Below, piece by piece: positions 1 through 64,000 of a stretch of DNA of 64,000 bases. Each line of letters begins with the position of its first letter. Position 1 is the stretch's first letter. Under the pieces are notes generated by a model. The model was not told the origin of the DNA. It saw only the letters and a list, made by a program, of their open reading frames with translations, and searched no databases. Origin of the DNA: Bremia lactucae (taxonomy: Eukaryota > Oomycota > Peronosporomycetes > Peronosporales > Peronosporaceae); NCBI RefSeq assembly GCF_004359215.1, contig NW_027152029.1:1369242-1433241 (forward strand), written 5' to 3'. The position numbers and the translations under genes are program-made.

Positions 1-6
1 AATAGC

Positions 7-990
7 TTGTCTGGAGAGACTACTCCTCACAATAAATATCCCTTATTTATTGCGACAAAGCTACATGGCCTTGATCCCAGCGCGAAGAACTTTCGCGCTG
101 AGGAAGATTTTTATCTCGATGTTTTTTCAAGCATCGATGGTATAGTGGCAACAATAAGCGAGATAAAGTCTCGCTTATGCAAGCTTGGAGTGCGTTCATT
201 CGCAATGTCCAAGACTTTGGACGCGAAGCTTGGCTTCAAAGACTTAACGCGATTCGCGTTAAGTTTGAGAAACGAACTCCAACTGGTGCAAAGAATATAT
301 TGCATCGGTTGTCACGTGAGGCTGGGCTTTCATGCCTCACGTGGGGTGATCCCTGTGCGTGTTGTGTTGACAACACGAAGAGAGTAAAAGGGGATGTCTA
401 TTCCCTTTCTTAGCCCTGAGGGAGGGCTCGCATCTCTATTGAGATGCGGGATTTGATTGGCGTTTTGCAATCGATTTTCAAGCGCCAGGGTCGCGTGTTT
501 TCCGATGGACCTTCTGAACTATCGGATGGGTCTCGTCATACTGATGGAAGAGGCCCTCAACGTCAACAATCAGCTGGGAACGAGGCTCCCAGCTGTCATG
601 TGAAGGTGGATAACCGCGCCAGCAAACAAGATAACTCGTTCGCTGCCCCTTCACATCACGGTGGTTCTGGATATGTTCCACAAGGAAACATTGACCACCG
701 TAATAATCCACCAATGGTTGTGGTGGAGGAGGAAAAAGTAGATCCGAACCGTGTGTCGGATCTAGAGTCGAAGATTGACAAAATCGATCACTTCCTACAT
801 AATTTGGAGGAGGGACTTGGCCACGAGCGCGGCAAGCGTCTTTCGTTGGAGCAGACGGTGCAGGCTCACCATATCGAGCGGTTGGAACACCGTTCGAAGA
901 GTGCGTACTCCTTGTTGGAGTACGAGCGGAACTATCATGCTGTTCGCGATGAGCTGTCGTCAGCTCATCGCAGTTTCGAGGAAACTCGGA
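7..990 (+). pseudogene. antisense ORF (aORF) of LTR1 element, copy A
   Basis: Plus-strand coding, opposite to pol. Readable in three pieces (7-170, 177-413, 444-990) joined by small frameshifts. Features in order: a conserved block beginning SGETTPHNK, a helical block (AWSAFIRNV, GREAWLQRL), the Cys motif CLTWGDPCACC at about 330-364, then an acidic/coiled-coil tail (VSDLESKIDKIDHFLHNLEE, later heptad-like L/E/R-rich sequence). The part from 481 on overlaps the chromodomain codons of the opposite strand. No known family is recognised. The same protein is seen in copies at 8060-8997, 12207-13530, 23297-24619 and 33960-34560, and more distantly at 31204-31620, 37302-38528 and 56870-57680. Confidence 0.6.
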
Positions 991-1167
991 ACCTGGTTTA
1001 CATTCTACGGAGAAATTATACTCCGCGAAGGAGGATAGCCACCTCGCCATTCTATGCGAGAGGTGTGGGTTATTTACGGCCGTGCGCAATGTCGCATGGT
1101 CCGTATATACGATGAGCGGTCTATCTCCGAGGAGATAGACCCTTAATTTAGCCAGTGCATATTTCAT
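478..1167 (-). pseudogene. RNase H tail fused to chromodomain (pol C-terminus, integrase deleted)
   Basis: Open frame of 229 aa. Residues 1-58 are the end of the Ty3 RNase H (MKYALAKLRVYLLGDRP, YTDHATLRT, HRMARWLSSFAEYNFSVE). The last ~75 residues are a chromodomain (FLVEHIQNHRDVKG, LVCWRGYPPSHDSWEP). The whole integrase that normally separates these is absent, so this is an internal deletion that happened to keep a frame. Chromodomains at the pol C-terminus define the chromovirus clade and target integration to modified chromatin. This copy keeps the Trp of HDSWEP, unlike those at 23381 and 37692. Confidence 0.75.
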
Positions 1168-2215
1168 GGCAAGGAGTTTCTTGTCATGAACTGGGTTATT
1201 GCGTTCAGCTGGTTGCAGCTGTCGCGATTGGTAAAGACGACGCGCTCCGCGACGTCTGTATCGTATTGCATTAACGCGCAGCCGATTGCGAAATCGCTGG
1301 CGTCATAGACCACATGGAATGGTCTGTCTTGATCTGCAATCGCCAAGATGGGTGATTGCATCAAGCTTTGCTTGATGCCTTCAAACGAGCGCTGACAACC
1401 AGCGTACCATAACCATTTCTCGTCTTTTTCAAAAGTCGAGAGATGAACTGTCATCTCTGCATAATTGCGAGAGTACTTGCGCAAGTACGCCGCTAATCAT
1501 AGGAAAGTTCTAAGTGCCTTGACATCGACTAAAACTGGTCAGTCGGTAATTGCCTTGATCTTTTCGGGATCAGGGCTTACGCCGTGTTTACCGACGAAAC
1601 ACCTAAGAAGGGGTATTTCGCTTGCAGCGAATATACACTTCTTGAGATTTGCGTACAACTTATGCTTTCGCATAAGTGTAAGAACCTGACGAACGTGAGT
1701 TTTATGAACTTCAACGTCCGTCTACCCGTCCATGGCCTGGCTTTGGACGTATACATCGTAAAAATAACTCGGTGCGAATTCTCGCACCGGTCTCAACAGA
1801 TTCGTTTCGCATCTGTTGAATGTTGCAGGGCGTTACGAAGCCCCTGAGGTATCACTAGCCATTTTCAGAGCATCCCACTGGGAGCGCTCACTGCTGTGTA
1901 CGGGATGTCCCGTTCACGCATAAGGATTTGATAGAACCCATCCATTAGATCCATGGACGAAAAGATCGTATTCTTAGACATACCATCTATGATTACGTCT
2001 TTTCTAGGTATCGGCGTTGGAGCCGGTACCGTTGCAGCATTCAGTTTATTGAATGCGTGCACTATCCGCCACCCTCCTGTCGCCTTTTGCACTCAGAAGG
2101 TCGGAGAGCCATGTGGGGAGGTTGACTCCCTTACATGTCCCGCTTTTATCCGATCGGTAAAGAATTTATCGATCGCAAGTACTTGTTCACGAGGCGTGGC
2201 CACTGTTTCATGACA
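1164..2215 (-). pseudogene. reverse transcriptase/RNase H of element A, frameshifted
   Basis: RT start at about 2215-1865 shows GGWRIVHAFNKLNAATVP and FSSMDLMDGFYQI, both typical of Ty3/gypsy RT. The palm and thumb (1865-1490) are out of frame. 1484-1164 shows the RT connection and the RNase H start (QSLMQSPILAIADQDRPFHV, DASDFAIGCALMQYDTD). It is not functional: at least three frame changes. It is nearly identical in layout to the RT at 15490-16330 and 35363-36655. Confidence 0.8.
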
Positions 2216-3110
2216 CAGTACTTTGAGCCCGGTTTGAGCTCGATCTCATGTCGAGTGCCTTTATCCTTAGGCAACTTGCATGAAATTGCTTCAGGGAATA
2301 CGTCCCTGAATTCCAATAAATCCTTGTATAAAGGATTTGTTTTGAGGGACTCCCAGGATTGAGTAGTATATCTCTCAATCCGAGTCTTCGCATCGAGGAC
2401 ACTTTCGTCTATCGATGAGCTGCTGAGAACCCGTTCGTTCTCTGCAAAAATTACCGCTGACCGAATATCGGTTACGTAATCGTTCTCTGTGACGAAAACG
2501 CAGATCTGCTTGATTCTCCCGCTATGCAGATCTCTCAAGAACCGCTTGGGTTCTAGGGTTGGTAATTGAGTTTATTTCCGAAGTTAACTTCGGAGGCGCA
2601 TAAAGATCAAGAGTATAAGCGTCTACTCTTGATCTGTCATTAACCAAGACATTCAATGTCTCGGTTCCTTCCTGGGATATATCCACAGGCTGCCGAGGGA
2701 TCAATCCCTCGGGATGCTGATGTCTAGTCACTTCAGCATTAACTATTTGAGGAGATTTCTCCTCAAGTACGTGGGGCCTTATTCCCTCAACGTCTTCCGA
2801 CTGTGATTGCGCTATCACCGATGGTTCCTCTACGGTCGACTCTCTACTCGACTTAGGATCATCGTGTTGTCCATTTTGGGCAACCGGTATACTCCTTGAA
2901 TGTCGCCCACTAAGCGTACATTCATCTCTTAATCCACTCGACTTATTCGAGTGGTGGACCTTCGGCGCTGCTTGTGCATTCGCACAGCCGCCGGCAGCTG
3001 ACTTTACAAGGTGATTGGTAATCACAGTGTGATCTTGCGCAGTCGTACTAACGACCGTACCACAAGTGAGGCCATCGCACTCACTTGTAGTACATCAACG
3101 CTTGTGGACG
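2146..3110 (-). pseudogene. protease-RT linker region of pol, element A
   Basis: Low-complexity, charged polyprotein segment, about 300 aa, between protease and RT. It is read as two overlapping frames: 3025-2522 (AAPKVHHSNKSSGLR, VLEEKSPQIVNAEVTR, TETLNVLVNDRSRV) and 2538-2146 (GRIKQICVFVTENDYVTDI, then LPKDKGTRHEIELKPGSKYC which leads into RT). The same linker is found at 16324-17207, 52595-53400 and 58796-59764, so it is a standing part of LTR1 pol. No domain is recognised in it. Confidence 0.65.
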
Positions 3111-3249
3111 CTCCAAGACGTTCATCAGATGGCCATCTGATGAACAAGTGGCAGGCACCTTTACGGATCGATGCTGCCAGCTGATTCTTAGCTCATATTT
3201 TCTAAGCCAAGATAAACCTAGAATGACATTGAATTTGTCATCTAAATCC

Positions 3250-3600
3250 AGTACGATGAGATTATCATCGTACTATAAATCTTGTAACGTGTAGTGAAAT
3301 TTCACTACGCGTTTCATTACTTTATCGATGCGCCTCTCGCTAAGCGCACCGTCATTCTCGTTGGAAGATGTCGCGCTCAACATATTTGAGCCTACGACCC
3401 TCTAGCGACTGGCGAGGAATAAAGTTATTCGACTCCCCATACTCCACTAGGGCTCTAAGTGACAAATTATTTGTCCCTTTTAATTTCAAGGTGATGAGGG
3501 ATACCTCACCGCCAGGTGCAGAGACACATAATGATTGTGTGTCTGGAGCAACTTTTGTCAAGAGAGTTGCAAAAGTCTCTTGAGGTTGCTGGATCAGTAG
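3250..3600 (-). pseudogene. retropepsin-like protease of element A
   Basis: The frame 3561-3352 contains LRALVEYGESNNFIPRQSLEG, aligning with LVDCAASNNFI in element D and LVECGASNNFF at 60075-60270. This is the position of the retroviral-type aspartic protease active-site loop (usually D-[ST/C]-G-A). Here the catalytic Asp is replaced by Glu and Gly precedes Glu, so the protease is probably dead. The downstream V-[VK]-F-x-Y-T-L-K-D-L-Q stretch lies at about 3300-3250. Confidence 0.6.
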
Positions 3601-3866
3601 GGCGTTGCGCCCCTACTGACNNNNNNNNNNNNNNNNNNNNNNNNNNNNNNNNNNNNNNNNNNNNNNNNNNNNNNNNNNNNNNNNNNNNNNNNNNNNGGAC
3701 TCTAAGTGACAAATCATTTGTCACTTTTAAGTTCAAGGTGATGAGAAATACCTCATCGCCAGGTGCAGACACATATAATGAATGTGTGTCTGGAGCAACT
3801 TTTGTCAAGAGATTTGCAAATTCTCTTGAGGTTGCTGGATCAGTAGGGCGTTGCGCCCCTACTGAC
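3447..3866. repeat. 170-bp direct duplication flanking an assembly gap
   Basis: 3447-3620 and 3697-3866 are the same gag/protease-junction sequence (both run from CTCTAAGTGACAAAT to GTTGCGCCCCTACTGAC) with about ten per cent differences. 76 Ns (3621-3696) lie between them. The differences argue against a plain copy error. Either a true tandem duplication or two retroelement copies were joined at the gap. Confidence 0.8.
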
Positions 3867-5000
3867 CCCGACCGTTTGTTGGCGGTTCGCCTCGCTGTTG
3901 TAATTTCGCAACAAAGTCGGATCCGCGGCCGTTGCCCTTTCTTGTGTTCGGTGCAACTTTTGTCAGTAGCTTTCAGATTGTCTTGAGGTTCTGTATCATT
4001 AGCGTTGTGTCCCTTTTGACTGCGATGTTTTTTTGCGGTCCTTGTTGTTGTTGCGATTTCTCGCTACGACGTCGGAGCGGTCCGTCGGTTCTGGACCTCC
4101 CAGCTCGTGTCGTCTCGGAGGACGATGTGATGATGAAGTAGCTTGAGCCTGTCTCAAGCTAAAGTCCTCCTGTACCGCAACGGATATTGCTTCTTCAAGC
4201 GTATCCAGTTCCAAGCAGAACAGGTGGGTCTTTACGGGACCATCCGTAAGAACTTGCATGAACACCGTAATCAACGTGCGTTCATGGACTGGGTTGTTTG
4301 TAATACAACTCGCTAAAAGTCGTATATGCTATAAGCGTGAACATCACGCTTGCCTGACTTGTTCTTTGCCCTATCGTTAATTCGCTTGGTTTTCCATCCA
4401 ATGTAAATACTTGAGCTTTTGAATTGGCCAGGTCTACAAGTAAATATGTTGGTCCGAAAAAATCCAAGCTCCATACTTAAAGTACAACCAGCATGCTTCA
4501 TGGTCAATAAAACATTCTCTTTATCTTACGGGACTTTAAAATCCTCTAGCGACCCAAAGACATATGGGTCGCGCAACTTAAGACCTAGTGCTCAAGTTTT
4601 AACACGACCTGCCAAATTTGACTGAGCAAATGCGACTTGCATTTGCTCGTCGACGATTTGACGAGCCCTTATGGCATCGTCCAACTCGACAAACCATCTT
4701 TAGAGGGTGTCTTCTTCGACGCCCCTATACTTAGAGATATCAATCTGTAAGGTTTCGGGACGACGAGTATGCGTCATCCCAGGTACAGGAGTCTGTACCT
4801 GTTGTAACCTCAACAGTCTGTCTGTTGAGAGCCTTGCTAATTCAGCAAGGCTACCTTTTCCTTCATCTCGTCAAGTTCATGTTATATGAACTTGGCGATG
4901 GCTGAATGGAGGGCATCTATGTCCAAATTGGACAGCATTGCCAAGATGGCATCGCTCCGTACGGTCGAACTCATTCGTTCAACCGCACTCCTTTCTATAT
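3867..5000 (-). pseudogene. gag of element A, degenerate
   Basis: Pieces of the LTR1 gag on the minus strand: 4274-3999 (ITVFMQVLTDGPVKTHLF, LELDTLEEAISVAVQEDF, PPRRHELGGPEP) and further pieces up to about 5000. They match the better copy at 17650-18757. The zinc knuckle that should follow is lost. Several stops and frameshifts are present. Confidence 0.65.
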
Positions 5001-5100
5001 CACTTAGAAAGGAGTAGCTATCAAGCGAAACGTGATGCGTATTCCCACTATCATCTGGAATGTCTATGTTAGGTGAAGGAAATGTGGTCCTTGGACGGAC

Positions 5101-5115
5101 TACAAAGTGCTTCCA
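5101..5115 (-). other. candidate primer binding site, element A
   Basis: On the minus strand, two bases inside the 5' LTR, the sequence reads TGGAAGCACTTTGTA. It begins with TGG, as expected for pairing with a tRNA CCA end, and differs by one base from the site in element D (18882-18897). Confidence 0.45.
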
Positions 5116-5117
5116 GG

Positions 5118-5566
5118 TGTAACGGGCACTACGACTTGTACTGCTTCAGTACAAATCCACTTCGCACTGCTTCAGTTGCGAGTGAGGCCTTACGTCACTT
5201 CATGTACACTATGTACGTGCATAAAGAGAAGACTTATCTTTAAGACAGCTACCTTAAAGAGGGTTAAATGAAAACTGTATTAGTATGATTAAGTTTCTTC
5301 TTCTTTCTATCTGTTAACGCTTTCTTGATTATATACTAATACTAAACATGCAATTGAAATCTCATCTGTCTCCCTCTCTTTGTTTACGTATACAGCTTGT
5401 AAGTCTGTGGGATAAATAGATATAACGGCTTATACCTATTTATGGATAAGATTTCCGAACATTACTTATATAAATTAATACTGTCAATATATTCATCTAC
5501 CTTTTAGATAACATATTAATTAACAACCTTAAGTGTTAATTTCATGTAACGATACACTCCGTTACA
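5118..5566 (-). repeat. LTR1, 5' LTR of element A
   Basis: 449 bp. Ends are TGTAACGGGC and CTCCGTTACA. Seven further copies of this LTR are in the window. On the plus strand its left part holds two short perfect hairpins built around CTGCTTCAG and CTGCTTCAG-like centres, followed by a CACGTAC...GTACGTG palindrome. Confidence 0.9.
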
Positions 5567-6358
5567 ATTTGGGCTTGAACATGTAGAGTTCATTATATTC
5601 CAGGGACCAGAGGTCCTGCATGCAAGGCTTGGAGTCTTGATGTGATATGAATCCTCCCTGATCGGCCAGGTATAAGATCACCGTACGGCATTAATGCCAA
5701 CCCGGTACAACTCTGTACCTGATTCAGAGCCAAAGGCCTGCTCTCTAACTGTCAATGTAAAGACATTTAAGGGAAAAGAGGGAGAAAATCTCCCTTTGGG
5801 ATTAAGCAGATGGAAATGTCCATTGACTCCGCCTTGTTCTTAACAGAATGGCAAAAGGTGGCTATGGCCATTTATAAACTCGGAGGTAGAGCCATGGAGT
5901 GGGCACTATCGTGCAGCACGTCCATAAACGACGCTTTTCCCTCATAAAATTCGCTGAAACAGCAAATGACCAGCATGTTTGCACCACCTGATTAGGCTTT
6001 TCGCATGCGAGCACGGCTCCTAGCGACTCGACAGGGAAAAAGAACCCTAGGGGACTTTGTTCAGGAGTTGAGAACTCTCATTTCATCTATGCATCAAGAC
6101 CTGGTGCAAAAAGCAATTGTAGTAACAATCTTTATTGGGGATCTCAATAAGAGCGTTGTCAGGACGGAATTATTCCGATCTCATCCTGCTACTTTTAAAA
6201 AGGCAGTTGCCATAGCGCTACGCGCCGAGTTCGACCTTGAGTCTGCTCGCGTTAGCACGCCTGTTTACCGAACAAGCTCTTCGAGCACATGGGTTCCATC
6301 TAATAGAGCGGATCACATGGATTTAAGCCTCGTTGAGGAAGGAGAAGAGGCTCCTTAA
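5567..6358 (+). pseudogene. gag fragment of another Ty3/gypsy family
   Basis: From about 5750 the plus strand reads [29 protein letters not shown] and, in an open frame 6005-6358, RARLLATRQGKRTLGDFVQ, ELRTLISSMHQDLVQKAI, RAEFDLESARVS. This is the capsid-like retrotransposon gag domain. Two stops and one frameshift lie before 6005. No zinc knuckle or pol follows; an LTR2 starts 41 bp downstream. 5567-5750 shows nothing recognisable. Confidence 0.7.
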
Positions 6359-6399
6359 GCTGATGACTAACATAAGACCATCCTAGCTTAGACGCCATG

Positions 6400-6894
6400 T
6401 GTGACGGGCTTAAGTTGCCCTAATGTTACTCAGTCCCATTAAGTTCACTCGGTGAACTTAAGGGGATGGTCAATTACTTAAGTAAAGTAATTAGACCCAG
6501 CACTCGGGTGTGGTGCACATTTGTGACCAACCCTTCTGTATGTGACGCACATGCGTTCACATTAAACGGATGACGCCTAGCGTCATCCGTTACGCGAGGT
6601 ATCTAGAAAGTTACGCTCGCAATACTGATTTATTTTTAATCGCATTAAATATAAATACGATAAAAATAAATCCGTCTGAAAACTACTTTCTACTTAGTAA
6701 GTGCGCACGAGGAATTGGATTACCGCTCCCGTGACGACACTTTACTTGAGTACGTAGTGCGTTGGGTGAGGTCGCTAAGGCGCCCACCACAACTACCTCA
6801 CTGCGAGCAAGAGACGCTGGTTTAACCGCTTCGTAGCTGTGCTAGTGTGTGTATCTAAGTAGAGCGTGGCTGCATTACGACGTGCCCGCCTACA
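6400..6894 (+). repeat. LTR2, 5' LTR of element B
   Basis: 495 bp from TGTGACGGGC to GCCCGCCTACA. It matches LTR2 copies at 60898-61431 and 34653-35063 (plus) and 9714-10252 (minus). The next bases (6897 on) are a primer binding site and then a gag leader, so this is a 5' LTR. Confidence 0.8.
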
Positions 6895-6896
6895 CT

Positions 6897-6914
6897 TGGT
6901 AGCACTTGAAATCC
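6897..6914 (+). other. candidate primer binding site, element B
   Basis: TGGTAGCACTTGAAATCC starts two bases after the LTR2 end. Its first 11 bases are identical to the site of LTR1 element D, so the two families seem to use the same primer tRNA. The same site occurs at 61434-61451. I did not assign the tRNA. Confidence 0.5.
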
Positions 6915-7237
6915 TTCCCACGACCCGCATCTCTGCGACTGTACGTGAGGATGAGCCAAAACATCGATTGGTCTCATTTCCCCCACCTCTCCGGACATCA
7001 TCGGGAGGTGGCAGGACATATGGCGCAGGGAATTTGTGAACAAGCCCTGGCCAGGCTTCTGGGCAGTCCTTCTGAGCAACATGTTGCTCAGTTGGAGCAG
7101 TTTGAGGCATTCGTGCTCGGATAGGGGAGAGCCGCGTCCGAGGCACAGAGCCATGCTGCGGCGGAGTCCGTCACTCAGACTCAGGATGAGCTGAGGCTGA
7201 GCAGGCTCGGGGCGAGGCTATCAACAGGACTGTTGAG

Positions 7238-8027
7238 ATGCTCTCTGCTTGGCCGCATCAGCCGAGGCCCATTCGGATGGACCCGCCCAAGTTCGATGAA
7301 ACTGCAGTGCACACGATTGTCCACTGGCTTTTAGCCGTGGAGCAAAGCGGTGTCGCGCAGCTCATCGAGGACGACAGCAGGATCGTGTCGTACGCCATGT
7401 CGCACCTGCGGGGTAAGGCGTCAGAGTGTGCTTACTCGGCGCTTATTGCGGACAGAAAGGCGCCACATGGGCGATCTTCAAGGAAAAGATTCGTGCCATG
7501 TACCAGCCGCCGAACAACGAAGTGTTGCTTCAGGCGCGCTTCTTTGGGGCGCGACAGGCGAAGCGGTCTCTGCAAGCGTATGTGCAAGAGATGCGCTCGC
7601 TGTCGGCGTTCATTACCGTAGGTCCGATTCCGGAGCACATAAGGTGCCCACGTTTATGAATGGACTACGGCATGGCGCATCGCGACAGGCCCTTTTTAGA
7701 AAGGTGCCGTCGACGATGGAAGAGGCAATCCAAATTGCCTTAGTTGAGGAGCAATTCTACAGCAGTGCCTCGGCGACAGCTTGGTATAAGCCGTCGGCCG
7801 TGAGGTCAGATGCCACTCCCATGAAGTTGGGCAATGCAGACGTTGTCTGCTATAAATGCGGAAAGCGCGGCCATATTATGGCTCGCTGCTATGCCAGGGT
7901 CCCTGCTGGGGCGAAGACGCCCGGCAAGAGGACTCCCTTCCCAAAGGGCGATGGCAAGAACCAGCGTGCGAGACGCATGAGTTCTGCATCGACCACTGAG
8001 GGGTCGGGAAATGCAGGAGCGCAGTAG
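7238..8027 (+). pseudogene. gag of LTR2 element B, with zinc knuckle, frameshifted
   Basis: The capsid region is read in two frames (7238-7440, DPPKFDETAVHTIVHWLLAVE; then 7426-7650, KEKIRAMYQPPNNEVLLQA). The C-terminal part is in a third (7640-8027: FMNGLRHGASRQALFRKVP, VEEQFYSSASATAWYKPS). It ends with the CCHC zinc knuckle CYKCGKRGHIMARC and a Lys/Arg-rich tail. Gag packages the RNA; the knuckle is the nucleocapsid part. Protease and RT are absent because an inverted LTR1 fragment begins about 30 bp after the stop. Confidence 0.8.
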
Positions 8028-8059
8028 GGTCGTCCCTACGGCGTGATTTTTCCGCTACT

Positions 8060-8997
8060 CCAAGTTGGAGTGCGCACTCTTCGCATGGTCTCTGAGCTCT
8101 CGATATTTTGGACCTCACCGTCTGGTCCAACGAGCGACGCTAGCCACGCTCGCGGTCAAGTCCCTCCTCCAAATCATGAAGAAGCGATCGATTTTGTCGA
8201 CCTTCGACTCTAGATCCGACACACGGTTCGAATCTAATTTTTCCTCCTCCACCACAACTATTGATGGATTCCCACGGTGGTCAACGTTTCCTTGTGGAAT
8301 GTATCCAAAACCACCGTGATGTGAAGGGGAAGCGAACAAGATCTTGTTCGCTGGCGCGGTTATCCGCCTTCACATGACAGCTGGGAGCCTCGTTCCCAGA
8401 TGATTGTTGACGTTGAGGGCCTCGTCCGTCAGTATGACGAGACCCATCCGATGGTTCAGAAGGTCCATCGGGAAACACGCGCCCCTGGCCCCTGTAAATC
8501 GATTGTAAAACGTCAATCGCATCGCGCATCTCGATAGCGATGCGAGCCCTTCCCCAGGGCGAAGATAGGAAATAGACATCCCCTTTTACTCGCTTCGTGT
8601 TGTTAAAACAATACGTACAGGGACCACCCCACGTGAGGCATGGAAGCTCACGTGACAACCGATGCAGCTTATACCTTGCACCAGTTGGAGTTCGTTTCTC
8701 AAACTTAACGCGATTCGCGTTAAGTTTTTGAAGCCAGGCTTCACGACCAATGTCTTTGACATTGCTAATGAACGCTTTAGGCTTGCATAAGCGAGACTTT
8801 ATTTCGTTATTGTTGCCACTATACCGTCGATGCTTAAGAAGAGGATCGAGATAAAATCTTCCATAGCGCGAAAGTCTTCGCGCTGGGATCAATGCCATGT
8901 AGCTTTGTCGCAACAAATAACTGGATGAACTTGGACTAGCTACTTCGTCATGTTTCAATGTGACGTTTGTCAACGAAATTTGAAGGGATAATTCCAC
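8060..8997 (-). pseudogene. inverted LTR1 fragment with aORF copy and dead chromodomain
   Basis: The minus strand carries the antisense ORF, open from 8997 to 8281 (SFEKRTPTG-like block as KFEKRTPTGARYKLHRLSRE, Cys motif CLTWGGPCTYC at about 8605-8645, DGPSEPSDGSRHTDGRGP). It continues in a shifted frame 8339-8115 (VSDLESKVDKIDRF). The plus strand over 8285-8490 is the chromodomain (RFLVECIQNHRDVKG then a frameshift). The fragment ends abruptly at both sides, inside gag-downstream DNA of element B on the left. Confidence 0.65.
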
Positions 8998-9713
8998 ATT
9001 AAGAACAAGCGAGATTATTTTAGACGGATCTTTTTACGATGCTGATATTTTAAAGTCTTTCGTAGCTGAAACAATGAAACCTCGCTTGTTCGATAGATGC
9101 CGCAGCAAGAAAAGTAATGGATGGCATTCGCTCGTTTATAATTTGTAAGACTACAGAACCAATAACCCTAACGTTTTCACAGCAAGAGTGCGCTAAAAAT
9201 GCAGCTAGCAGGAAGGCAGCTTTGTAGATTACTCTAAAAAATCCACGGTAATGATTTACTTGCAGGCGGGTGCAGCTGCCGTTGCGTACGACGATGGGCA
9301 AGAAAACTTTTGAATCGGATGCAGCATCTTGAAGACGAGGTGGTGATGTTGCGCCAGAAAGGACTAAGTGGAGGTGAAGATACTTGTACAAATGCTGCTT
9401 TGACTAGCTCCCAAACATGGCGCATAGATGCTAATAATCTGAATACAAAAGAAGAAGTATGGTCAAATGGCACCTTCCAGTATCAGTGAGTAAAGACGCT
9501 CTATTTACGGGCAGAAGAAGTTTGACCTATTATTCTCAGATAAGCTCTACGGATACTTACAAATCGCTCACAAGCTGCAGCAGTAAGGCAATAACGCTCC
9601 AGCAATCAGATATGGAATCTGTGGGTAGCTTGGGCAAGAGCTGCTCAAAAGTTGATGACAGAAGGGATAAACTGTTCCCGCACGACAGCAATATGCAAAC
9701 GTTGGATGGTGAT
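8998..9713. other. stretch without a recognisable gene
   Basis: Separates the inverted LTR1 fragment from a reversed LTR2. A plus-strand frame around 9280-9490 reads like a short coiled coil (ARKLLNRMQHLEDEVVMLRQ), and another frame is open 9459-9743. Neither matches a family I know. It could be the remains of a host exon or of another element. Confidence 0.3.
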
Positions 9714-10252
9714 CACGTCGTAATGCGGCCACGCTCTACTTAGCCACACACCCTAGCACAGCGAGGAAGCGGTTAAACCAGCTTCTCTTGCGTGCAGTGA
9801 GGTAGTTGTGGTGGGCGCCTTAGCGACCTTACCCAACGCACTAAGTTGTCTAGTAAAGTGTCGTCACGGGAGCGGTAATCCGTCTCCTCGTGCGCACTTA
9901 CTAAGTAGAAAGTAGTTTTCAGACTGATTTATATTTAATCGCATTATATAAAACACCTATTTTTACCAATCAAAATGTCATCTTTTTTTATTACAGCAAT
10001 ATGTATTGCGAGCTTATCTTTCTAGATATCTCGCTAAACGGATGACGCTAGCCGTCATCATGGATGACGTTGGGCGTCATCCTTTCTATTGTGAATGCAC
10101 CTATGTGCATTGCATACACAGGGGTTGGTCACAAATGTGCACCACACCTGAGTGCTGGGTCGAATTACTATTATTTAGTAATTGACCATCCCCTTAAGTA
10201 CACGAAGTGTACTTAATGGGGACTGTGTAACATTAGGGCAACTTTACCCGTT
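9714..10252 (-). repeat. LTR2, 3' LTR of element C, outer end trimmed
   Basis: In minus orientation it starts TGAAACGGGTAAAGTTGCCC at 10252 and is lost at 9714, about 20 bp before the expected GCCTACA end. A purine-rich tract (AAAGAGGGGGATGG on the minus strand, 10253-10266) lies just inside it, marking the 3' LTR. Confidence 0.75.
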
Positions 10253-10364
10253 TCACCATCCCCCTCTTTAAGAACGAATTTACTTTTTTTAAATTCGTCA
10301 AAGAGGAGAGAGGAAGTGCGAGCAGCTTTACGCGCCGCTAGTTCACTCAATCACTCTAGCGCAC

Positions 10365-11210
10365 ATGTTTCCATACACGGCGCCAAAGATGCCACCTAAA
10401 AGGGGCCACATTGGTGGGTCGTCTGCGAAGACGCCCACTCAACCTCACACTAAGCGCACGCGCCGCGTCGATTTGCCGGCCGCGTCAAATGCCTTAGTCG
10501 AAACGCCGACAGCTACTGCTGCTGTTGCGTTAACAGGGCTAAAGGATCCATCCCACTTTAATAGTGAGGATGTTGATCCGTCGCTCATAGTAGTGATGCG
10601 GACAACGAGCTCATCAGGAAGGATGATGGCGCATTATTGCCCATCCAAACTTCTCTCATGGCTCACAACATGGAGACAGCAGCATTTACGAATGCTGTCT
10701 CGTCGTCTGCGCTGGAAAGCGCAGCGACAGGTAATGAGATCGCTGCCCATAAAGGCGCAGCCGCTTCTCCGTTGGGTATAACCACAACGCCTTATGCTCA
10801 GATCATAATCCATAATGGTTCTGACATAGAGGATTTGGAGCCTAAAGCTCCGCCGACGACACGTGAACGTGCTCAGTCGGTGTCACAAGCCAGTCGTTTA
10901 GAACATGGCTATGTGACGGGTGGCATATTAAAGATGCCCCCTCCATCTAAATAGCCTCGTTTAAACGGGCCAAGAGCGTCGCTCCTAGAGTGCGCTCTTG
11001 TAGACGCACATAATTATTATGGCGTCTTTAAATCATGGAGGGCTCAGGGAAAATCGCTTGGGCGTATTTTCCAGATCCCGGTCGTGTTGCGTTCAAATAA
11101 AACGCCCGAACAATACGAGGCGGAATTCTTGCGCCACATTCATCTGCATTCCGATGCGATGAAACAGCGGTCGCAGCTAATTTAATTTTGCCCGCTTGCG
11201 TGTAAAAGAA
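10365..11210 (+). pseudogene. antisense ORF of LTR2 element C
   Basis: Plus-strand coding between the chromodomain (minus) and the 3' LTR2 (minus). It starts at an ATG near 10389 (MPPKRGHIGGSSAKTPT) with a basic TKRTRR patch. It shifts frame near 10630 (MAHNMETAAFTNAVSSSALE), and ends in a helical block (YYGVFKSWRAQGKSLGRIFQ, TPEQYEAEFLRHIHLHSDAM) before a stop at about 11183. Function unknown and sequence unlike the LTR1 aORF, but in the same antisense place. Confidence 0.5.
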
Positions 11211-11275
11211 ATCAATGGGCGGTACTTCACCCCCTGTTTCTTCTCACAATGCTGCTTCTGCTAGTCCATTTGAGA

Positions 11276-11542
11276 TTAGCGAAGCGGCCTCAGCTGGTGC
11301 TTCTTTTCATAAGCAGCCACCAAGCCGGGCACATCAATACGTAGGGTATCGATCGGTTCCCATGAGTCAAAACGCTTCGGGTAACCTCTCCATTGGACGA
11401 TAAACTGATACCTTTGCCTAACGGAGCGGTGGGCACGCAACCTTCCAACAAGGAAGCGTTGATTCCCACCCGCATCCATCAGTGCAGGCAGTGCCCGATA
11501 GTACTGGCGATCTTGCTCACCTAATCGCGGCTGTCTTACCAT
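11276..11542 (-). pseudogene. chromodomain end of LTR2 element C pol
   Basis: Open frame of 88 aa ending pol: NQRFLVGRLRAHRSVRQRY, FIVQWRGYPKRFDSWEPID, VPGLVAAYE. The aromatic cage and WEP motif of chromodomains are visible. The rest of pol (integrase, RT) is absent; an LTR1 element begins at 11683. 11543-11682 holds nothing recognisable. Confidence 0.75.
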
Positions 11543-11682
11543 CCAATTAACGGCGTTTTTCGTTCGGGTGTGGGAGAGCGTTACGGGTCACATGTGACCG
11601 GGCTGCAGACACATCACTGTGGATGTGTGTGTTAACACACAAGTTATTATTGATTAAACCAATAATGTGATTGTTGACTGGG

Positions 11683-12121
11683 TGTAACGGGGCACTGCCG
11701 ACTCGTACTGCTTCAGTACAAGTCCACTTCGCACTGCCTCAGAGCGAGTGGTGCCTCAAGTCACTTCACGTTCACTTGTACGTGCAGAGGAAGTCTTCTC
11801 TTTAAAAGACTTGCCTTAAAAAGATTTAATTAAAAACTGTATTAATATAATTAAGTTCTTCTTGTCCATCTACTTAATACTAACTAAATTATAAACTAAT
11901 AAAAACATGTACTAAAAGTCTTATTTGTCTTTCTTTTTGCGCGTGTCCAGCGCTGACTGGACCGCGGAGATAGTAGATATAATGCTCTATATCTACCAAT
12001 GGATAAGCTTTTAGAATATTACCATTTAGAGTAATATCCTCCATATATTATCTACCTTTTAGATAATATATTAATCAAAACCTTTAAGTGTTACTATCAT
12101 GTAACGATACACTCCGTTAAA
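11683..12121 (-). repeat. LTR1, 3' LTR of element D
   Basis: 439 bp, TGTAACGGGG at the left and a mutated end (CCGTTAAA for CCGTTACA) at the right. The polypurine tract (ATGGGAGGAGTGA on the minus strand, 12122-12134) lies just inside. Confidence 0.85.
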
Positions 12122-12134
12122 TCACTCCTCCCAT
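12122..12134 (-). other. polypurine tract of element D
   Basis: Purine run next to the 3' LTR on the minus strand. The better kept version, AAGGGAGGGAGGA, is seen in element F (24724-24736) and, on the minus strand, element J (33860-33872). It primes plus-strand DNA synthesis in LTR retrotransposons. Confidence 0.65.
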
Positions 12135-12206
12135 AAACGACAATCACTCTGATTGTCATTGGGTAGAGTGGTCGCTATGAGACCACTTTATTAAAAACGA
12201 TGTTGA

Positions 12207-13530
12207 TTGGTCAGATTCATCATTTTAAATTCTATCGCATGGTTAACAAGTCCATGCGGTATGCGAATAATGCGGCGCCTTCGGCTGCGGTTCATGCAGC
12301 CGCGGGCGACGCATTATTGTCTCTTGCGGCAGGACGTTCCGTCTGCCGTAGTGTCATATTCTCCCGCAACTCTAAATGTTGCGGGTGCACGTTACGATAG
12401 ACCACGTGAATGCGACCCCTCTTTAGAGGTCGACTACGAATGCGAGTCGGACGAAATGGCCGACTCGGGGAGAACAGAACAGTCGCCTGGTCACTTCTAG
12501 AACGCCTTTTTGATCGATTTTATTTGCTATTTTAAGTTTAATTATTACAATTTCGCTATCGTCAGGCGGCTGACTATGAGCCTTCGAATGAGGGGGCTTA
12601 TCCGAGTAGACGTGCTGGTAGCATTCGCTACAGCATGTTCGGTTCCGACGATGAGGATGATTCCTCATCGCCACCACCGTCTCCCGTGCCGTCACCCGCA
12701 CATATTTCTGTGCGTGGTGATGCTGATGGCGTAAGCCATCGTAATAAAAGTTCTTGTGGTACCTCTACTTCAGTGGGTACCACTCAGGGGATCGTAGACG
12801 GTAAAATGTCTCGTCTTGCTCCTGCAAAGAAGCCGTGGCTTCTGCCCGAACAGCTAATTGATAGCTTGTCTGGAGAGACAACTTCTCACAATATAAAAAT
12901 TATTTATTTATTGCGACAAACCTACATGGCCTTGATCCCAGCACGAAGAACTTTCGCGCTGAAGAAGATTTTTATCTCGATGGTTTTCTTAAGCATCGAC
13001 GGTATAGTGGCAACAATAACGAGATAAAGTCTCGCTTATGGAAGCCTAAAGCGCGTTCATTCGCAATGTCAAAGACATTGGTCGTGAAGCCTGGCTTCAA
13101 AGACTTTACGCGATTCGCGTTAAGTTTGAGAAACGAACTCTAACTGGTGCAAGGTATAAGCTGCATCGGTTGTCACGTGAGGCAGGACTTCCATGCCTCA
13201 CGTGGGGTGATCCCTGTCCGTATTGTTTTAACAACACGAAGCGAGTAAAAGGGGATGTCTATTTCCTATCTTCGCCCTGGGGAAGAGCTCGCATCTCTAT
13301 CGAGATGCGCGATGCGATTGACGTTTTACAATCGATTTACAGGCGCCAGGGGCGCGTGTTTTCCGATGGACCTTCTGAACCATCGGATGGGTCTCGTCAT
13401 ACTGACGGACGACGTCAGCTCATCGCAGTTTCGAGGATCTTCGGACCCGATACGAGAATCTCCAGATTCAGCATCAGAATCTGGTTCGTGAACACAATAA
13501 TCTTTTAAAAGATTCTTGAAAAGGGTGGTC
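12207..13530 (+). pseudogene. antisense ORF (aORF) of element D
   Basis: Longest aORF copy with its N-terminus: MVNKSMRYANNAAPSAAVHA then SLEVDYECESDEMADSGR (acidic, Ser-rich). A 68-bp AT-rich insertion at about 12490-12557 breaks it. Then FGSDDEDDSSSPPPSPVPS, GVSHRNKSS, KKPWLLPEQLIDSLSGET, the helical block, the Cys motif CLTWGDPCPYCF at 13190-13230, RVKGDVYFLSSPWGRARI, and, beyond a deletion at about 13409, a coiled-coil end (RSFEDLRTRYENLQIQ, LVREHNNLLKDS) with a stop near 13518. The deletion that removed the chromodomain from pol removed the matching middle of this frame. Function unknown. Confidence 0.6.
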
Positions 13531-13817
13531 AGATCCGTCCTCGGATGAAACCGCGTACTGATGGTACGGGCGGAGCCGACCAACGTAAAACGTAGGATGC
13601 GAACGCATCCTACGTGGCAATTTATTGTGTACGCATTGCCTGTGCGATGCAGTACACGGAACGGCCCAATGAACTTGGGTTGTAGTTTACTGCTATCAAC
13701 ATTAGTCATTACACGCTTAGGTAAGCTTACCGTAGACAGAAGTACTAGGTCATTAACTTTAAATGAAAGAATGTTTGCTCTTCCATGTTTGTCTGCGTTC
13801 CGTTTCTGACGGTCCAC
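13326..13817 (-). pseudogene. integrase C-terminus of element D, chromodomain deleted
   Basis: Frame of 163 aa. DRQKRNADKHGRANILSFKV, NDLVLLSTVSLPKRVMTNVD, PKFIGPFRVLHRTGNAYTIN is the GPF/Y module of the Ty3 integrase C-terminal domain. The tail jumps from DPRNCDELTSS to VSMTRPIRWF; the ~150 residues with the chromodomain present in element A are missing. Confidence 0.75.
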
Positions 13818-13990
13818 TGCGTTAGCAATGGAATCCTAAACGAAACAGATTACTGATTCTCGAGTCAGCAGAAATTCCTCTCCTGACTCAGTTGTTTTTT
13901 TCTTTTCTAGTGCGCTTTGCGCGTACTGCCATGAGATCATTCTCGTCTTGAATGAAGATTTCTTCGGCATCGACATCACTCGCGTCGTTG

Positions 13991-14600
13991 TTAACTTCGA
14001 CGCGTGATGAGCATGAGCCAGAAATGGTTTAGCTCGTGCGAGTCCACCCCCCCTCTTAATTTAGAGGATCCCTCTAATTGGGTGGGTATACGAGGATGGC
14101 GTAAGTTATTCACGAAGAACGGTGTATGAGTTGTAGACGCATGCACCAAATTATTGGTGGCGAATTCGACCCATCGGTAAAAACTCGCTATAATTCGGTA
14201 CGATTGGACGTAACCTCGAAGTATCTCTTCGAGGACGCGATTTACAAAATTCGTCTGACCATCTGTCTCTGGATGATCAGAAGTTGACATAGTCAGCCGT
14301 GTTTCGAGAGATCGGAACACAGATTGCCAAAACTCCGTCGTAAACCGTGGATCTCTATCCGAGACCAGGTCACGGGGTAACCCGTGGAGTTTGAATACCG
14401 TGTCGATATAGACAAGGGCACAGCCCGGAGCCGTGATCGACTCTGGTACTGCAGCAAGATGTACCATCTTGCTGAATCTGTCTACAAAAACAAGGATTTC
14501 ATTGTATTTGTGATCGTCTTTGGGAAATTCGAAGACGGAGTCCATAGATACGGACTGCCAACACTCTGCCGGAAGTGGTAGAGGTTGAAGAGATGCACGG
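13991..14600 (-). pseudogene. integrase catalytic core of element D
   Basis: Open frame 14545-13991. All three acidic positions of the DD35E core are visible: ILVFVDRFSKMVHLA, GLPRDLVSDRDPRFT and the Glu in NFVNRVLEEILRGYV. MSTSDHPETDGQTN is the usual gypsy signature. It is upstream of the C-terminal domain by a frameshift near 13985. Confidence 0.85.
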
Positions 14601-14602
14601 GA

Positions 14603-14821
14603 TTAAGGGCTAGGCTTCACCCGTTGACATACCTCGCAAGCACGAATGTACTTGCACACGAACTGATACTGGCGGGGCCAGTAAAAGTCGCGACTTACTG
14701 GGAGGTAAGTCTTCTCACGTCCACGATGCCCACTTGTTGGTGCATCGTGACACTCATACACTGATGCGCAAGCGCAAATCATTGTGAGTAGGGACGACGA
14801 AACGTGGGGTGTCGCCGGCAA
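14603..14821 (-). pseudogene. integrase zinc-binding domain of element D
   Basis: H-H-C-C domain: YECHDAPTSGHRGREKTY with the two His, FYWPRQYQFVCKYI, and RACEVCQRVKPS with the two Cys. Frame is separate from the core (stop at about 14602). Confidence 0.85.
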
Positions 14822-14971
14822 CGGCTGTGTAATACAATAAGCCGTTGCGTGTTGTGTATCGATCGGATGACGATCGATATAAAGCCAGTAAATCTTTATA
14901 AGATTTATCTGATGGATTCATCAGATGATCTATTAAACGCAGAAGGTCCTTATTTTCTGCTTAGGCTTTCT

Positions 14972-15481
14972 TTATGTCATCAAATAAGGTTGATGACGGA
15001 ACACTTGAAATGAGTGTTGCAACGATGAAATTATTTTCACCGTTAGAATGCGCAGCCGGCTCGAAATCGGGTCGGCGTGATAACGCATCAGCGACGACAT
15101 TAAGTCGTCCTGGTTTATATTCCACGGAGAAATTATACTTCGCGAAAAAGGATAGCCATCCTGCATTCTTTGCGAGAGGTGTGGGCTATATTGGGCCGTG
15201 TGTAATGACGCATGGTCCGTATTTACGATAAACGGTCTATCTCCACGGAGATAGACCGTAAACTTAGCCAGTGCATATTTCATGGCAAGGAGTTCCTTGT
15301 CATGCACTGGGTAATTGGGTTCAGCTGGTTGCAGCTGACGCGATTGGTAACAGACGACGCGCTCCGCGCCGTCTGTATCGTATTGCATTAACGCACAGCC
15401 GATTGCGAAATCGCTGGCGTCACAGACCACATGGAATGGTCTGTCTTGATCTGCAATCGCCAATATGGGCGATTGCATCAA
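14972..15481 (-). pseudogene. RNase H of element D
   Basis: PILAIADQDRPFHVVCDASD opens the Ty3 RNase H with the first catalytic Asp. ELLAMKYALAKFTVYLRGDR and NTDHASLHTAQYSPHLSQRM follow. It is frameshifted in the last third (after SQRM), compared with the intact copy at 35363-36655. Confidence 0.8.
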
Positions 15482-15489
15482 GCTTTGCT

Positions 15490-16330
15490 TGATACCTTCA
15501 GAGGAACGCTGACAATCAGCGTTCCGTAGCCACTTATCGTCTTTTTTCCAAAAGACGAGAGAGATGAACTGTCATCTCGGCATAATTGCGGGAATACTTG
15601 TGCAAGTACGCCGCTAATCATAGGAATTTTCTAAGTCCCTTGACATCGACTAAAACTGGTCAGTCGGTAATTGCCTTGATCTTTTCGGGATCAGGGCGCA
15701 CGCCGCGTTTACCGACGATGCACCTAAGAAGGGGTATTTCGCTTGCAGCGAATATACACTTCTTGAGATTTGCATACAACTTATGCTTTCGCATAAGTGT
15801 AAGAACCTGACGAACGTGAGTTTTATGAACTTCCACGTCCGTCTTACCGTCCATGGCCCGGCTATGGACGAATACATCGTCAAAATAACTCGGTGCGAAT
15901 TCTCGCACCGGTCTCAACAGATTCGTTTCGCATCTGTTGAATGTTGCAGGGGCGTTACTAAGTCCCTGAGGTATCACTAGCCATTCCCAGGGCATCCCAC
16001 TGGGAGCGCTCACTGCTGTGTACGGGATGTCCCGTTCACGCATAAGGATTTGATAAAACCCATCCATTAGATCCATGGACGAAAAAGATCGAATTCTTAG
16101 ACATACCATCTATGATTACGTCTTTTCTAGGTATCGGCATTTGAGCCGGTACCGTTGCAGCATTCAGCTTATTGAATACGTGCACTATCCGCCACCCTCC
16201 TGTGGCCTTTCGCACGCAGAAGGTCGGAGAGCCATGCGGGGAGGTTGACTTCCTCACGTGGCCCGCTTTTAATCGATCGATAAAGATTTTATCGATCGCA
16301 AGTACTTGTTCATGAGGCAGTGGCTACTGC
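15490..16330 (-). pseudogene. reverse transcriptase of element D
   Basis: 16257-16036 reads SPTFCVRKATGGWRIVHVFN, KLNAATVPAQMPIPRKDVII. 16109-15660 reads FSSMDLMDGFYQILM, PSGMPWEWLVIPQGLSNAPA and the catalytic loop SYFDDVFVHSR (YFDD at about 15878-15889), then LKKCIFAASEIPLLRCIVG. A frameshift near 16080 and one after 15660 make it inactive. Confidence 0.85.
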
Positions 16331-17230
16331 TTCATGACACAGCACTTCGAGCCCGGTTTGAGCTCGATCTCATGTCGAGAGCCTTTATCCTTAGGCAACT
16401 CGCATGGAACTGCTTTAGATAATACATCCCGGAATTCAATCAAATTTTTGGATAAAGGATTTGTCTTAAGTGACTCCCAGGATTGAGTAGTATATATCTG
16501 AACACGAGTCCTCACATCGAGGATACTTTCGTTCATCGATGAGCTGCTGAGAACCGGGTTGTCCTCTGCAAAAAGTACCGCTGACCGAATATCGGTTACG
16601 TATTCGTCCTCTGTGACGAGAACGCAGATCTGCTTAATTCTACCACTATGCAGATTATTAAGAACCGCTTGGGTTTTAGGGTTGGTTATTGAATTATCTC
16701 CGAAGTTAAGCTCGGAGGCGCATCCGGATTAAGAGTACAAGCGCCTACTCTTAATCCGTTATTAACCAAGACATTAAATGTCTCGATTTCTATCTGAGAT
16801 TTATCCACAGACTGCCGCGGGATTAATGACCCGGGATGCTGAAGTCTAATCACTTCAGCATTAACTATTTGAGGAGATTTCTCCTCAAGTACGTGGGGCC
16901 TTATTCCCTCAACGTCTTCCGACTGTGATTGCGCTATAACAGTCGGGTCCTCTACGGTCGACTCTCTACTCGACTTAGGATCATCGTGTTGTCCATTTTG
17001 GACAACCGGTATCTTCCTTGAATGTCGCCCGCTAGGCGTACATTCATGTCTCAATCCACTCGATTTATTCGAGTGGTGGACCTTCGGCGCTGCCTGTGCA
17101 TTCTCACAGCCGCCGGCAGCTGACTCCACAGGGTGATTACTAATCACACTGTGATCTTGTGCAGTCGTACTATCGGATCGTGCCACAAGTGAGGCCTGTA
17201 CATCCACACGCTTGTGGACATTCCAAGACG
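16324..17230 (-). pseudogene. protease-RT linker of element D
   Basis: Frames 17207-16686 (AAPKVHHSNKSSGLRHECTP, VLEEKSPQIVNAEVIRLQH) and 16536-16324 (LPKDKGSRHEIELKPGSKCC). Same linker as in elements A and M. No domain recognised. Confidence 0.65.
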
Positions 17231-17299
17231 TTCATCAGATGGCCATGTGACGAGCAAGTGGCTGGCATCTTTACGGATCGATGCTGCCAGCTGATTTTT

Positions 17300-17610
17300 G
17301 GCTCATACTTTTTTTAGCCAAGTTAAACCTAGCATGACATAAAAATTTGTCATCCTAATCCAGTACGATGAAATCATCATCATACTGTAAATCTTTTAAC
17401 GTGTAGTGAAATTTCACTACGCGTTTCATTACTGTTATCGATGCGCCTGTCGCTAGACGCACCGTCATCCTCGTTGGAGGGATGTCGCGCTCAACATATT
17501 TGAGCCTACGACCCTTTAGCGACTGGCGACGAATAAAGTTATTCGACGCTGCACAGTCCACTAGAGCTCTAACTGACAATTCATTTGTCCACTTTTAACT
17601 TTAACGTGAT
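17300..17610 (-). pseudogene. protease of element D
   Basis: SVRALVDCAASNNFIRRQSL is the retropepsin active-site loop with the catalytic Asp kept (D-C-A-A for D-[TS]-G-A). ERDIPPTRMTVRLATGASIT, VVKFHYTLKDLQYDDDFIVL follow. The flap/second half up to GLPWLRKY is interrupted by frameshifts. Confidence 0.75.
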
Positions 17611-17623
17611 GAGTGATACCTCA

Positions 17624-18760
17624 TCACCAGGTGCAGAGACACATAATGATTGTATGTCTGGAGCAACTTAAGTCAAGAGATTTGCAAATTCTGTTGAGGT
17701 TGGTAGATAAGTAGGGCGTTGCGCCCCTACTGACCCCGACCGCTTTTTGGCGGCCCGCCGTGCTGTTGCGATTTCGCAACAACGTCCGACCCGCGACGAT
17801 TGCCCTTTTTGGCATTCAGTCCATAGTTACGTTTACTACCTCTCGGTACTGGGCGTGGGGCACTACACTTATGAGCGTGGTGACCTGACTTATGACAGCA
17901 ATTGCATTTCCGCAATTGCTTATTGTCTGAATAGCGAGGTCTCTCGCTTTCGACATGAGAGAGGTCCATAGGTTCTGGACCCCCAAGCTCGTGTCGTCTT
18001 GGAGGACAATACGAGGACGAACGTGCTTGAGCCTGTCTCAAGTTAAAGTCCTCCTCGAGTTCCGCAACGGATATTGCTTCTTCAAGCGTATCCAGTTCCA
18101 AGCGGAACAGATGGACCTTGACGAGACCATCCGTAAGACCTTGCATGAACACCGTAATCAACGTGTGTTCATGAACTGGGTTGTTCGTGACACAACTCGC
18201 TAAGCGTCGTATGTGCTGGGCATAAGCGTGAACATCACGCTTGCCTTGCTTGAGTTTTAGAAGCTCTGATCGAGCTTCTGAACTCAGTCCTAGGCGGATC
18301 AAACATCTGTTTGAGCGGGGATTTAAAAGTCTCTAGCGAGCCAAATACATATGGGTCGCGCAACGTAAGGCCTAAAACCCAAGTTTTGGCACGACCTGTC
18401 GAATTTGATTGAGCAAATGCGACTTGCATTTGCTCGACGATGCGACGAGCCCTTATGGCATCGTCCAACTCGACAAACCATCTTAAGAGGAATCTTCTTC
18501 GACTCTTCTATACTTAGGGATGTCAATATTTAAGGTTATCGGACGACGCGTGTGCGTCTTTCAGGCACAGGGGTCTGCACCTGCTGTAACCTCAACAGTT
18601 CTGCCTGTTGAGAGCCTTGCTGATTAAGCAAGGCTACCTTCTCCTTCGCCTCGTCAAGTTCATGTTGTATGAACTTGGCGATGGCTGAATGGAGGGCATC
18701 TCTATCCAAATCGGACAGCATGGCCAAGATGGCATCGTTCCCTACGGTCGAACTCATTCG
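17624..18760 (-). pseudogene. gag of element D
   Basis: Three frames. 18757-18536 is the N-terminus (MSSTVGNDAILAMLSDLDRD, a helical KFIQHELDEAKEKVALLNQQ). 18468-18235 is mid capsid (KTWVLGLTLRDPYVFGSLET). 18302-17727 is the C-terminal part (KLKQGKRDVHAYAQHIRRLA, FMQGLTDGLVKVHLFRLELD, LEEAISVAELEEDFNLRQAQ). The CCHC knuckle CNCCHKSGHHAHKC comes near 17900. MSSTVGN is the likely gag start. Confidence 0.8.
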
Positions 18761-18881
18761 CTCGACTGCACTCCTTTCTATGTCACTTAGAAAGGAGTAG
18801 CTATCACGCGAAACGTGATGCGTATTCCATTATCATCTAACATGTCCTTGTTAGATGATGGAAATGTAGTCCTTGGAACGA

Positions 18882-18897
18882 CTACAAAGTGCTACCA
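18882..18897 (-). other. candidate primer binding site, element D
   Basis: Minus strand TGGTAGCACTTTGTAG, two bases inside the 5' LTR end. It starts with TGG. The first 11 bases equal the LTR2 site at 6897. Confidence 0.5.
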
Positions 18898-18899
18898 GG

Positions 18900-19332
18900 T
18901 GTAACGGGGCACTACTGACTTGTACTGCTCCAGTAAAAGTCCATACGCACTGCCTCAGTGCGAGTGGTGCCTCACGTCACTTCACGTACACTAGTACGTG
19001 CAAAGGAAGACTCTCTTTAAAACATTTACCTTAAAGAGGGTTAAAAGTAAACTGTATTATATATAATAAGTTTTTCTGTTTTTTTAATGCTAACTTTATT
19101 TTAAACTAACACAAAACATTTAATAAAGTCTTATCTGTTTCTCTCTTTGCGCGCGTCCAGCGCTGACTGGACCGCGGAGAAAGTAGATATAATGGTTTAT
19201 ATCTACCAATGGATAAGCTTTTAGAATATTACCATGTAAAGTAATATTTTCCAAATATTATTTACCTTTCAGATAATATATTAATTAACAACCTTTAAGT
19301 ATTAATTTCATGTAACGATAGACCCCGTTACA
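18900..19332 (-). repeat. LTR1, 5' LTR of element D
   Basis: 433 bp from TGTAACGGGG to GACCCCGTTACA. It differs from the 3' LTR of the same element at many positions, so the insertion is not recent. Confidence 0.9.
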
Positions 19333-19740
19333 CTATGTCAATTATCTGACCCGTCGTGTATCCATGATGCGTAAGTGTAGTGCGTTACTTCTATGGTAAG
19401 GAACGATACTGCGGATCAGTGCCGTAAGTGCTATTCGCTAATAAGTAGGATTCAAAATCAGTCTACTGAAAACCTGTGTGCTAGAGCTGACAGAAAAACC
19501 AACTTTATATGTGTGTTTGAGCTGTGTAACCATATTACAGCTAGAAAGTCGGGCTTCAGCGGGGACCCAAGCCTAGGTTTTGACCAGTGGGCGCCCCGCA
19601 CCAGCTGATTTCTGTCGTTATGGCGGTGAGATCTGGACAGCGGTAACAACTCGAGTGAAGACGGGAGTCTACGCGTAGCACTCCGCCGCGCTATGAACTT
19701 GTTTCCGACAGCGAGAGCAGAAGCGATGTCGGTCACTCCT
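19333..19740. other. stretch without a recognisable gene
   Basis: Only short frames (plus 19393-19608, minus 19458-19736). No domain, repeat or LTR edge recognised. Confidence 0.3.
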
Positions 19741-22310
19741 GCCGACGTTTTAGCCCGTAATTGAACGGCGTCTTTTCCTGACGCTTAGCCTGATTCGATC
19801 TTTATAGCTGCGAACTCGATTGGCGGGATCCAGGTTTACGAGCTTCACATAAGATTACTCACGAAGAGCAAGGGCGAACTTATCTTCGAGTAAAGACGGC
19901 TCTTCTCATGTGAAGCAGAAGCGGGCCATACCCTCCCAGATGCCAAACCCAAAAAAGTGGAATTAAGACTTCATGTCAACAAATTCGTGGAAATGCACGA
20001 AGGGGGTCCTTGTCCTTAGAAAGGTAAACAGTCACAAATGGACAACTTGCGTTGTCTTAGCGCAAAATATTTTGCATACTTGTTGGGGCTTTAAAGCGAA
20101 ACAGTCTTTCCTTGGATGGCTTTAAGAATCTTAGACGTATAATTGTTAATAGCAACCCCTCTTCCCCAAAAGCTTGTACCTTGGCTCTCCCGGTAAAACT
20201 TAGCGAGGAGGAAGCTCGTTTCCTTTGGCTAATCGATTAGCCTCGAGTCAGAGGCGCTTTGGATTCCTCTGAACCATTTGGTTAGTGGCAAACAGTCTTT
20301 GTCATAGCCAAAGGTGATATATATTTCCAACTTCATGAGCTCGTTTTGTGAAAAGGTGGTGGGAATTACTACTCGCCGTGTGTTCGTATAGCCGTATGGC
20401 CATGTCTAGATCAAAATCGAAGTCCATGCTCACTGAGTGCCCAACAGTCCGCTGAGACTGGTAAAATCTGCAGCGTCGCTGCCAATGAAGGCAGTGGCGT
20501 CATCCGCGGACAAGACTCACATGTCTTCACAATATACCGCACCCACTACCACATGTGGGGCCACGGGCACAGACATGTACGTCTTCTCACGCCTGATCAC
20601 GGCTAGCCGTATCATGTGCCTCATATGGGATCCGGTGGCGTGAATCTTCGCCGTATGGAACGACCACAAGCTTCTCATCTCCAGGATTCATACTGTATAG
20701 CAGAAACTCATCGGACAGGCTGTACTGATGAAGGTGCGCCTGGTGGCGTTTCGTCAACTTGAGGATGTTCGATGTAACTCCTCGAAAGCTCGGACCTTGA
20801 GAAATTATTTCGCGTATAATGTCAAACGATGACGATTTATGGTGTCAGCTCATAATCAGGACGCCTTAAAAACGCACCAGCTACCACAATCGGATTTCTC
20901 GGCTTATAATATACCTTGAAGTTGTATTCCGCAAAGATTTGACAACAAACGCGCTATGCGCTGCGACAAATGTGGCGACTTTGTCGCCTTCCCTTAGAGA
21001 GGCGTGGTCTGTAAAGACAACAAAAGGTTCATCTGCCTATCAGATGAACCCGAAACTTGACTAGTGCATACTCATCGCGAAAAGTTGCTTATCATGCACT
21101 TGATAAACCTTTTCGGCGGCCTTGAGCTGCTGCGACTGGAATGAAATATCACGCTCATTATTATTGGCATTCAGCTGAAGCAGCGCGCAACCAATGGCCA
21201 AACCCGATGCATCCCACCACATTTAATGGACGATCTTCCTCCAGTAACGCCAATGTTGGTGCTGCCTGTAGGCTCAACTTGATTACTTCAAAAGCATGTT
21301 TAACCGCTCTCGACCATGAGCATGCCGGGTCATTCTTCAAAAAGTTCGTAAATCGCCTAGTAATATCAGCGTAATTGTCGCAATTAATGTACAAGTAGTG
21401 TACAAGTAGTGTACAAGTAGTTCTTAAGTCCCAGCCACTGGCGTTAAATTTTCTGAGATGTCTGCGTTGGACATTGCGCAATCTACCGTATGTTCCCGGA
21501 TCCGCACGAATCCCATACTTTACAAGGAAGCATCCTCTATTCCTCCCCAAAGAGGCATTTGTTTATATCGCGCTTTTTACGCATGCACGTCAAGACTGCC
21601 GAATCAATAGGCACCTCAACATCCGTCTTGCGTCCTTCAGCCTTGCTGTGGACAACGATGTCGTCAAAACACGTCTGTTGTCTAGCGCACTAAATGTGCT
21701 GCCTCCCGCCATGCTTTTCAACAACAAATCCTTGCAAAGAATTAACGTCGACGCTGGAATAGTAATTGCAGTCAGCTTATTGAAAGTATGCAGTGTGGAC
21801 CATTTTGCTGTTGAGAATTTCGCACAAAACGTCGGCAAAGAATGTGGCGACTTCGAATCTCGAACCATGCTTGCTTCATGCTTCGCCACAAAAAAAGCAT
21901 CGTTCGCGTTGACTTGCCCTTTGGGCAGTGGCCATTGACGAGTGGTACAGTACTTTGTACCCGGCTCCAAGTCAATCTCTTGCCGTACACCCCGATCCTG
22001 GAGCAACGCTGAAGGTAGGTCTTTCGAAACCACATCCGCAACTCGTTCCTAAGCGAATAAAATGGATACGCTGGATCCTTAAAAATTTGCTAGAAGACAC
22101 ACTTGTTGTTGAAAGAGGCTTAATCACAGAGCGGTGCGCGCAAGAGGGGGCTGGTCGAGTCCCAGGAAAGGACGTCGCGGTCGTGGGTCGAAGCGGCTTC
22201 GACGAGATTGCAGTGCAACCGCTCCTAGCACAGCTTGAACTGCTATACGGATATTATAAATTGTCCAAAACTGCATTAGAAGATGTAGTCCGTACCCTCT
22301 TTTAGAAAGG
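19741..22310 (-). pseudogene. relic of a third Ty3/gypsy pol, element E
   Basis: Minus strand. RT start at 22033-21900 (VRQEIDLEPGTKYCTTRQWP, SKSPHSLPTFC), RT body scrambled to 21590, RNase H at 21550-21161 (HAFEVIKLSLQAAPTLALLE, ASAECQ), and the integrase zinc-binding region at about 20760-20560 (HQAREKTYMSVPVAPHV). It differs from LTR1 pol in sequence (for example PLPKGQVNANDAFF). Many stops. 19741-20400 should be the integrase core but I could not read it. A short triplicated TGTACAAGTAG repeat is at 21391-21420. Confidence 0.6.
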
Positions 22311-22880
22311 ATGTTGCTGAAGCTAAACAGCTCTTCGATTATGGACCGAGAGTTATCGGACGTATTATAACAAGTGTCATCGACAGAAGCGGTTTGGCTC
22401 GGTCAGGGGGCAACTCCTTGCCTTCACTTGCGTGTCGCTCAGCGACAACGACTTTCAGAGCAGTAGTGACCGCGGCACTACTACTTCCACCCCACAGTTG
22501 TACCTTCTTGAAAAAGAGTGACCCCACCACTCTCACTTGCGCGTCGCTCTGCGGTAACAACATCCGTTGGGAGGCTGGCCCATCCTCAAGGTCAGTCACC
22601 CACGACAACGCTGCTCACACATTCCTTCTACCGAGCCGTAAAAAAGGCGCTCCGAGCTATAGATACAATATTTTTGCACAAATCAGTCGCGGTATGAGGA
22701 TAGAGCATGACCTGCCAAAGCTTGTGTTACGAGAGATTAATGACTAGCATCCACAGTGCAACTACGCCAGTCGATTCATGGCTGATGCTTCATAAGGTAT
22801 GGTACACAAAGGATGAGATCGAATCGATCATCCATATTCAAGGCAATAAACGGGTCTTTGGAATCAAACCCACTGAATTT
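22311..22880. other. stretch without a recognisable gene
   Basis: Open frames on both strands (plus 22394-22747 and 22707-22916, minus 22608-22339) but no domain recognised. It may be the gag side of element E. Confidence 0.3.
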
Positions 22881-23262
22881 GATTATAATTTAAATAAACC
22901 TCGTCAATCGTTATAAGACACGATTTTGCGGTGCGCAAGGAGGCGCCATACATAGTTTGTTTTTACTATAATAAAGTCATATCGTTACGTGACAACTTAA
23001 TATATTAAGAAGTTTTACTTTTTATCTATCATAAGTCGTTAGTCTAGATCCTTTAAGCTAAATCTTCTTAGCTTCATATAAACATTCTTTTAAACATTGT
23101 GTACGTGAAGTTTGGAGGCACCTCACCTACACTGTAATCAGTGTAAGGTTAAGCGGTAAAAAAAACGAGGCTTAAAATTGTGGCCATCAATATAAAAGGC
23201 GTGTTTTACAATATCTATACCACGCATGATGGGCCAACGAGTACTTATCAGTACTCGTGAAA
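22880..23262 (+). repeat. LTR3 fragment
   Basis: Shares blocks with the LTR3 at 39112-39593 (ATCGTTATAAGACA, GTGTACGTG, TAATCAGTGTAAGGTTAA) and with the reversed LTR3 at 30725-31203 (GGCGGTGCGCAA-type block). Both ends are missing. Confidence 0.6.
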
Positions 23263-23330
23263 GGTCAATACATGGAGGTAGCGGTCGAGTTAAACGATCT
23301 TTCAATCTAGATCTGACACACGGTTCGAAT

Positions 23331-24619
23331 CTAAATTTCCTCCTCCACCACAACCATTGGTGAATTACCACGGTGGTTAACGATTCCTTGTGGAACGTAT
23401 TCTAAATCATTGTGATGTGAAGAGGCAGCGAAGAAATTATCTTGTGCGCTGGCGCGGTTATCCACCTTCACATGACAGCTAGGAGCCTCGTTCCCAGCTG
23501 GTTGTTGAAGTTGAGGGCCTCGTCCATCGGTATGACGAGACCCATCCGATGGATCAGAAGGTCTATCGGAAGCACGCGCCCTTGCGCTTGTAAATTGATT
23601 GCAAAACGTCAACCGCATCGCGCATCTTGACAGAGATGCAGCCCTTCCCCAGGGGGAAGAAAGGGAGTAAACATCCCCTTACACTCGTTTCGTGTTTTCG
23701 ACACACCACGGACAGGAATCACCCCCGGTGAGGCATGGAAGTACTACCTCACGAAACAACCGATGCAATTTAGACCTTGCTCCATTTGGAGTTCGTTTCT
23801 CAAACTTAATGCGAATCGCGTTAAGTCTTTGAAGCCAGGCTTCGCGGTCCAATGTGTTTGACATTGCGAATAAAAGCGCTCCAGGCTTGCATCAGCGAGA
23901 TATTATCTCGCTTGTTGTTGCCACTATACCATCGATGCTTCAGAAAACCATCGAGATAAAAATCTTTCTTAGCGCGAAAGCTCTTCGCACTGGGATCAAG
24001 GCCATGTAGGTTTGTCGCAATTAATAAATGATTTTTATTGTAAGGAGTAGTCTCTCCAGACAAGCTATTAACTAGCTTGTTCGGAAGAAACGTCGGCTTC
24101 TCCGCAGAGGCAAGACGAGACATTTTACTGTCTACGCTCCCCTGAGTGGAACGCACTGAAGCAGGGGTACCACAAGAACTTTTATTACGATGGCTTACGC
24201 CATCGTCATCACCACGCACAGAAATAGGTGCGGTTGACGGCACGCGAGACGGTGCTGATGATGAGGAATAATCCTCATCGACGGAACCAAACATGCTATA
24301 GCGAATGCTATTAGCACGTCTACCGATTGAGCCCCCTCATTCGAAGGCTCATAATCAGCCGCCTGACGATGATCTGGCGACTCTTCTGTTCTCCCCGAGT
24401 CGGCCATTTCGTCCGACTCGCATTCGTAGTCGACCTCCAAAGAGGGGTCGCATTCACGTGGTGAATCACCACGTGCACCCGCAAATCTAGTGTTTCGGGA
24501 GATGATACTAATGCGTTGAAACGTCTGCCGCAAGAGACAATAATGCGTCGTCTGCGGCTGCATAAACCGCAGCAGAAAGGCGCCGCACTATTCGCATACC
24601 TCATGGACTTGTTAGCCAT
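23331..24619 (-). pseudogene. antisense ORF (aORF) of element F
   Basis: From MANKSMRYANSAAP at 24619 through an early frameshift, SDEMADSGRTEESPDHRQAA, FGSVDEDYSSSSAPSRVPS and SGETTPYNKNHLLIATNLHG, to LDPSAKSFRAKKDFYLDGFL (24294-23821 open). Then REAWLQRLNAIRIKFEKRTP, the Cys motif CLTGGDSCPWC at about 23695-23745 (Trp replaced by Gly), and DPSDGSRHTDGRGPQLQQPA (23618-23331). Together with element D it shows the whole N-terminal two-thirds of the protein. Confidence 0.6.
23381..23593 (+). pseudogene. chromodomain of element F with one in-frame stop
   Basis: RFLVERILNHCDVKRQRRNY, LVRWRGYPPSHDS, stop, EPRSQLVVEVEGLVHRYDET, ending at TAA 23591. The Trp codon of the SWEP motif is TAG at 23480-23482. 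The same change in the antisense reading is silent (Pro CCC to CCT). Confidence 0.8.
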
Positions 24620-24723
24620 GCGATATAATTAAAAATGATAGTACTGACCAATCAACATCGTTTTAAATAAAGTGGTCTTGTAGTGACCACTCTTCCCAAC
24701 CACAGTCAGAGGGATTGTCGTTT

Positions 24724-24736
24724 AAGGGAGGGAGGA
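24724..24736 (+). other. polypurine tract of element F
   Basis: AAGGGAGGGAGGA immediately before the TG of the 3' LTR. It fixes the element's orientation and shows that the aORF lies antisense and internal to the LTR. Confidence 0.8.
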
Positions 24737-25176
24737 TGTAACGGGGTGTATCGTTACATGAAATTAGCACTTAAAAGGTTGTTAATTAATATATTATCTA
24801 AAAGGTAGATAATATTTGGAGAATATTACTTTACATGTTAATATTCTAAAACCTTATCCATTGGTAGATATGGGACATTATATCTACTTTCTCCGCGGTC
24901 CAGTCAGCGCTGGACGCGCGCAAAGAGAAAAACAGATAAGACTTTATAACATGTTTTGTATTAACTTATAATTAAATTAGTATTACGTAGATAGACAAGA
25001 AGAACTTAATTACATTAATACAGTTATTTATTTACCCTTTTTAAAGGAAGTGTTTTAAAGTGAGTCTTCCTCTCCACGTACTAGTGTACGTGAAGTAACG
25101 TGAGGCACCACTCGCACTGAGGCAGTGCAAAGTGGACTTGTACTGAAGCAGTACAAGTCAGTAGTGCCCCGTTACA
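24737..25176 (+). repeat. LTR1, 3' LTR of element F
   Basis: 440 bp, TGTAACGGGGTGTATCGTTACATG at the start (hairpin TGTAACG/CGTTACA) and GTAGTGCCCCGTTACA at the end. Confidence 0.9.
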
Positions 25177-25502
25177 CTTGTTATAGTATCAGTACTATCA
25201 TATAGTGTTATTACACAAGGGGAGCTAAACTCGATTTAAAATTTATAAAAATATAAATCCTTACCGTAAGTACATTTAAACTAGATTTCGGCCACTAGAT
25301 CTCTATCTGCTGGCAGCCACTCGAATTACCGATAATTCATGGGATTTTAATGATATTACCTGTTCTATACAGTTAAAGGGTATTTAATCCTTAATGTAAT
25401 TTGTACTACGTTAACGGTTTACCAACCGAAGTGAACCCTCTTTAACAGACGGTTGACTCCGAGTGTCGACTTCGCTCAGTTTCCTTGTTAGTTAACGAAT
25501 AG
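25177..25502. other. non-coding stretch sharing a block with 40140-40260
   Basis: No gene. The part 25225-25330 (CTAAACTCGATTTAAAATTTA..., AGATCTCTATCTG) resembles 40150-40240, so both may be pieces of one further LTR or element I cannot name. Confidence 0.35.
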
Positions 25503-26075
25503 CAAATTTTACGGTTGTGTTTATACCCCTTTCGTCTTATGACTTCGAAACGTGTGTTACCGACCATTGCCTCCTTCCTTGAAGAGGAGGAGATCGTGGA
25601 CTATGATAGTCACACTTCGTCTAACAAAGAGGGTGAAGAGTCCAAAGCTAGCACACGCCGGCGTGAAAACGAGACTCTTCAGCCGTTTAATTCGTTCTTA
25701 GAACTTGGTCTAGCGTATGCTTTTACACATTACGCGAACTACCGGGCCTGAAGGCCGTCAGATAAGCGGACACGCTCGATTAAGAATAAGAAATAGGCTA
25801 TCTCAGGGAGAAGCAAGCTCTTCGTCGGGCTGCGGCCCTTGCGGAAGCAATTGGTCCTAAGAAATATAGATCCACACCATATAGTATGGAAGAGCGCCAC
25901 CAAGAGGTTGCGAGTCGTAAGCGATACGCTGGAGTTATGGGCCAAGGCGACTACGCCGAAGGAGCTTATTACACGAGCTGCTCTAAATGAAGCGATTCCT
26001 TACACCAGTGATTCAAACGCCACGTCAGTTCTCAGCGCGTCTAAGCGATCAGCACGTGGTGCCTCTATGTCCTAA
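25503..26075 (+). pseudogene. degenerate ORF of unknown origin
   Basis: Plus frame 25515-25751 (KRVLPTIASFLEEEEIVDYD, then acidic and Ser-rich). It is followed in another frame by REKQALRRAAALAEAIGPKK and YRSTPYSMEERHQEVASRKR up to a stop at about 25988. The composition looks like a former coding sequence, perhaps a gag-like or nucleic-acid-binding protein, but I do not recognise it. Confidence 0.3.
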
Positions 26076-26589
26076 TTCTCTATGAGGGAAATTTCTTTCG
26101 CTTAATATCTAGATGAGTCGGATTCTGAAATTCAGGACTCGTTTATTAAATGGGTACATCAGGCCTTACCGATATATGGTCTCATAGACACTATCGATGT
26201 GGCTGATCTTAGTTTAGAACGAAGACTCCTCTTTGATTTCGCAATCTGAAGGCAAAAAACGGCTAATTAAGTGCGGCGTATCGACCGCAATACGATGTAC
26301 GGTCTAGACAGTACTGTAGTACTTCGGTTGCTGATGCCTCCGTGGAATCACGCCGCGTTGAGGCTGAGGATCCTTTCGTTACCACCAGCATCGATTTACT
26401 CAAATTGACCCAGAGCAGAGACCAAAACCGTCCGCGGCACAAGGGTGATCTTGTTGAAGAGGGACATTAAATTTCAAAAAAAAATCGAAGAGGGGTACCC
26501 AAATTACTTCACCAGATACTGGTATTGACCCTTGCGACGACGTCGCTATAGAAGTCTCTCTACGTGGAACCGGAGTTTCTCCTGCTCCT

Positions 26590-26840
26590 TGAGCATGATG
26601 TACATAGGTGTACTCACATTGGAAGGGATGACGGCTAGCTTCATCCGTAATCCGAGGTATTCTGAATGATACGCTTGCAATGTAGGGGTGCACATCTACA
26701 GAGGTGGCATCCATCGATTTGATAAGGTTTTATATTTTATTTGATTAAATATAAATCAGTCTTAAACCTACTACCTAGTTAATAAGTGCGCACGTGAAGC
26801 CGGATTACCGCTTCCGTGACGACACTTGTACGAAGGTCAC
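26590..26840 (+). repeat. old LTR2 relic
   Basis: Shares ordered blocks with LTR2: GGATGACG...CATCCGT, GATACGCTTGCAAT, AAATATAAATCAGT, AAGTGCGCACG, CCGGATTACCGCT, CCGTGACGA. Both ends are missing and it is clearly diverged. 26076-26590 holds no gene that I can support. Confidence 0.6.
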
Positions 26841-27167
26841 GTATTTTAATCCCGCCAATGTCCGGAAGTTTAAGCCAATAGGGGGAAGTGGTGTTTGGGG
26901 TTCATCAGCGCTATCCTGCCAGATAGTGATGTCTTCCATTTTTCTGCTGTGACTTATAACCGAAATATAGTACTGTAATTAAAAACCAATAGTCGACAAG
27001 GACGAATGGCCAGCAACGTTGATTAGGAATGGATGGACGTGAGATCAATCCACTCACAAACAGCACACTTAATCAATATACTCCTTTTTGGGAAACAGTC
27101 TCGGACTTTTAAGCAATAATGGTCACACAGAGCATTCCGCAAAAAATGAAGGTTTCTTTTAAACTAA

Positions 27168-27226
27168 AATTTTGTGAGATGCACACTAGAGAAACTTCCT
27201 CTCTCTAGTGTGCATCTCACAAAATT
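27168..27226. repeat. perfect 25-bp inverted repeat with 9-base loop
   Basis: Left arm 27168-27192 (AATTTTGTGAGATGCACACTAGAGA), right arm 27202-27226 is its exact reverse complement. No gene within 1 kb either side. It could be two transposon ends lying head to head, a tiny foldback element, or an RNA hairpin. Confidence 0.9.
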
Positions 27227-28330
27227 GACTGATAGGTGTTATCTTGTCATTTAAGGTGGCCAAAATGTGTTGATCACCATACAGAAATTATATGGTGGTA
27301 CATATTTTAGCAGATTGAGTTGATATTAGGCGTCCTTACGATAAGGTATTTATTTTGCACTAAAAATGTAATTTAGTTCAGTTCCCTTTCTGGTCTAATA
27401 GCGTTCCGTGCCTTTTTGAGGCTTGCACTACGATCGCTTATAATTAAAAAGCATAAACGCTTGGGCACATAATTCTACGTTTCGTAAAGTTCCTCGATTT
27501 AATTCAAAAAAAACTTACAAGGTGTTATTCTATTAACTTTCTTCGAATTAGGTAGCTCGTCTCACAGGCTTTCTATGACTAGATGAGCGAGGTAACTTCG
27601 CTACACTAGTAACTCCGGTAATAAATTTAAGCCGGAGGTTGTGACTGTTTATCTTTGAGGATATAATCGCTGAACTTATCAAAGACTTCACGCTTAGCGT
27701 TCGAGAAAATGAGAGCTTTTGTTGGGAATTAGCAATTGGATAATAACTGTCTTAGGGCTCAAAAGGACTTAGTGTGCGGCTGAATGTCTATATGCACTAT
27801 TGTCCAACCTGAGAAGACAAGTCTGTGACCGATGGCAGCATCCATGCAAACTTTGTACATTCCGAAACGCACTAATCAGATAACGGCTGGTGATAAGACC
27901 AAGAAGGCCTAGGTGGAAATAAGTATCCTTCTCTGAATTATAAAGGTGGTACTAGCCATGATCTTGGCTATGCTTCGATCGAAGGAACAGAGGGTTCGGC
28001 TTCGCTAACTCTGAACTCGGGGATAGAGCCAGAGAATAGACCTCTGCTTGCAGCAGGTGTAATGAGGCAACCTTTAAAAAAGTAATCGAAGGGATGAACA
28101 TAATTGCACATAAGAAGGTACACTTAACTGTACCTTAAAGATAGAGCGCTCCTAAGTGTAAGAGGGTAACAGGCTCTGATCCGTTACACATGGAAGCACT
28201 TCTTAGTCCTTTTAATGGTTAAAATTGAGAAATGCGCGGACGAGTCTTAGGTAACTCCAGTGTTCTCGTGATAGTATGCAGACTTTCTTTACCTCACCTT
28301 CAAGGAATGGCAGGCACTTCACTGCGTTGC
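27227..28330. other. stretch without a recognisable gene
   Basis: AT-rich, many stops in all frames. Nothing recognised apart from short simple sequence. Confidence 0.4.
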
Positions 28331-28349
28331 GAAGGTGTCCGGGGATAAC

Positions 28350-30724
28350 CTAGTGACGTCGCTGCTAAGCACAGCGACGCCTTAACTAACAGATTGCCGC
28401 TATCCAAGCCTACATGGTGCGCGACTCGATGGAGCGAATCGGCGTGAATCGATTTTCTCGCGCACTTTGCAGCACAATGTTTATAAGATGGAGACGTTGA
28501 CGTACTCCGATGATGGTCCGAATCGCCTCCCTATTAATTGCTGGTTTCGCAATATTAACATTGCCATTGCGTAAAGATTGATTGATGCTCCGTCGGCCGA
28601 GGCCATTTTTCTGCTATTTCAATTTGTCAGGCAAGGCAAACTGATTGGCTATTTGGAAACTTGTAGTTTACGAGTCCGCGTTCCCCGCTCATTTCGTCAT
28701 CTAGCAAAACTTACAACTGGTACTCGAGCCTCTCTACACGAGTCTCGTTTTACATGCAAAATTCCCTTCCTCTTTAACAGGACAAGCTGTTGATGCGTGA
28801 TTATGTTCAAATGGCACGACGCCTTGCTATGTATATGCAGCCAATTCGCAAGCCCATGTATTTGTATTCCGCATGCAGGAGATCATGATACGTCACTGCG
28901 GCACGCGTGCTTAGCCGAGAGCCCTCAAAGAAGCAATGAATCTCGCGCTTCGTTAAGATTATATTGTCGCGTCGTCATTTTCAAATGTAGATTCGCTTCG
29001 TTTCCCATGTATATAGTTCACAGCCGATGATGCTCGACGCAATCGAGATCTCTCTTGGTCGATGCAAACCTTCAAGCAGGGACATTTGTAGCCAAAACAC
29101 GATAATGTGTTTTCGATACGGCAAGACAGGCTATCGTGCGGCCGTTTTGCGCGCATCCCCGCCGGTGGTCACATACATGGACATCTCACGAGGCTGTATC
29201 GTCGACGGCTTCCCAGAAAAACGAGCAACTCCATTAGGCGCGGGGGACCCTACTGGCAGGAGCGGAGCTCCTATTACTCGGTGACAGCTCGAGTTCGCTG
29301 CGCCAAAGCGCCTCACACTCACTTCAATGCCACCACCACCATGCGCGACGAGTCGAGACTGATCACAATCGGTCTATTCGGTGCTGGAGCGAAGCGACTA
29401 CTCCAAGCATTGCTGTTGGGTTGGGTGGAACTTTGGTGCCTCCAACAACTTCTTACGGCCATCCTGATCGACCATCTTTCCGTCTAACATTACGGTTTGA
29501 TAGGGTCCAGGTGACATCATTGTCAAGCTTCAAACGCAACCACAACGTCACAACGTGTATTACGCAGAGGTGCCGTGTTGCCATACACTTTCGATGGCTT
29601 TGTGAGCAAAGATGATTTTTTGGTCTACAAGAATATCTACGCATTCGATTGCGTTCTAGGGCTACCGTGGCTTCAGGGGCCGAAGCGGATAGGACGTGAC
29701 TGAAATGTTCACTAACCTGCTCATTGCACCATCCGATTAGCCTCACGTCAGGGTCGTGAACGAATCCGCCACAACTAGAAGTCAAAATCGAGAAGGCGAT
29801 GGTCTCTGAGTGCTGATGTTTGGTCATGCTGATTAGCCACAGAACGAGGCAGGAAACAGATATTCCCGCGTAAAAAGAAATCGTTCAAGCACAGGCTCCC
29901 GATTCATAACGAGGCGGTCGAACAGGGGGTCCTGCATTCAACTACATCAAAATACTAGAAGCTCTCGGTTCACAACGAGCGGAACCGAAGTTCCGCATAT
30001 AATTATTTTGACAAAGCAGAAGCTCCGGATTAATATTGGGACGGTCGGACAGAGGTTTCCACATGCATATAAACCGGCTGAGCAGCGGCGTCCGTTTGCT
30101 ACCGGGAGGTCGAGCAGAGGCTCCAAATTCACAACAAAGCGGTCGGACAGAGGTTCCCGCATTAAACAATATCGGCTGAGCAGAATTCGACAGATTTTTG
30201 AGGTGGTCGAAATAGAGGGTCCCGCATGCAACTTCATCGGCTGAGCAGTTGCTTCCGATTACTACCGATTCGGTTGAGATGATATTCCCACAAATGCACA
30301 ATTCGGTTGAGCAGAGGCTTCCGAGTGCAATCGAGGCGTTCGACGACGATTTGTCGCTGCTCATTACCGACACTGGGTGGCCTTTGGGTCTGCCTGTGAA
30401 CAACGAGGTGAAGACCGCGCTTCACTGTATAGAAGGAGGTACATCATCTCAATGCGATAGCGACGTACCAGTCTCGATCAGGGGTTAGGCAACATCAACA
30501 ACGATCTAGCAGGTGAATACACTGTACACTGACATTTTCCAGGACAAAATTCTTGTGAGCTTCCGGCAGATCGTGAGGTGTTGACCAAGATTGATCTCGT
30601 TGCCGGGTGGAAGTATTGCGGGTGAAGCTGCAGGGGCCGTTGCCGAGTGACCACATCAGCGAAATTACTGAATGTTTTGAGAGCCGCCGTAAGGCTGATC
30701 AGGTTCTCGAGAGTACTTTGCCAC
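28350..30724 (+). mobile_element. relic of a fourth Ty3/gypsy element, element G
   Basis: Plus strand. Gag 28480-29290 (METLTYSDDGPNRLPINCWF, LIDAPSAEAIFLLFQF, LLMRDYVQMARRLAMYMQPI, the knuckle trace CFRYGKTGYRAAVLRA), protease trace near 29420 (GASNNFLR), a minisatellite 29885-30335, and the RT start at 30550-30720 (CELPADREV, FESRRKADQVLEST). It is cut at 30725 by a reversed LTR3. Heavily decayed. Confidence 0.65.
29885..30335. repeat. ~33-bp minisatellite with alternating units
   Basis: About 13-14 tandem degenerate units. Two unit types alternate: one around GAGCAGAGGCTCC...CACAAC, the other around GTCGGACAGAGGTTCC...CATGCA. Together they give a ~65-bp higher-order period. As the unit is a multiple of three, long frames stay open on both strands (11-residue repeats). 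It lies between the protease and RT traces of element G. Confidence 0.7.
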
Positions 30725-31203
30725 TGTAACGGGGCACCTTTAGCTAGAAATAATATTAGTGCTTGCCAACCTACACCGATAACAGTGAAGGTCATGTGCC
30801 TCGAATATTTCAGGTACACTGACGTGCAGCGCGAAATAACAAGTTAAGAAGTCTTGGATACTAGAGGTCGATATTAAGGCGTTAGCATAGAGAAAAGTAA
30901 TTTGTAATAATATATTATGTTCTCACGTAACGATATTATATCTACCGACTTTGATCTATTAATAATTGTCTATGCATAGCGCCAATTGCGCACCGCCAAA
31001 TCATGTCTTGTAACAATGGGCGTTGTCGATTTAAACTTAAACCAACCAATCAGCAGAACTAATGTCTTGTTGCCACAAGATAACAATTTTGGTGATATTG
31101 GAACTATTTAGTCAAAATTAGCAAAGGATAATAATTTGTACTTCTTTATATAAATCCTATTATAGGGTTTACGATTTAGAACTTAAGGCGAAACCCCGTT
31201 CCC
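30725..31203 (-). repeat. LTR3, 3' LTR of element I
   Basis: 479 bp. Left edge is TGTAACGGGGCACCTTT, right edge CGAAACCCCGTTCCC (expected CCCCGTTACA). Internal blocks match 22880-23262 and 39112-39593. Confidence 0.65.
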
Positions 31204-31620
31204 CCAGGCCGCGAGGGCTGGCTTGACAAACTCCTTACTTAACGTGACCTGTTTGAGAGAGGGTCCGAAGTACAAGATGCATCGTTTAACCAGCGAGGCA
31301 GGCTTGCCTTGCCACACGTAGGGGTGCTTATGTCCCTGCTAATTTAAGGGTGCAGTACATGTCCCAAAGAAGGCCTACTCTCAAAGGACCTCATTAGAGG
31401 ACTCGCATATCTTCATAGATGCGCGAAGAGATTGATGGATCTTCTGTTAAAGAGGATGAGTCTCATTATACTGCAGAAAACGACCCGGATCGTCCGTCAT
31501 TAGTTGAAGTCGAGGCCCCAACTATCATGCGTGGCTGGATGCTCTTGCCATCGAACGAGATAACTTTTTCAGATTCTTCCGCCTCGCGATGGTGTAAGAA
31601 GCATTCGACTTGAAAAAGCT
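31204..31620 (+). pseudogene. antisense ORF (aORF) of element I, decayed
   Basis: Plus strand KYKMHRLTSEAGLPCHT, stop, GCLCPC at 31267-31346 is the aORF Cys block with the Trp codon turned into TAG. KGAVHVPKKAYSQ follows, as in the copies at 38050 and 57530. The downstream part overlaps the chromodomain on the other strand. Confidence 0.5.
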
Positions 31621-33400
31621 TCTCACCACTTGAGTCCGTCAAGGGATGTGGAGGGAAGGAACAATCGGTTTGCCTCAGACGTCGAATTCGAGTCATCATG
31701 ATAATTTAGATTACGCCCTTGGGTATTTACAGTTGAGCTCGGTCGTGTACAAATTGCCTTGGCGGTGCAGGACACGGAATAAGCCGATATAGCTGGCAGT
31801 ATTTTATTACTACCCACGCTCGTAACTACATGTTTACGTAGATTTTCCGTAGACAGTAGGGTAAGATCGTTAACTATGAATAATAGAATGCGTGCTTTTC
31901 CGTTAGTCAGAGTTCCATACGGCCAGTCCACGAATGAGTGATGGAATCCTTCACGAAACGGACCACTGCTTCTCGAGGCAACACAATTATTCCTGGTGAT
32001 TCCGTTTTGTTTTGTTTTTCCGAGCGCCCGGTGCGCACTGCGTAGTTAATATCTCCTCTTATGTGGTAGCATCATTTTGTTCGACGCTGAGTATGTCAGC
32101 ATCGTTATTATCGAAATCAGCAACAAAATTATCGATATTACTAAAAAAAATCTTTTCAACGATGATTAAATAAACATTGGTTTACTTTGCATTGACTATT
32201 GAGTCAGCGTGATGACTAAGTGCTAGATTGTTCCTTGCTTGAGCTAGTTTTCCACCTTGAATAAGAGTCACTCTCAATTAAGTTGAATCTACGTGGATGA
32301 TATAAACCATTATAAATTAATAACAATAATTTCCGTAAACGTTACACGAAATACGGTATATGCTCTGTGAATGCATGCACTGAATTGTTGATGGCAACTT
32401 CTGCCATCAGCAAGAGTTCGCTCCAACTTGTATAATAGTAGACGTACCCGCGAAGCTTTTCTTTGAGGATATGATGCGCACATTCTGTCTGGCTATCTGA
32501 TTCTGAATTGTCAGAAGTTGACATTTTCAACTGTGTTCCAAGGAATTTCAACACAATTTGCCAAAACTTGTTATGAACGGGGGTCTTGATCTGAGACCAG
32601 TTCACTGGATAACCCATGGAGCCGATGTATCGTGTCAATTACACACGATCACAGCCTTCGGCTGTTTGATCAACTCCGGGACTGCAGCACGATGCACCCC
32701 ATGTTGCCGGAACGATCAATAAACACAAGAATACTATAATTCTTGTGAGCGTCTTCGGGAAATTTGTAGAGGAGGTCCCATTGATACGGACTGCCAACGC
32801 TGTGCCGATATAGGCAGATGTTGTAACGGAACACGGGATGAAGCACTGGGCTTCTCCCGTTGACAAACTTCACCAGCACGTATGTCTTGCGGACGAATTC
32901 ATACTGGTGTGGCAAGTAGAAATCGGGATTATTAAGAGATAAGTTTTCTCACATCCACGATGACTACTTGTTGGCGCATCGTGGCACTCATACAGGATGC
33001 GTAAAAGCAATTCATAATGGGTAGCAATGCCGACACGAGGTGTGTTGCGAGCAATAACAACACGAAGCGTCTCGCTAGCAATGACTGTGTAATAACGTAA
33101 ACCATTGCGTATTTTGCATCGATGTGCTGAAGATCGATACAATCTCTCCCATCGCTGACAATACATGAGAGGGGATAAAAATTAACCCAATATAAAAAAT
33201 AGAAAGACAATTCTTTAAAGGTTTGTTGTGACGGATTTCTGAGGTGATCCATCAAACCTTTTAAAGCTTTATCTTCTTCATAGGCTCTTCTAACTTCGTC
33301 AAGTATTGTTGACGACGTATTGCTTATTGTTGCAACCAAATGGGCTTATCGTCGCTGTTGATTTGCCTTGCCGGCTCAAAATCGGTTCGTCGCGAAACAA
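31466..33400 (-). pseudogene. integrase and chromodomain of element I
   Basis: Zinc-binding HDAPTSSHRGCEKTY at about 32990-32940. Core 32638-32342 with QIKTPVHNKFWQIVLKFL, KMSTSDNSESDSQTECAHHI and VAINNSVHAFTEHIPYFV. C-terminal domain 31931-31700 (KARILLFIVNDLTLLSTENL). Chromodomain start FQVECFLHHREAE with a frameshift before the WEP motif. The second catalytic Asp region (SQIKTPV for SDRDPRF) is lost, so it is dead. Confidence 0.75.
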
Positions 33401-33406
33401 CATTAG

Positions 33407-33859
33407 TGTAACGGGGCACTACGACTTGTACTGCTTCAGTACAAGTCCACTTCGCACTGCTTCAGTTGCGAGTGGTGCCTTACGTTATTTCACGTACACT
33501 AGCAAGTGCAGAGGAAGACTTGTCTTTAAGGTAACAAGCTTAAAGAGGGTAAAATGAAAACTGTATTAATATCATTAAGTATCTCTTCTTTCTATCTGTT
33601 AACTCTAACTTAATTATAAACTAATACTAAACATGCAATTGAATTCTTATCTTCTGTTATCTGTCTCTCTCTTTTGTATACATCCTCAGCTGATTAGTCC
33701 GCGGAATAAATAGATATAATGGTCTATACCTATTTATGGATAAGAATTCTGAACATTACTAAATAAAGTAATATCCTTCCAATATTATCTACCTTTTAGA
33801 TAATGTATTAATTAACAACCTTTAAGTGTTAATTTAATTTAACGATACACCCCGTTACA
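33407..33859 (-). repeat. LTR1, 3' LTR of element J
   Basis: 453 bp, TGTAACGGGGCACTACG to CACCCCGTTACA, inserted into the integrase/RNase H junction of element I. Confidence 0.9.
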
Positions 33860-33989
33860 TCCTCCCTCCCTTAAATGACAATCACTCTGAATGTCATTGG
33901 ATGGAGTGGTCACTATGTGACCACTCAATTTTAAAATGATGTTGATTGGTCAGAACCATCATTTTAAATTCCATCGAATGAAGAATAAA

Positions 33990-34560
33990 CTCATGCGGTG
34001 GTTGATAGTGCTGCGCCTTCGGCTGCGGTTCGTGCAGCCACGGGTGACGCACTTTTATCTCTTGCGGCAGACGGAACGCCTGCCGTAGCATCTCCCACTC
34101 GCACAACACTAGATGTTGCGAGTGCACGTGGTGATTCACCACGTGAATACGACCCCTCTTTGGAGGTCGACTACGAATGCGAGTCGGACGAAATGGCCGA
34201 CTCGGGGAGAATAGAACAGTCGCCTGATAGACGTCAGGCGGCTGACTATGAGCCTTCGAATGAGAGGGCTCATTCTGATTGACGGGTTAATAGTCAATTT
34301 GGATCCGACGATAAGGATGATCCCTCATCGTTCGTTCCGTCTCCCGTACGATCACCTGCACGTGTTTCTGTGCAAGGTGATGACGATGGCGTAAGCCATC
34401 GTAAGAAAAATTCTAGTGGTACCCCTGCTTCAGTGGGCACCACTCAGGGGAGTGAAGACAGTAAAATGTCTCATCTCGCCTCTGAAAAGAAGCCGTGGCT
34501 TTTGCCAGAACGGCTAATCAATAGCTTGTCTGGAGAAACTACGCCTCACAATAAATACCA
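33990..34560 (+). pseudogene. antisense ORF (aORF) of element J, N-terminal half
   Basis: Open 33998-34282 (VDSAAPSAAVRAATGDALL, SLEVDYECESDEMADSGRIE, RRQAADYEPSNERAHSD) and, after a short break, 34370-34560 (GDDDGVSHRKKNSSGTPASV, KKPWLLPERLINSLSGETTP). The acidic DYECESDEMADSG segment is the same as in copies D and F, so the N-terminus is well supported. Confidence 0.6.
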
Positions 34561-34652
34561 TTTGTCCACGTTTCTTGAGATACGCTTTGCGAGTTTGGAC
34601 CCTGGCCTTCGCCTTCCATTCTGCTTCTTCACTTGTATCTTCAACTATTATT

Positions 34653-35063
34653 TGTAACGGGCTAAAGTTTGCCCTACTGTTACACAGTCCCCGTGAAGTA
34701 CACTTGGTGTACTTAACGGGATGGTTAATTACTTAAATAAAGTAATTAGACCCACTACTCGGGTGTGGTTCACATTTGTGACCAAACCTTGTGTATGTGA
34801 CGCACATAGGTACATTCACATTAGGAGGGATGACGCCTAGCGTCATCCGTTTCGTGAGATATCTAGAAAGATATGCTTGCAATATATATTAGTGTTATCT
34901 ACAGAGATGGCATTTTTGATTGGTAAAAGTAAGTATGCATATTTAATGCGAATAAATATAAATCAGTGAAAAAAACTACTTTGTAAGTGCGCACGAGGAG
35001 CCGGATTACCGCTCCCGTGACGATACTTTACTCGTGTATCTAGTGTGTTGGGTGAGGTCGCTA
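34653..35063 (+). repeat. LTR2, truncated at its 3' end
   Basis: Starts TGTAACGGGCTAAAG. It follows the LTR2 copy at 60898 up to GTGAGGTCGCTAA at 35063 and then breaks into gag-tail DNA. Confidence 0.75.
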
Positions 35064-35398
35064 AAATGCAGAAGCGCAGTAGGGGCAGGATGCCCTACTG
35101 ACGTGGACTCTGAAGCTACCCTTAAGTTCAGAGTTGTACAATGATTCGCGCTTGCGCATCATGTATGAGTGCCCAAAGACCAACAAGTGGACATCGTGGA
35201 CGTGAGACAACTTATCTTACAGCAAGTCACGACATTTACTGGCCATGCCAGTATCAATTCTTGCGCAAGTACATTCGTGCTTGCGAGGTATGTCAACGGG
35301 TGAAGCCCCGCCGTGTACCTCTTTAACCTCTCCCACTTCGGCAGAATGTTGGCAGTCCGTATCTATGGACTTCGTTTTCGGATTTCCCGAAGACGAAC
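35064..35398 (+). pseudogene. gag tail of LTR2 element joined to LTR1 integrase fragment
   Basis: 35064-35105 matches the end of the element B gag (GCGCAGTAGGG...CCCTACTGA). From about 35135 the plus strand codes the LTR1 integrase zinc-binding domain (RPTSGHRGRETTYLTASHDI, CEVCQRVKP) and the core start (AECWQSVSMDFVFGFPEDE). At 35398 it joins an RNase H running the other way. Confidence 0.7.
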
Positions 35399-36655
35399 AG
35401 CATCAGCGACGACATCAAGTCGTCCTGGTTTATATTCTACGGAGAAATTATACGCCGCGAAGAAGGAAAGACACCTCGCCATTCTTTGCGAGTGGTGTGG
35501 GCTATTTACGGCCGTGCATAATGACGCATGGTCCGCATATACGTTGTACAATCTATCTCCTAGGAGGTAGATCCTAAATTTAGCCAATGCATATTTCATG
35601 GCAAGGAGTTCCTTGTCATGCACTGGGTAATTGCGTTCAGCTGGTTGCAGCTGACGCGATTGGTAACAGACGACGCGCTCCGCGCCATCTGTATCGTATT
35701 GCATTAACGCACAGCCGATTGCGAAATCGCTGGCGTCACAGACCACATGGAATGGTCTGTCTTGATCTGCAATCGCCAAGATAGGCGATTGCATCAAGCT
35801 TTGCTTGATATCTTCAAAGGAACGCTGACAATCAGCGTGCCATAACCATTCTCCGTCTTTTTTGAAGAGACGAGAGAGATGATCTGCCTTCTCAACATAA
35901 TTGCGGGAGTTCTTGTGCAAGTACGCCGCTAGCCCAAGGAACTTTCTAAGTCCCTTGACATCGACTGGAAATGGCCAGTCGGTAATTGCCTTGATCTTTT
36001 CGGGATCAGGGCGCACGCCGTGTTTACCGACGATGCACCCAAGAAGTGTTTTTTCGCTTGCAGCGAATATGCACTTCTCGAGATTTGCGTGCAACATGTG
36101 CTTTTGCATAAATGTAAAAATCTGACGAACGTGATTTTTATGAACTTCCACGTCCGCCTTTCTGTCAATTGTCTGACTATGGACGAAAAAATCGTCAAAA
36201 TAACTCGGTGCGAATTTTTGCACCGGACTCAACGGATTCGTTACGCATCTGTTGAAAGTTGCAGGAGCGTTACTAAGCTCCTGTGGCATTAATAGCTTTT
36301 TCCAAAGCATCCCACTGGGAGTGCTCACTGCTGTGTACGGGATGTCTTGTTCACGCATAAGGATCTGATAAAATTCATCCATCAGATCCATAGACGGAAA
36401 GATGGTACTCTTAGACATACCATCTATGATTACGTCTTTTCTAGGTATCGGCGTTTGAGCCGGTACCGTTGCAGCATTCAGTTTATTAAATGCGTGCACT
36501 ATCCGCCACCCTCCTGTCGCCTTCGGCACACAGAAGGTTGGAGAGCTATGTGGGGAGGTTGACCTCCTTTCATGGCCCGCTTTTACGCGACCGGTAAAGA
36601 ATTTATCGATCGCAAGTACTTCTTCACGTGGCAGTGGCCACTGCTTCACTGACAC
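35363..36655 (-). CDS. longest intact RT-RNase H frame (LTR1 pol fragment)
   Basis: 430 aa without a stop. RT: VKQWPLPREEVLAIDKFF, GGWRIVHAFNKLNAATVPAQ, FPSMDLMDEFYQI, catalytic YFDD (about 36192-36203), KAITDWPFPVDVKGLRKFLG. RNase H: DRPFHVVCDASDFAIGCALM, QLQPAERNYPVHDKELLAMK, YADHASLCTAVNSPHHSQRM, EYKPGRLDVVADA. The D-G-F of motif A is DEF here. It has no gag, protease or integrase of its own: upstream the frame starts inside RT (36740 junction) and downstream it runs into an inverted integrase fragment at 35398. So it is a well kept but orphan fragment, probably not expressed as pol. Confidence 0.8.
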   Translation of the reverse strand: MSVKQWPLPREEVLAIDKFFTGRVKAGHERRSTSPHSSPTFCVPKATGGWRIVHAFNKLNAATVPAQTPIPRKDVIIDGMSKSTIFPSMDLMDEFYQILMREQDIPYTAVSTPSGMLWKKLLMPQELSNAPATFNRCVTNPLSPVQKFAPSYFDDFFVHSQTIDRKADVEVHKNHVRQIFTFMQKHMLHANLEKCIFAASEKTLLGCIVGKHGVRPDPEKIKAITDWPFPVDVKGLRKFLGLAAYLHKNSRNYVEKADHLSRLFKKDGEWLWHADCQRSFEDIKQSLMQSPILAIADQDRPFHVVCDASDFAIGCALMQYDTDGAERVVCYQSRQLQPAERNYPVHDKELLAMKYALAKFRIYLLGDRLYNVYADHASLCTAVNSPHHSQRMARCLSFFAAYNFSVEYKPGRLDVVADAVRLREIRKRSP

Positions 36656-36740
36656 AGTACTTCGAGCCCGGTTTGAGCTCGATCTAATGTCGAGTGCCTT
36701 AATCCATAGGCAACTCGCATGGAACTATCTAGGGAATACA

Positions 36741-37860
36741 AGGACTCGCTCGAGCAAAAAAAAAGTTTAGCTCTTGCTCATCACGCATTAGCACTAAGGT
36801 CAATGCGAAAGATACTAATGTTGATTTAATTTACATTGAGGTGGACAAACTCAGTAATAACAATAATGTTATTACTGACTTTAATAACGATGCTGAAAGA
36901 CTTAACATCAAAAAGAAAATTATTAATGAGAACGATAATACTCTTAATAACGAATAGATTTAAATACCGCAGTGCGAGCCGGTCGCACTGAAAACAAAAA
37001 AAGAGATAGCAGGTAATTTTTTTTGGCTTGAGAAGCATGGGTCCGTCTTGTACAGGAGTCCATCGCTGATGCGGTGGACCAACAGAAACGGAAGACAACA
37101 TACCATCAATTAATTCTAATAACCCAGTCGTACTGTCTACGGTTGACCTTCTGAAACATGTCGTGATGAAGGCAGTGATAAATTACTGCCCAGGTATATT
37201 GGGCCGTTTTGTGTTCTACATCGCTGCCTCGTGGTATGCGTGCGCGCATCCTACGTTTTATGTTGGGTATCTATGGGTACGAGGCTTCTTCCAATTCCGG
37301 GTTACACCGGAACGGTCGAGGGCATCGCCAAAGCCTGATGGTTTCGAGCCAAAGCCTTGTTGTCTCGGAACATAGTCTGATTCTCTTGAACCAGACGATC
37401 CACTCTTTCCTTCAAGGAAGAGATCTTCTGACGAGCTGTCACCAGCTCGTTTTGAAGGGACTGACATGTCCTCTTGTTCGCCATTTGTTCAGTCGCAACC
37501 TGCGCACAATTTTTCATATGGTCACGAAACACATTGTCGACAGTCACCGCTAACTCGCTGCGATGGGCTCGCTCGTGATCAAGATCCTCCTTTAGATAAT
37601 AAGAGGAGTGGTCCAATCACGATGTTGATTCGGGCTCGTCAAATGAGTCGATCCCGATTCCCCCCCCTCCACATCCGTTGACAAATTCGAGTGATGAGAA
37701 GCATTTTCATGTTGAAAGCTTCTTGAACCGCCGTGAGGTAAAGGGGGTTCGAACGAGTCATCTCGTTCGTTGGCGAGGGTATCCACCCTCGCATGATAGT
37801 TAGGAACCTCGTTCCCAACTGATGTTGGACGGGTCTCGTCTTGCAGTACGATGAGAACAT
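36741..37860 (+). pseudogene. integrase C-terminus and chromodomain of element H
   Basis: VLSTVDLLKHVVMKAVINYC and GRFVFYIAASWYACAHPTFY (GPF-like module) at about 37125-37270. Chromodomain KHFHVESFLNRREVKGVRTS, HLVRWRGYPPSHDS, stop, EPRSQL at 37692-37820. The SWEP Trp codon is TAG (37801-37803), as in element F. A frameshift separates the modules. Confidence 0.75.
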
Positions 37861-38528
37861 CCGCCTCGACAGAGAGTCCATCAAGAACGAACGTTTCCCG
37901 CGCTCGTAATAGTATTGAAGGTTCTCAATCCCTTGATGCATCTTGTTAGATGAGCGTCCTCAAATGAGAATCTTTAAGGGAATATTTCTTTGCTCTCTAC
38001 CTCAAGCTTTGGGGTACATGCTTCTTTAGAGGCATGACCTGCCCCTTTAAAACAGCATTGACATGAGTCCCCCCACGAAAGGCAAGGAATTCCTGCCTGT
38101 CTAGACAAACGTTGTAGCTTATAGTGTGCACCGACTACGGTCCGTTTCTCGAACCGTTCACGGAGAGCATTTAGCTTGTCAGGCCTATGTTTTGCATATT
38201 GAGCACAAAGGCTGTCCAAGCTTGGAGCAAAGGTTTGCATCCTTCCCCCGCATAGAAGAGTACTACCGATGCCGATAAAGAATTCCGTCTCATTCTCACC
38301 AGTGAAGCCTGGCTGAGTCAAATAACGGAATGTGATATCGATCGTTGTCATACCAGACCAACGAATTAGGTTATTCTTCGAGGGGAAACTATGTCTATTT
38401 TCAGGAGCGAGCCGCAACGTTTTGCGATTCCTCTCTTGATGGCGCATGTTAACGTTAACTTGGCCCTTGAAGCAATCCCTAGAATCACTCCTTTCCTGGC
38501 GTATGCAAACTAGCACCACCAGTAACAC
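37302..38528 (-). pseudogene. antisense ORF (aORF) of element H (diverged family)
   Basis: 38528-37974 is open for 184 aa. It has KLNALRERFEKRTVVGAHYK, LQRLSRQAGIPCLSWGDSCQ with the full Cys motif CLSWGDSCQCC at about 38050-38090, and FKGAGHASKEACTPKLEVES. 37941-37590 reads QGIENLQYYYERGKRSF and NERDDSFEPPLPHGG. 37616-37302 is an open coiled coil (YYLKEDLDHERAHRSELAVT, LQNELVTARQKISSLKERVD, RLVQENQTMFRDNKALARNH). This mirrors the LTR1 aORF layout (Cys motif, then coiled coil) at lower identity. Confidence 0.65.
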
Positions 38529-39111
38529 TCTTCCCTACAGATCACTTAGTTTCTAGTGACGTATACTTAGTCACCAGAGTGATCATCGCCCACGAAGTCA
38601 CCATCCGATGACTCCCCACCAAACTCGTCATCACCTCTTAGGTTGTCACATTAGAAACCAAAGGTTTAACGGACTCGTCCTTAGGTGATCCGGCGGCATT
38701 TACAGTAGCCACTGAGTCGGGCGGTGCCGGTGACTTGGTCCAGTCACCTACAATTGGTGTAGCAGGTGACTTGTCACCGTCACCTGCAATTATATTATCA
38801 GATGACATATCTCAGTCACCTTCAATTGGGGTAGGAGGTTACGTATTCCACACAGTCGACGCATTAGCGTCTACTTAAACATTTGCAATACTAACAGCTG
38901 CACTAATCCGTGCAGCTGCCAGCTTTGCGGCCTCACGGGCCACGCGCACAGACTTGTTTGTCGCCATGTTGATCTCGGTCAAAATCAATAAGGCAAATAA
39001 TAACGGTATTTTGATTAAAATCAATAATGCAAAATTACACGGAAAGACATAATAGTATTTCCGGTCACCCTACATCAGTCGCAATAGTGACTGTTAGTTA
39101 AGGTGGGGTGA

Positions 39112-39593
39112 TGAAATGGGGTGTCTCGTTTCATAGGTATTATTTCCTATAAGAGGAAATAAACAAAGAAATACGAAATTATATCTTCATTAATTTTAAC
39201 TTAAATAGTACTCATATTACCAAATTTGGTAATTGATACAATAAAACATTAGGTCTATTGATCGGTTGATTTAAGTCTAAATCAGTCCAGTCAATCATTA
39301 TAAGACAAGGATAGTGTGGATCGCAAGGACGCGACATCCTTAGTTAAATATTAATATAATACGTTCAGAAGTAGATAGATGATCGTTACTTAGGAAACTA
39401 AATACATTAATACAGCTTTACTATTCTCTATTGATAAGCCTTAGTCTAGACCTGTAAGCTAAAGACCCTAAGATCCATAGAAACCTTCCTCTGTAACTTT
39501 GTGTACGTGTAATTTCGAGGCATCTCACCTACATTGTAATCAGTGTAAGGTTAACTAGTACTGATCAGTACTATTGAAAGGTGCCCCGTTACA
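39112..39593 (+). repeat. LTR3, 3' LTR of element H
   Basis: 482 bp. Starts TGAAATGGGGTGTCTCGTTTCAT and ends GGTGCCCCGTTACA. The polypurine tract precedes it directly. The following five bases are CAAGT. Confidence 0.75.
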
Positions 39594-39724
39594 CAAGTGG
39601 TGGGTCTAATTACTTCACTTGTGTGGGGCAACTTTCATTGCGAATAGGTGCGAATCCAGCGTGGGAAATGCGTCGTCTGTGTACGTGCTACATGTGATGC
39701 TCACTCACAGGCTTCACCACCGAG

Positions 39725-40057
39725 CTAAGAAGTTGTCATCACCACTTTTGTTGTTCTGTTAGGATCATGGCAGGGGTATGGCCATTTCCATATGTTTCGA
39801 TCCAAACAAGGAGATTTTCTCTCTCTTGTCCTCATATGTCTCAACACTGACAACAAGAGGGCAAGCCTTAGGCTCCTGATCAGGTACAGGAATTTACCGA
39901 GTTGCATAAATGCTGCTAAGTGGTCCGATATAGAAAGATTCATGTTGCAGAAAGGCTTTAAGCCTTGCAACAAGAACCTTTGGGCCCTGAAAAGGATGTG
40001 ATCTCTACGATCCAGCCCAAACAAATTTGTAAGGTTATCAAACGCTACGCGTTTCAC
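39725..40057 (-). pseudogene. possible gag-like fragment, unassigned
   Basis: 110-aa frame. The part NLSISDHLAAFMQLGKFLYL resembles the (S/V)SDHL-x(2)F motif of copia-type gag but the match is short. It has no neighbouring pol. 39594-39724 and 40058-40274 show no gene; the latter shares a block with 25225-25330. Confidence 0.3.
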
Positions 40058-40527
40058 CCCTAAAAGTTTGAGAAATGGATCTATGTCAGCAGACGCTCGG
40101 ACTTATAAAGACTCAGGCGTAGATTGGCGAATCGGACTTAATTCATTAAGATTATACGAAAAACTAAACTTTAATTAAAATTTAAAATGTGGAACCTTAC
40201 CTTAATTCCACCAGATCTCTATCTGGTGGCTACTACTCGTATTTCGTATCACCTACATAAAAATGGGATTGTTTTAGCCAATCAGAAGCCTTACTTATTG
40301 CGCTCCGCATATTTTTTTTCACGATAAAAAAACATCGTTTTGAATCGGGCTGGGTCAAGTTGATCTACTCTCCATATCCTTCTTTTTGACTTGTAAACAA
40401 GCGGGTCCTACGAATTATTATCAATCACAATACATTCTCTATATCACACTCAATTTCTACTTTCTTCCTTGTCAGGCTGTTCTACAATGCTTCCACCACA
40501 CCACCCAATGCATCCTTTCCCAGCACA

Positions 40528-42250
40528 ATGGCCCTGACGGATGCAGCTCGCGAATTCGCTCATGCAGAAGGATATGCTGTGTCTACCCTAAATTCCGACA
40601 AAAAGAAGATTATTTTGTAATGCGATCGACGTGGTACCTACCTGCAAAGGGCAGCAACATGACTTGAGTTGCCGCGAAACTCTGCGAGCCGATTGACTAA
40701 TTGCCCGTTTCGTCTATCAGGGCGTCTACCAAGCGATAACAGCTTGCAACTGCGAACTTTTCATAGGGAACATAATCATGAACCTTCAGACAACATAAGT
40801 AGTCATCCGACTGCCTGACGCTTTCAATCAGAGCAAAATTTGTTAGTACAAAAACTTCTTAAGGCTGGGATTGCGCCGAAAGAAATTGTCACAACCCTAC
40901 GCCAAATAGATCCCAGCACAAAAGCAATAGGAAGGACAATCTACAACGAGCGCCAGCGGTGCGAGCAGAAGAGCTTCGCAATCGTACACCACTGGACGCT
41001 CTATTTGACATTCTGCATCATGCAGAGTGGGTTTATAGGTGTGAAAGATGATTATCATCATCTTTTCACACCTATTCTATGCCAGCCAAAAATCTGTGGA
41101 ACTCCTTTACAGACATCCATACGCTTTGGTGGCGGACTGCACCTAGATAGGTGCAGTCCACCACCAAAGCGTAAGGATATCTGTGATCGATTCATAATGC
41201 CGGATCCTCCATATCACTGGTGTCACAAGCTTCAACACTTCCTCCCAATTGCTATTGCTTTCATCAGGCATGAACGTGAAGCGGACTACCTTTGGGCTCT
41301 CGATCAACTGCCACAGACAATCACAACAGACCGAGAATTTGCCCTAAAGAATGCCCTGAAATAACATTTCCCACCTCAACCCATCTTCTATGCGTTTAAC
41401 ATATTTAAAAAAACGCTCTAGCAAATTGTCGTAAGTTTTTTGGACCTGGGGATGACTGGAATAAATTCGTGAAGAGTCGGACAGATGTAATCTATTCGAA
41501 ATCAGAGGAAGTGTAAATCAATCTCATGATAAGCATGCACTCAACATATACTGCACTGCCTAACATGCTGGCCTATCCGGATACCACCTGTCTGACACAT
41601 AAAAATTAATTTATTTACGCATACACCAGGAATTGCATGCATTTTGGCCACGTCACATCATCGAGAGCTGAAGGGCTTCATCATATGTTAAAGAGCTACA
41701 TAAGTGTTCCGGAAAAAACTTGGGTGATGTACAAACTCGCGTAGCTCATGCTGCTTAAGCCCAGATTGAAAATCTTGGTGTTTAGCTGTCGTAGGAGCGA
41801 ATGCAAGTCATGCACAAACACAGAAAATCCCTTTCTTTGCTGTAGTGCGCCGCATTTCAATATACGCACTAGGAAAATGCTTTGAGCTATGAGTTATCTG
41901 AAGATCCTACCAATGCCACCATAACCTGTTCAGTTGCGTGTAATTCAAGAATGGAATACCCTGTCAGCATCAAATAATCTGCTTTTCTAAGAAGTGGCCG
42001 CCCTCTCACTGTTAAGAGTTTCCACCATTAATGGCGCTTGGATGCAGCTGCGCCTGCAGCCATGCCTGAAGTGGGTAGACAAAATGTTGCCACCATATTA
42101 GAGGCTGTCAAAGAACGTTACAACATGGTGGAGTATCGCCATCAAGAAACCATTATGGGAACAGCTACGATAAATTGCAGTCTGGATGATATGGCTCCAA
42201 GAATTCTGTCCCTTAGCGTACTCGTGGTCGCTCAACTGGATCTAGACCGT
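40528..42250 (+). pseudogene. MULE transposase, frameshifted
   Basis: 40528-40640 and 40700-40830 read like a FAR1/FLYWCH-type DNA-binding N-terminus (REFAHAEGYAVSTLNSDKKK, FHREHNHEPSDN). 40840-41364 is open: LLKAGIAPKEIVTTLRQIDP, YLWALDQLPQTITTDREFAL with the second catalytic Asp. In a shifted frame at about 41087-41144, HPYALVADCT holds the first catalytic Asp. 41645-41710 reads HFGHVTSSRAEGLHHMLKSY, the usual MULE C-terminal signature. Stops and the hairpins at 41012-41184 break it. Confidence 0.7.
41012..41184. repeat. three successive hairpins inside the MULE transposase
   Basis: 41012-41026 is a 15-bp palindrome (TCTGCATCATGCAGA). 41035-41075 has arms ATAGGTGTGAAAGATGAT and a near-perfect reverse complement. 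41109-41184 has 36-bp arms (from ACAGACATCC to GACTGCACCT) with a 4-base loop and four mismatches. The last lies exactly on the codons of the first catalytic Asp. Confidence 0.85.
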
Positions 42251-42557
42251 CACAAAAAATAATAATGTGCATCAATCATCAAGGCAACGAGATCCATCTG
42301 AATTTGAGTTTGTTCAAGTAGCGGATTGCTCGAAACTTTGCATACAATCAGGTCAAAATGCACGCAGGTGCCCCATCGCTCAATCTCTGGCTCTTTTAAA
42401 TAAGTCCTTTTATCCATCTGAATTTGAGATTGTATAAGCAGCAATTCGTTGAAGACTTTGCAGTATTTGCAGGAATAAGGGTCACAATGCACGCAGGTGC
42501 CCTTAACGCCGAATATCTGGCTCTTAAATAAGTATTTTTTATCCACTTCATCAACTT

Positions 42558-42771
42558 GCCATTCCACCCCAGCATTTGTTATTTCCACCCGTCATTATTT
42601 TTTCCACCCGTCATTATTTTTTCCACCCCTTATTTGTCTTTTTCCGCCCATATAAATAAATATGCGAAGCGTTATACATAATGCTTCTGATTGGCTAATC
42701 GGAATCAAGTTGGCAGCGACGGTATTTTTTTGCATGGGGTGGAAATAACGAAATGGTGGGGTGGAAATAAC
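42558..42771. mobile_element. small palindromic element with TTTCCACCC iterons
   Basis: Terminal inverted repeats of about 35 bp: left 42558-42590 contains CCACCCCAGCATTTGTTATT, right 42736-42771 contains the reverse complement type GGTGGAAATAAC twice. Inside the left end TTTTTTCCACCCGTCATTA is repeated in tandem. No coding. It surrounds the right arm of the MULE, so it may be the MULE's own complex terminus or a MITE. Confidence 0.5.
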
Positions 42772-43596
42772 ATTCCCCTTTATTTATTATCTAAGTTCTT
42801 AATAGCAAAAGGTGTGTTGTGAATTGTACACTTCAACCGAAGTATGCCCCATTACAATTTTATATTCCGTTGCATGGTTGCTACTCTGGCAAATTGCAGT
42901 GCACAATTTCGATTTGGCACAGCCATAAAAAATATGGTTTTCGGCACTTCATATGGTACGGATTCTTTATTCGATCAGGAGAATGATACTATGAATTCTG
43001 TAGGCTCTTATTTCCTCGATTTTTCGTTCCAAGTTGCTTAATTCTTCATGGAAGGTCCTGTCGCTGCGGATGCGCTCTTTGAGCAATAGTAATCAGGCAG
43101 CAAATAATAGGTGGGCGCGAGTGGGCTTTAATATATGCCCCGTCATGATTATTTAGTCCCCTTAAAAGTCTTGGCCCGCAAACGCTTGATTACTTACGCC
43201 ATGAGCTATTTAGTGCTTGTACGTGCGCAAATAGCCCATGCTTTAGTAGGGTTGGCAATTGAGACCGTGAATGAGTCTAGCTAGTATCATGCATCTTTTT
43301 GTGAAGATGCTCAGACTTGGAAAATGATTTTTATGACACTATCGCGTTAGAAGCTCAGCTATTTAAAATGAGACTTGTCGAACGCAAATCGTGTATAAGA
43401 TTTATAAAAAGCCTTCCCATCTGGGAGGTTACCGGCATGACTCTTCCGTCTCGTGGAACAAGACGAGTATATTTTCACCGACCTTTCGACGGGCGTGTAC
43501 ACGTCGATAGCGGCGAGTATGCTAACATCATACGTTTCAATTGAGAAATATTAAATAACAATACTCAGATTTGTGACTATTTTTGAATAACGACTA
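42772..43596. other. stretch without a recognisable gene
   Basis: Two short plus frames (42844-43041, 43317-43544) without recognised domains. Confidence 0.35.
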
Positions 43597-43744
43597 CAGT
43601 ATAACCTGTCTAAATTAATAATGTTGGGACGCCCTTTCCTGATAAATTTAAAAAGTTTAGAATTTTAGACAGGTGTAGTATCCCACAGATAAATTAATTA
43701 TTTCGCTTTTTTGGAGGGATGTGGTTATAAAAGAAAGGCCTCTC

Positions 43745-45328
43745 CCACAATCCCCAAGAAGAACTCAGCAGCGCATCAACAATGCCTCTGGGAGGAGCAC
43801 GCCACAATGACGGACGATGTCCGTGTGGCTCTCTGCAAACATTACACATAGAATCCCGCACTGATCTAGGCACAGCTTGTCAATTGACTTCAGGACAAAT
43901 ATCAGCTGGGGGTCAGCCAGGCGACGGTCTCCAGCACGCCGAAGAAGAAGGCAGACCATCTTCGACTTTCAGAAGACAGCAGTAATGTATTCACTGATGG
44001 AATCAGCTCTGCTGGCTTGGTTTAATGCCCATTCGGATCGTATCAGTCTTAGCGGAGACGTTGCCCGTGAACATGCAGAGCGGATTTTGGACCTTCTTTG
44101 TCCAGGACATGAACTATTTCAGCTTTCCAACGGATGGCTGGAATCCTATATAGCTCTGAATGGAATCCGCGCCTATCGCAGTTCGGAGAGAGCGGCGCGA
44201 TGGACATGGTTGATGAGGAGGATGCGCTTTCTCCCTTATGCGAGGTCCTCAATTAGTATAAATGGAAGAATATCTACAACATGGGTGAGACTGGCTTGTT
44301 CTATCGGATGCAGGTAAGCACTCTGCGAAGGACACCAAATTTTGTTATCTGGTGGCTAATGCAACTCTTCTGTTTCAAGCTGACACTTCGCTTGCAACAG
44401 GGAGCTGAAGGGGTGAAAGCAAACAAGGAATAAATGTGACTGTCTACTGCAATGGTGATGGGTCCGACAGAGGCCCCTATGGATCATTGGCACTACGCCA
44501 CTTCTCGCTGCTCCCGCCATGTCAATCTCCAGAACCTTGGCTATCAGTATCGCAGCAACAAGAAGGCCTAGATAACACAAATTATCATCTTGGAGTGACT
44601 GAGGGACTTCGATGGGAGAATGGCAAACCGCAAGGTGCTGCTGATCCTGGACAACTGCAGTGCACACGTCCTGCTTGCTGATCTGTCGCAGCGAATCGCA
44701 ATTCGCAACACGACAATCTACTATATTTCGCCCAACATGACGTCGAAGCTTCAGCCGTGCGACCAGGGTATCCTACGCAACCTCAAAGCCTACTAGGCGC
44801 AGCTTCTCCCGTATGCTCCTTCAGGATCTCGACAATGGTGTCGTTGAGCCGGCAAAGATAAACATCTTTCATGCTATCTAGGTGTCAGTCTCAACTTGGT
44901 CTAACGATGTCCGCATTGAGACCATCCATAACTGTTACCGGCATTGCAACATCCGGTCAGAACCAGCTGATGCTGCACCAGTCCTAGAGGAGCAGTGCCT
45001 TGACAATGAAGTCATGGTGGAGATGGAACATCAGATTAGACGCTTCAGGTATCCTATCGTGATGAACATCCGCAACCTGCTAGACTATCCTACCGAGCGG
45101 ATCACATCATACATTCCAGACGTGGATGAAATCATTGAGGACCACCTCCCGACTCAGCCTGAGGACGAGCAGGAATCGCTGTCGTAGATGCTCAGAAAGC
45201 ACTCGAGTTGCTTGAGACAATCTGGCTGCAACAGGATGGCGGCGCGCTGGGTTTTCTCAAGTCCGTACAGCAGATGAAGGACAGCGTTGGAGCAATCCGC
45301 ACAAACCAAATCGCTCAGCCTGACATAC
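43745..45328 (+). pseudogene. Tigger/pogo-type transposase, frameshifted
   Basis: HTH start (DKYQLGVSQATVSSTPKKKA, about 43880-43960). CENP-B/Tc5-type DNA-binding domain in frame 43877-44317 (YSLMESALLAWFNAHSDRIS, LSNGWLESYIALNGIRAYRS). DDE_1 core: YNMGETGLFYRMQ at about 44274-44312 (the usual first Asp of MDETG is Gly here), RKVLLILDNCSAH at about 44625-44670 with the second Asp, and ISPNMTSKLQPCDQGILRNL at 44725-44790 with the third. C-terminus VSTWSNDVRIETIHNCYRHC (44882-45187) then LELLETIWLQQDGGALGFLK. At least four frame changes and one lost catalytic residue: inactive. Confidence 0.8.
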
Positions 45329-45778
45329 TGTAACGGGGCACTACGACTTGAACTGCTTCAGTACAAGTCCATTTCGCACTGCCTCAGTTGCAAGTGGTGC
45401 CCTACATTATTTCACGTACACTAGTACGTGCAGAGGAAGACTTCTCTTTAAGGCAACTAACTTAAAGAGGGTTAAATGAAAACTGTATTAATATAAGTAA
45501 GTATCTCTTCTATCTATCTTGTAAATGCAAACCTAATTATAATCTAATACTAAACATGCAATTGAATACTTATCTGATCTTATCTGTATCTCTCTTTTGT
45601 TTATCTCTACAGCTGATTAGTCTGCGAAATAGATAAAATGGTCTATACCTATTTATGGATAAGAATTTTGAACATAACTACATAGAGTAATATCCTCCAA
45701 ATATTCTCTACGTTTTAGATAATATATTAATTAACAGCCTTTAAGTGTTAATTTCATGTAACGATACACCCCGTTACA
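45329..45778. repeat. solo LTR1 with 5-bp target duplication CATAC
   Basis: 450 bp, TGTAACGGGGCACTACG to CACCCCGTTACA. It is flanked by CATAC at 45324-45328 and CATAC at 45779-45783. It interrupts the transposase frame six codons before its stop. A solo LTR with intact duplication records integration of a full element followed by LTR-LTR recombination. Confidence 0.95.
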
Positions 45779-45922
45779 CATACGAGATTTCTTCAGACGT
45801 GTTTAGTGCTTTCAATTATTTTACAGTATCTGATTTTTTTCATCAAGAAAAATTATATGAATAATAAATTTAAAAAAAGGGACCTCAAATTGCATTTAAT
45901 AATTAAATTACAAAGGTTTATT

Positions 45923-47305
45923 AATCATTAAATGTGCTCGATTAACGACGAAGTTAAATGAATAATTTAAGAATCTTATTAATTAACTCGGGATTTTCTT
46001 AAGACAGGCTCTTCTGTTCATTTCATTTTTCTACTTCAAATGAAAGGTAAATTTTGTCTGGCTCAATCAAATGTGAAACATTCTCAACATCTAGAGCTTC
46101 AAGCAAAAATTCTACAGCATATCAGATTTTGCTCGTCACATAAATTCTAGCTGGGTATGTGAGCCAGCTTCGTGAAAGACGCATCATTTTTTCCCTGTCA
46201 AAACAACTATTTCTCTGCTTACAATTATTGGGTAAACTATTCCTACGAGGAAACAGCCTCGACTGTAACCAGTATGTAACATAGTCGCATGTTGAAAGAG
46301 AATTAACGCAAGACAAAGTTGTCAACACGCAAACACACAGAAGACAATCGCGATAATGCACATATATTGGATTGTTCATGCTTGAACTTTATATGGCGCA
46401 ATAGTCCCGAGTCCGTAGGCTTACAATTCGTGCGATTGTAAGCTCGTTGGCTGCAGTGCGTCCTATATGTCGCAGCTGAGCCATAACATAGCAGGCTATC
46501 CTGACAAATACAAACACAGTTTCCTGTAAGCATTTTTTATTAAATATAAACAGTCCCGATCGTTAGCGCGAATGACTATTTTTTTGGTCAAAGCTAAACT
46601 TTATCGCCTATATTACCAGGCTTTGGCTTCATAAAAGAGAAATCTACGGGGACGCGAGCTGGAGTAAGGGACCTCGAATAATCCAAGTGAAATATAATGA
46701 TAATATCTATAGGTTATGTAGTTTTACGCTAGAGTTGCCATATCGTGCGTCTGTCGTAAAGCCGTCAGCTGGAATAAGAACGAATCTTAGCAAATGTTTC
46801 TATCAATATAGAATGCACTGCACACCCCTCCCGACTAAACCGACTGAATGGGCCGCCAATCGAGCTCAGAGAGCGACCAAGTTTCACGCCAAATACGCAC
46901 AAATCACGCGATCGGATATTCCGCCGCTTGCCGTATGTATCAATTGGTCGAGACTGGCGCCGACAGCTGTTCTCGATGATTGCTTTTTCCAAGAACGTCG
47001 GTGCAGAACCAAGACATGTGTGTGCATGACACGGGCAACTCGCGAGTTTTTTACATCTGACTCTTATGCGGCTAAAGGCACAGTGCCGCACAAGCTCAAA
47101 ATAACGACTCCTACAGTTTGCCTTGTCACGTGATCAACCTCGTTTTGAATTGATAGTGGCAAGTAAGTGGACTGCTATTGATTCCGGCAAGAGGGTTACG
47201 CAAGACTTTGGTGCAGGGAACAATAGAGCTGTTTTTATCGAACCTTCAGCGCAGATTCCAGGAAAGTTGCGCTGGCGTGACGCTTCGGGCTCCGGAGGCT
47301 GGACA
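45923..47305. other. upstream region of the membrane protein gene, no gene seen
   Basis: AT-rich to about 46600. Frames here (minus 46122-46533, plus 46687-47133) have no recognisable domain and odd composition. It probably includes the promoter of the 47306 gene; I saw no clear initiator. Confidence 0.4.
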
Positions 47306-49219
47306 ATGCAGGTCCACCGACGGTGGCTCAGATTCGTGCTGGTGGTACTGCTCATGAATTCACAGGCCAATGCACAGATTTTTGCAGTGCAAAGTCGCGA
47401 TGGGGATCCAGAAACGGTCTTGAATTTTAAAGAGGATCTCAATAATGGACGTGTTCCAACGTTGGCGACGCAACGACCAGAACGGCCATGGTTGCTTGAC
47501 CAGAATGCATCGTCGGACTCGTCGGAACCAGCAGAGCCCTCGACACCGACGCCCGAGGTTTTAAAACCAACCGACGCACCAAGTACACGGGCGCCTTTGA
47601 CAAGTGCTTCCCCGGGAGTGAATAATAAGGACGTAGATGCTACCGACAAACCTTTACCTGTTAACAAACCCGTCGATCCTGCAAAGCGCGACGCCAATCG
47701 AGACAAAGCGACTGGTGTGGTAAAGCCAAAGGACGAGACCACGGAGGTTACGTTTACAAGGTCCCCACTTCTTCAACAGACAGCGCCTGTGTCCGACGCC
47801 ATCCCCACGGCTGACAGCAATGCTAATTTTGACAAGCCAACCTCCAGTCCTCCAACTGAAGTTGAAATCAAGCCAGAGGAGTCGAAACCCGTGCCAAATG
47901 CACCACCGAAATCAATTTCTTTAAAAGTGAGGAAACAAATCATCGATCCCGAGTCTGGATCGGACGACGATGCCAGTGTAGGCTCTAAAAGTGATTTAAA
48001 CGAGACCCAACAGACTTTGAAACCTCCTACGAAGAAGGATGCCAGTACGATTCAAGAGACTCTCGAATCAAATACAGTCGATTTAAAGACAAGTAAAACA
48101 AGTGACAAGACTACGAAACAAGACAATTTATCCGACAATGGTACGGATTCAAAGCAAGAAGCAGATACGTCGCGATCATCTTCGTCGTCTGGATCGCCGT
48201 CGGCCGCGGCGTCCGTATTAGCTGATGCAGCATCGAATGCCACGAGTACTGCATCAAATACGTTAATGCTTGGTTTAATGATGGCAGGCGCGATTGCGCT
48301 TGTGTTACTGGTCGCCCTCTTTGTATACAAGAAAACCAATCAACTGGTCCAAGACGACGACCCTGGTCTTGAAAGAGGACGTCACGATCACACTCAAGGC
48401 GTGGCTCAAGCGTCAACAGTGGCGGCAAATTATCATCAGAATCACAACATGTCGCCAACAGGGTTTAGTGACGACAATTACCCGCCAAATCCTGGCAATA
48501 GCCAATTCGATCAGGAGCCTTACGATCACGATGGAGGTCGACTTACGTACAATGATCCAAACCTCGACATGTTGACACCACGAAGCCAAATCGCTTTAGC
48601 GCATTCTCAAATGTCCTTGCCACCAATGGCGCAAACAAATTCTTCACACGGTACGAGTCAGTATTCGCAATACTCGTCCCAGTCGTCGTCGTTTTATGGT
48701 CAAAGTATGTATAGCTCTGGTCACTCGGGGAATCACTTTCAATCAAAGTATGACAGTCGACATCGAGAGGATCTTGCTTCCGAGGACGAGAGCGATTTTG
48801 GGGGCGATTCGATTCAAGATCTGTCGAATGGATGGCATGGAATGGGTCAAAAAGGGTCGAAAAAGACGACAAAGCGACCGGATTTGTCTTTGGACGAGTC
48901 GTTTTTTGAACCCAAAGACTCGCGATCGACGTCAGCAAGTGATTATCACGGCCAAACGCGCTTTCAAGCGTCCGGCCAGACAGAATACCGCATGTCCACG
49001 GCAGATGAGAGCAGATATATGGGCGACGAGAGTTTTGCGGCCACGAATAGTAATTACGACCAGAGCCACTACAATGGCGACCCGAGTTTTCAAAGCAGCG
49101 GCTTTAGCGAGTTTGAGGCATCTGGTGCACCCCGCCGACGAGGGGATAGTAGCAATCATGACGCGTCTTCGTTTTATCGGACCAAAGATTCTCGATTTAC
49201 GGACGCTTCATACTATTGA
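47306..49219 (+). CDS. single-pass membrane protein, Ser/Thr-rich, unknown function
   Basis: 637 aa, intronless. The frame is open upstream to 47123, but the ATG at 47306 begins a clear signal peptide (MQVHRRWLRFVLVVLLMNSQ, cleavage near ANAQ) and is chosen for that. Residues 24-318 form a Thr/Ser/Pro/Lys-rich, probably glycosylated outer part with PTDAPSTRAPLTSASP-like stretches. One transmembrane segment at about 319-342 (LGLMMAGAIALVLLVALFVY) is followed by KK, giving type I topology. The 295-residue cytoplasmic tail is rich in Ser, Gln, Tyr, Asp and His (for example SQYSQYSSQSSSFYGQSMYS and repeated DESxF/SRY motifs), suited to phosphorylation. No catalytic domain is seen. It could be a cell-surface sensor or wall-anchored protein. 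It lies 0.9 kb upstream of the PP2C gene on the same strand. Confidence 0.85.
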   Translation: MQVHRRWLRFVLVVLLMNSQANAQIFAVQSRDGDPETVLNFKEDLNNGRVPTLATQRPERPWLLDQNASSDSSEPAEPSTPTPEVLKPTDAPSTRAPLTSASPGVNNKDVDATDKPLPVNKPVDPAKRDANRDKATGVVKPKDETTEVTFTRSPLLQQTAPVSDAIPTADSNANFDKPTSSPPTEVEIKPEESKPVPNAPPKSISLKVRKQIIDPESGSDDDASVGSKSDLNETQQTLKPPTKKDASTIQETLESNTVDLKTSKTSDKTTKQDNLSDNGTDSKQEADTSRSSSSSGSPSAAASVLADAASNATSTASNTLMLGLMMAGAIALVLLVALFVYKKTNQLVQDDDPGLERGRHDHTQGVAQASTVAANYHQNHNMSPTGFSDDNYPPNPGNSQFDQEPYDHDGGRLTYNDPNLDMLTPRSQIALAHSQMSLPPMAQTNSSHGTSQYSQYSSQSSSFYGQSMYSSGHSGNHFQSKYDSRHREDLASEDESDFGGDSIQDLSNGWHGMGQKGSKKTTKRPDLSLDESFFEPKDSRSTSASDYHGQTRFQASGQTEYRMSTADESRYMGDESFAATNSNYDQSHYNGDPSFQSSGFSEFEASGAPRRRGDSSNHDASSFYRTKDSRFTDASYY

Positions 49220-50118
49220 GCGACTTACGAGTCCTGACCAATTTTAATGTCCCTCAAAAGTTTGTCCATGGTTGTGTGTAAACCTACGGATGTCTGTCAA
49301 AATGGAATTCAAATTAATTTATACTTTTGGCGATTGTATTCCTGTAAATTTGTATTTAAATTGCGAATTTTTCATTGTTCGTGAAAAACAAATTAATATA
49401 TAGATTGAAAGGTTTTCTTTAAAAAAAATAAAAACAACCGACTGATGTGATGTACACCAAGTGCGTCCGATCTCGTTCCGCAGTGGCAGAGACATCCTCG
49501 CCCCTTGGCAGACCTTGCAACTCTTCTTTGGCTCGTTGTTACGCCTCGTGGGGCGCGTTTAGTACGCAAGTGCCAATTCTTTGCAACGTATTGCAAGATT
49601 CAGTATCAAACCGCCGAATCTCTCGTGTTGCCACGAGTAGATTTAATACCGAGAACATCACGCTAGAAGACGCGCCATGGCGGACGCGCAGGATGTCCAG
49701 ACGCTCAAGATGCAAGGCACGTGACATCGTGTGGCCATTTAAAGCACACTCTCTTCCTTTGTGACAATATCGTGTGGTTTGTAGTGGTACGGAAACACGA
49801 GAATGACCCGGATCGTCGACGTTCGACTCATTTGCGATTAGAACCGCCACGTACGTGGCCATGTTGCAGTCCTTTTTCGTGCCATGATGCGACTTTAGAC
49901 ACTAATACGCGTTGTAACACGTAGAATCCGATGTCCGATTAGCGAGTTCTTTCCAACGGGCCCGCACATCAGGCGTTCATCGCCTTCTTCGCTCCAATAC
50001 TAGCAGTATCGGGAGCTATGTACCACCGACAAAGGAGAACGATAGTACTCCTACCGGCAATAATGCGTCTAGCAGCAACGCGATTGTTGAAAACGACAAG
50101 CTTTATGACTCGAAAGAA
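49220..50118. other. intergenic region before the PP2C gene
   Basis: A/T-rich 3' flank to about 49430. The frames at 49447-49764 (plus) and 49539-49862 (minus) overlap each other and show no domain. In-frame sequence without stop extends the PP2C frame back to about 49920, so the PP2C start could be earlier than 50119 only via an unusual codon or an upstream exon. Confidence 0.4.
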
Positions 50119-51899
50119 ATGCCTTCCGTGCCTGAATCGGTCAAAATAGACGATCATCTCGCTACTGACCAAGTCGAAGACGATCCAGTGCCTTTGTATC
50201 TCGAACACACATGGACCCACGTGGTGCTTAAAATGACGGCGTTTACCGAAGAAGATACCGTCACAAGCTTTACGTTTGATGAGAAAGGAGGCGGTATTGG
50301 CCAAACTTGTGAGAATATTGCAAGTATACCTGCCGATACACTCCTTGCAGAGACCGACCACGCACGTGTGCTGTATAGTCACGGGCGTTTCTATTTAGTC
50401 AATGGCGACCAAGCAAATGGGGACACGTTTGTGCGGTTAAGTCCCGTGGAAACCCAAGCAAATGACGAAAATATGGGCGATCGTATGCAATGGCCTCTCG
50501 AGCCTCACGTGGCATTTCGAGTTGGAAAATCGGATTTTCTTGTTACATCGTTTCACGAAGAATTGCCAAGTCTTACGGTCTCGGCATTAAGTGGCAAATT
50601 AGCTGGCACGGAGTTTGTGATTACACAAGAAGGTGCAGGAATTGGTCGATCTGCGGAGAATCAAATCCATACAAGTGATGGGGAACTCTCTCGAAAACAT
50701 GCTGCAATTTGGTTTGATGAATTGACGAATCAATTTTATTTGATTGATTTAAACTCGACGAATGGGACATTTATGAAACTCGTGGGAAGTTATCAAGAAC
50801 CCTATCGACTGGAAATTGGCGACGATTTACTCGTGGCACAAACGTGTTTAACTGTCAATCGGTTTGACTTTGGAGCGCATGCCGACATGGGCGCTCGTAA
50901 ACATATGGAAGACGCGCATACGATTATTCAAGACTTGTGTATTGAACCATTAAGTCGTTTGGGATTGCATCCCCAGTCATTCTTTGCTGTCTATGACGGC
51001 CATGGCGGTGACGAAGCATCTTCGTTTTTGAGTGACGTGCTCCACCATAGCCTCATTACCGCGTTTTTCATGCACACGAGTGAATTGAAACCTTTACTAA
51101 CAATGACAATTGAGGAATTGCAATCAATCATCATGAAGCGCTTGACCAATGCGTTTGAACGTACGGATGAAGAATTTTTAAGGACCTCGGATCGTCCGCA
51201 AGCTGGAAGCACGGCCACGACAGTCTTTGTGGCGGGCAAGTATCTCTTTGTGGCCAACGTTGGAGACTCGCGCACTGTCTTGAGTCGCAATGGCACAGCT
51301 GAACGACTTTCAAATGATCATAAACCCAGTCGAACGGACGAAGCGCAGCGGATTCGAGAGACTGGCGGCTTTGTGATTCACGGACGTATTATGGGCGAAT
51401 TGGCCGTCTCGCGTGCCTTTGGCGACGCCCCTTTCAAGTCGTTTGATCTCGTCGAGCCTTTGGTCGATGACATTGACACGAAAGCACGGAACGAGTACAA
51501 TTCGCAGGAATTACCGGTGAATCCCAACGATATTTTAAAAGGTCCATTAGTGATTCCGACGCCAGAGTTTACCGTCACGGAATTAACAGACGAGTGCGAG
51601 TTTGTGATGCTCGCAAGTGACGGATTGTATGATGTGTTGAAAGATCAAGAAGCTGTGGATTTTGTTCGTCGAAAACTTGTCGAATTGAAAGATGTGCAAC
51701 GGGCTGTTGAGGTGTGTGAGTGAGTGGATTGTGCTAGATGATGCTTGTGGTGGATTAATGGCGCGATTCTCTCTCGTTTTTCTTTGTGTAGGCGCTTATT
51801 GAGTATGCCATTTTTCATCAGCGGTCGACCGATAATGTGACATGTGTCGTTGTGATGTTTAAAGAGGCGAAAGAAATAGTGTGGCAAAGTTCCTCGTAA
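50119..51899 (+). CDS. FHA-FHA-PP2C protein phosphatase
   Basis: Ser/Thr phosphatase of the metal-dependent PP2C (PPM) family joined to phosphopeptide-binding FHA domains; expected to dephosphorylate targets brought in through phospho-Thr. Exon 1 50119-51711, exon 2 51792-51899, 566 aa. Residues ~45-110 are FHA-like but lack the Ser-x-x-His core. Residues ~165-230 are a canonical FHA (GIGRSAENQ, SRKHAAIWF, NSTNGTF). PP2C follows: ADMGARKHMEDAH (~255), AVYDGHGGDEAS (~290), GSTATTVFVAGKYLFVANVG and DSR (~363-383), GELAVSRAFGD (~424), VMLASDGLYDVL (~499). The last motif RSTDNVTCVVVMF is in exon 2. The metal-binding Asp residues are present. Without splicing the frame stops at 51721 before RSTDN, hence the intron; donor GTGTGT at 51712 is the only one that keeps the frame, acceptor GTGTAG at 51786-51791. 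Confidence 0.9.
51712..51791 (+). other. 80-bp intron of the PP2C gene
   Basis: Donor GTGTGT, pyrimidine run TTCTCTCTCGTTTTTCTTTG, acceptor TAG at 51789-51791. The acceptor is firm; alternative donors at GTGAGT (51718/51720) break the frame. Confidence 0.7.
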
Positions 51900-52499
51900 A
51901 CATGAGTCTGAGCGCTAAAAAAGAGGACAAAACATCAATATATAGGATAGGACGGGACAATTACTACTATTGAACGAAAAATTGCCGTATGGGTTTAAAA
52001 AGAGTAAAACCACATTTTAGGAAGAGAATTTCTAAACTCACTTCATGCAGTTTTTAGTCAATTTAATTTCTGAATTACAGCGTATCACATTGCATTACAT
52101 AGATCAACGCCAAACTCTCCGTGCACGATCACCAACTGCGGCGTTATCTGACGGCTTTCCATTGACTTTTTTGCGCGGTTTAGAAAAGTTGGAACCGTCC
52201 TAGAACGAAGTGCAAGTAAAGATTTTTTTAAATACAAGAATGCTGGTATCCCATCATGACCCAGACCGTCCCGAAAATTCAAGTAAGCGAAGCCATAAGT
52301 GCTTGAACTATCCTTTCCAAGTCACTTTAAAGCAAAGAGCTTGGAAGTTGGAGATAGATAATGGTGCTCAAAACCATGACCTTGTGCATCTTAGTGCATA
52401 TTCTTCCGTACGCAGGCTTGGGAATACGGCAAGTCAGCAGGTGGTTCGCTTCACAATGCTGTTGTCCCTTCTAGAACAATTTAATAATTGTCTCTCGTT
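51900..52499. other. stretch without a recognisable gene
   Basis: Short frames only (minus 52282-52085, plus 52210-52515). No domain recognised. An LTR1-type pol linker starts at about 52500. Confidence 0.4.
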
Positions 52500-52594
52500 C
52501 ATCATGGCCAACTAATGAACGTCTTTGAGCGTTACAGGCGTGTGGATGTCGTACGAGTGAGTGCGATGGCCTCACTTGTGGTTCGGTCGTTAGC

Positions 52595-53400
52595 ATGACT
52601 GCACAAGACCTCAGTGTGAATACCCAGCACATTGTGGAGTTAGATCCCGACGGCTGTGCACGAGCAAATGCAACATCGAAGGTCCGCTATTGTGACGTGG
52701 ACATAGTTATTGACGGAAGTGCACAAGCACAGGCAGCGTCGAAGTTCAACCACTCGAATAAGTTAAGAGGTACGAAACAAGGATGCTTTCTTGAAAAGCA
52801 ACATCCAAGAGAATTTGGAACGCCCGTCTATAAGAGAGAGTGCGAAAGTCCTTGCTCGACTGGAGAGTCGATCGTGAAGGATATCGCTGTGGTAGCGCAA
52901 CCACAGCTAGAGGATGTTGGGGAGGATATTCACCAAATAATTTCTGAGAGAAGAAGTCCCCGGAAACCTGTGGTCTAAGGTTCCCAGGTACCTTTGGAAA
53001 TAAGTTCCAAAGAAGAAACTGAGACAATCAATGTCTTAGTAAACAATGGATCAAGTGTAGGCGCTTATACACTTGATCTATTAGCGCCTCCGAAGTTAAC
53101 TTCGGAGATAACTCGATTGCCAACGCTATAATCGAAACGGTTTTTGCTGATCTGCGTAGTAGTAAAGTCAAGCAGATCTGCCTACTTGTCACAGATGACG
53201 ACAACGTGGCCAATATTCGGTCGGCAATCGTATTTCTTGAGAACGAACGGATTCTCAATAGCTCATCGATAAACGAAAGTGTCCTGAATGAGAAGATTCG
53301 GATTATACGTTTTACGTCCCGATCCTGGGAGTCTTTGAAAACAACCCATATGCATAAAGATTTAGTTGAATTTTAGGATGTCTTCCCTGAATCAGTACCG
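52595..53400 (+). pseudogene. protease-RT linker of element L
   Basis: Open 52595-52978 (AQAASKFNHSNKLRGTKQGC, VAQPQLEDVGEDIHQIISER), then broken pieces (ETINVLVNNGSSVGAYTLD; KQICLLVTDDDNVANIRSAI) that match the element A and D linkers. Confidence 0.6.
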
Positions 53401-53406
53401 TGCGAG

Positions 53407-54760
53407 TTGCCTAACGACAAAGGCACTCGACACGAAATCGACCTTATCCCAGGTTCGAAATACTGTGGTATGAATCAATTGCCGTTGCGTCGTGAACAAG
53501 TAATAGCGATCGACAAATTCTTTGCCGAATGCTTAGCAGCGGGCCATGTGAGGGAATCAACTTTCCCACATAGCTCTACAACCTTCTGTGTGCGCAATGC
53601 AACAGGAGGTTGGCGGATAGTGCATGCATTCAATAAACTGAATACTGCAACTGTACCGGCTCAAACGCCGATACCACGAAAATATGTAATCATTGATGGC
53701 ATGTCAAAGAGTACTATCTTTTCGTCAATGAATCTGCTGGATGGATTCTATCAGATCCTTGTGCGTGAACAAGATATTCCGCTCACAGCAGTAATCACCC
53801 CCAAGTAGTATGCTATGGGAGTGGCTAGTCATGCCACAGGGGTTTAGTAATGCCCCTGCGACATTTGACAAACGTGTAACCAATCTATTGAGATCGGGGC
53901 GGGATTTTGTACCGAGCTATTATGATGACGACTTCGTTCATAGCAGACCCATGAACGGAACGCCGGATGTTGAAGTTCATCGTATCCACGTCCGAAAGGT
54001 TCTTACCCTTATGCGTAAGCACAAGTTGCATGCAGAAATGTATATTCGCTGCAAGCGAAATACCTCTTCTTGGGTGCATCGTGGGTAAACACGGTGAATG
54101 CCGCGATTCAGAAAAAGATCAAGGCGATCACCGACTGGCTTGTACCAGTCGATGTAAGGGACTAAAACAGTTCCTCGTTTAGCGGCATTTTTGCACAAGT
54201 ACTCACGTACTTGTGCTAAAATGACAGTATATCTTTCTTCTTTGTTGAAGAAAAAACGTAAAGTTGTCATGGAACCCTGATTGTCAGCTTTCCTTCGATG
54301 ATATTAAGAAAAGCTGGATGCAATCGCCAATCCTGGCGATTGCAGACCGAGATCGACCTTTTCATGTCGTCCCTGACGCCAGCGATTTTGCATTCGGCTG
54401 TGCGTTAACGCAATATGTCACAGACGGCGCAGAGCGCGTCGTCTATTTTCAATCGCGTCAATTTCAACCAGCGAACGCAACTATTTAGTGTATGATAAGG
54501 AACTCCTTGCCATGAAATACGCACTGGCTAAGTTAGGGTCTACCTCTTGGAAGATAGACCGTTCATTGAATATACGGACCATGCGTCTTTACGCACGGCC
54601 ATAAGCAGTCCACACCTCTCGCATAGAATGGCGAGATGGTTGTCTTCCTTTGCGGAGTATAACTTCTCCGTGGAGTATAAATCAAGACGACTAAGCGTTG
54701 TCGCTGATGCCCTTTCGCGCCGGCCCTATTTTGAGCTGGCTGCGCAACAGTGACCATAAG
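53407..54760 (+). pseudogene. RT and RNase H of element L
   Basis: 53407-53808 open: KGTRHEIDLIPGSKYC, GGWRIVHAFNKLNTATVPAQ, FSSMNLLDGFYQILVREQDI (motif A Asp replaced by Asn). 53810-54088: WEWLVMPQGFSNAPATFDKR, PSYYDDDFVHSRPM (YYDD for YFDD), RKVLTLMRKHKLHAE. 54264-54488: SPILAIADRDRPFHVVPDAS, DFAFGCALTQYVTDGAERVV. 54547-54753: YTDHASLRTAISSPHLSHRM, VVADALSRRP. Inactive. Confidence 0.8.
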
Positions 54761-54939
54761 ATCACTGTTGCAATAATAAGTGTTCCGATGTCAACATTAA
54801 ATGACGACGTTAGAAGAGCTTAACATGAAGATAAGGCTCTTACAGGGTTGATGGATTACCTAAGAGATCCATCCCAACAATCCTTAGAAGGGTTGTCGAA
54901 GTTGTATCGATCCTCAACAGATAGATATACAACGCGCAA

Positions 54940-55462
54940 CGGTTAATTGTATTGTTCAGCCATTGCTGGCGACACACCTCGTGTCATCATCCCTACCCAT
55001 AATGATCTGCGATTACGCATCATGTATGAGTACCACGATGCACCAAAAAGTGGTCATCGTGGACGGGAGAAGACATTTCTCACGATAAGTTCCGACTTCT
55101 ACTGGCCACGCCAGTATGTGTTCGTCCACAAGCACATACGTGCTTGAGAAGTTTGTCAACAAGAAACCCCAGTGCTTCATCCCGTGCCCAGTGCTTCATC
55201 CCGTGCTCCGTTACATCCTCTGCCTTTTCCGGCAGAGTGCTGGCAGTCCGTATCTATGAACTTCGTCCTCGGATTCTTTGAAGTCACCCATAAGAATAAT
55301 GGTATTCTTGTTTTTGCTGAGCGTTTAAGCAAGATGGTACATCTTGCTGCCGTCCCGGAGTCGATCACAGCCAAAAGCTGTGCTCGTGGCTTTATTAAAA
55401 CGATCTTTTACTTGATGGGTTACATTTTGAACTGGTCTCAGATCGAGACCCTCGATCCACGG
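54940..55462 (+). pseudogene. integrase (5' half) of element L
   Basis: Zinc-binding YEYHDAPKSGHRGREKTFLT, FYWPRQYVFVHKHIRA (second Cys pair partly lost after a stop). Core start SVSMNFVLGFFEVTHKNNGI, LVFAERLSKMVHLAAVPESI (the first catalytic Asp of VFVDRFSK is Glu here), WSQIETLDP. At about 55463 the reading is interrupted by foreign DNA up to 55935. Confidence 0.75.
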
Positions 55463-55735
55463 CGGGATGAGCTCAAGCTTAAAATCTCCGTGCAAAATTT
55501 TCATTGCGAATTGTAGCATGAGAATTTCCAGATTCAGCATGAGAATCTGCAGTCGTGAACAAGTCACTACCATCCTCAATACCACTTTCTAATTAACACC
55601 CTGCGGCTGAGTTAGTGAGCATTACTGGTTTAAGCTATGCTCTATTATTGATTTTAGTACTACCGCAGCCGCAAACCTGTATAACTAGCCATTGAAGGAG
55701 ATGGTAACAAAAATACGTTAAGAATGCAAAGGTAA
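55463..55735. other. patchwork insert before the rDNA piece
   Basis: 55510-55560 matches the coiled-coil end of the aORF (GAGAATTTCCAGATTCAGCA as at 13451). 55560-55735 is of unknown origin. Confidence 0.5.
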
Positions 55736-55934
55736 AGGTGAAGTCGTAACAAGGTTTCCGTAGATGAACCTGCGGAAGGATCATTACCACACCTAAAAAA
55801 CTTCCACGTGAACTGTGGCAAAACTTAGTTGGGAACAAATTAGGCGGCGACTGCAGACTTTATTGTTAGCGGTTGCTGCTAAATGCGTCCCATCATGGCG
55901 ATCGTTTCGACCTCGGTTGGAATTAGTAGCTAAC
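55736..55934 (+). rRNA. 18S rRNA 3' end plus ITS1 fragment (rDNA relic)
   Basis: 55736-55786 is the conserved 3' end of 18S rRNA (AGGTGAAGTCGTAACAAGG, TTTCCGTAG, GAACCTGCGGAAGGATCATTA) with one substitution (TAGATGAACC for the usual TAGGTGAACC). From 55787 the sequence is ITS1 of Peronosporales type (CCACACCTAAAAAACTT, CCACGTGAAC, later ATCATGGCGATCGTTT and TAGTAGCTAAC). No 5.8S follows; at 55936 integrase sequence resumes. So it is a short non-functional rDNA scrap inside a retroelement. Confidence 0.9.
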
Positions 55935-56869
55935 AGTGTTCAAATCACTTGGATCACATTTAAAAATGTCAACTTCTGATCATCCTGAAACAGATGGTCA
56001 GACGGACCGTGCAAACCGTATTCTCTAAGAGATACGTCTCGGACACGTCCACTCTTTTGACAGCTGGAGCGAGTTCTTGCCGATGTAGAATTTGCCATCA
56101 ACAATTCAGCGCATGCTTCTACAAAGCATACACCATTTTTCGTGAATGGCTTACGACACCCTCGTATCCCTATGCTGTTTGAGAGTAACTCTTATTTAAG
56201 GGGGGAGGGACTCGCTCGAGCAAAGAAGCTTTAGCTCTTGCTCATGACTCATTAGCCCTAAGGTTCAATGCGAAGGATACGAATGTTGAGTTTACTAACA
56301 TTGAAGTGGACAAACTCAGTAATAACAGTTATGCTTTTACTGACTTAGACAACGATGCTGGAAGACTCAGCATCGAAAACAATACTATTAATGATAATGC
56401 TCTCAATCGTGAAGAGATGAATATCTCCGCAGTGCGAGCCGGTTGCACTGAAACAAAAATAAAATCGAGTCAGCAGGTGGTTTCCTGCTGGCTAGCGAAG
56501 CAGTGGTCCATTTGTACGGGATTCCATCGCTAGTGCGGTGGACCGACAGATACGGAACTCTGACAAAAATGGAAAAGCAAACACACTTAAATTTAAAATT
56601 AATGACCTAGTCATACTGTCTACGGTAAACCCACCAAAGCACGTAGTGACGAGTGTAGGCAGTAATAAATTACTGCCCAGGTATATCGGCCCGTTTCGTG
56701 TATTACATCGCTAAGGCAATGCATACACGATCGAGCTGCCTCGTAGAATGCGTACGCATCCTACTTTTTTTGCTGGTCGTCTCCGCTCACGCCATCAGTA
56801 CGAGGCTTCTTCCGATCCGGATTACACCGGAACGGTCAAGGGCATCAGCTAAAGCCTTATGGCTCCCAG

Positions 56870-57680
56870 CTAAAGACTTATTGTCTCAGAACAGGGTCTA
56901 TTTCTTTTGAGCAAGACGATCCACTCTTTCCTACAAGAAAGAAAATCTTCTGACGAACAGTCAACAGCTTCTTTTCGTTCGCCAGTTTGTTCAGTCTCAA
57001 TCTGCGCACAACTTTTTACCTGGTCACGAGAAACATTGTCGACCGTCACCGCTAATGCGCGGCGACGAAATTGCTCGTGGTCAAGATTCCCTCTTAAGGA
57101 AAAAAGGGTGTGATTCGAATTACAATGCTGAATCGGGCTCGTCAAACGAGGCGAATCCGATTCCCCCCCCACATCCATTGATGGGTTCGGGTGGTGAGAA
57201 GCGCTTTCTTGTTAAAAGATTCTTGAGCCACCGTGAGGCAAAGAGGTTCGAGTGAGTTATCTCGTTCGTTGGCGAGGGTGTCCGCCCTCGCATGATAGTT
57301 GGGAACCTCGTTCCTAACTGATATTGGACGTTCCGGGTCTCGTCTTACATTACGACGAGACCCATCCTCCTTGGTAAAAGGTCCAACGGAGAACGAGTGC
57401 TTCCCGAGCAAAAAAGTATTGAAGGTTATCGATCCCTTGACGCATCTCGTAAGAGATGAGAGTCCTCCAATGGGGATCTTTGAGGAATATGCTTCCTTAG
57501 GGCATTTACCTGCACCCTTAAAACAGCATGGACATGAGTCTCCCCACGAGAGGCAAGAATCCGTGCCTCTCTAAACATAGGGTGCAACTTATAGGGTGCA
57601 CCGAGTACGGTCCGTTCTGGAACCGTTCACGGAAAGCATTTAGCTTGTCAAGCCAGACCTCACAGCCTATGTTATGTACA
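56870..57680 (-). pseudogene. antisense ORF (aORF) of element K
   Basis: Cys block CLSWGDSCPCCFKGAGKCPK at about 57565-57505, then KEAYSSKIP. 57411-57142 is open (DGSRRNVRRDPERPISVRNE, VPNYHARADTLANERDNSLE). 57178-56870 has the start of the coiled coil (FSLRGNLDHEQFRRRALAVT, QIETEQTGERKEAVD). It matches element H block by block and, more distantly, LTR1 copies (DGSRHTDGRGP, NEAPSCHVKVDNRASEQD). Confidence 0.6.
57120..57400 (+). pseudogene. chromodomain of element K, broken
   Basis: SGGEKRFLVKRFLSHREAKR then a stop (TGA at 57253) and a shifted frame reading LVRWRGCPPSHDSWEPRS-like sequence (SHDS, WEP Trp codon intact at about 57298). Confidence 0.6.
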
Positions 57681-57834
57681 TTCTATACAAAGGCTGTCCA
57701 AGCTCGGAACAAAGGTTTGACATCCTTTGTTCGTTTGCAAGTGTACCACCGATGCCGGTAAAAGGCATTGATGAAGAATTCTGTTTCAACCTCACCAGGC
57801 TTGTGAAGCCATGATGAGTCGAATATCGGAATAT

Positions 57835-59764
57835 GATAATCGCCAAGATGGGCGATTGCATCAAGCTTTGCTTGATACCTTCAAACGAACGCTGACAATC
57901 AGCGTTCCATAACCATTTCTCGTCTTTTTTCAAGAGACGAGAGAGATGAACTGTCATCTCTGCATAATTGCGAGAATACTTGTGCAAGTACGCCGCTAAA
58001 CCAAGGAACTTTCTAAGTTTCTTGACATCGACTGGAACTGGGCAGTCCGTGATTGTCTTCATCTTTTCGGGATCAGGGCGCGCGCCGTGTTTACCGACGA
58101 TGCACCCAAGAAGTGGTATTCGCTTGCAGCAAATATACACTTCTTGAGATTTACATAAAACATATGCTTTCGCATAAGTGTAAGAACCTGGCGAACGTGA
58201 GTTTTATGAATTTCCACGTCCGTCTTACCGTCCATGGCCCGGCTATGGACGAATACATCGTCAAAATAGCTCGGTGCGAATTCTCGCACCGGTCTCAACA
58301 GATTTGTTACACATCTGTTGAATGTTGCATGGGCGTTACTAAGCTTCTGAGGCATCACTAGCCATTCCCAAAGCATCCCACTGGGAGTGCTCACTGCTGT
58401 GTACGGGATGTCCCGCTCACGCATAAGGATTTTATAGAATCCATCCATCAGATCCATAGAAGAAAAGATCGTACTCTTAGACATACCATCTATGATAACG
58501 TCTTTTCTAGGTATCGGCGTTTGAGCCGGTACCGTTGCAGCATTCAGTTTATTAAATGCGTGCACTATCCGTCACCCTCCTGTGGCCTTTTGCACACGAA
58601 AGGTCGGAGAGCTATGTGGGAAGGTTGACTCCCTTACATGGCCCTCTTCTAATTGATCGATAAAGAATTTATCGATCGCAAGTGCTTGTTTACGAGGCAG
58701 TGGCCACTGCTTCATGACACAGTACTTCCAGCCCGGTTTAAGCTCGATCTCATGTCGAGTGCCTGTTATCCTTAGGCAACTCACATGGAATAGCTTCATG
58801 GAATACATTCGAATTCTATTAAATCCTCGTATAGAGGATTTCCCTTGAGTGACTCCCAAGATTTAGTACTGTATCTTTTAATCCGAGTCTTCACATCGAG
58901 GACACTTTCGTCCATCGATGAGCTGCTGGGAACCCGTTCGTTCTCTGCAAAACTTACCGCTGACTGAATGTCGGTAACGTTATCGTCCTCTGTGACGAGT
59001 ACGCAGATCTGCTTGATTCTACCACCATGCAGATCTCTCAAGAACTGCTTAGGTTCTAGGGTTGGTAATTGAGTTATCTCCGAAGTTAACTTCGGAGGCG
59101 CATACCGATCAAGAGTATAAGCGCCTACTCTCGAACCATTATTAACCAAGACATTTAATATCTCGGTTTCTTCCTGGGATTTATCCACAGGCTGCCGAAG
59201 AATTAATCCCTCGGGATCTTGAAGTCTAATAACTTCAACTGTTTGAGGAGATTTCTCCTCAAGAACGTGGGAACCTCTTCTCTCAACGTCTTCCGAGTGT
59301 GATTGCGCTATCACAGTCGGGTCCTCTACGGTCGACTCTCTACACGACCTAGGATCATCGTGTTGTCCCTTTGGGGCAACCGGTATACTCCTCGAATGTC
59401 GCCCGTCAGGCGTACATTTATGTCTCAATCCACTCGACCTCTTCAAGTGGTGGACCTTCGGCGCTGCCTGTTCATCAACACAGCCGCCGGCAGCTGACTC
59501 CACAATGTGATTAGTAATTACACTGTGATCTTGTGTAGTCGTACTAGCGACCGTACCACAACTGAGGCCATCGCACTCACTCGTAGTACATCCACACGCT
59601 TGTGGACGCACCAAGAAGTTCATCAGATGGCCATCTAATGAACAAGAAGCAGGCATTTTTACGGATCGATGCTGCCAGCTGATCCTTGGCTCGTATTTTC
59701 TGAGCCAAGGTAAACCTAGGATGATATCAAATTTGTCATCCAAATCCAGTACGATGAAATCATC
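57835..59764 (-). mobile_element. LTR1 pol fragment, element M
   Basis: Minus strand. Linker (59764-58796), RT (58860-57840) and the RNase H edge. Its right side joins an inverted gag-protease piece at 59765. Confidence 0.8.
57840..58860 (-). pseudogene. reverse transcriptase of element M
   Basis: 58859-58572 (GTRHEIELKPGWKYCVMKQW), 58565-58059 open (VPAQTPIPRKDVIIDGMSKS, FSSMDLMDGFYKI, WEWLVMPQKLSNAHATFNRC, SYFDDVFVHSRAMDG with YFDD) and 58140-57667 (KFLGLAAYLHKYSRNYAEMT, RSFEGIKQSLMQSPILAI). Three frames; otherwise well kept, with both YFDD Asp present. Confidence 0.85.
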
Positions 59765-60085
59765 GTCCTCGCTTTTCGAACAATAAGCGATGGCAGAAAT
59801 GCCATCGCTGCAAAATATTAGGACACTAAGCTCATGAGTGTAGTGCTCCACGCCCAGTACCGAGGGGTAATGAACGTAATTTTGGACCGTACGCCAAAAA
59901 GGGCAACGGCCGCGGGTCCGACTTTGTTGCGAAATCGCAACAGCGAGGCGGACCGCCAAAAAATGGTTGGGGTCAGTAGGGGCGCAACGCCCTACTGATC
60001 CAGCAACCTCAAGAGAATTTGCAAATCTCTTGACTAAAGTTGCTCCAGATATACAATCATTATGTGTCTCTGCAGCCGCACTCAC
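58796..60085 (-). pseudogene. chimeric 429-aa frame across an inversion point
   Basis: Residues from DDDFIVLDLDDKFDIILGLP (protease end) through the whole linker to the RT start are genuine LTR1 pol (59764-58796). The first ~107 residues (60085-59765) are antisense translation of a gag/protease piece lying in the opposite direction. So the open frame is longer than any real protein here. The pol part is the most complete protease-RT linker in the window. Confidence 0.7.
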
Positions 60086-60270
60086 TTAGAGCCCTAGTGG
60101 AATGTGGAGCGTCGAATAACTTTTTTCGTCGCCAGTCGCTAGAGGGTCGTAGGCTCAAATATGTTGAGCGCGACATCCCTCCAATGACGGTGCGTCTAGC
60201 CACAGCTGCATCGATAACAGTAATGAAACGCGTAGTGAAATTTCAGTACACGTTAAAAGATTTACAGTAG
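59765..60270 (+). pseudogene. inverted gag tail and protease piece
   Basis: Plus strand. Gag end around 59820-60040 (matching the reverse of 17640-17900), then the protease RALVECGASNNFFRRQSLEG, ERDIPPMTVRLATAASITVM, KRVVKFQYTLKDLQ to 60270 (active-site Asp replaced by Glu). It is directly joined to LTR1 sequence at 60271. Confidence 0.7.
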
Positions 60271-60656
60271 TTGCGAGTGGTGCCTTACGTTATTTCACGT
60301 ACACTAGTACGTGCAGAGGAAGACTTCTCTTTAAGACAACAACCTTAAGGAGGGTTACATGAAAACTGTATTTATTATAATTAAGTTTCTCTTCTTTCTA
60401 TCTGCTAATGCTAACTTAATTATAAACTAATACTAAACATGCAATTGAAATCTTATCTTATCTGTCTCTCTCTTTTGTTTACATCTAAAGTTGATTAGTC
60501 TGCGGGATAAATAGATATAATGGTCTATACCTATTTATGGATAAGATTTCTAAACATTACTATATATAGTAATATTCTCCAAAAATTATCTAGCTTTTAG
60601 ATAATATATTAATTAACAACCTTTAAGTGTTAAAATCATGTAACGATACACCCGTT
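60271..60656 (-). repeat. LTR1, truncated at its left side
   Basis: Begins mid-LTR (TTGCGAGTGGTGCCTTACG) and ends ATACACCCGTTCCA (decayed CCCCGTTACA). 60657-60897 shows nothing recognisable. Confidence 0.8.
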
Positions 60657-60897
60657 CCAATCCTTATATTACGTTAAAATACACAGACCGCTCCCACGAT
60701 TGCACCTTAAGCTCACAGAGGATATTGTATTTTATAACCAGTTCGCAGGTAGTAAATTGTAAGATGTAATATTTAAGCGATAAGACAACTTTCGAGGCTG
60801 GATGATGAATTTGCTTTAGCGCAGCATAAAAGTTCCTAGTAACTTTCGCTTACGGATTTACCGTATGTTAGCCTTTTTAAATGTCGTGTACGCTATA

Positions 60898-61431
60898 TGT
60901 AACGGGCTAAAGTTGCCCTAAATGTTACACAGTCCCCGTTAAGTACATTTGGTGTACTTAAGGGGATGGTCAATTACTAAATAATAGTAATTAGACCCAA
61001 CACTCGGGTGGATGCACATTTGTAACCAACCCTTGTGGGTGTGATGCACATGGGTGCATTCACATTAGGAGGGATGACGCCCAGCGTTATCCGTTACGCG
61101 AGGTATCTATAAAGATACGCTCGCAATACATATTGAATGATACCTATAGAGATAACATTCTAATTGGTAAAAATAGGTATTTGTATTTAATTCTATTTTA
61201 ATATAAATAGTCTGAAAACTACTTCCTACTTGGTAAGTGCGCACGAGGAGACGGATTACCGCTCCCGTGACGACACTTAACCAGAGTTCTTAGTGTGTTG
61301 GGTGAAGTCGCTAACGCGCCCACTACAACTGCCTCACTGCACGCAAGAGAAGCAGGTTTAACCGCTTCCTCGCTGTGCTAGGGTGTGTGCCTAAGTAGAG
61401 CGTGGCCGCATTACGACGTGCCCGCCTACAC
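60898..61431 (+). repeat. LTR2, complete 5' LTR
   Basis: 534 bp, TGTAACGGGCTAAAG to GTGCCCGCCTACA. The start folds as TGTAAC, GGGC, loop, GCCC, GTTACA. Primer binding site TGGTAGCACTTGAAATCC at 61434-61451 and a gag leader like 6895-7050 follow, until the N gap. Confidence 0.85.
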
Positions 61432-61554
61432 TTGGTAGCACTTGAAATCCTTCCCACGACCCGCATCTCTGCGTGTGTACGTGAGGATGAGCCTCAATAT
61501 TGATTGGGCTCATTTTCCCCACCTCTCCGAACATCATCGGGAGGTGGCAGGGCT

Positions 61555-61654
61555 NNNNNNNNNNNNNNNNNNNNNNNNNNNNNNNNNNNNNNNNNNNNNN
61601 NNNNNNNNNNNNNNNNNNNNNNNNNNNNNNNNNNNNNNNNNNNNNNNNNNNNNN
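61555..61654. other. 100-base assembly gap
   Basis: Run of N. Left of it is the LTR2 gag leader; right of it is unrelated DNA, so the rest of the LTR2 element may be missing from the assembly. Confidence 1.
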
Positions 61655-62315
61655 TTTACATGTGAAATACCCGTGCTCAAAGGCTGGAGTTCTTTGCAAA
61701 GGTTTTGTCGTGACAAAATAAATATAGGTGCTCAGAATCTTGTCATGGCAGCCACATCCATCAGAAAAGAATTTGGTACACGTCAGTGAGATTTGTACTT
61801 TTTCACTGCATGCTCTGCTGCTTTTCCAGTGAGACCTTTCCGGTAAACGTCCATGTATCGTAAAGCTTTTCGTGAGTCAGGTTGATGGTTAAGGTTTGAA
61901 GCGAGCCTGGGTGAGGGCAGGGACGCATGCCATACAATGTACTTTGAGCCAATCATCAGGGCCAAAGTTGTAAGGTCAAATGATCCAAAAATTGTTCACT
62001 TACAATCTGGGTTTGCTGGTTTTAAGTGTCATGCACTGTGTCAATTTCCTCCTGTAGGAAATTCTATTTGTTATTCGTCTTATAGAAATTTATACTTAAG
62101 TAAAGGTACATCAGCCAAAGTCGTAATACGAAGAGAAAATGGAGCTTTTACTAAATTAATTAGCACAAATTCGAAACACAAGCAATAGTGCGTCTTAATG
62201 CATATTAAGTTGGCGTTTTGAAAGGTATTAAATATTCACAGCTTTCTCCAAACAAATGAATATTAAGTCAGTATTAAACTCGTAGCCACATATCTCGCTT
62301 TTGTTCCCAACTCTC
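61655..62315. other. upstream region of the TPI gene, no gene seen
   Basis: Short frames only. The minus frame 61965-61783 ends YMDVYRKGLTGKAAEHAVKK, which looks like a coding remnant but is unassigned. The plus frame 61937-62188 has no domain. The TPI promoter should lie in the last few hundred bases. Confidence 0.4.
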
Positions 62316-63068
62316 ATGACGCGTACGTGTCTTATCGGCGGCAATTGGAAGTGCAATGGCACGCTGCAGTCTGTCAAGGATATGTGTGCTATGCTGAACA
62401 AGGTTGAATTCAACACTGAAAAGGTTGAGGTTGTTGTTGCGCCTTCGGTGCTGCATCTAAATCTAGCCAAGTCGCTATTTAAAAAAAGAATTGCCTTGGC
62501 CGCACAAAACGTTAGCCTGACAGGCACTGGTGCCTACACGGGAGAGATTGCAGCTGAGCAATATTTGGATTTTGGTATCGGTTGGACCATAACGGGCCAT
62601 TCGGAGCGTCGCACCTACTATGGTGAGACCGATGAGATCGTGGCGCAGAAAACGAAGCGCGCGCTTGACTTAGGCCTAAAAGTCATATTCTGCATTGGCG
62701 AGGCTCTCGAGGAGCGTAAGGCTGGAAAGACTCTCGATGTACTTATCCGTCAGATGGATGCCCTATTGAATATTGTGAAGGAGTCTGATTGGGCACGCAT
62801 CGTTATCGCGTACGAGCCCGTTTGGGCCATCGGAACGGGTGTCGTAGCAACCCCTGCTCAAGCTCAGCAGGCTCACAAGGATCTAAGAGCCTGGATTGCT
62901 AGCAAGGTATCGGTAGCTGTGGCCGAAAGCATTCGTATCATTTACGGTGGCTCTGTTAATGACAATAATTGCGAAGAACTTATCGCGCTTGCCGACGTCG
63001 ACGGATTTCTAGTAGGCGGTGCTTCGTTAAAACCCGAATTTGAAAAAATCATCAGGAGCGCTTCATAA
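62316..63068 (+). CDS. TPI: triosephosphate isomerase
   Basis: Interconverts dihydroxyacetone phosphate and glyceraldehyde 3-phosphate in glycolysis and gluconeogenesis; cytosolic homodimer in most eukaryotes. 250 aa, the usual length, no intron. The ATG at 62316 gives the standard start (MTRTCLIGGNWKCNG); the frame is open a few codons further but only to a TTG. Catalytic residues are in place: Asn10 and Lys12, His95 in TGHSERR, Glu167 in AYEPVWAIGTG with the flexible loop 6, the phosphate-binding IYGGSV, and GFLVGGASL near the C-terminus. It is stand-alone, with no targeting extension and no GAPDH part, unlike the mitochondrial TPI-GAPDH fusion known in stramenopiles. So this is the cytosolic isoform. 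SPT4 follows 150 bp downstream on the same strand. Confidence 0.97.
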   Translation: MTRTCLIGGNWKCNGTLQSVKDMCAMLNKVEFNTEKVEVVVAPSVLHLNLAKSLFKKRIALAAQNVSLTGTGAYTGEIAAEQYLDFGIGWTITGHSERRTYYGETDEIVAQKTKRALDLGLKVIFCIGEALEERKAGKTLDVLIRQMDALLNIVKESDWARIVIAYEPVWAIGTGVVATPAQAQQAHKDLRAWIASKVSVAVAESIRIIYGGSVNDNNCEELIALADVDGFLVGGASLKPEFEKIIRSAS

Positions 63069-63218
63069 GCATCTCCATTGGGCGAGATCATGCATGGACT
63101 AGTGGAAAATCAGTGGTTTAATCTCGAAGTGATGCCATTTTGACCTCCAGTAGTATTTTGCTAATAAAAGCTTTACGTAATAGGCCAAATTAGGTGATTT
63201 CTTTACAAAATAAAAATT

Positions 63219-63737
63219 ATGAACAGAATGCGCGATGAAGAAGATGATGAGCTGGACGAGAGCTTTCAACACTCGGACATCCCCAACACCTTTCGCGAAC
63301 TTCGTGCTTGCATGACGTGCTCGCTCATTAAGACTTTCACGCAATTTTACGACACGGGTTGCGAAAATTGTGCATTTCTCCAAATGGCCGACAATCGTCA
63401 GCGGGTGGCCGAGTGCACGTCCGCTTACTTCGAAGGGTAAGCTAACTTTTACTGCAGAGCTTTACTAAAAAATATTTTATATATGGATGCCATGTGTACT
63501 AGCATGATTGCCATGATGCAGCCCAAGGATAGCTGGGTTGCCAAGTGGCAACGCATCGGTGCGTTACGGATGCGCATTTTGGGCCAACACATATTAGCTG
63601 TACTAAACTTTCGATTTTAATATGGCGTAGTCCGTTCAATCCCAGGCATCTACGCCTTATCTGTATCTGGAGAGTTGCCCGACTCAATTAAACGTTTTCT
63701 TGAGGACAGAAACATCCCGTACCGCGTGCAGAATTAA
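63219..63737 (+). CDS. SPT4: transcription elongation factor SPT4
   Basis: Zinc-binding small subunit of the Spt4-Spt5 (DSIF) complex, which rides on RNA polymerase II and keeps it processive; nuclear. Three exons: 63219-63436, 63503-63558, 63646-63737, coding 121 aa. The Zn finger is in exon 1 (RACMTCSLIKTFTQFYDTGC then ENCAF). The Spt4 core continues YFEG in exon 1, MIAMMQPKDSWVAKWQRI in exon 2, GIYALSVSGELPDSIKRFL and EDRNIPYRVQN in exon 3. All exon joins keep the frame and give the expected Spt4 fold length. The N-terminus (MNRMRDEEDDELDESFQHSD) is acidic and ~15 residues longer than in yeast. The intergenic space to TPI is 150 bp, so its promoter must be short. Confidence 0.93.
63437..63502 (+). 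other. SPT4 intron 1 (66 bp)
   Basis: Donor GTAAGC, acceptor TACTAG. It splits the Gly codon after FE (GG|C). Short, as is common in oomycetes. Confidence 0.85.
63559..63645 (+). other. SPT4 intron 2 (87 bp)
   Basis: Donor GTGCGT, branch-like CTGTACTAAAC at about 63598-63608, acceptor TCCCAG at 63640-63645. It splits the Gly codon of RIGIYAL. Confidence 0.85.
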
Positions 63738-64000
63738 GATATGGCGAGTAACGCTGCAAAGTTGCAGCTTGTATGACTACATCATTTCGCAATGCAAATT
63801 CGCTAATTTCATTTGTAAAAGCTCAAGATAAATAACTTTGCACGAAGTTTATTGCCGATTCCCGGCGTTTGTAAGCTGCTGCTGGCAACTTATTAAAAAA
63901 AATGTGCTAACGTCGGTGGGCTCAGATTAGGATATCACGCTTTTGCTGCAGCAGTAAATTTTAAAGGTTTAGTTTGATAAATCATCCAACACAGAAGCTT
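63738..64000. other. SPT4 downstream region, nothing further seen
   Basis: No frame with a recognisable domain before the window end. Confidence 0.5.

What the first reader, a model, noticed from the sequence alone, without database searches (positions are those of the whole stretch)
12207..13530. Conserved antisense gene (aORF) in oomycete chromoviruses, between chromodomain and 3' LTR
Seen: eight copies (7-990, 8060-8997, 12207-13530, 23331-24619, 31204-31620, 33990-34560, 37302-38528, 56870-57680) carry the same protein on the strand opposite pol. Its order is an acidic Ser-rich N-terminus (DYECESDEMADSG), a block with KPWLLPE and SGETTPHNK, a helical block with REAWLQRLNA and KFEKRTP, the Cys motif C-L-[ST]-W-G-D-x-C-x-x-C, then a coiled coil. 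Frameshifts differ between copies while the frame between them stays the same, which suggests one intact ancestral ORF of several hundred codons. Known: HTLV-1 codes the bZIP protein HBZ antisense from its 3' LTR, and some plant Tat-lineage elements carry antisense ORFs. Inference: an accessory gene transcribed inward from the 3' LTR, perhaps regulating the element or its host chromatin. I know of no description in oomycetes.
Basis: partly seen in the sequence, partly recalled or inferred. Interest (0 to 1): 0.88.

Follow-up and report, generated by a model that had tools for sequence, protein, structure and literature searches.

The report
Hidden backwards gene in mildew retrotransposons
Jumping genes that fill a downy-mildew genome carry, on the strand opposite their known genes, an extra protein gene of about 560 codons that natural selection has kept intact, so these elements seem to make a previously unrecognised accessory protein.

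Summary
All eight window stretches match one protein family on one strand; seven of eight carry a chromodomain on the other strand. The window copies are decayed, but intact proteins exist: a 559-aa one of this genome's type (P0153), and two clusters of 529-aa Peronospora matthiolae proteins standing for 1335 and 524 member sequences. The gene starts about 142 nt inside the 3' LTR edge. Its first ~325 codons lie outside pol; the rest overlaps the end of pol antisense.

Outside pol, changes shared by 3 or more of 61 copies show 0.37 of the neutral nonsynonymous/synonymous ratio. Changes private to one copy show 1.06. The elements' integrase core gives 0.25 and 1.07 by the same method. Inside the overlap the constraints interlock: the aORF coiled coil is conserved (0.45) where pol is free (1.50), and pol's chromodomain is conserved (0.52) where the aORF is free (1.80).

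So it is a real protein-coding antisense accessory gene, analogous to plant Grande/Retand antisense ORFs and HTLV-1 HBZ, with no sequence match to them in the tests made. A role as nuclear, coiled-coil, possibly zinc-binding regulator is inference. Transcription was not tested.

The parts
12254..13595 (+). antisense ORF (aORF), decayed copy: ATG at 12254, stop TAG at 13593-13595; frame changes, codons ~365-499 deleted at 13412
   Evidence: translations, tblastn with P0153, start and stop letters
11683..12111 (-). 3' LTR of the element that carries the 12 kb aORF (TGTA..TACA edges)
   Evidence: direct repeat with 18898-19330, 85% identical; edges
18898..19330 (-). 5' LTR of the same element (BLAST limits, edges not read)
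12220..12226 (+). INR-like motif TCATTTT, 34 nt before the aORF ATG
   Evidence: same place in 21 of 23 genomic copies; motif definition YCAYTYY from PMC3599244 (passages)
13342..13413 (-). chromodomain remnant at the pol C-terminus, opposite the aORF
   Evidence: tblastn
13555..13766 (-). integrase C-terminal SH3-like domain, overlapping the aORF end
   Evidence: tblastn; Pfam SH3_Tf2-1 on 13326-13835
13991..14602 (-). integrase core
   Evidence: Pfam rve, E=3.9e-7, slightly below the curated cut-off; tblastn
14972..15571 (-). RNase H domain of pol
   Evidence: Pfam RT_RNaseH_2 and RT_RNaseH
15660..16109 (-). reverse transcriptase (part)
   Evidence: Pfam RVT_1
17727..18332 (-). gag (part)
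   Evidence: Pfam Retrotrans_gag
1..992 (+). aORF copy (chromodomain opposite at 481-636)
8025..8856 (-). aORF copy; 8281-9033 is one open stretch of 250 codons (chromodomain opposite at 8343-8489)
23340..24482 (-). aORF copy (chromodomain opposite at 23435-23584)
31189..31570 (+). diverged aORF copy, 33-50% identical (chromodomain opposite at 31420-31565)
34043..34654 (+). aORF copy, residues 18-219 only, no chromodomain match
37350..38230 (-). diverged aORF copy, 26-70% identical by piece (chromodomain opposite at 37756-37887)
57035..57829 (-). diverged aORF copy, 28% identical (chromodomain opposite at 57255-57401)

Best explanation
Shown: a family of chromodomain-bearing Ty3/gypsy LTR retrotransposons in a downy mildew carries a second gene on the strand opposite gag-pol. 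It begins about 142 nt inside the 3' LTR edge and ends opposite the integrase C-terminal coding region. It encodes a protein of about 530-560 residues that selection has preserved while the elements multiplied.

Anatomy: an acidic, Ser-rich N-terminal half, predicted disordered; a Trp-bearing core modelled as helices with low confidence; an H-x9-C-x6-C-x2-C cluster; a ~90-residue coiled coil; a basic RKKxRTDG tail. No strongly hydrophobic stretch was seen.

Inferred: the protein is made from an mRNA started just inside the 3' LTR. It enters the nucleus through its basic clusters, forms oligomers through the coiled coil, and binds DNA or chromatin through the core, which may bind zinc. There it tunes the element's own transcription or integration, an antisense accessory regulator like plant gene23-type proteins or HBZ in role, not in descent.

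My odds: protein-coding gene 0.95; nuclear oligomeric regulator 0.5; promoter just inside the LTR 0.5.
For: Selection: outside pol, shared changes N:S 96:107 against 139.8:57.7 expected (ratio 0.37), private changes 470:153 against 466.7:160.3 (1.06), 61 copies, Fisher p=3.8e-13; the ratio falls from 0.37 to 0.25 as 'shared' is raised from 3 to 12 copies; the core (codons 240-320) gives 0.19-0.21; integrase yardstick 0.25 and 1.07, 33 copies. Four of the five other frames give 1.30-1.54 for shared changes; the fifth, antisense, gives 0.52 but holds 15-32 stops in six open copies. Interlocking constraint in the overlap. ATG in 23 of 23, stop in 14 of 18. Intact homologues in another species. 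Chromodomain on the opposite strand only in 55 of 57 distinct places (67 of 70 loci before removing double fetches). Coiled coil modelled with block pLDDT 83-96 for residues 431-510. H-C-C-C invariant in 12 aligned cores. Basic clusters, low hydropathy.
Against: No transcript or protein evidence. The core fold is unresolved: mean pLDDT 45.5 and 44.3; no Pfam match by this family above its cut-off and no convincing PDB match. Zinc binding and nuclear entry rest on motifs alone; the third Cys is lost in some members, e.g. P0024. The copies are relatives, so shared changes are not independent and the p-value is optimistic. If changes seen in only 2 copies count as shared, the ratio is 0.60. Selection is uneven: codons 120-160 (1.72) and the stretch opposite the chromodomain (1.80) look free. 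That the gene is antisense to pol in Peronospora was not checked (no DNA).
Confidence: 0.65

Rival explanations
1. Shadow of pol: the open frame is only the mirror image of constraint on the pol strand.
For: The last ~235 codons do overlap pol, and one antisense frame also shows a lowered ratio, 0.52 outside pol and 0.49-0.53 in three of four stretches.
Against: The first ~325 codons lie beyond the usual pol stop (opposite codon 326 in 29 of 45 cases) and have the signal; the pol frame continued there gives 1.64; inside the overlap the aORF coiled coil gives 0.45 where pol gives 1.50. The mirrored frame holds 15-32 stops in six open copies.
Confidence: 0.02
2. The antisense RNA matters, not the protein: transcription from the 3' end makes dsRNA with pol RNA and feeds silencing, a host or element control.
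For: Small RNAs in both directions cover Gypsy elements in Phytophthora infestans (PMC3522703, passages); a dsRNA role is discussed for plant antisense ORFs (PMC7264820 section 8).
Against: Selection acts on codons, not only on sequence: shared nonsynonymous and stop changes are depleted (2 stops against 7.5 expected) while synonymous ones are in excess. Both roles may hold together.
Confidence: 0.1
3. Accessory structural or replication factor: the protein works in the cytoplasmic particle (second Gag-like protein, chaperone or assembly factor) rather than as a nuclear regulator.
For: The Cys-His cluster and coiled coil would also suit nucleic-acid packaging; selection nearly as strong as on integrase fits a core part of the cycle.
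Against: An ordinary Gag is present on the pol strand (Pfam Retrotrans_gag; CCHC seen by eye). Acidic disordered N-terminus and basic clusters resemble nuclear factors more (judgement).
Confidence: 0.2
4. A captured host gene or a nested foreign element inserted antisense.
For: Gene capture by retroelements is known (PMC11963269 and PMC7264820, passages).
Against: Fixed geometry in 55 of 57 distinct places; diverged copies in the same window share it; the named hits among those listed come only from two downy mildews and none bears a convincing host-gene name.
Confidence: 0.03

Closest known systems
[quoted passage not shown] Retand-lineage TRP28 (PF04195) ORFs
   Same: Same place and strand: antisense, between pol and 3' LTR; the Grande protein is nuclear and its antisense region is transcribed (PMC7264820 passages and sections 7-8; PMC11963269 passages).
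   Different: Retand is a non-chromovirus lineage (PMC11963269). PF04195 is not among the Pfam matches of 22 members scanned. The last ~40% of the oomycete gene is overprinted on pol's chromodomain and integrase tail.
HTLV-1 HBZ
   Same: Antisense accessory gene with a promoter in the 3' LTR, nuclear (PMC7264820 and PMC11963269, passages); dimer-forming zipper recalled.
   Different: No bZIP family among matches here; exogenous retrovirus of people against an oomycete retrotransposon; promoter of the oomycete gene unknown.
Oomycete Chronos elements (Ustyantsev et al. 2017, PMC5348765)
   Same: Oomycete Ty3/gypsy with a chromodomain at the integrase end.
   Different: Chronos carries an extra plant/archaeal-type RNase H, not found in the ORFs scanned here; the word 'antisense' does not occur in that paper's main text.

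Membership tests
Chromodomain-bearing Ty3/gypsy retrotransposon | two LTRs with gag, RT, RNase H, integrase and C-terminal chromodomain in this order | tested here: met
   LTRs 11683-12111 and 18898-19330; gag, RT, RNase H, IN, SH3; chromodomain remnant and Pfam Chromo in the 1 kb copy. Protease not identified.
Chromovirus clade in the strict sense | RT phylogeny within the chromovirus branch | not tested
   no tree built
Chronos (oomycete) | plant/archaeal-type RNase H in addition to the Ty3/gypsy RNase H | tested here: inconclusive
   only RT_RNaseH families matched in the pol-strand ORFs scanned; the gap 14603-14971 between integrase and RNase H ORFs holds stops and was not scanned
antisense aORF between pol and 3' LTR (aORF-3R) | position and strand, in most copies | tested here: met
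   chromodomain opposite only in 55 of 57 distinct places; LTR edge 140-145 nt before the ATG in 20 of 23 copies. Places were found through the aORF, so elements without it are not counted.
Retand TRP28 (PF04195) protein | Transposase_28 domain | tested here: not met
   not among Pfam matches of 22 members at E up to 10; HMMER filters lose most matches above about 0.1, so remote kinship is not excluded
HBZ-like bZIP | basic leucine zipper domain | tested here: not met
   no bZIP family among matches; weak coiled-coil families such as CENP-Q, best E=0.0009, in 2 of 22, and HALZ, E=0.63, in 1 of 22
Env-like aORF | transmembrane segment, sense strand | tested here: not met
   antisense; highest 19-residue Kyte-Doolittle mean 1.36 (P0153) and 0.31 (P0058)
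zinc-binding domain | bound metal | not testable with these tools
   H-x9-C-x6-C-x2-C in both intact proteins; H and three C invariant in 12 cores; some members of wider sets lack one of them

The most novel reading that the evidence does not exclude
A third, independent invention of an antisense accessory gene at the 3' end of an LTR retroelement, after retroviruses and plant elements: a new protein family in downy-mildew retrotransposons, partly overprinted on pol so that the constrained domains of the two genes interlock (chromodomain opposite the aORF linker, coiled coil opposite pol's spacer), acting in the nucleus to control the element whose kind has filled the genome.
Probability: 0.45. 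Interest if true: 0.8.

Novelty: new variant of a known kind. Interest (0 to 1): 0.68.

Why it matters
Gypsy elements dominate some downy-mildew genomes (58.6% of contig sequence in Bremia lactucae, PMC6570648, passage). A selected antisense gene in them is a candidate lever for that expansion and suggests that antisense accessory genes evolved again outside plants and retroviruses. It adds a large protein family without a Pfam name, offers a clear case of opposite-strand overprinting with partitioned constraint, and warns annotators: four proteins labelled 'RxLR effector candidate' in Hyaloperonospora match this family.

Tried and rejected
Minus-strand reading of 12207-13530 gave no conserved protein; the gene is on the + strand. 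Pfam, PDB sequence search and AlphaFold gave no fold for the core, so no fold search was run: a low-confidence model gives meaningless matches. A viral-contig scan found no relative. Pol-shadow and nested-insert readings were rejected. The 40-codon blocks beyond codon 440 are unsafe, because the reference copy has a local off-frame stretch; one search replaces them. The same flaw touches the 'B overlap' rows. Upstream extension of the reading frame (MLIG.. start): 6 of 23 copies have a stop within the 15 codons before the ATG, so the MRG start is preferred. Phytophthora: no named hit (57 listed; 120 of 641 listed) or 56 (115 listed, length limited to 64-203 aa); this is not proof of absence.

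Full report
What was claimed.

Check of the observation. The piece at 8281-9033 (-) is one open stretch of 250 codons. Searched against the whole genome G000 (115.9 Mb, 220 contigs), it has 150 matched places, a lower bound: 6435 first-look candidates, 150 scored. In a database of 5.8 billion proteins it finds 57 relatives, among them many uncharacterised proteins of Peronospora matthiolae at 36-57% identity and one of Hyaloperonospora arabidopsidis. A profile search then found 641 proteins, of which 120 were listed; the top two clusters are 529-aa P. matthiolae proteins standing for 1335 and 524 member sequences. The same list holds P0153, 559 aa, standing for 19 members; it is 99% identical over 352 residues to copy L058 of this genome. 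With P0153 as query all eight window places are hit, and seven of eight have a chromodomain on the other strand. The window copies themselves are broken; the target copy has an ATG at 12254, several frame changes and a deletion at 13412.

The element. At 11683-12111 and 18898-19330 lie two LTRs, 85% identical; the first has TGTA and TACA edges. Between them, on the minus strand, are gag, RT, RNase H, integrase, SH3-like tail and a chromodomain remnant. The aORF starts 142 nt from the inner edge of the 3' LTR here; in 20 of 23 genomic copies the distance is 140-145 nt. Of 57 distinct places, 55 have a chromodomain only on the strand opposite the aORF; L066 has none (partly unread letters), and in L002 the chromodomain is opposite a second aORF in the same stretch. 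Because places were found through the aORF, this says nothing of elements without it.

Gene structure. In 23 of 23 copies with a recognisable N-terminus the start is ATG; in 14 of 18 copies with a recognisable C-terminus a stop follows RKT or its variants directly (both sets were picked by a motif pattern). The pol stop lies opposite codon 326 in 29 of 45 cases, the rest spreading from 285 to 381 (double fetches not removed). So codons 1-325 are free of pol in the usual form and about 235 codons overlap it.

Selection. Copies were compared at each codon; a change seen once is most likely post-insertion decay, a change seen in three or more copies most likely arose in the multiplying lineage. 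In codons 1-322, with 61 distinct copies kept from 75 (near-duplicates and those under 100 codons dropped), shared changes are N:S 96:107 against an expected 139.8:57.7 from the same mutation spectrum, ratio 0.37; private changes are 470:153 against 466.7:160.3, ratio 1.06. Shared stops are 2 against 7.5 expected; private stops 32 against 27.9. The contrast has Fisher p=3.8e-13, which overstates certainty because the copies are related. Raising the bar for 'shared' to 5, 8 or 12 copies gives 0.33, 0.32, 0.25; lowering it to 2 gives 0.60. The integrase core of the same elements, by the same method on 33 copies, gives 0.25 and 1.07. Thus the antisense gene is held nearly as tightly as integrase. 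The signal is uneven: 0.19-0.21 in the core and 0.25-0.57 in the other blocks, but 1.72 at codons 120-160; private changes per block scatter from 0.77 to 2.01 on small counts.

Controls. Two other sense frames and two antisense frames give 1.30-1.54 for shared changes. The remaining antisense frame gives 0.52; it is closed by 15-32 stops in six open copies, and I take it as a mirror of the aORF's third positions (inference).

Interlocked overlap. With an open C-terminal copy as register (60 copies), the coiled coil and tail give 0.45 for the aORF (46 N: 44 S) and 1.50 for pol (72:19); the aORF linker opposite the chromodomain gives 1.80 for the aORF (37:9) and 0.52 for pol (25:21); the stretch opposite the pol tail gives 0.65 (15:10) and 1.23 (20:8). 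No test was run on these counts. Each gene tends to be constrained where the other is free.

Protein. The N-terminal half is acidic and Ser-rich and predicted disordered; residues 424-514 of the Peronospora protein form one long helix, confident for most of its length, read as a coiled coil; the core is modelled as helices with low confidence. H-x9-C-x6-C-x2-C is present in both intact proteins; its four residues are invariant in twelve aligned cores, while some members of wider sets lack one. No Pfam family reached a convincing score and no PDB sequence fits; weak coiled-coil matches such as CENP-Q (best E 0.0009 in 2 of 22) are what such helices give. The highest hydropathy mean is 1.36.

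Expression. Untested. An INR-like motif (definition from PMC3599244, passages read) sits 34 nt before the ATG in 21 of 23 copies against 1.7% in base shuffles; since the copies are related, this is one observation, not 21. An FPR match within 100 nt was seen in 1 of 23.

Species. This is inference; the tool names no organism.

Known relatives. [quoted passage not shown] PMC11963269, passages), with nuclear location in Grande and a TRP28 domain in Retand. HBZ is the retroviral counterpart. Pfam scans here show neither TRP28 nor bZIP. The main text of the paper on oomycete chromodomain elements (PMC5348765, abstract, outline and passages) does not use the word antisense; nor does that of the spinach downy mildew pangenome paper (PMC11540230, passages). 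The rows listed by my ten accepted paper searches show no account of such a gene in oomycetes; they are a part of the matching papers, and the library holds open-access papers only.

Verdict. A real, selected, protein-coding antisense accessory gene; a new variant of a known kind. The nuclear-regulator role is my best guess at even odds.

Noticed in passing
proteins P0056, P0251, P0259, P0266 (Hyaloperonospora arabidopsidis): Four proteins that a source calls 'RxLR effector candidate' match this retrotransposon family; they may be misannotated element fragments.
   Followed up: partly
proteins P0035 and P0203 (Peronospora matthiolae): Family members named 'Transposase' and 'Protein yippee-like' by a source, probably automatic labels.
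   Followed up: no
window 11291-11407 (-): A different chromodomain, 49% identical, with no aORF match on the other strand: perhaps a chromodomain element family without the antisense gene.
   Followed up: no
window 40819-41364 (+) and 43865-44317 (+): A weak MULE transposase match (below its cut-off) and a Tc5-type transposase DNA-binding domain.
   Followed up: no
window 47105-49219 (+): Open frame of 704 codons with no Pfam match and, by eye, one hydrophobic stretch: probably a host membrane protein.
   Followed up: no
window 49918-51723 (+) and 62286-63068 (+): Host genes: PP2C phosphatase with FHA domain, and triosephosphate isomerase.
   Followed up: no
aligned copies, codons 120-160 of the aORF: Shared changes exceed the neutral ratio there (1.72, 24 N: 6 S): free drift or diversifying change, not resolved.
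   Followed up: no
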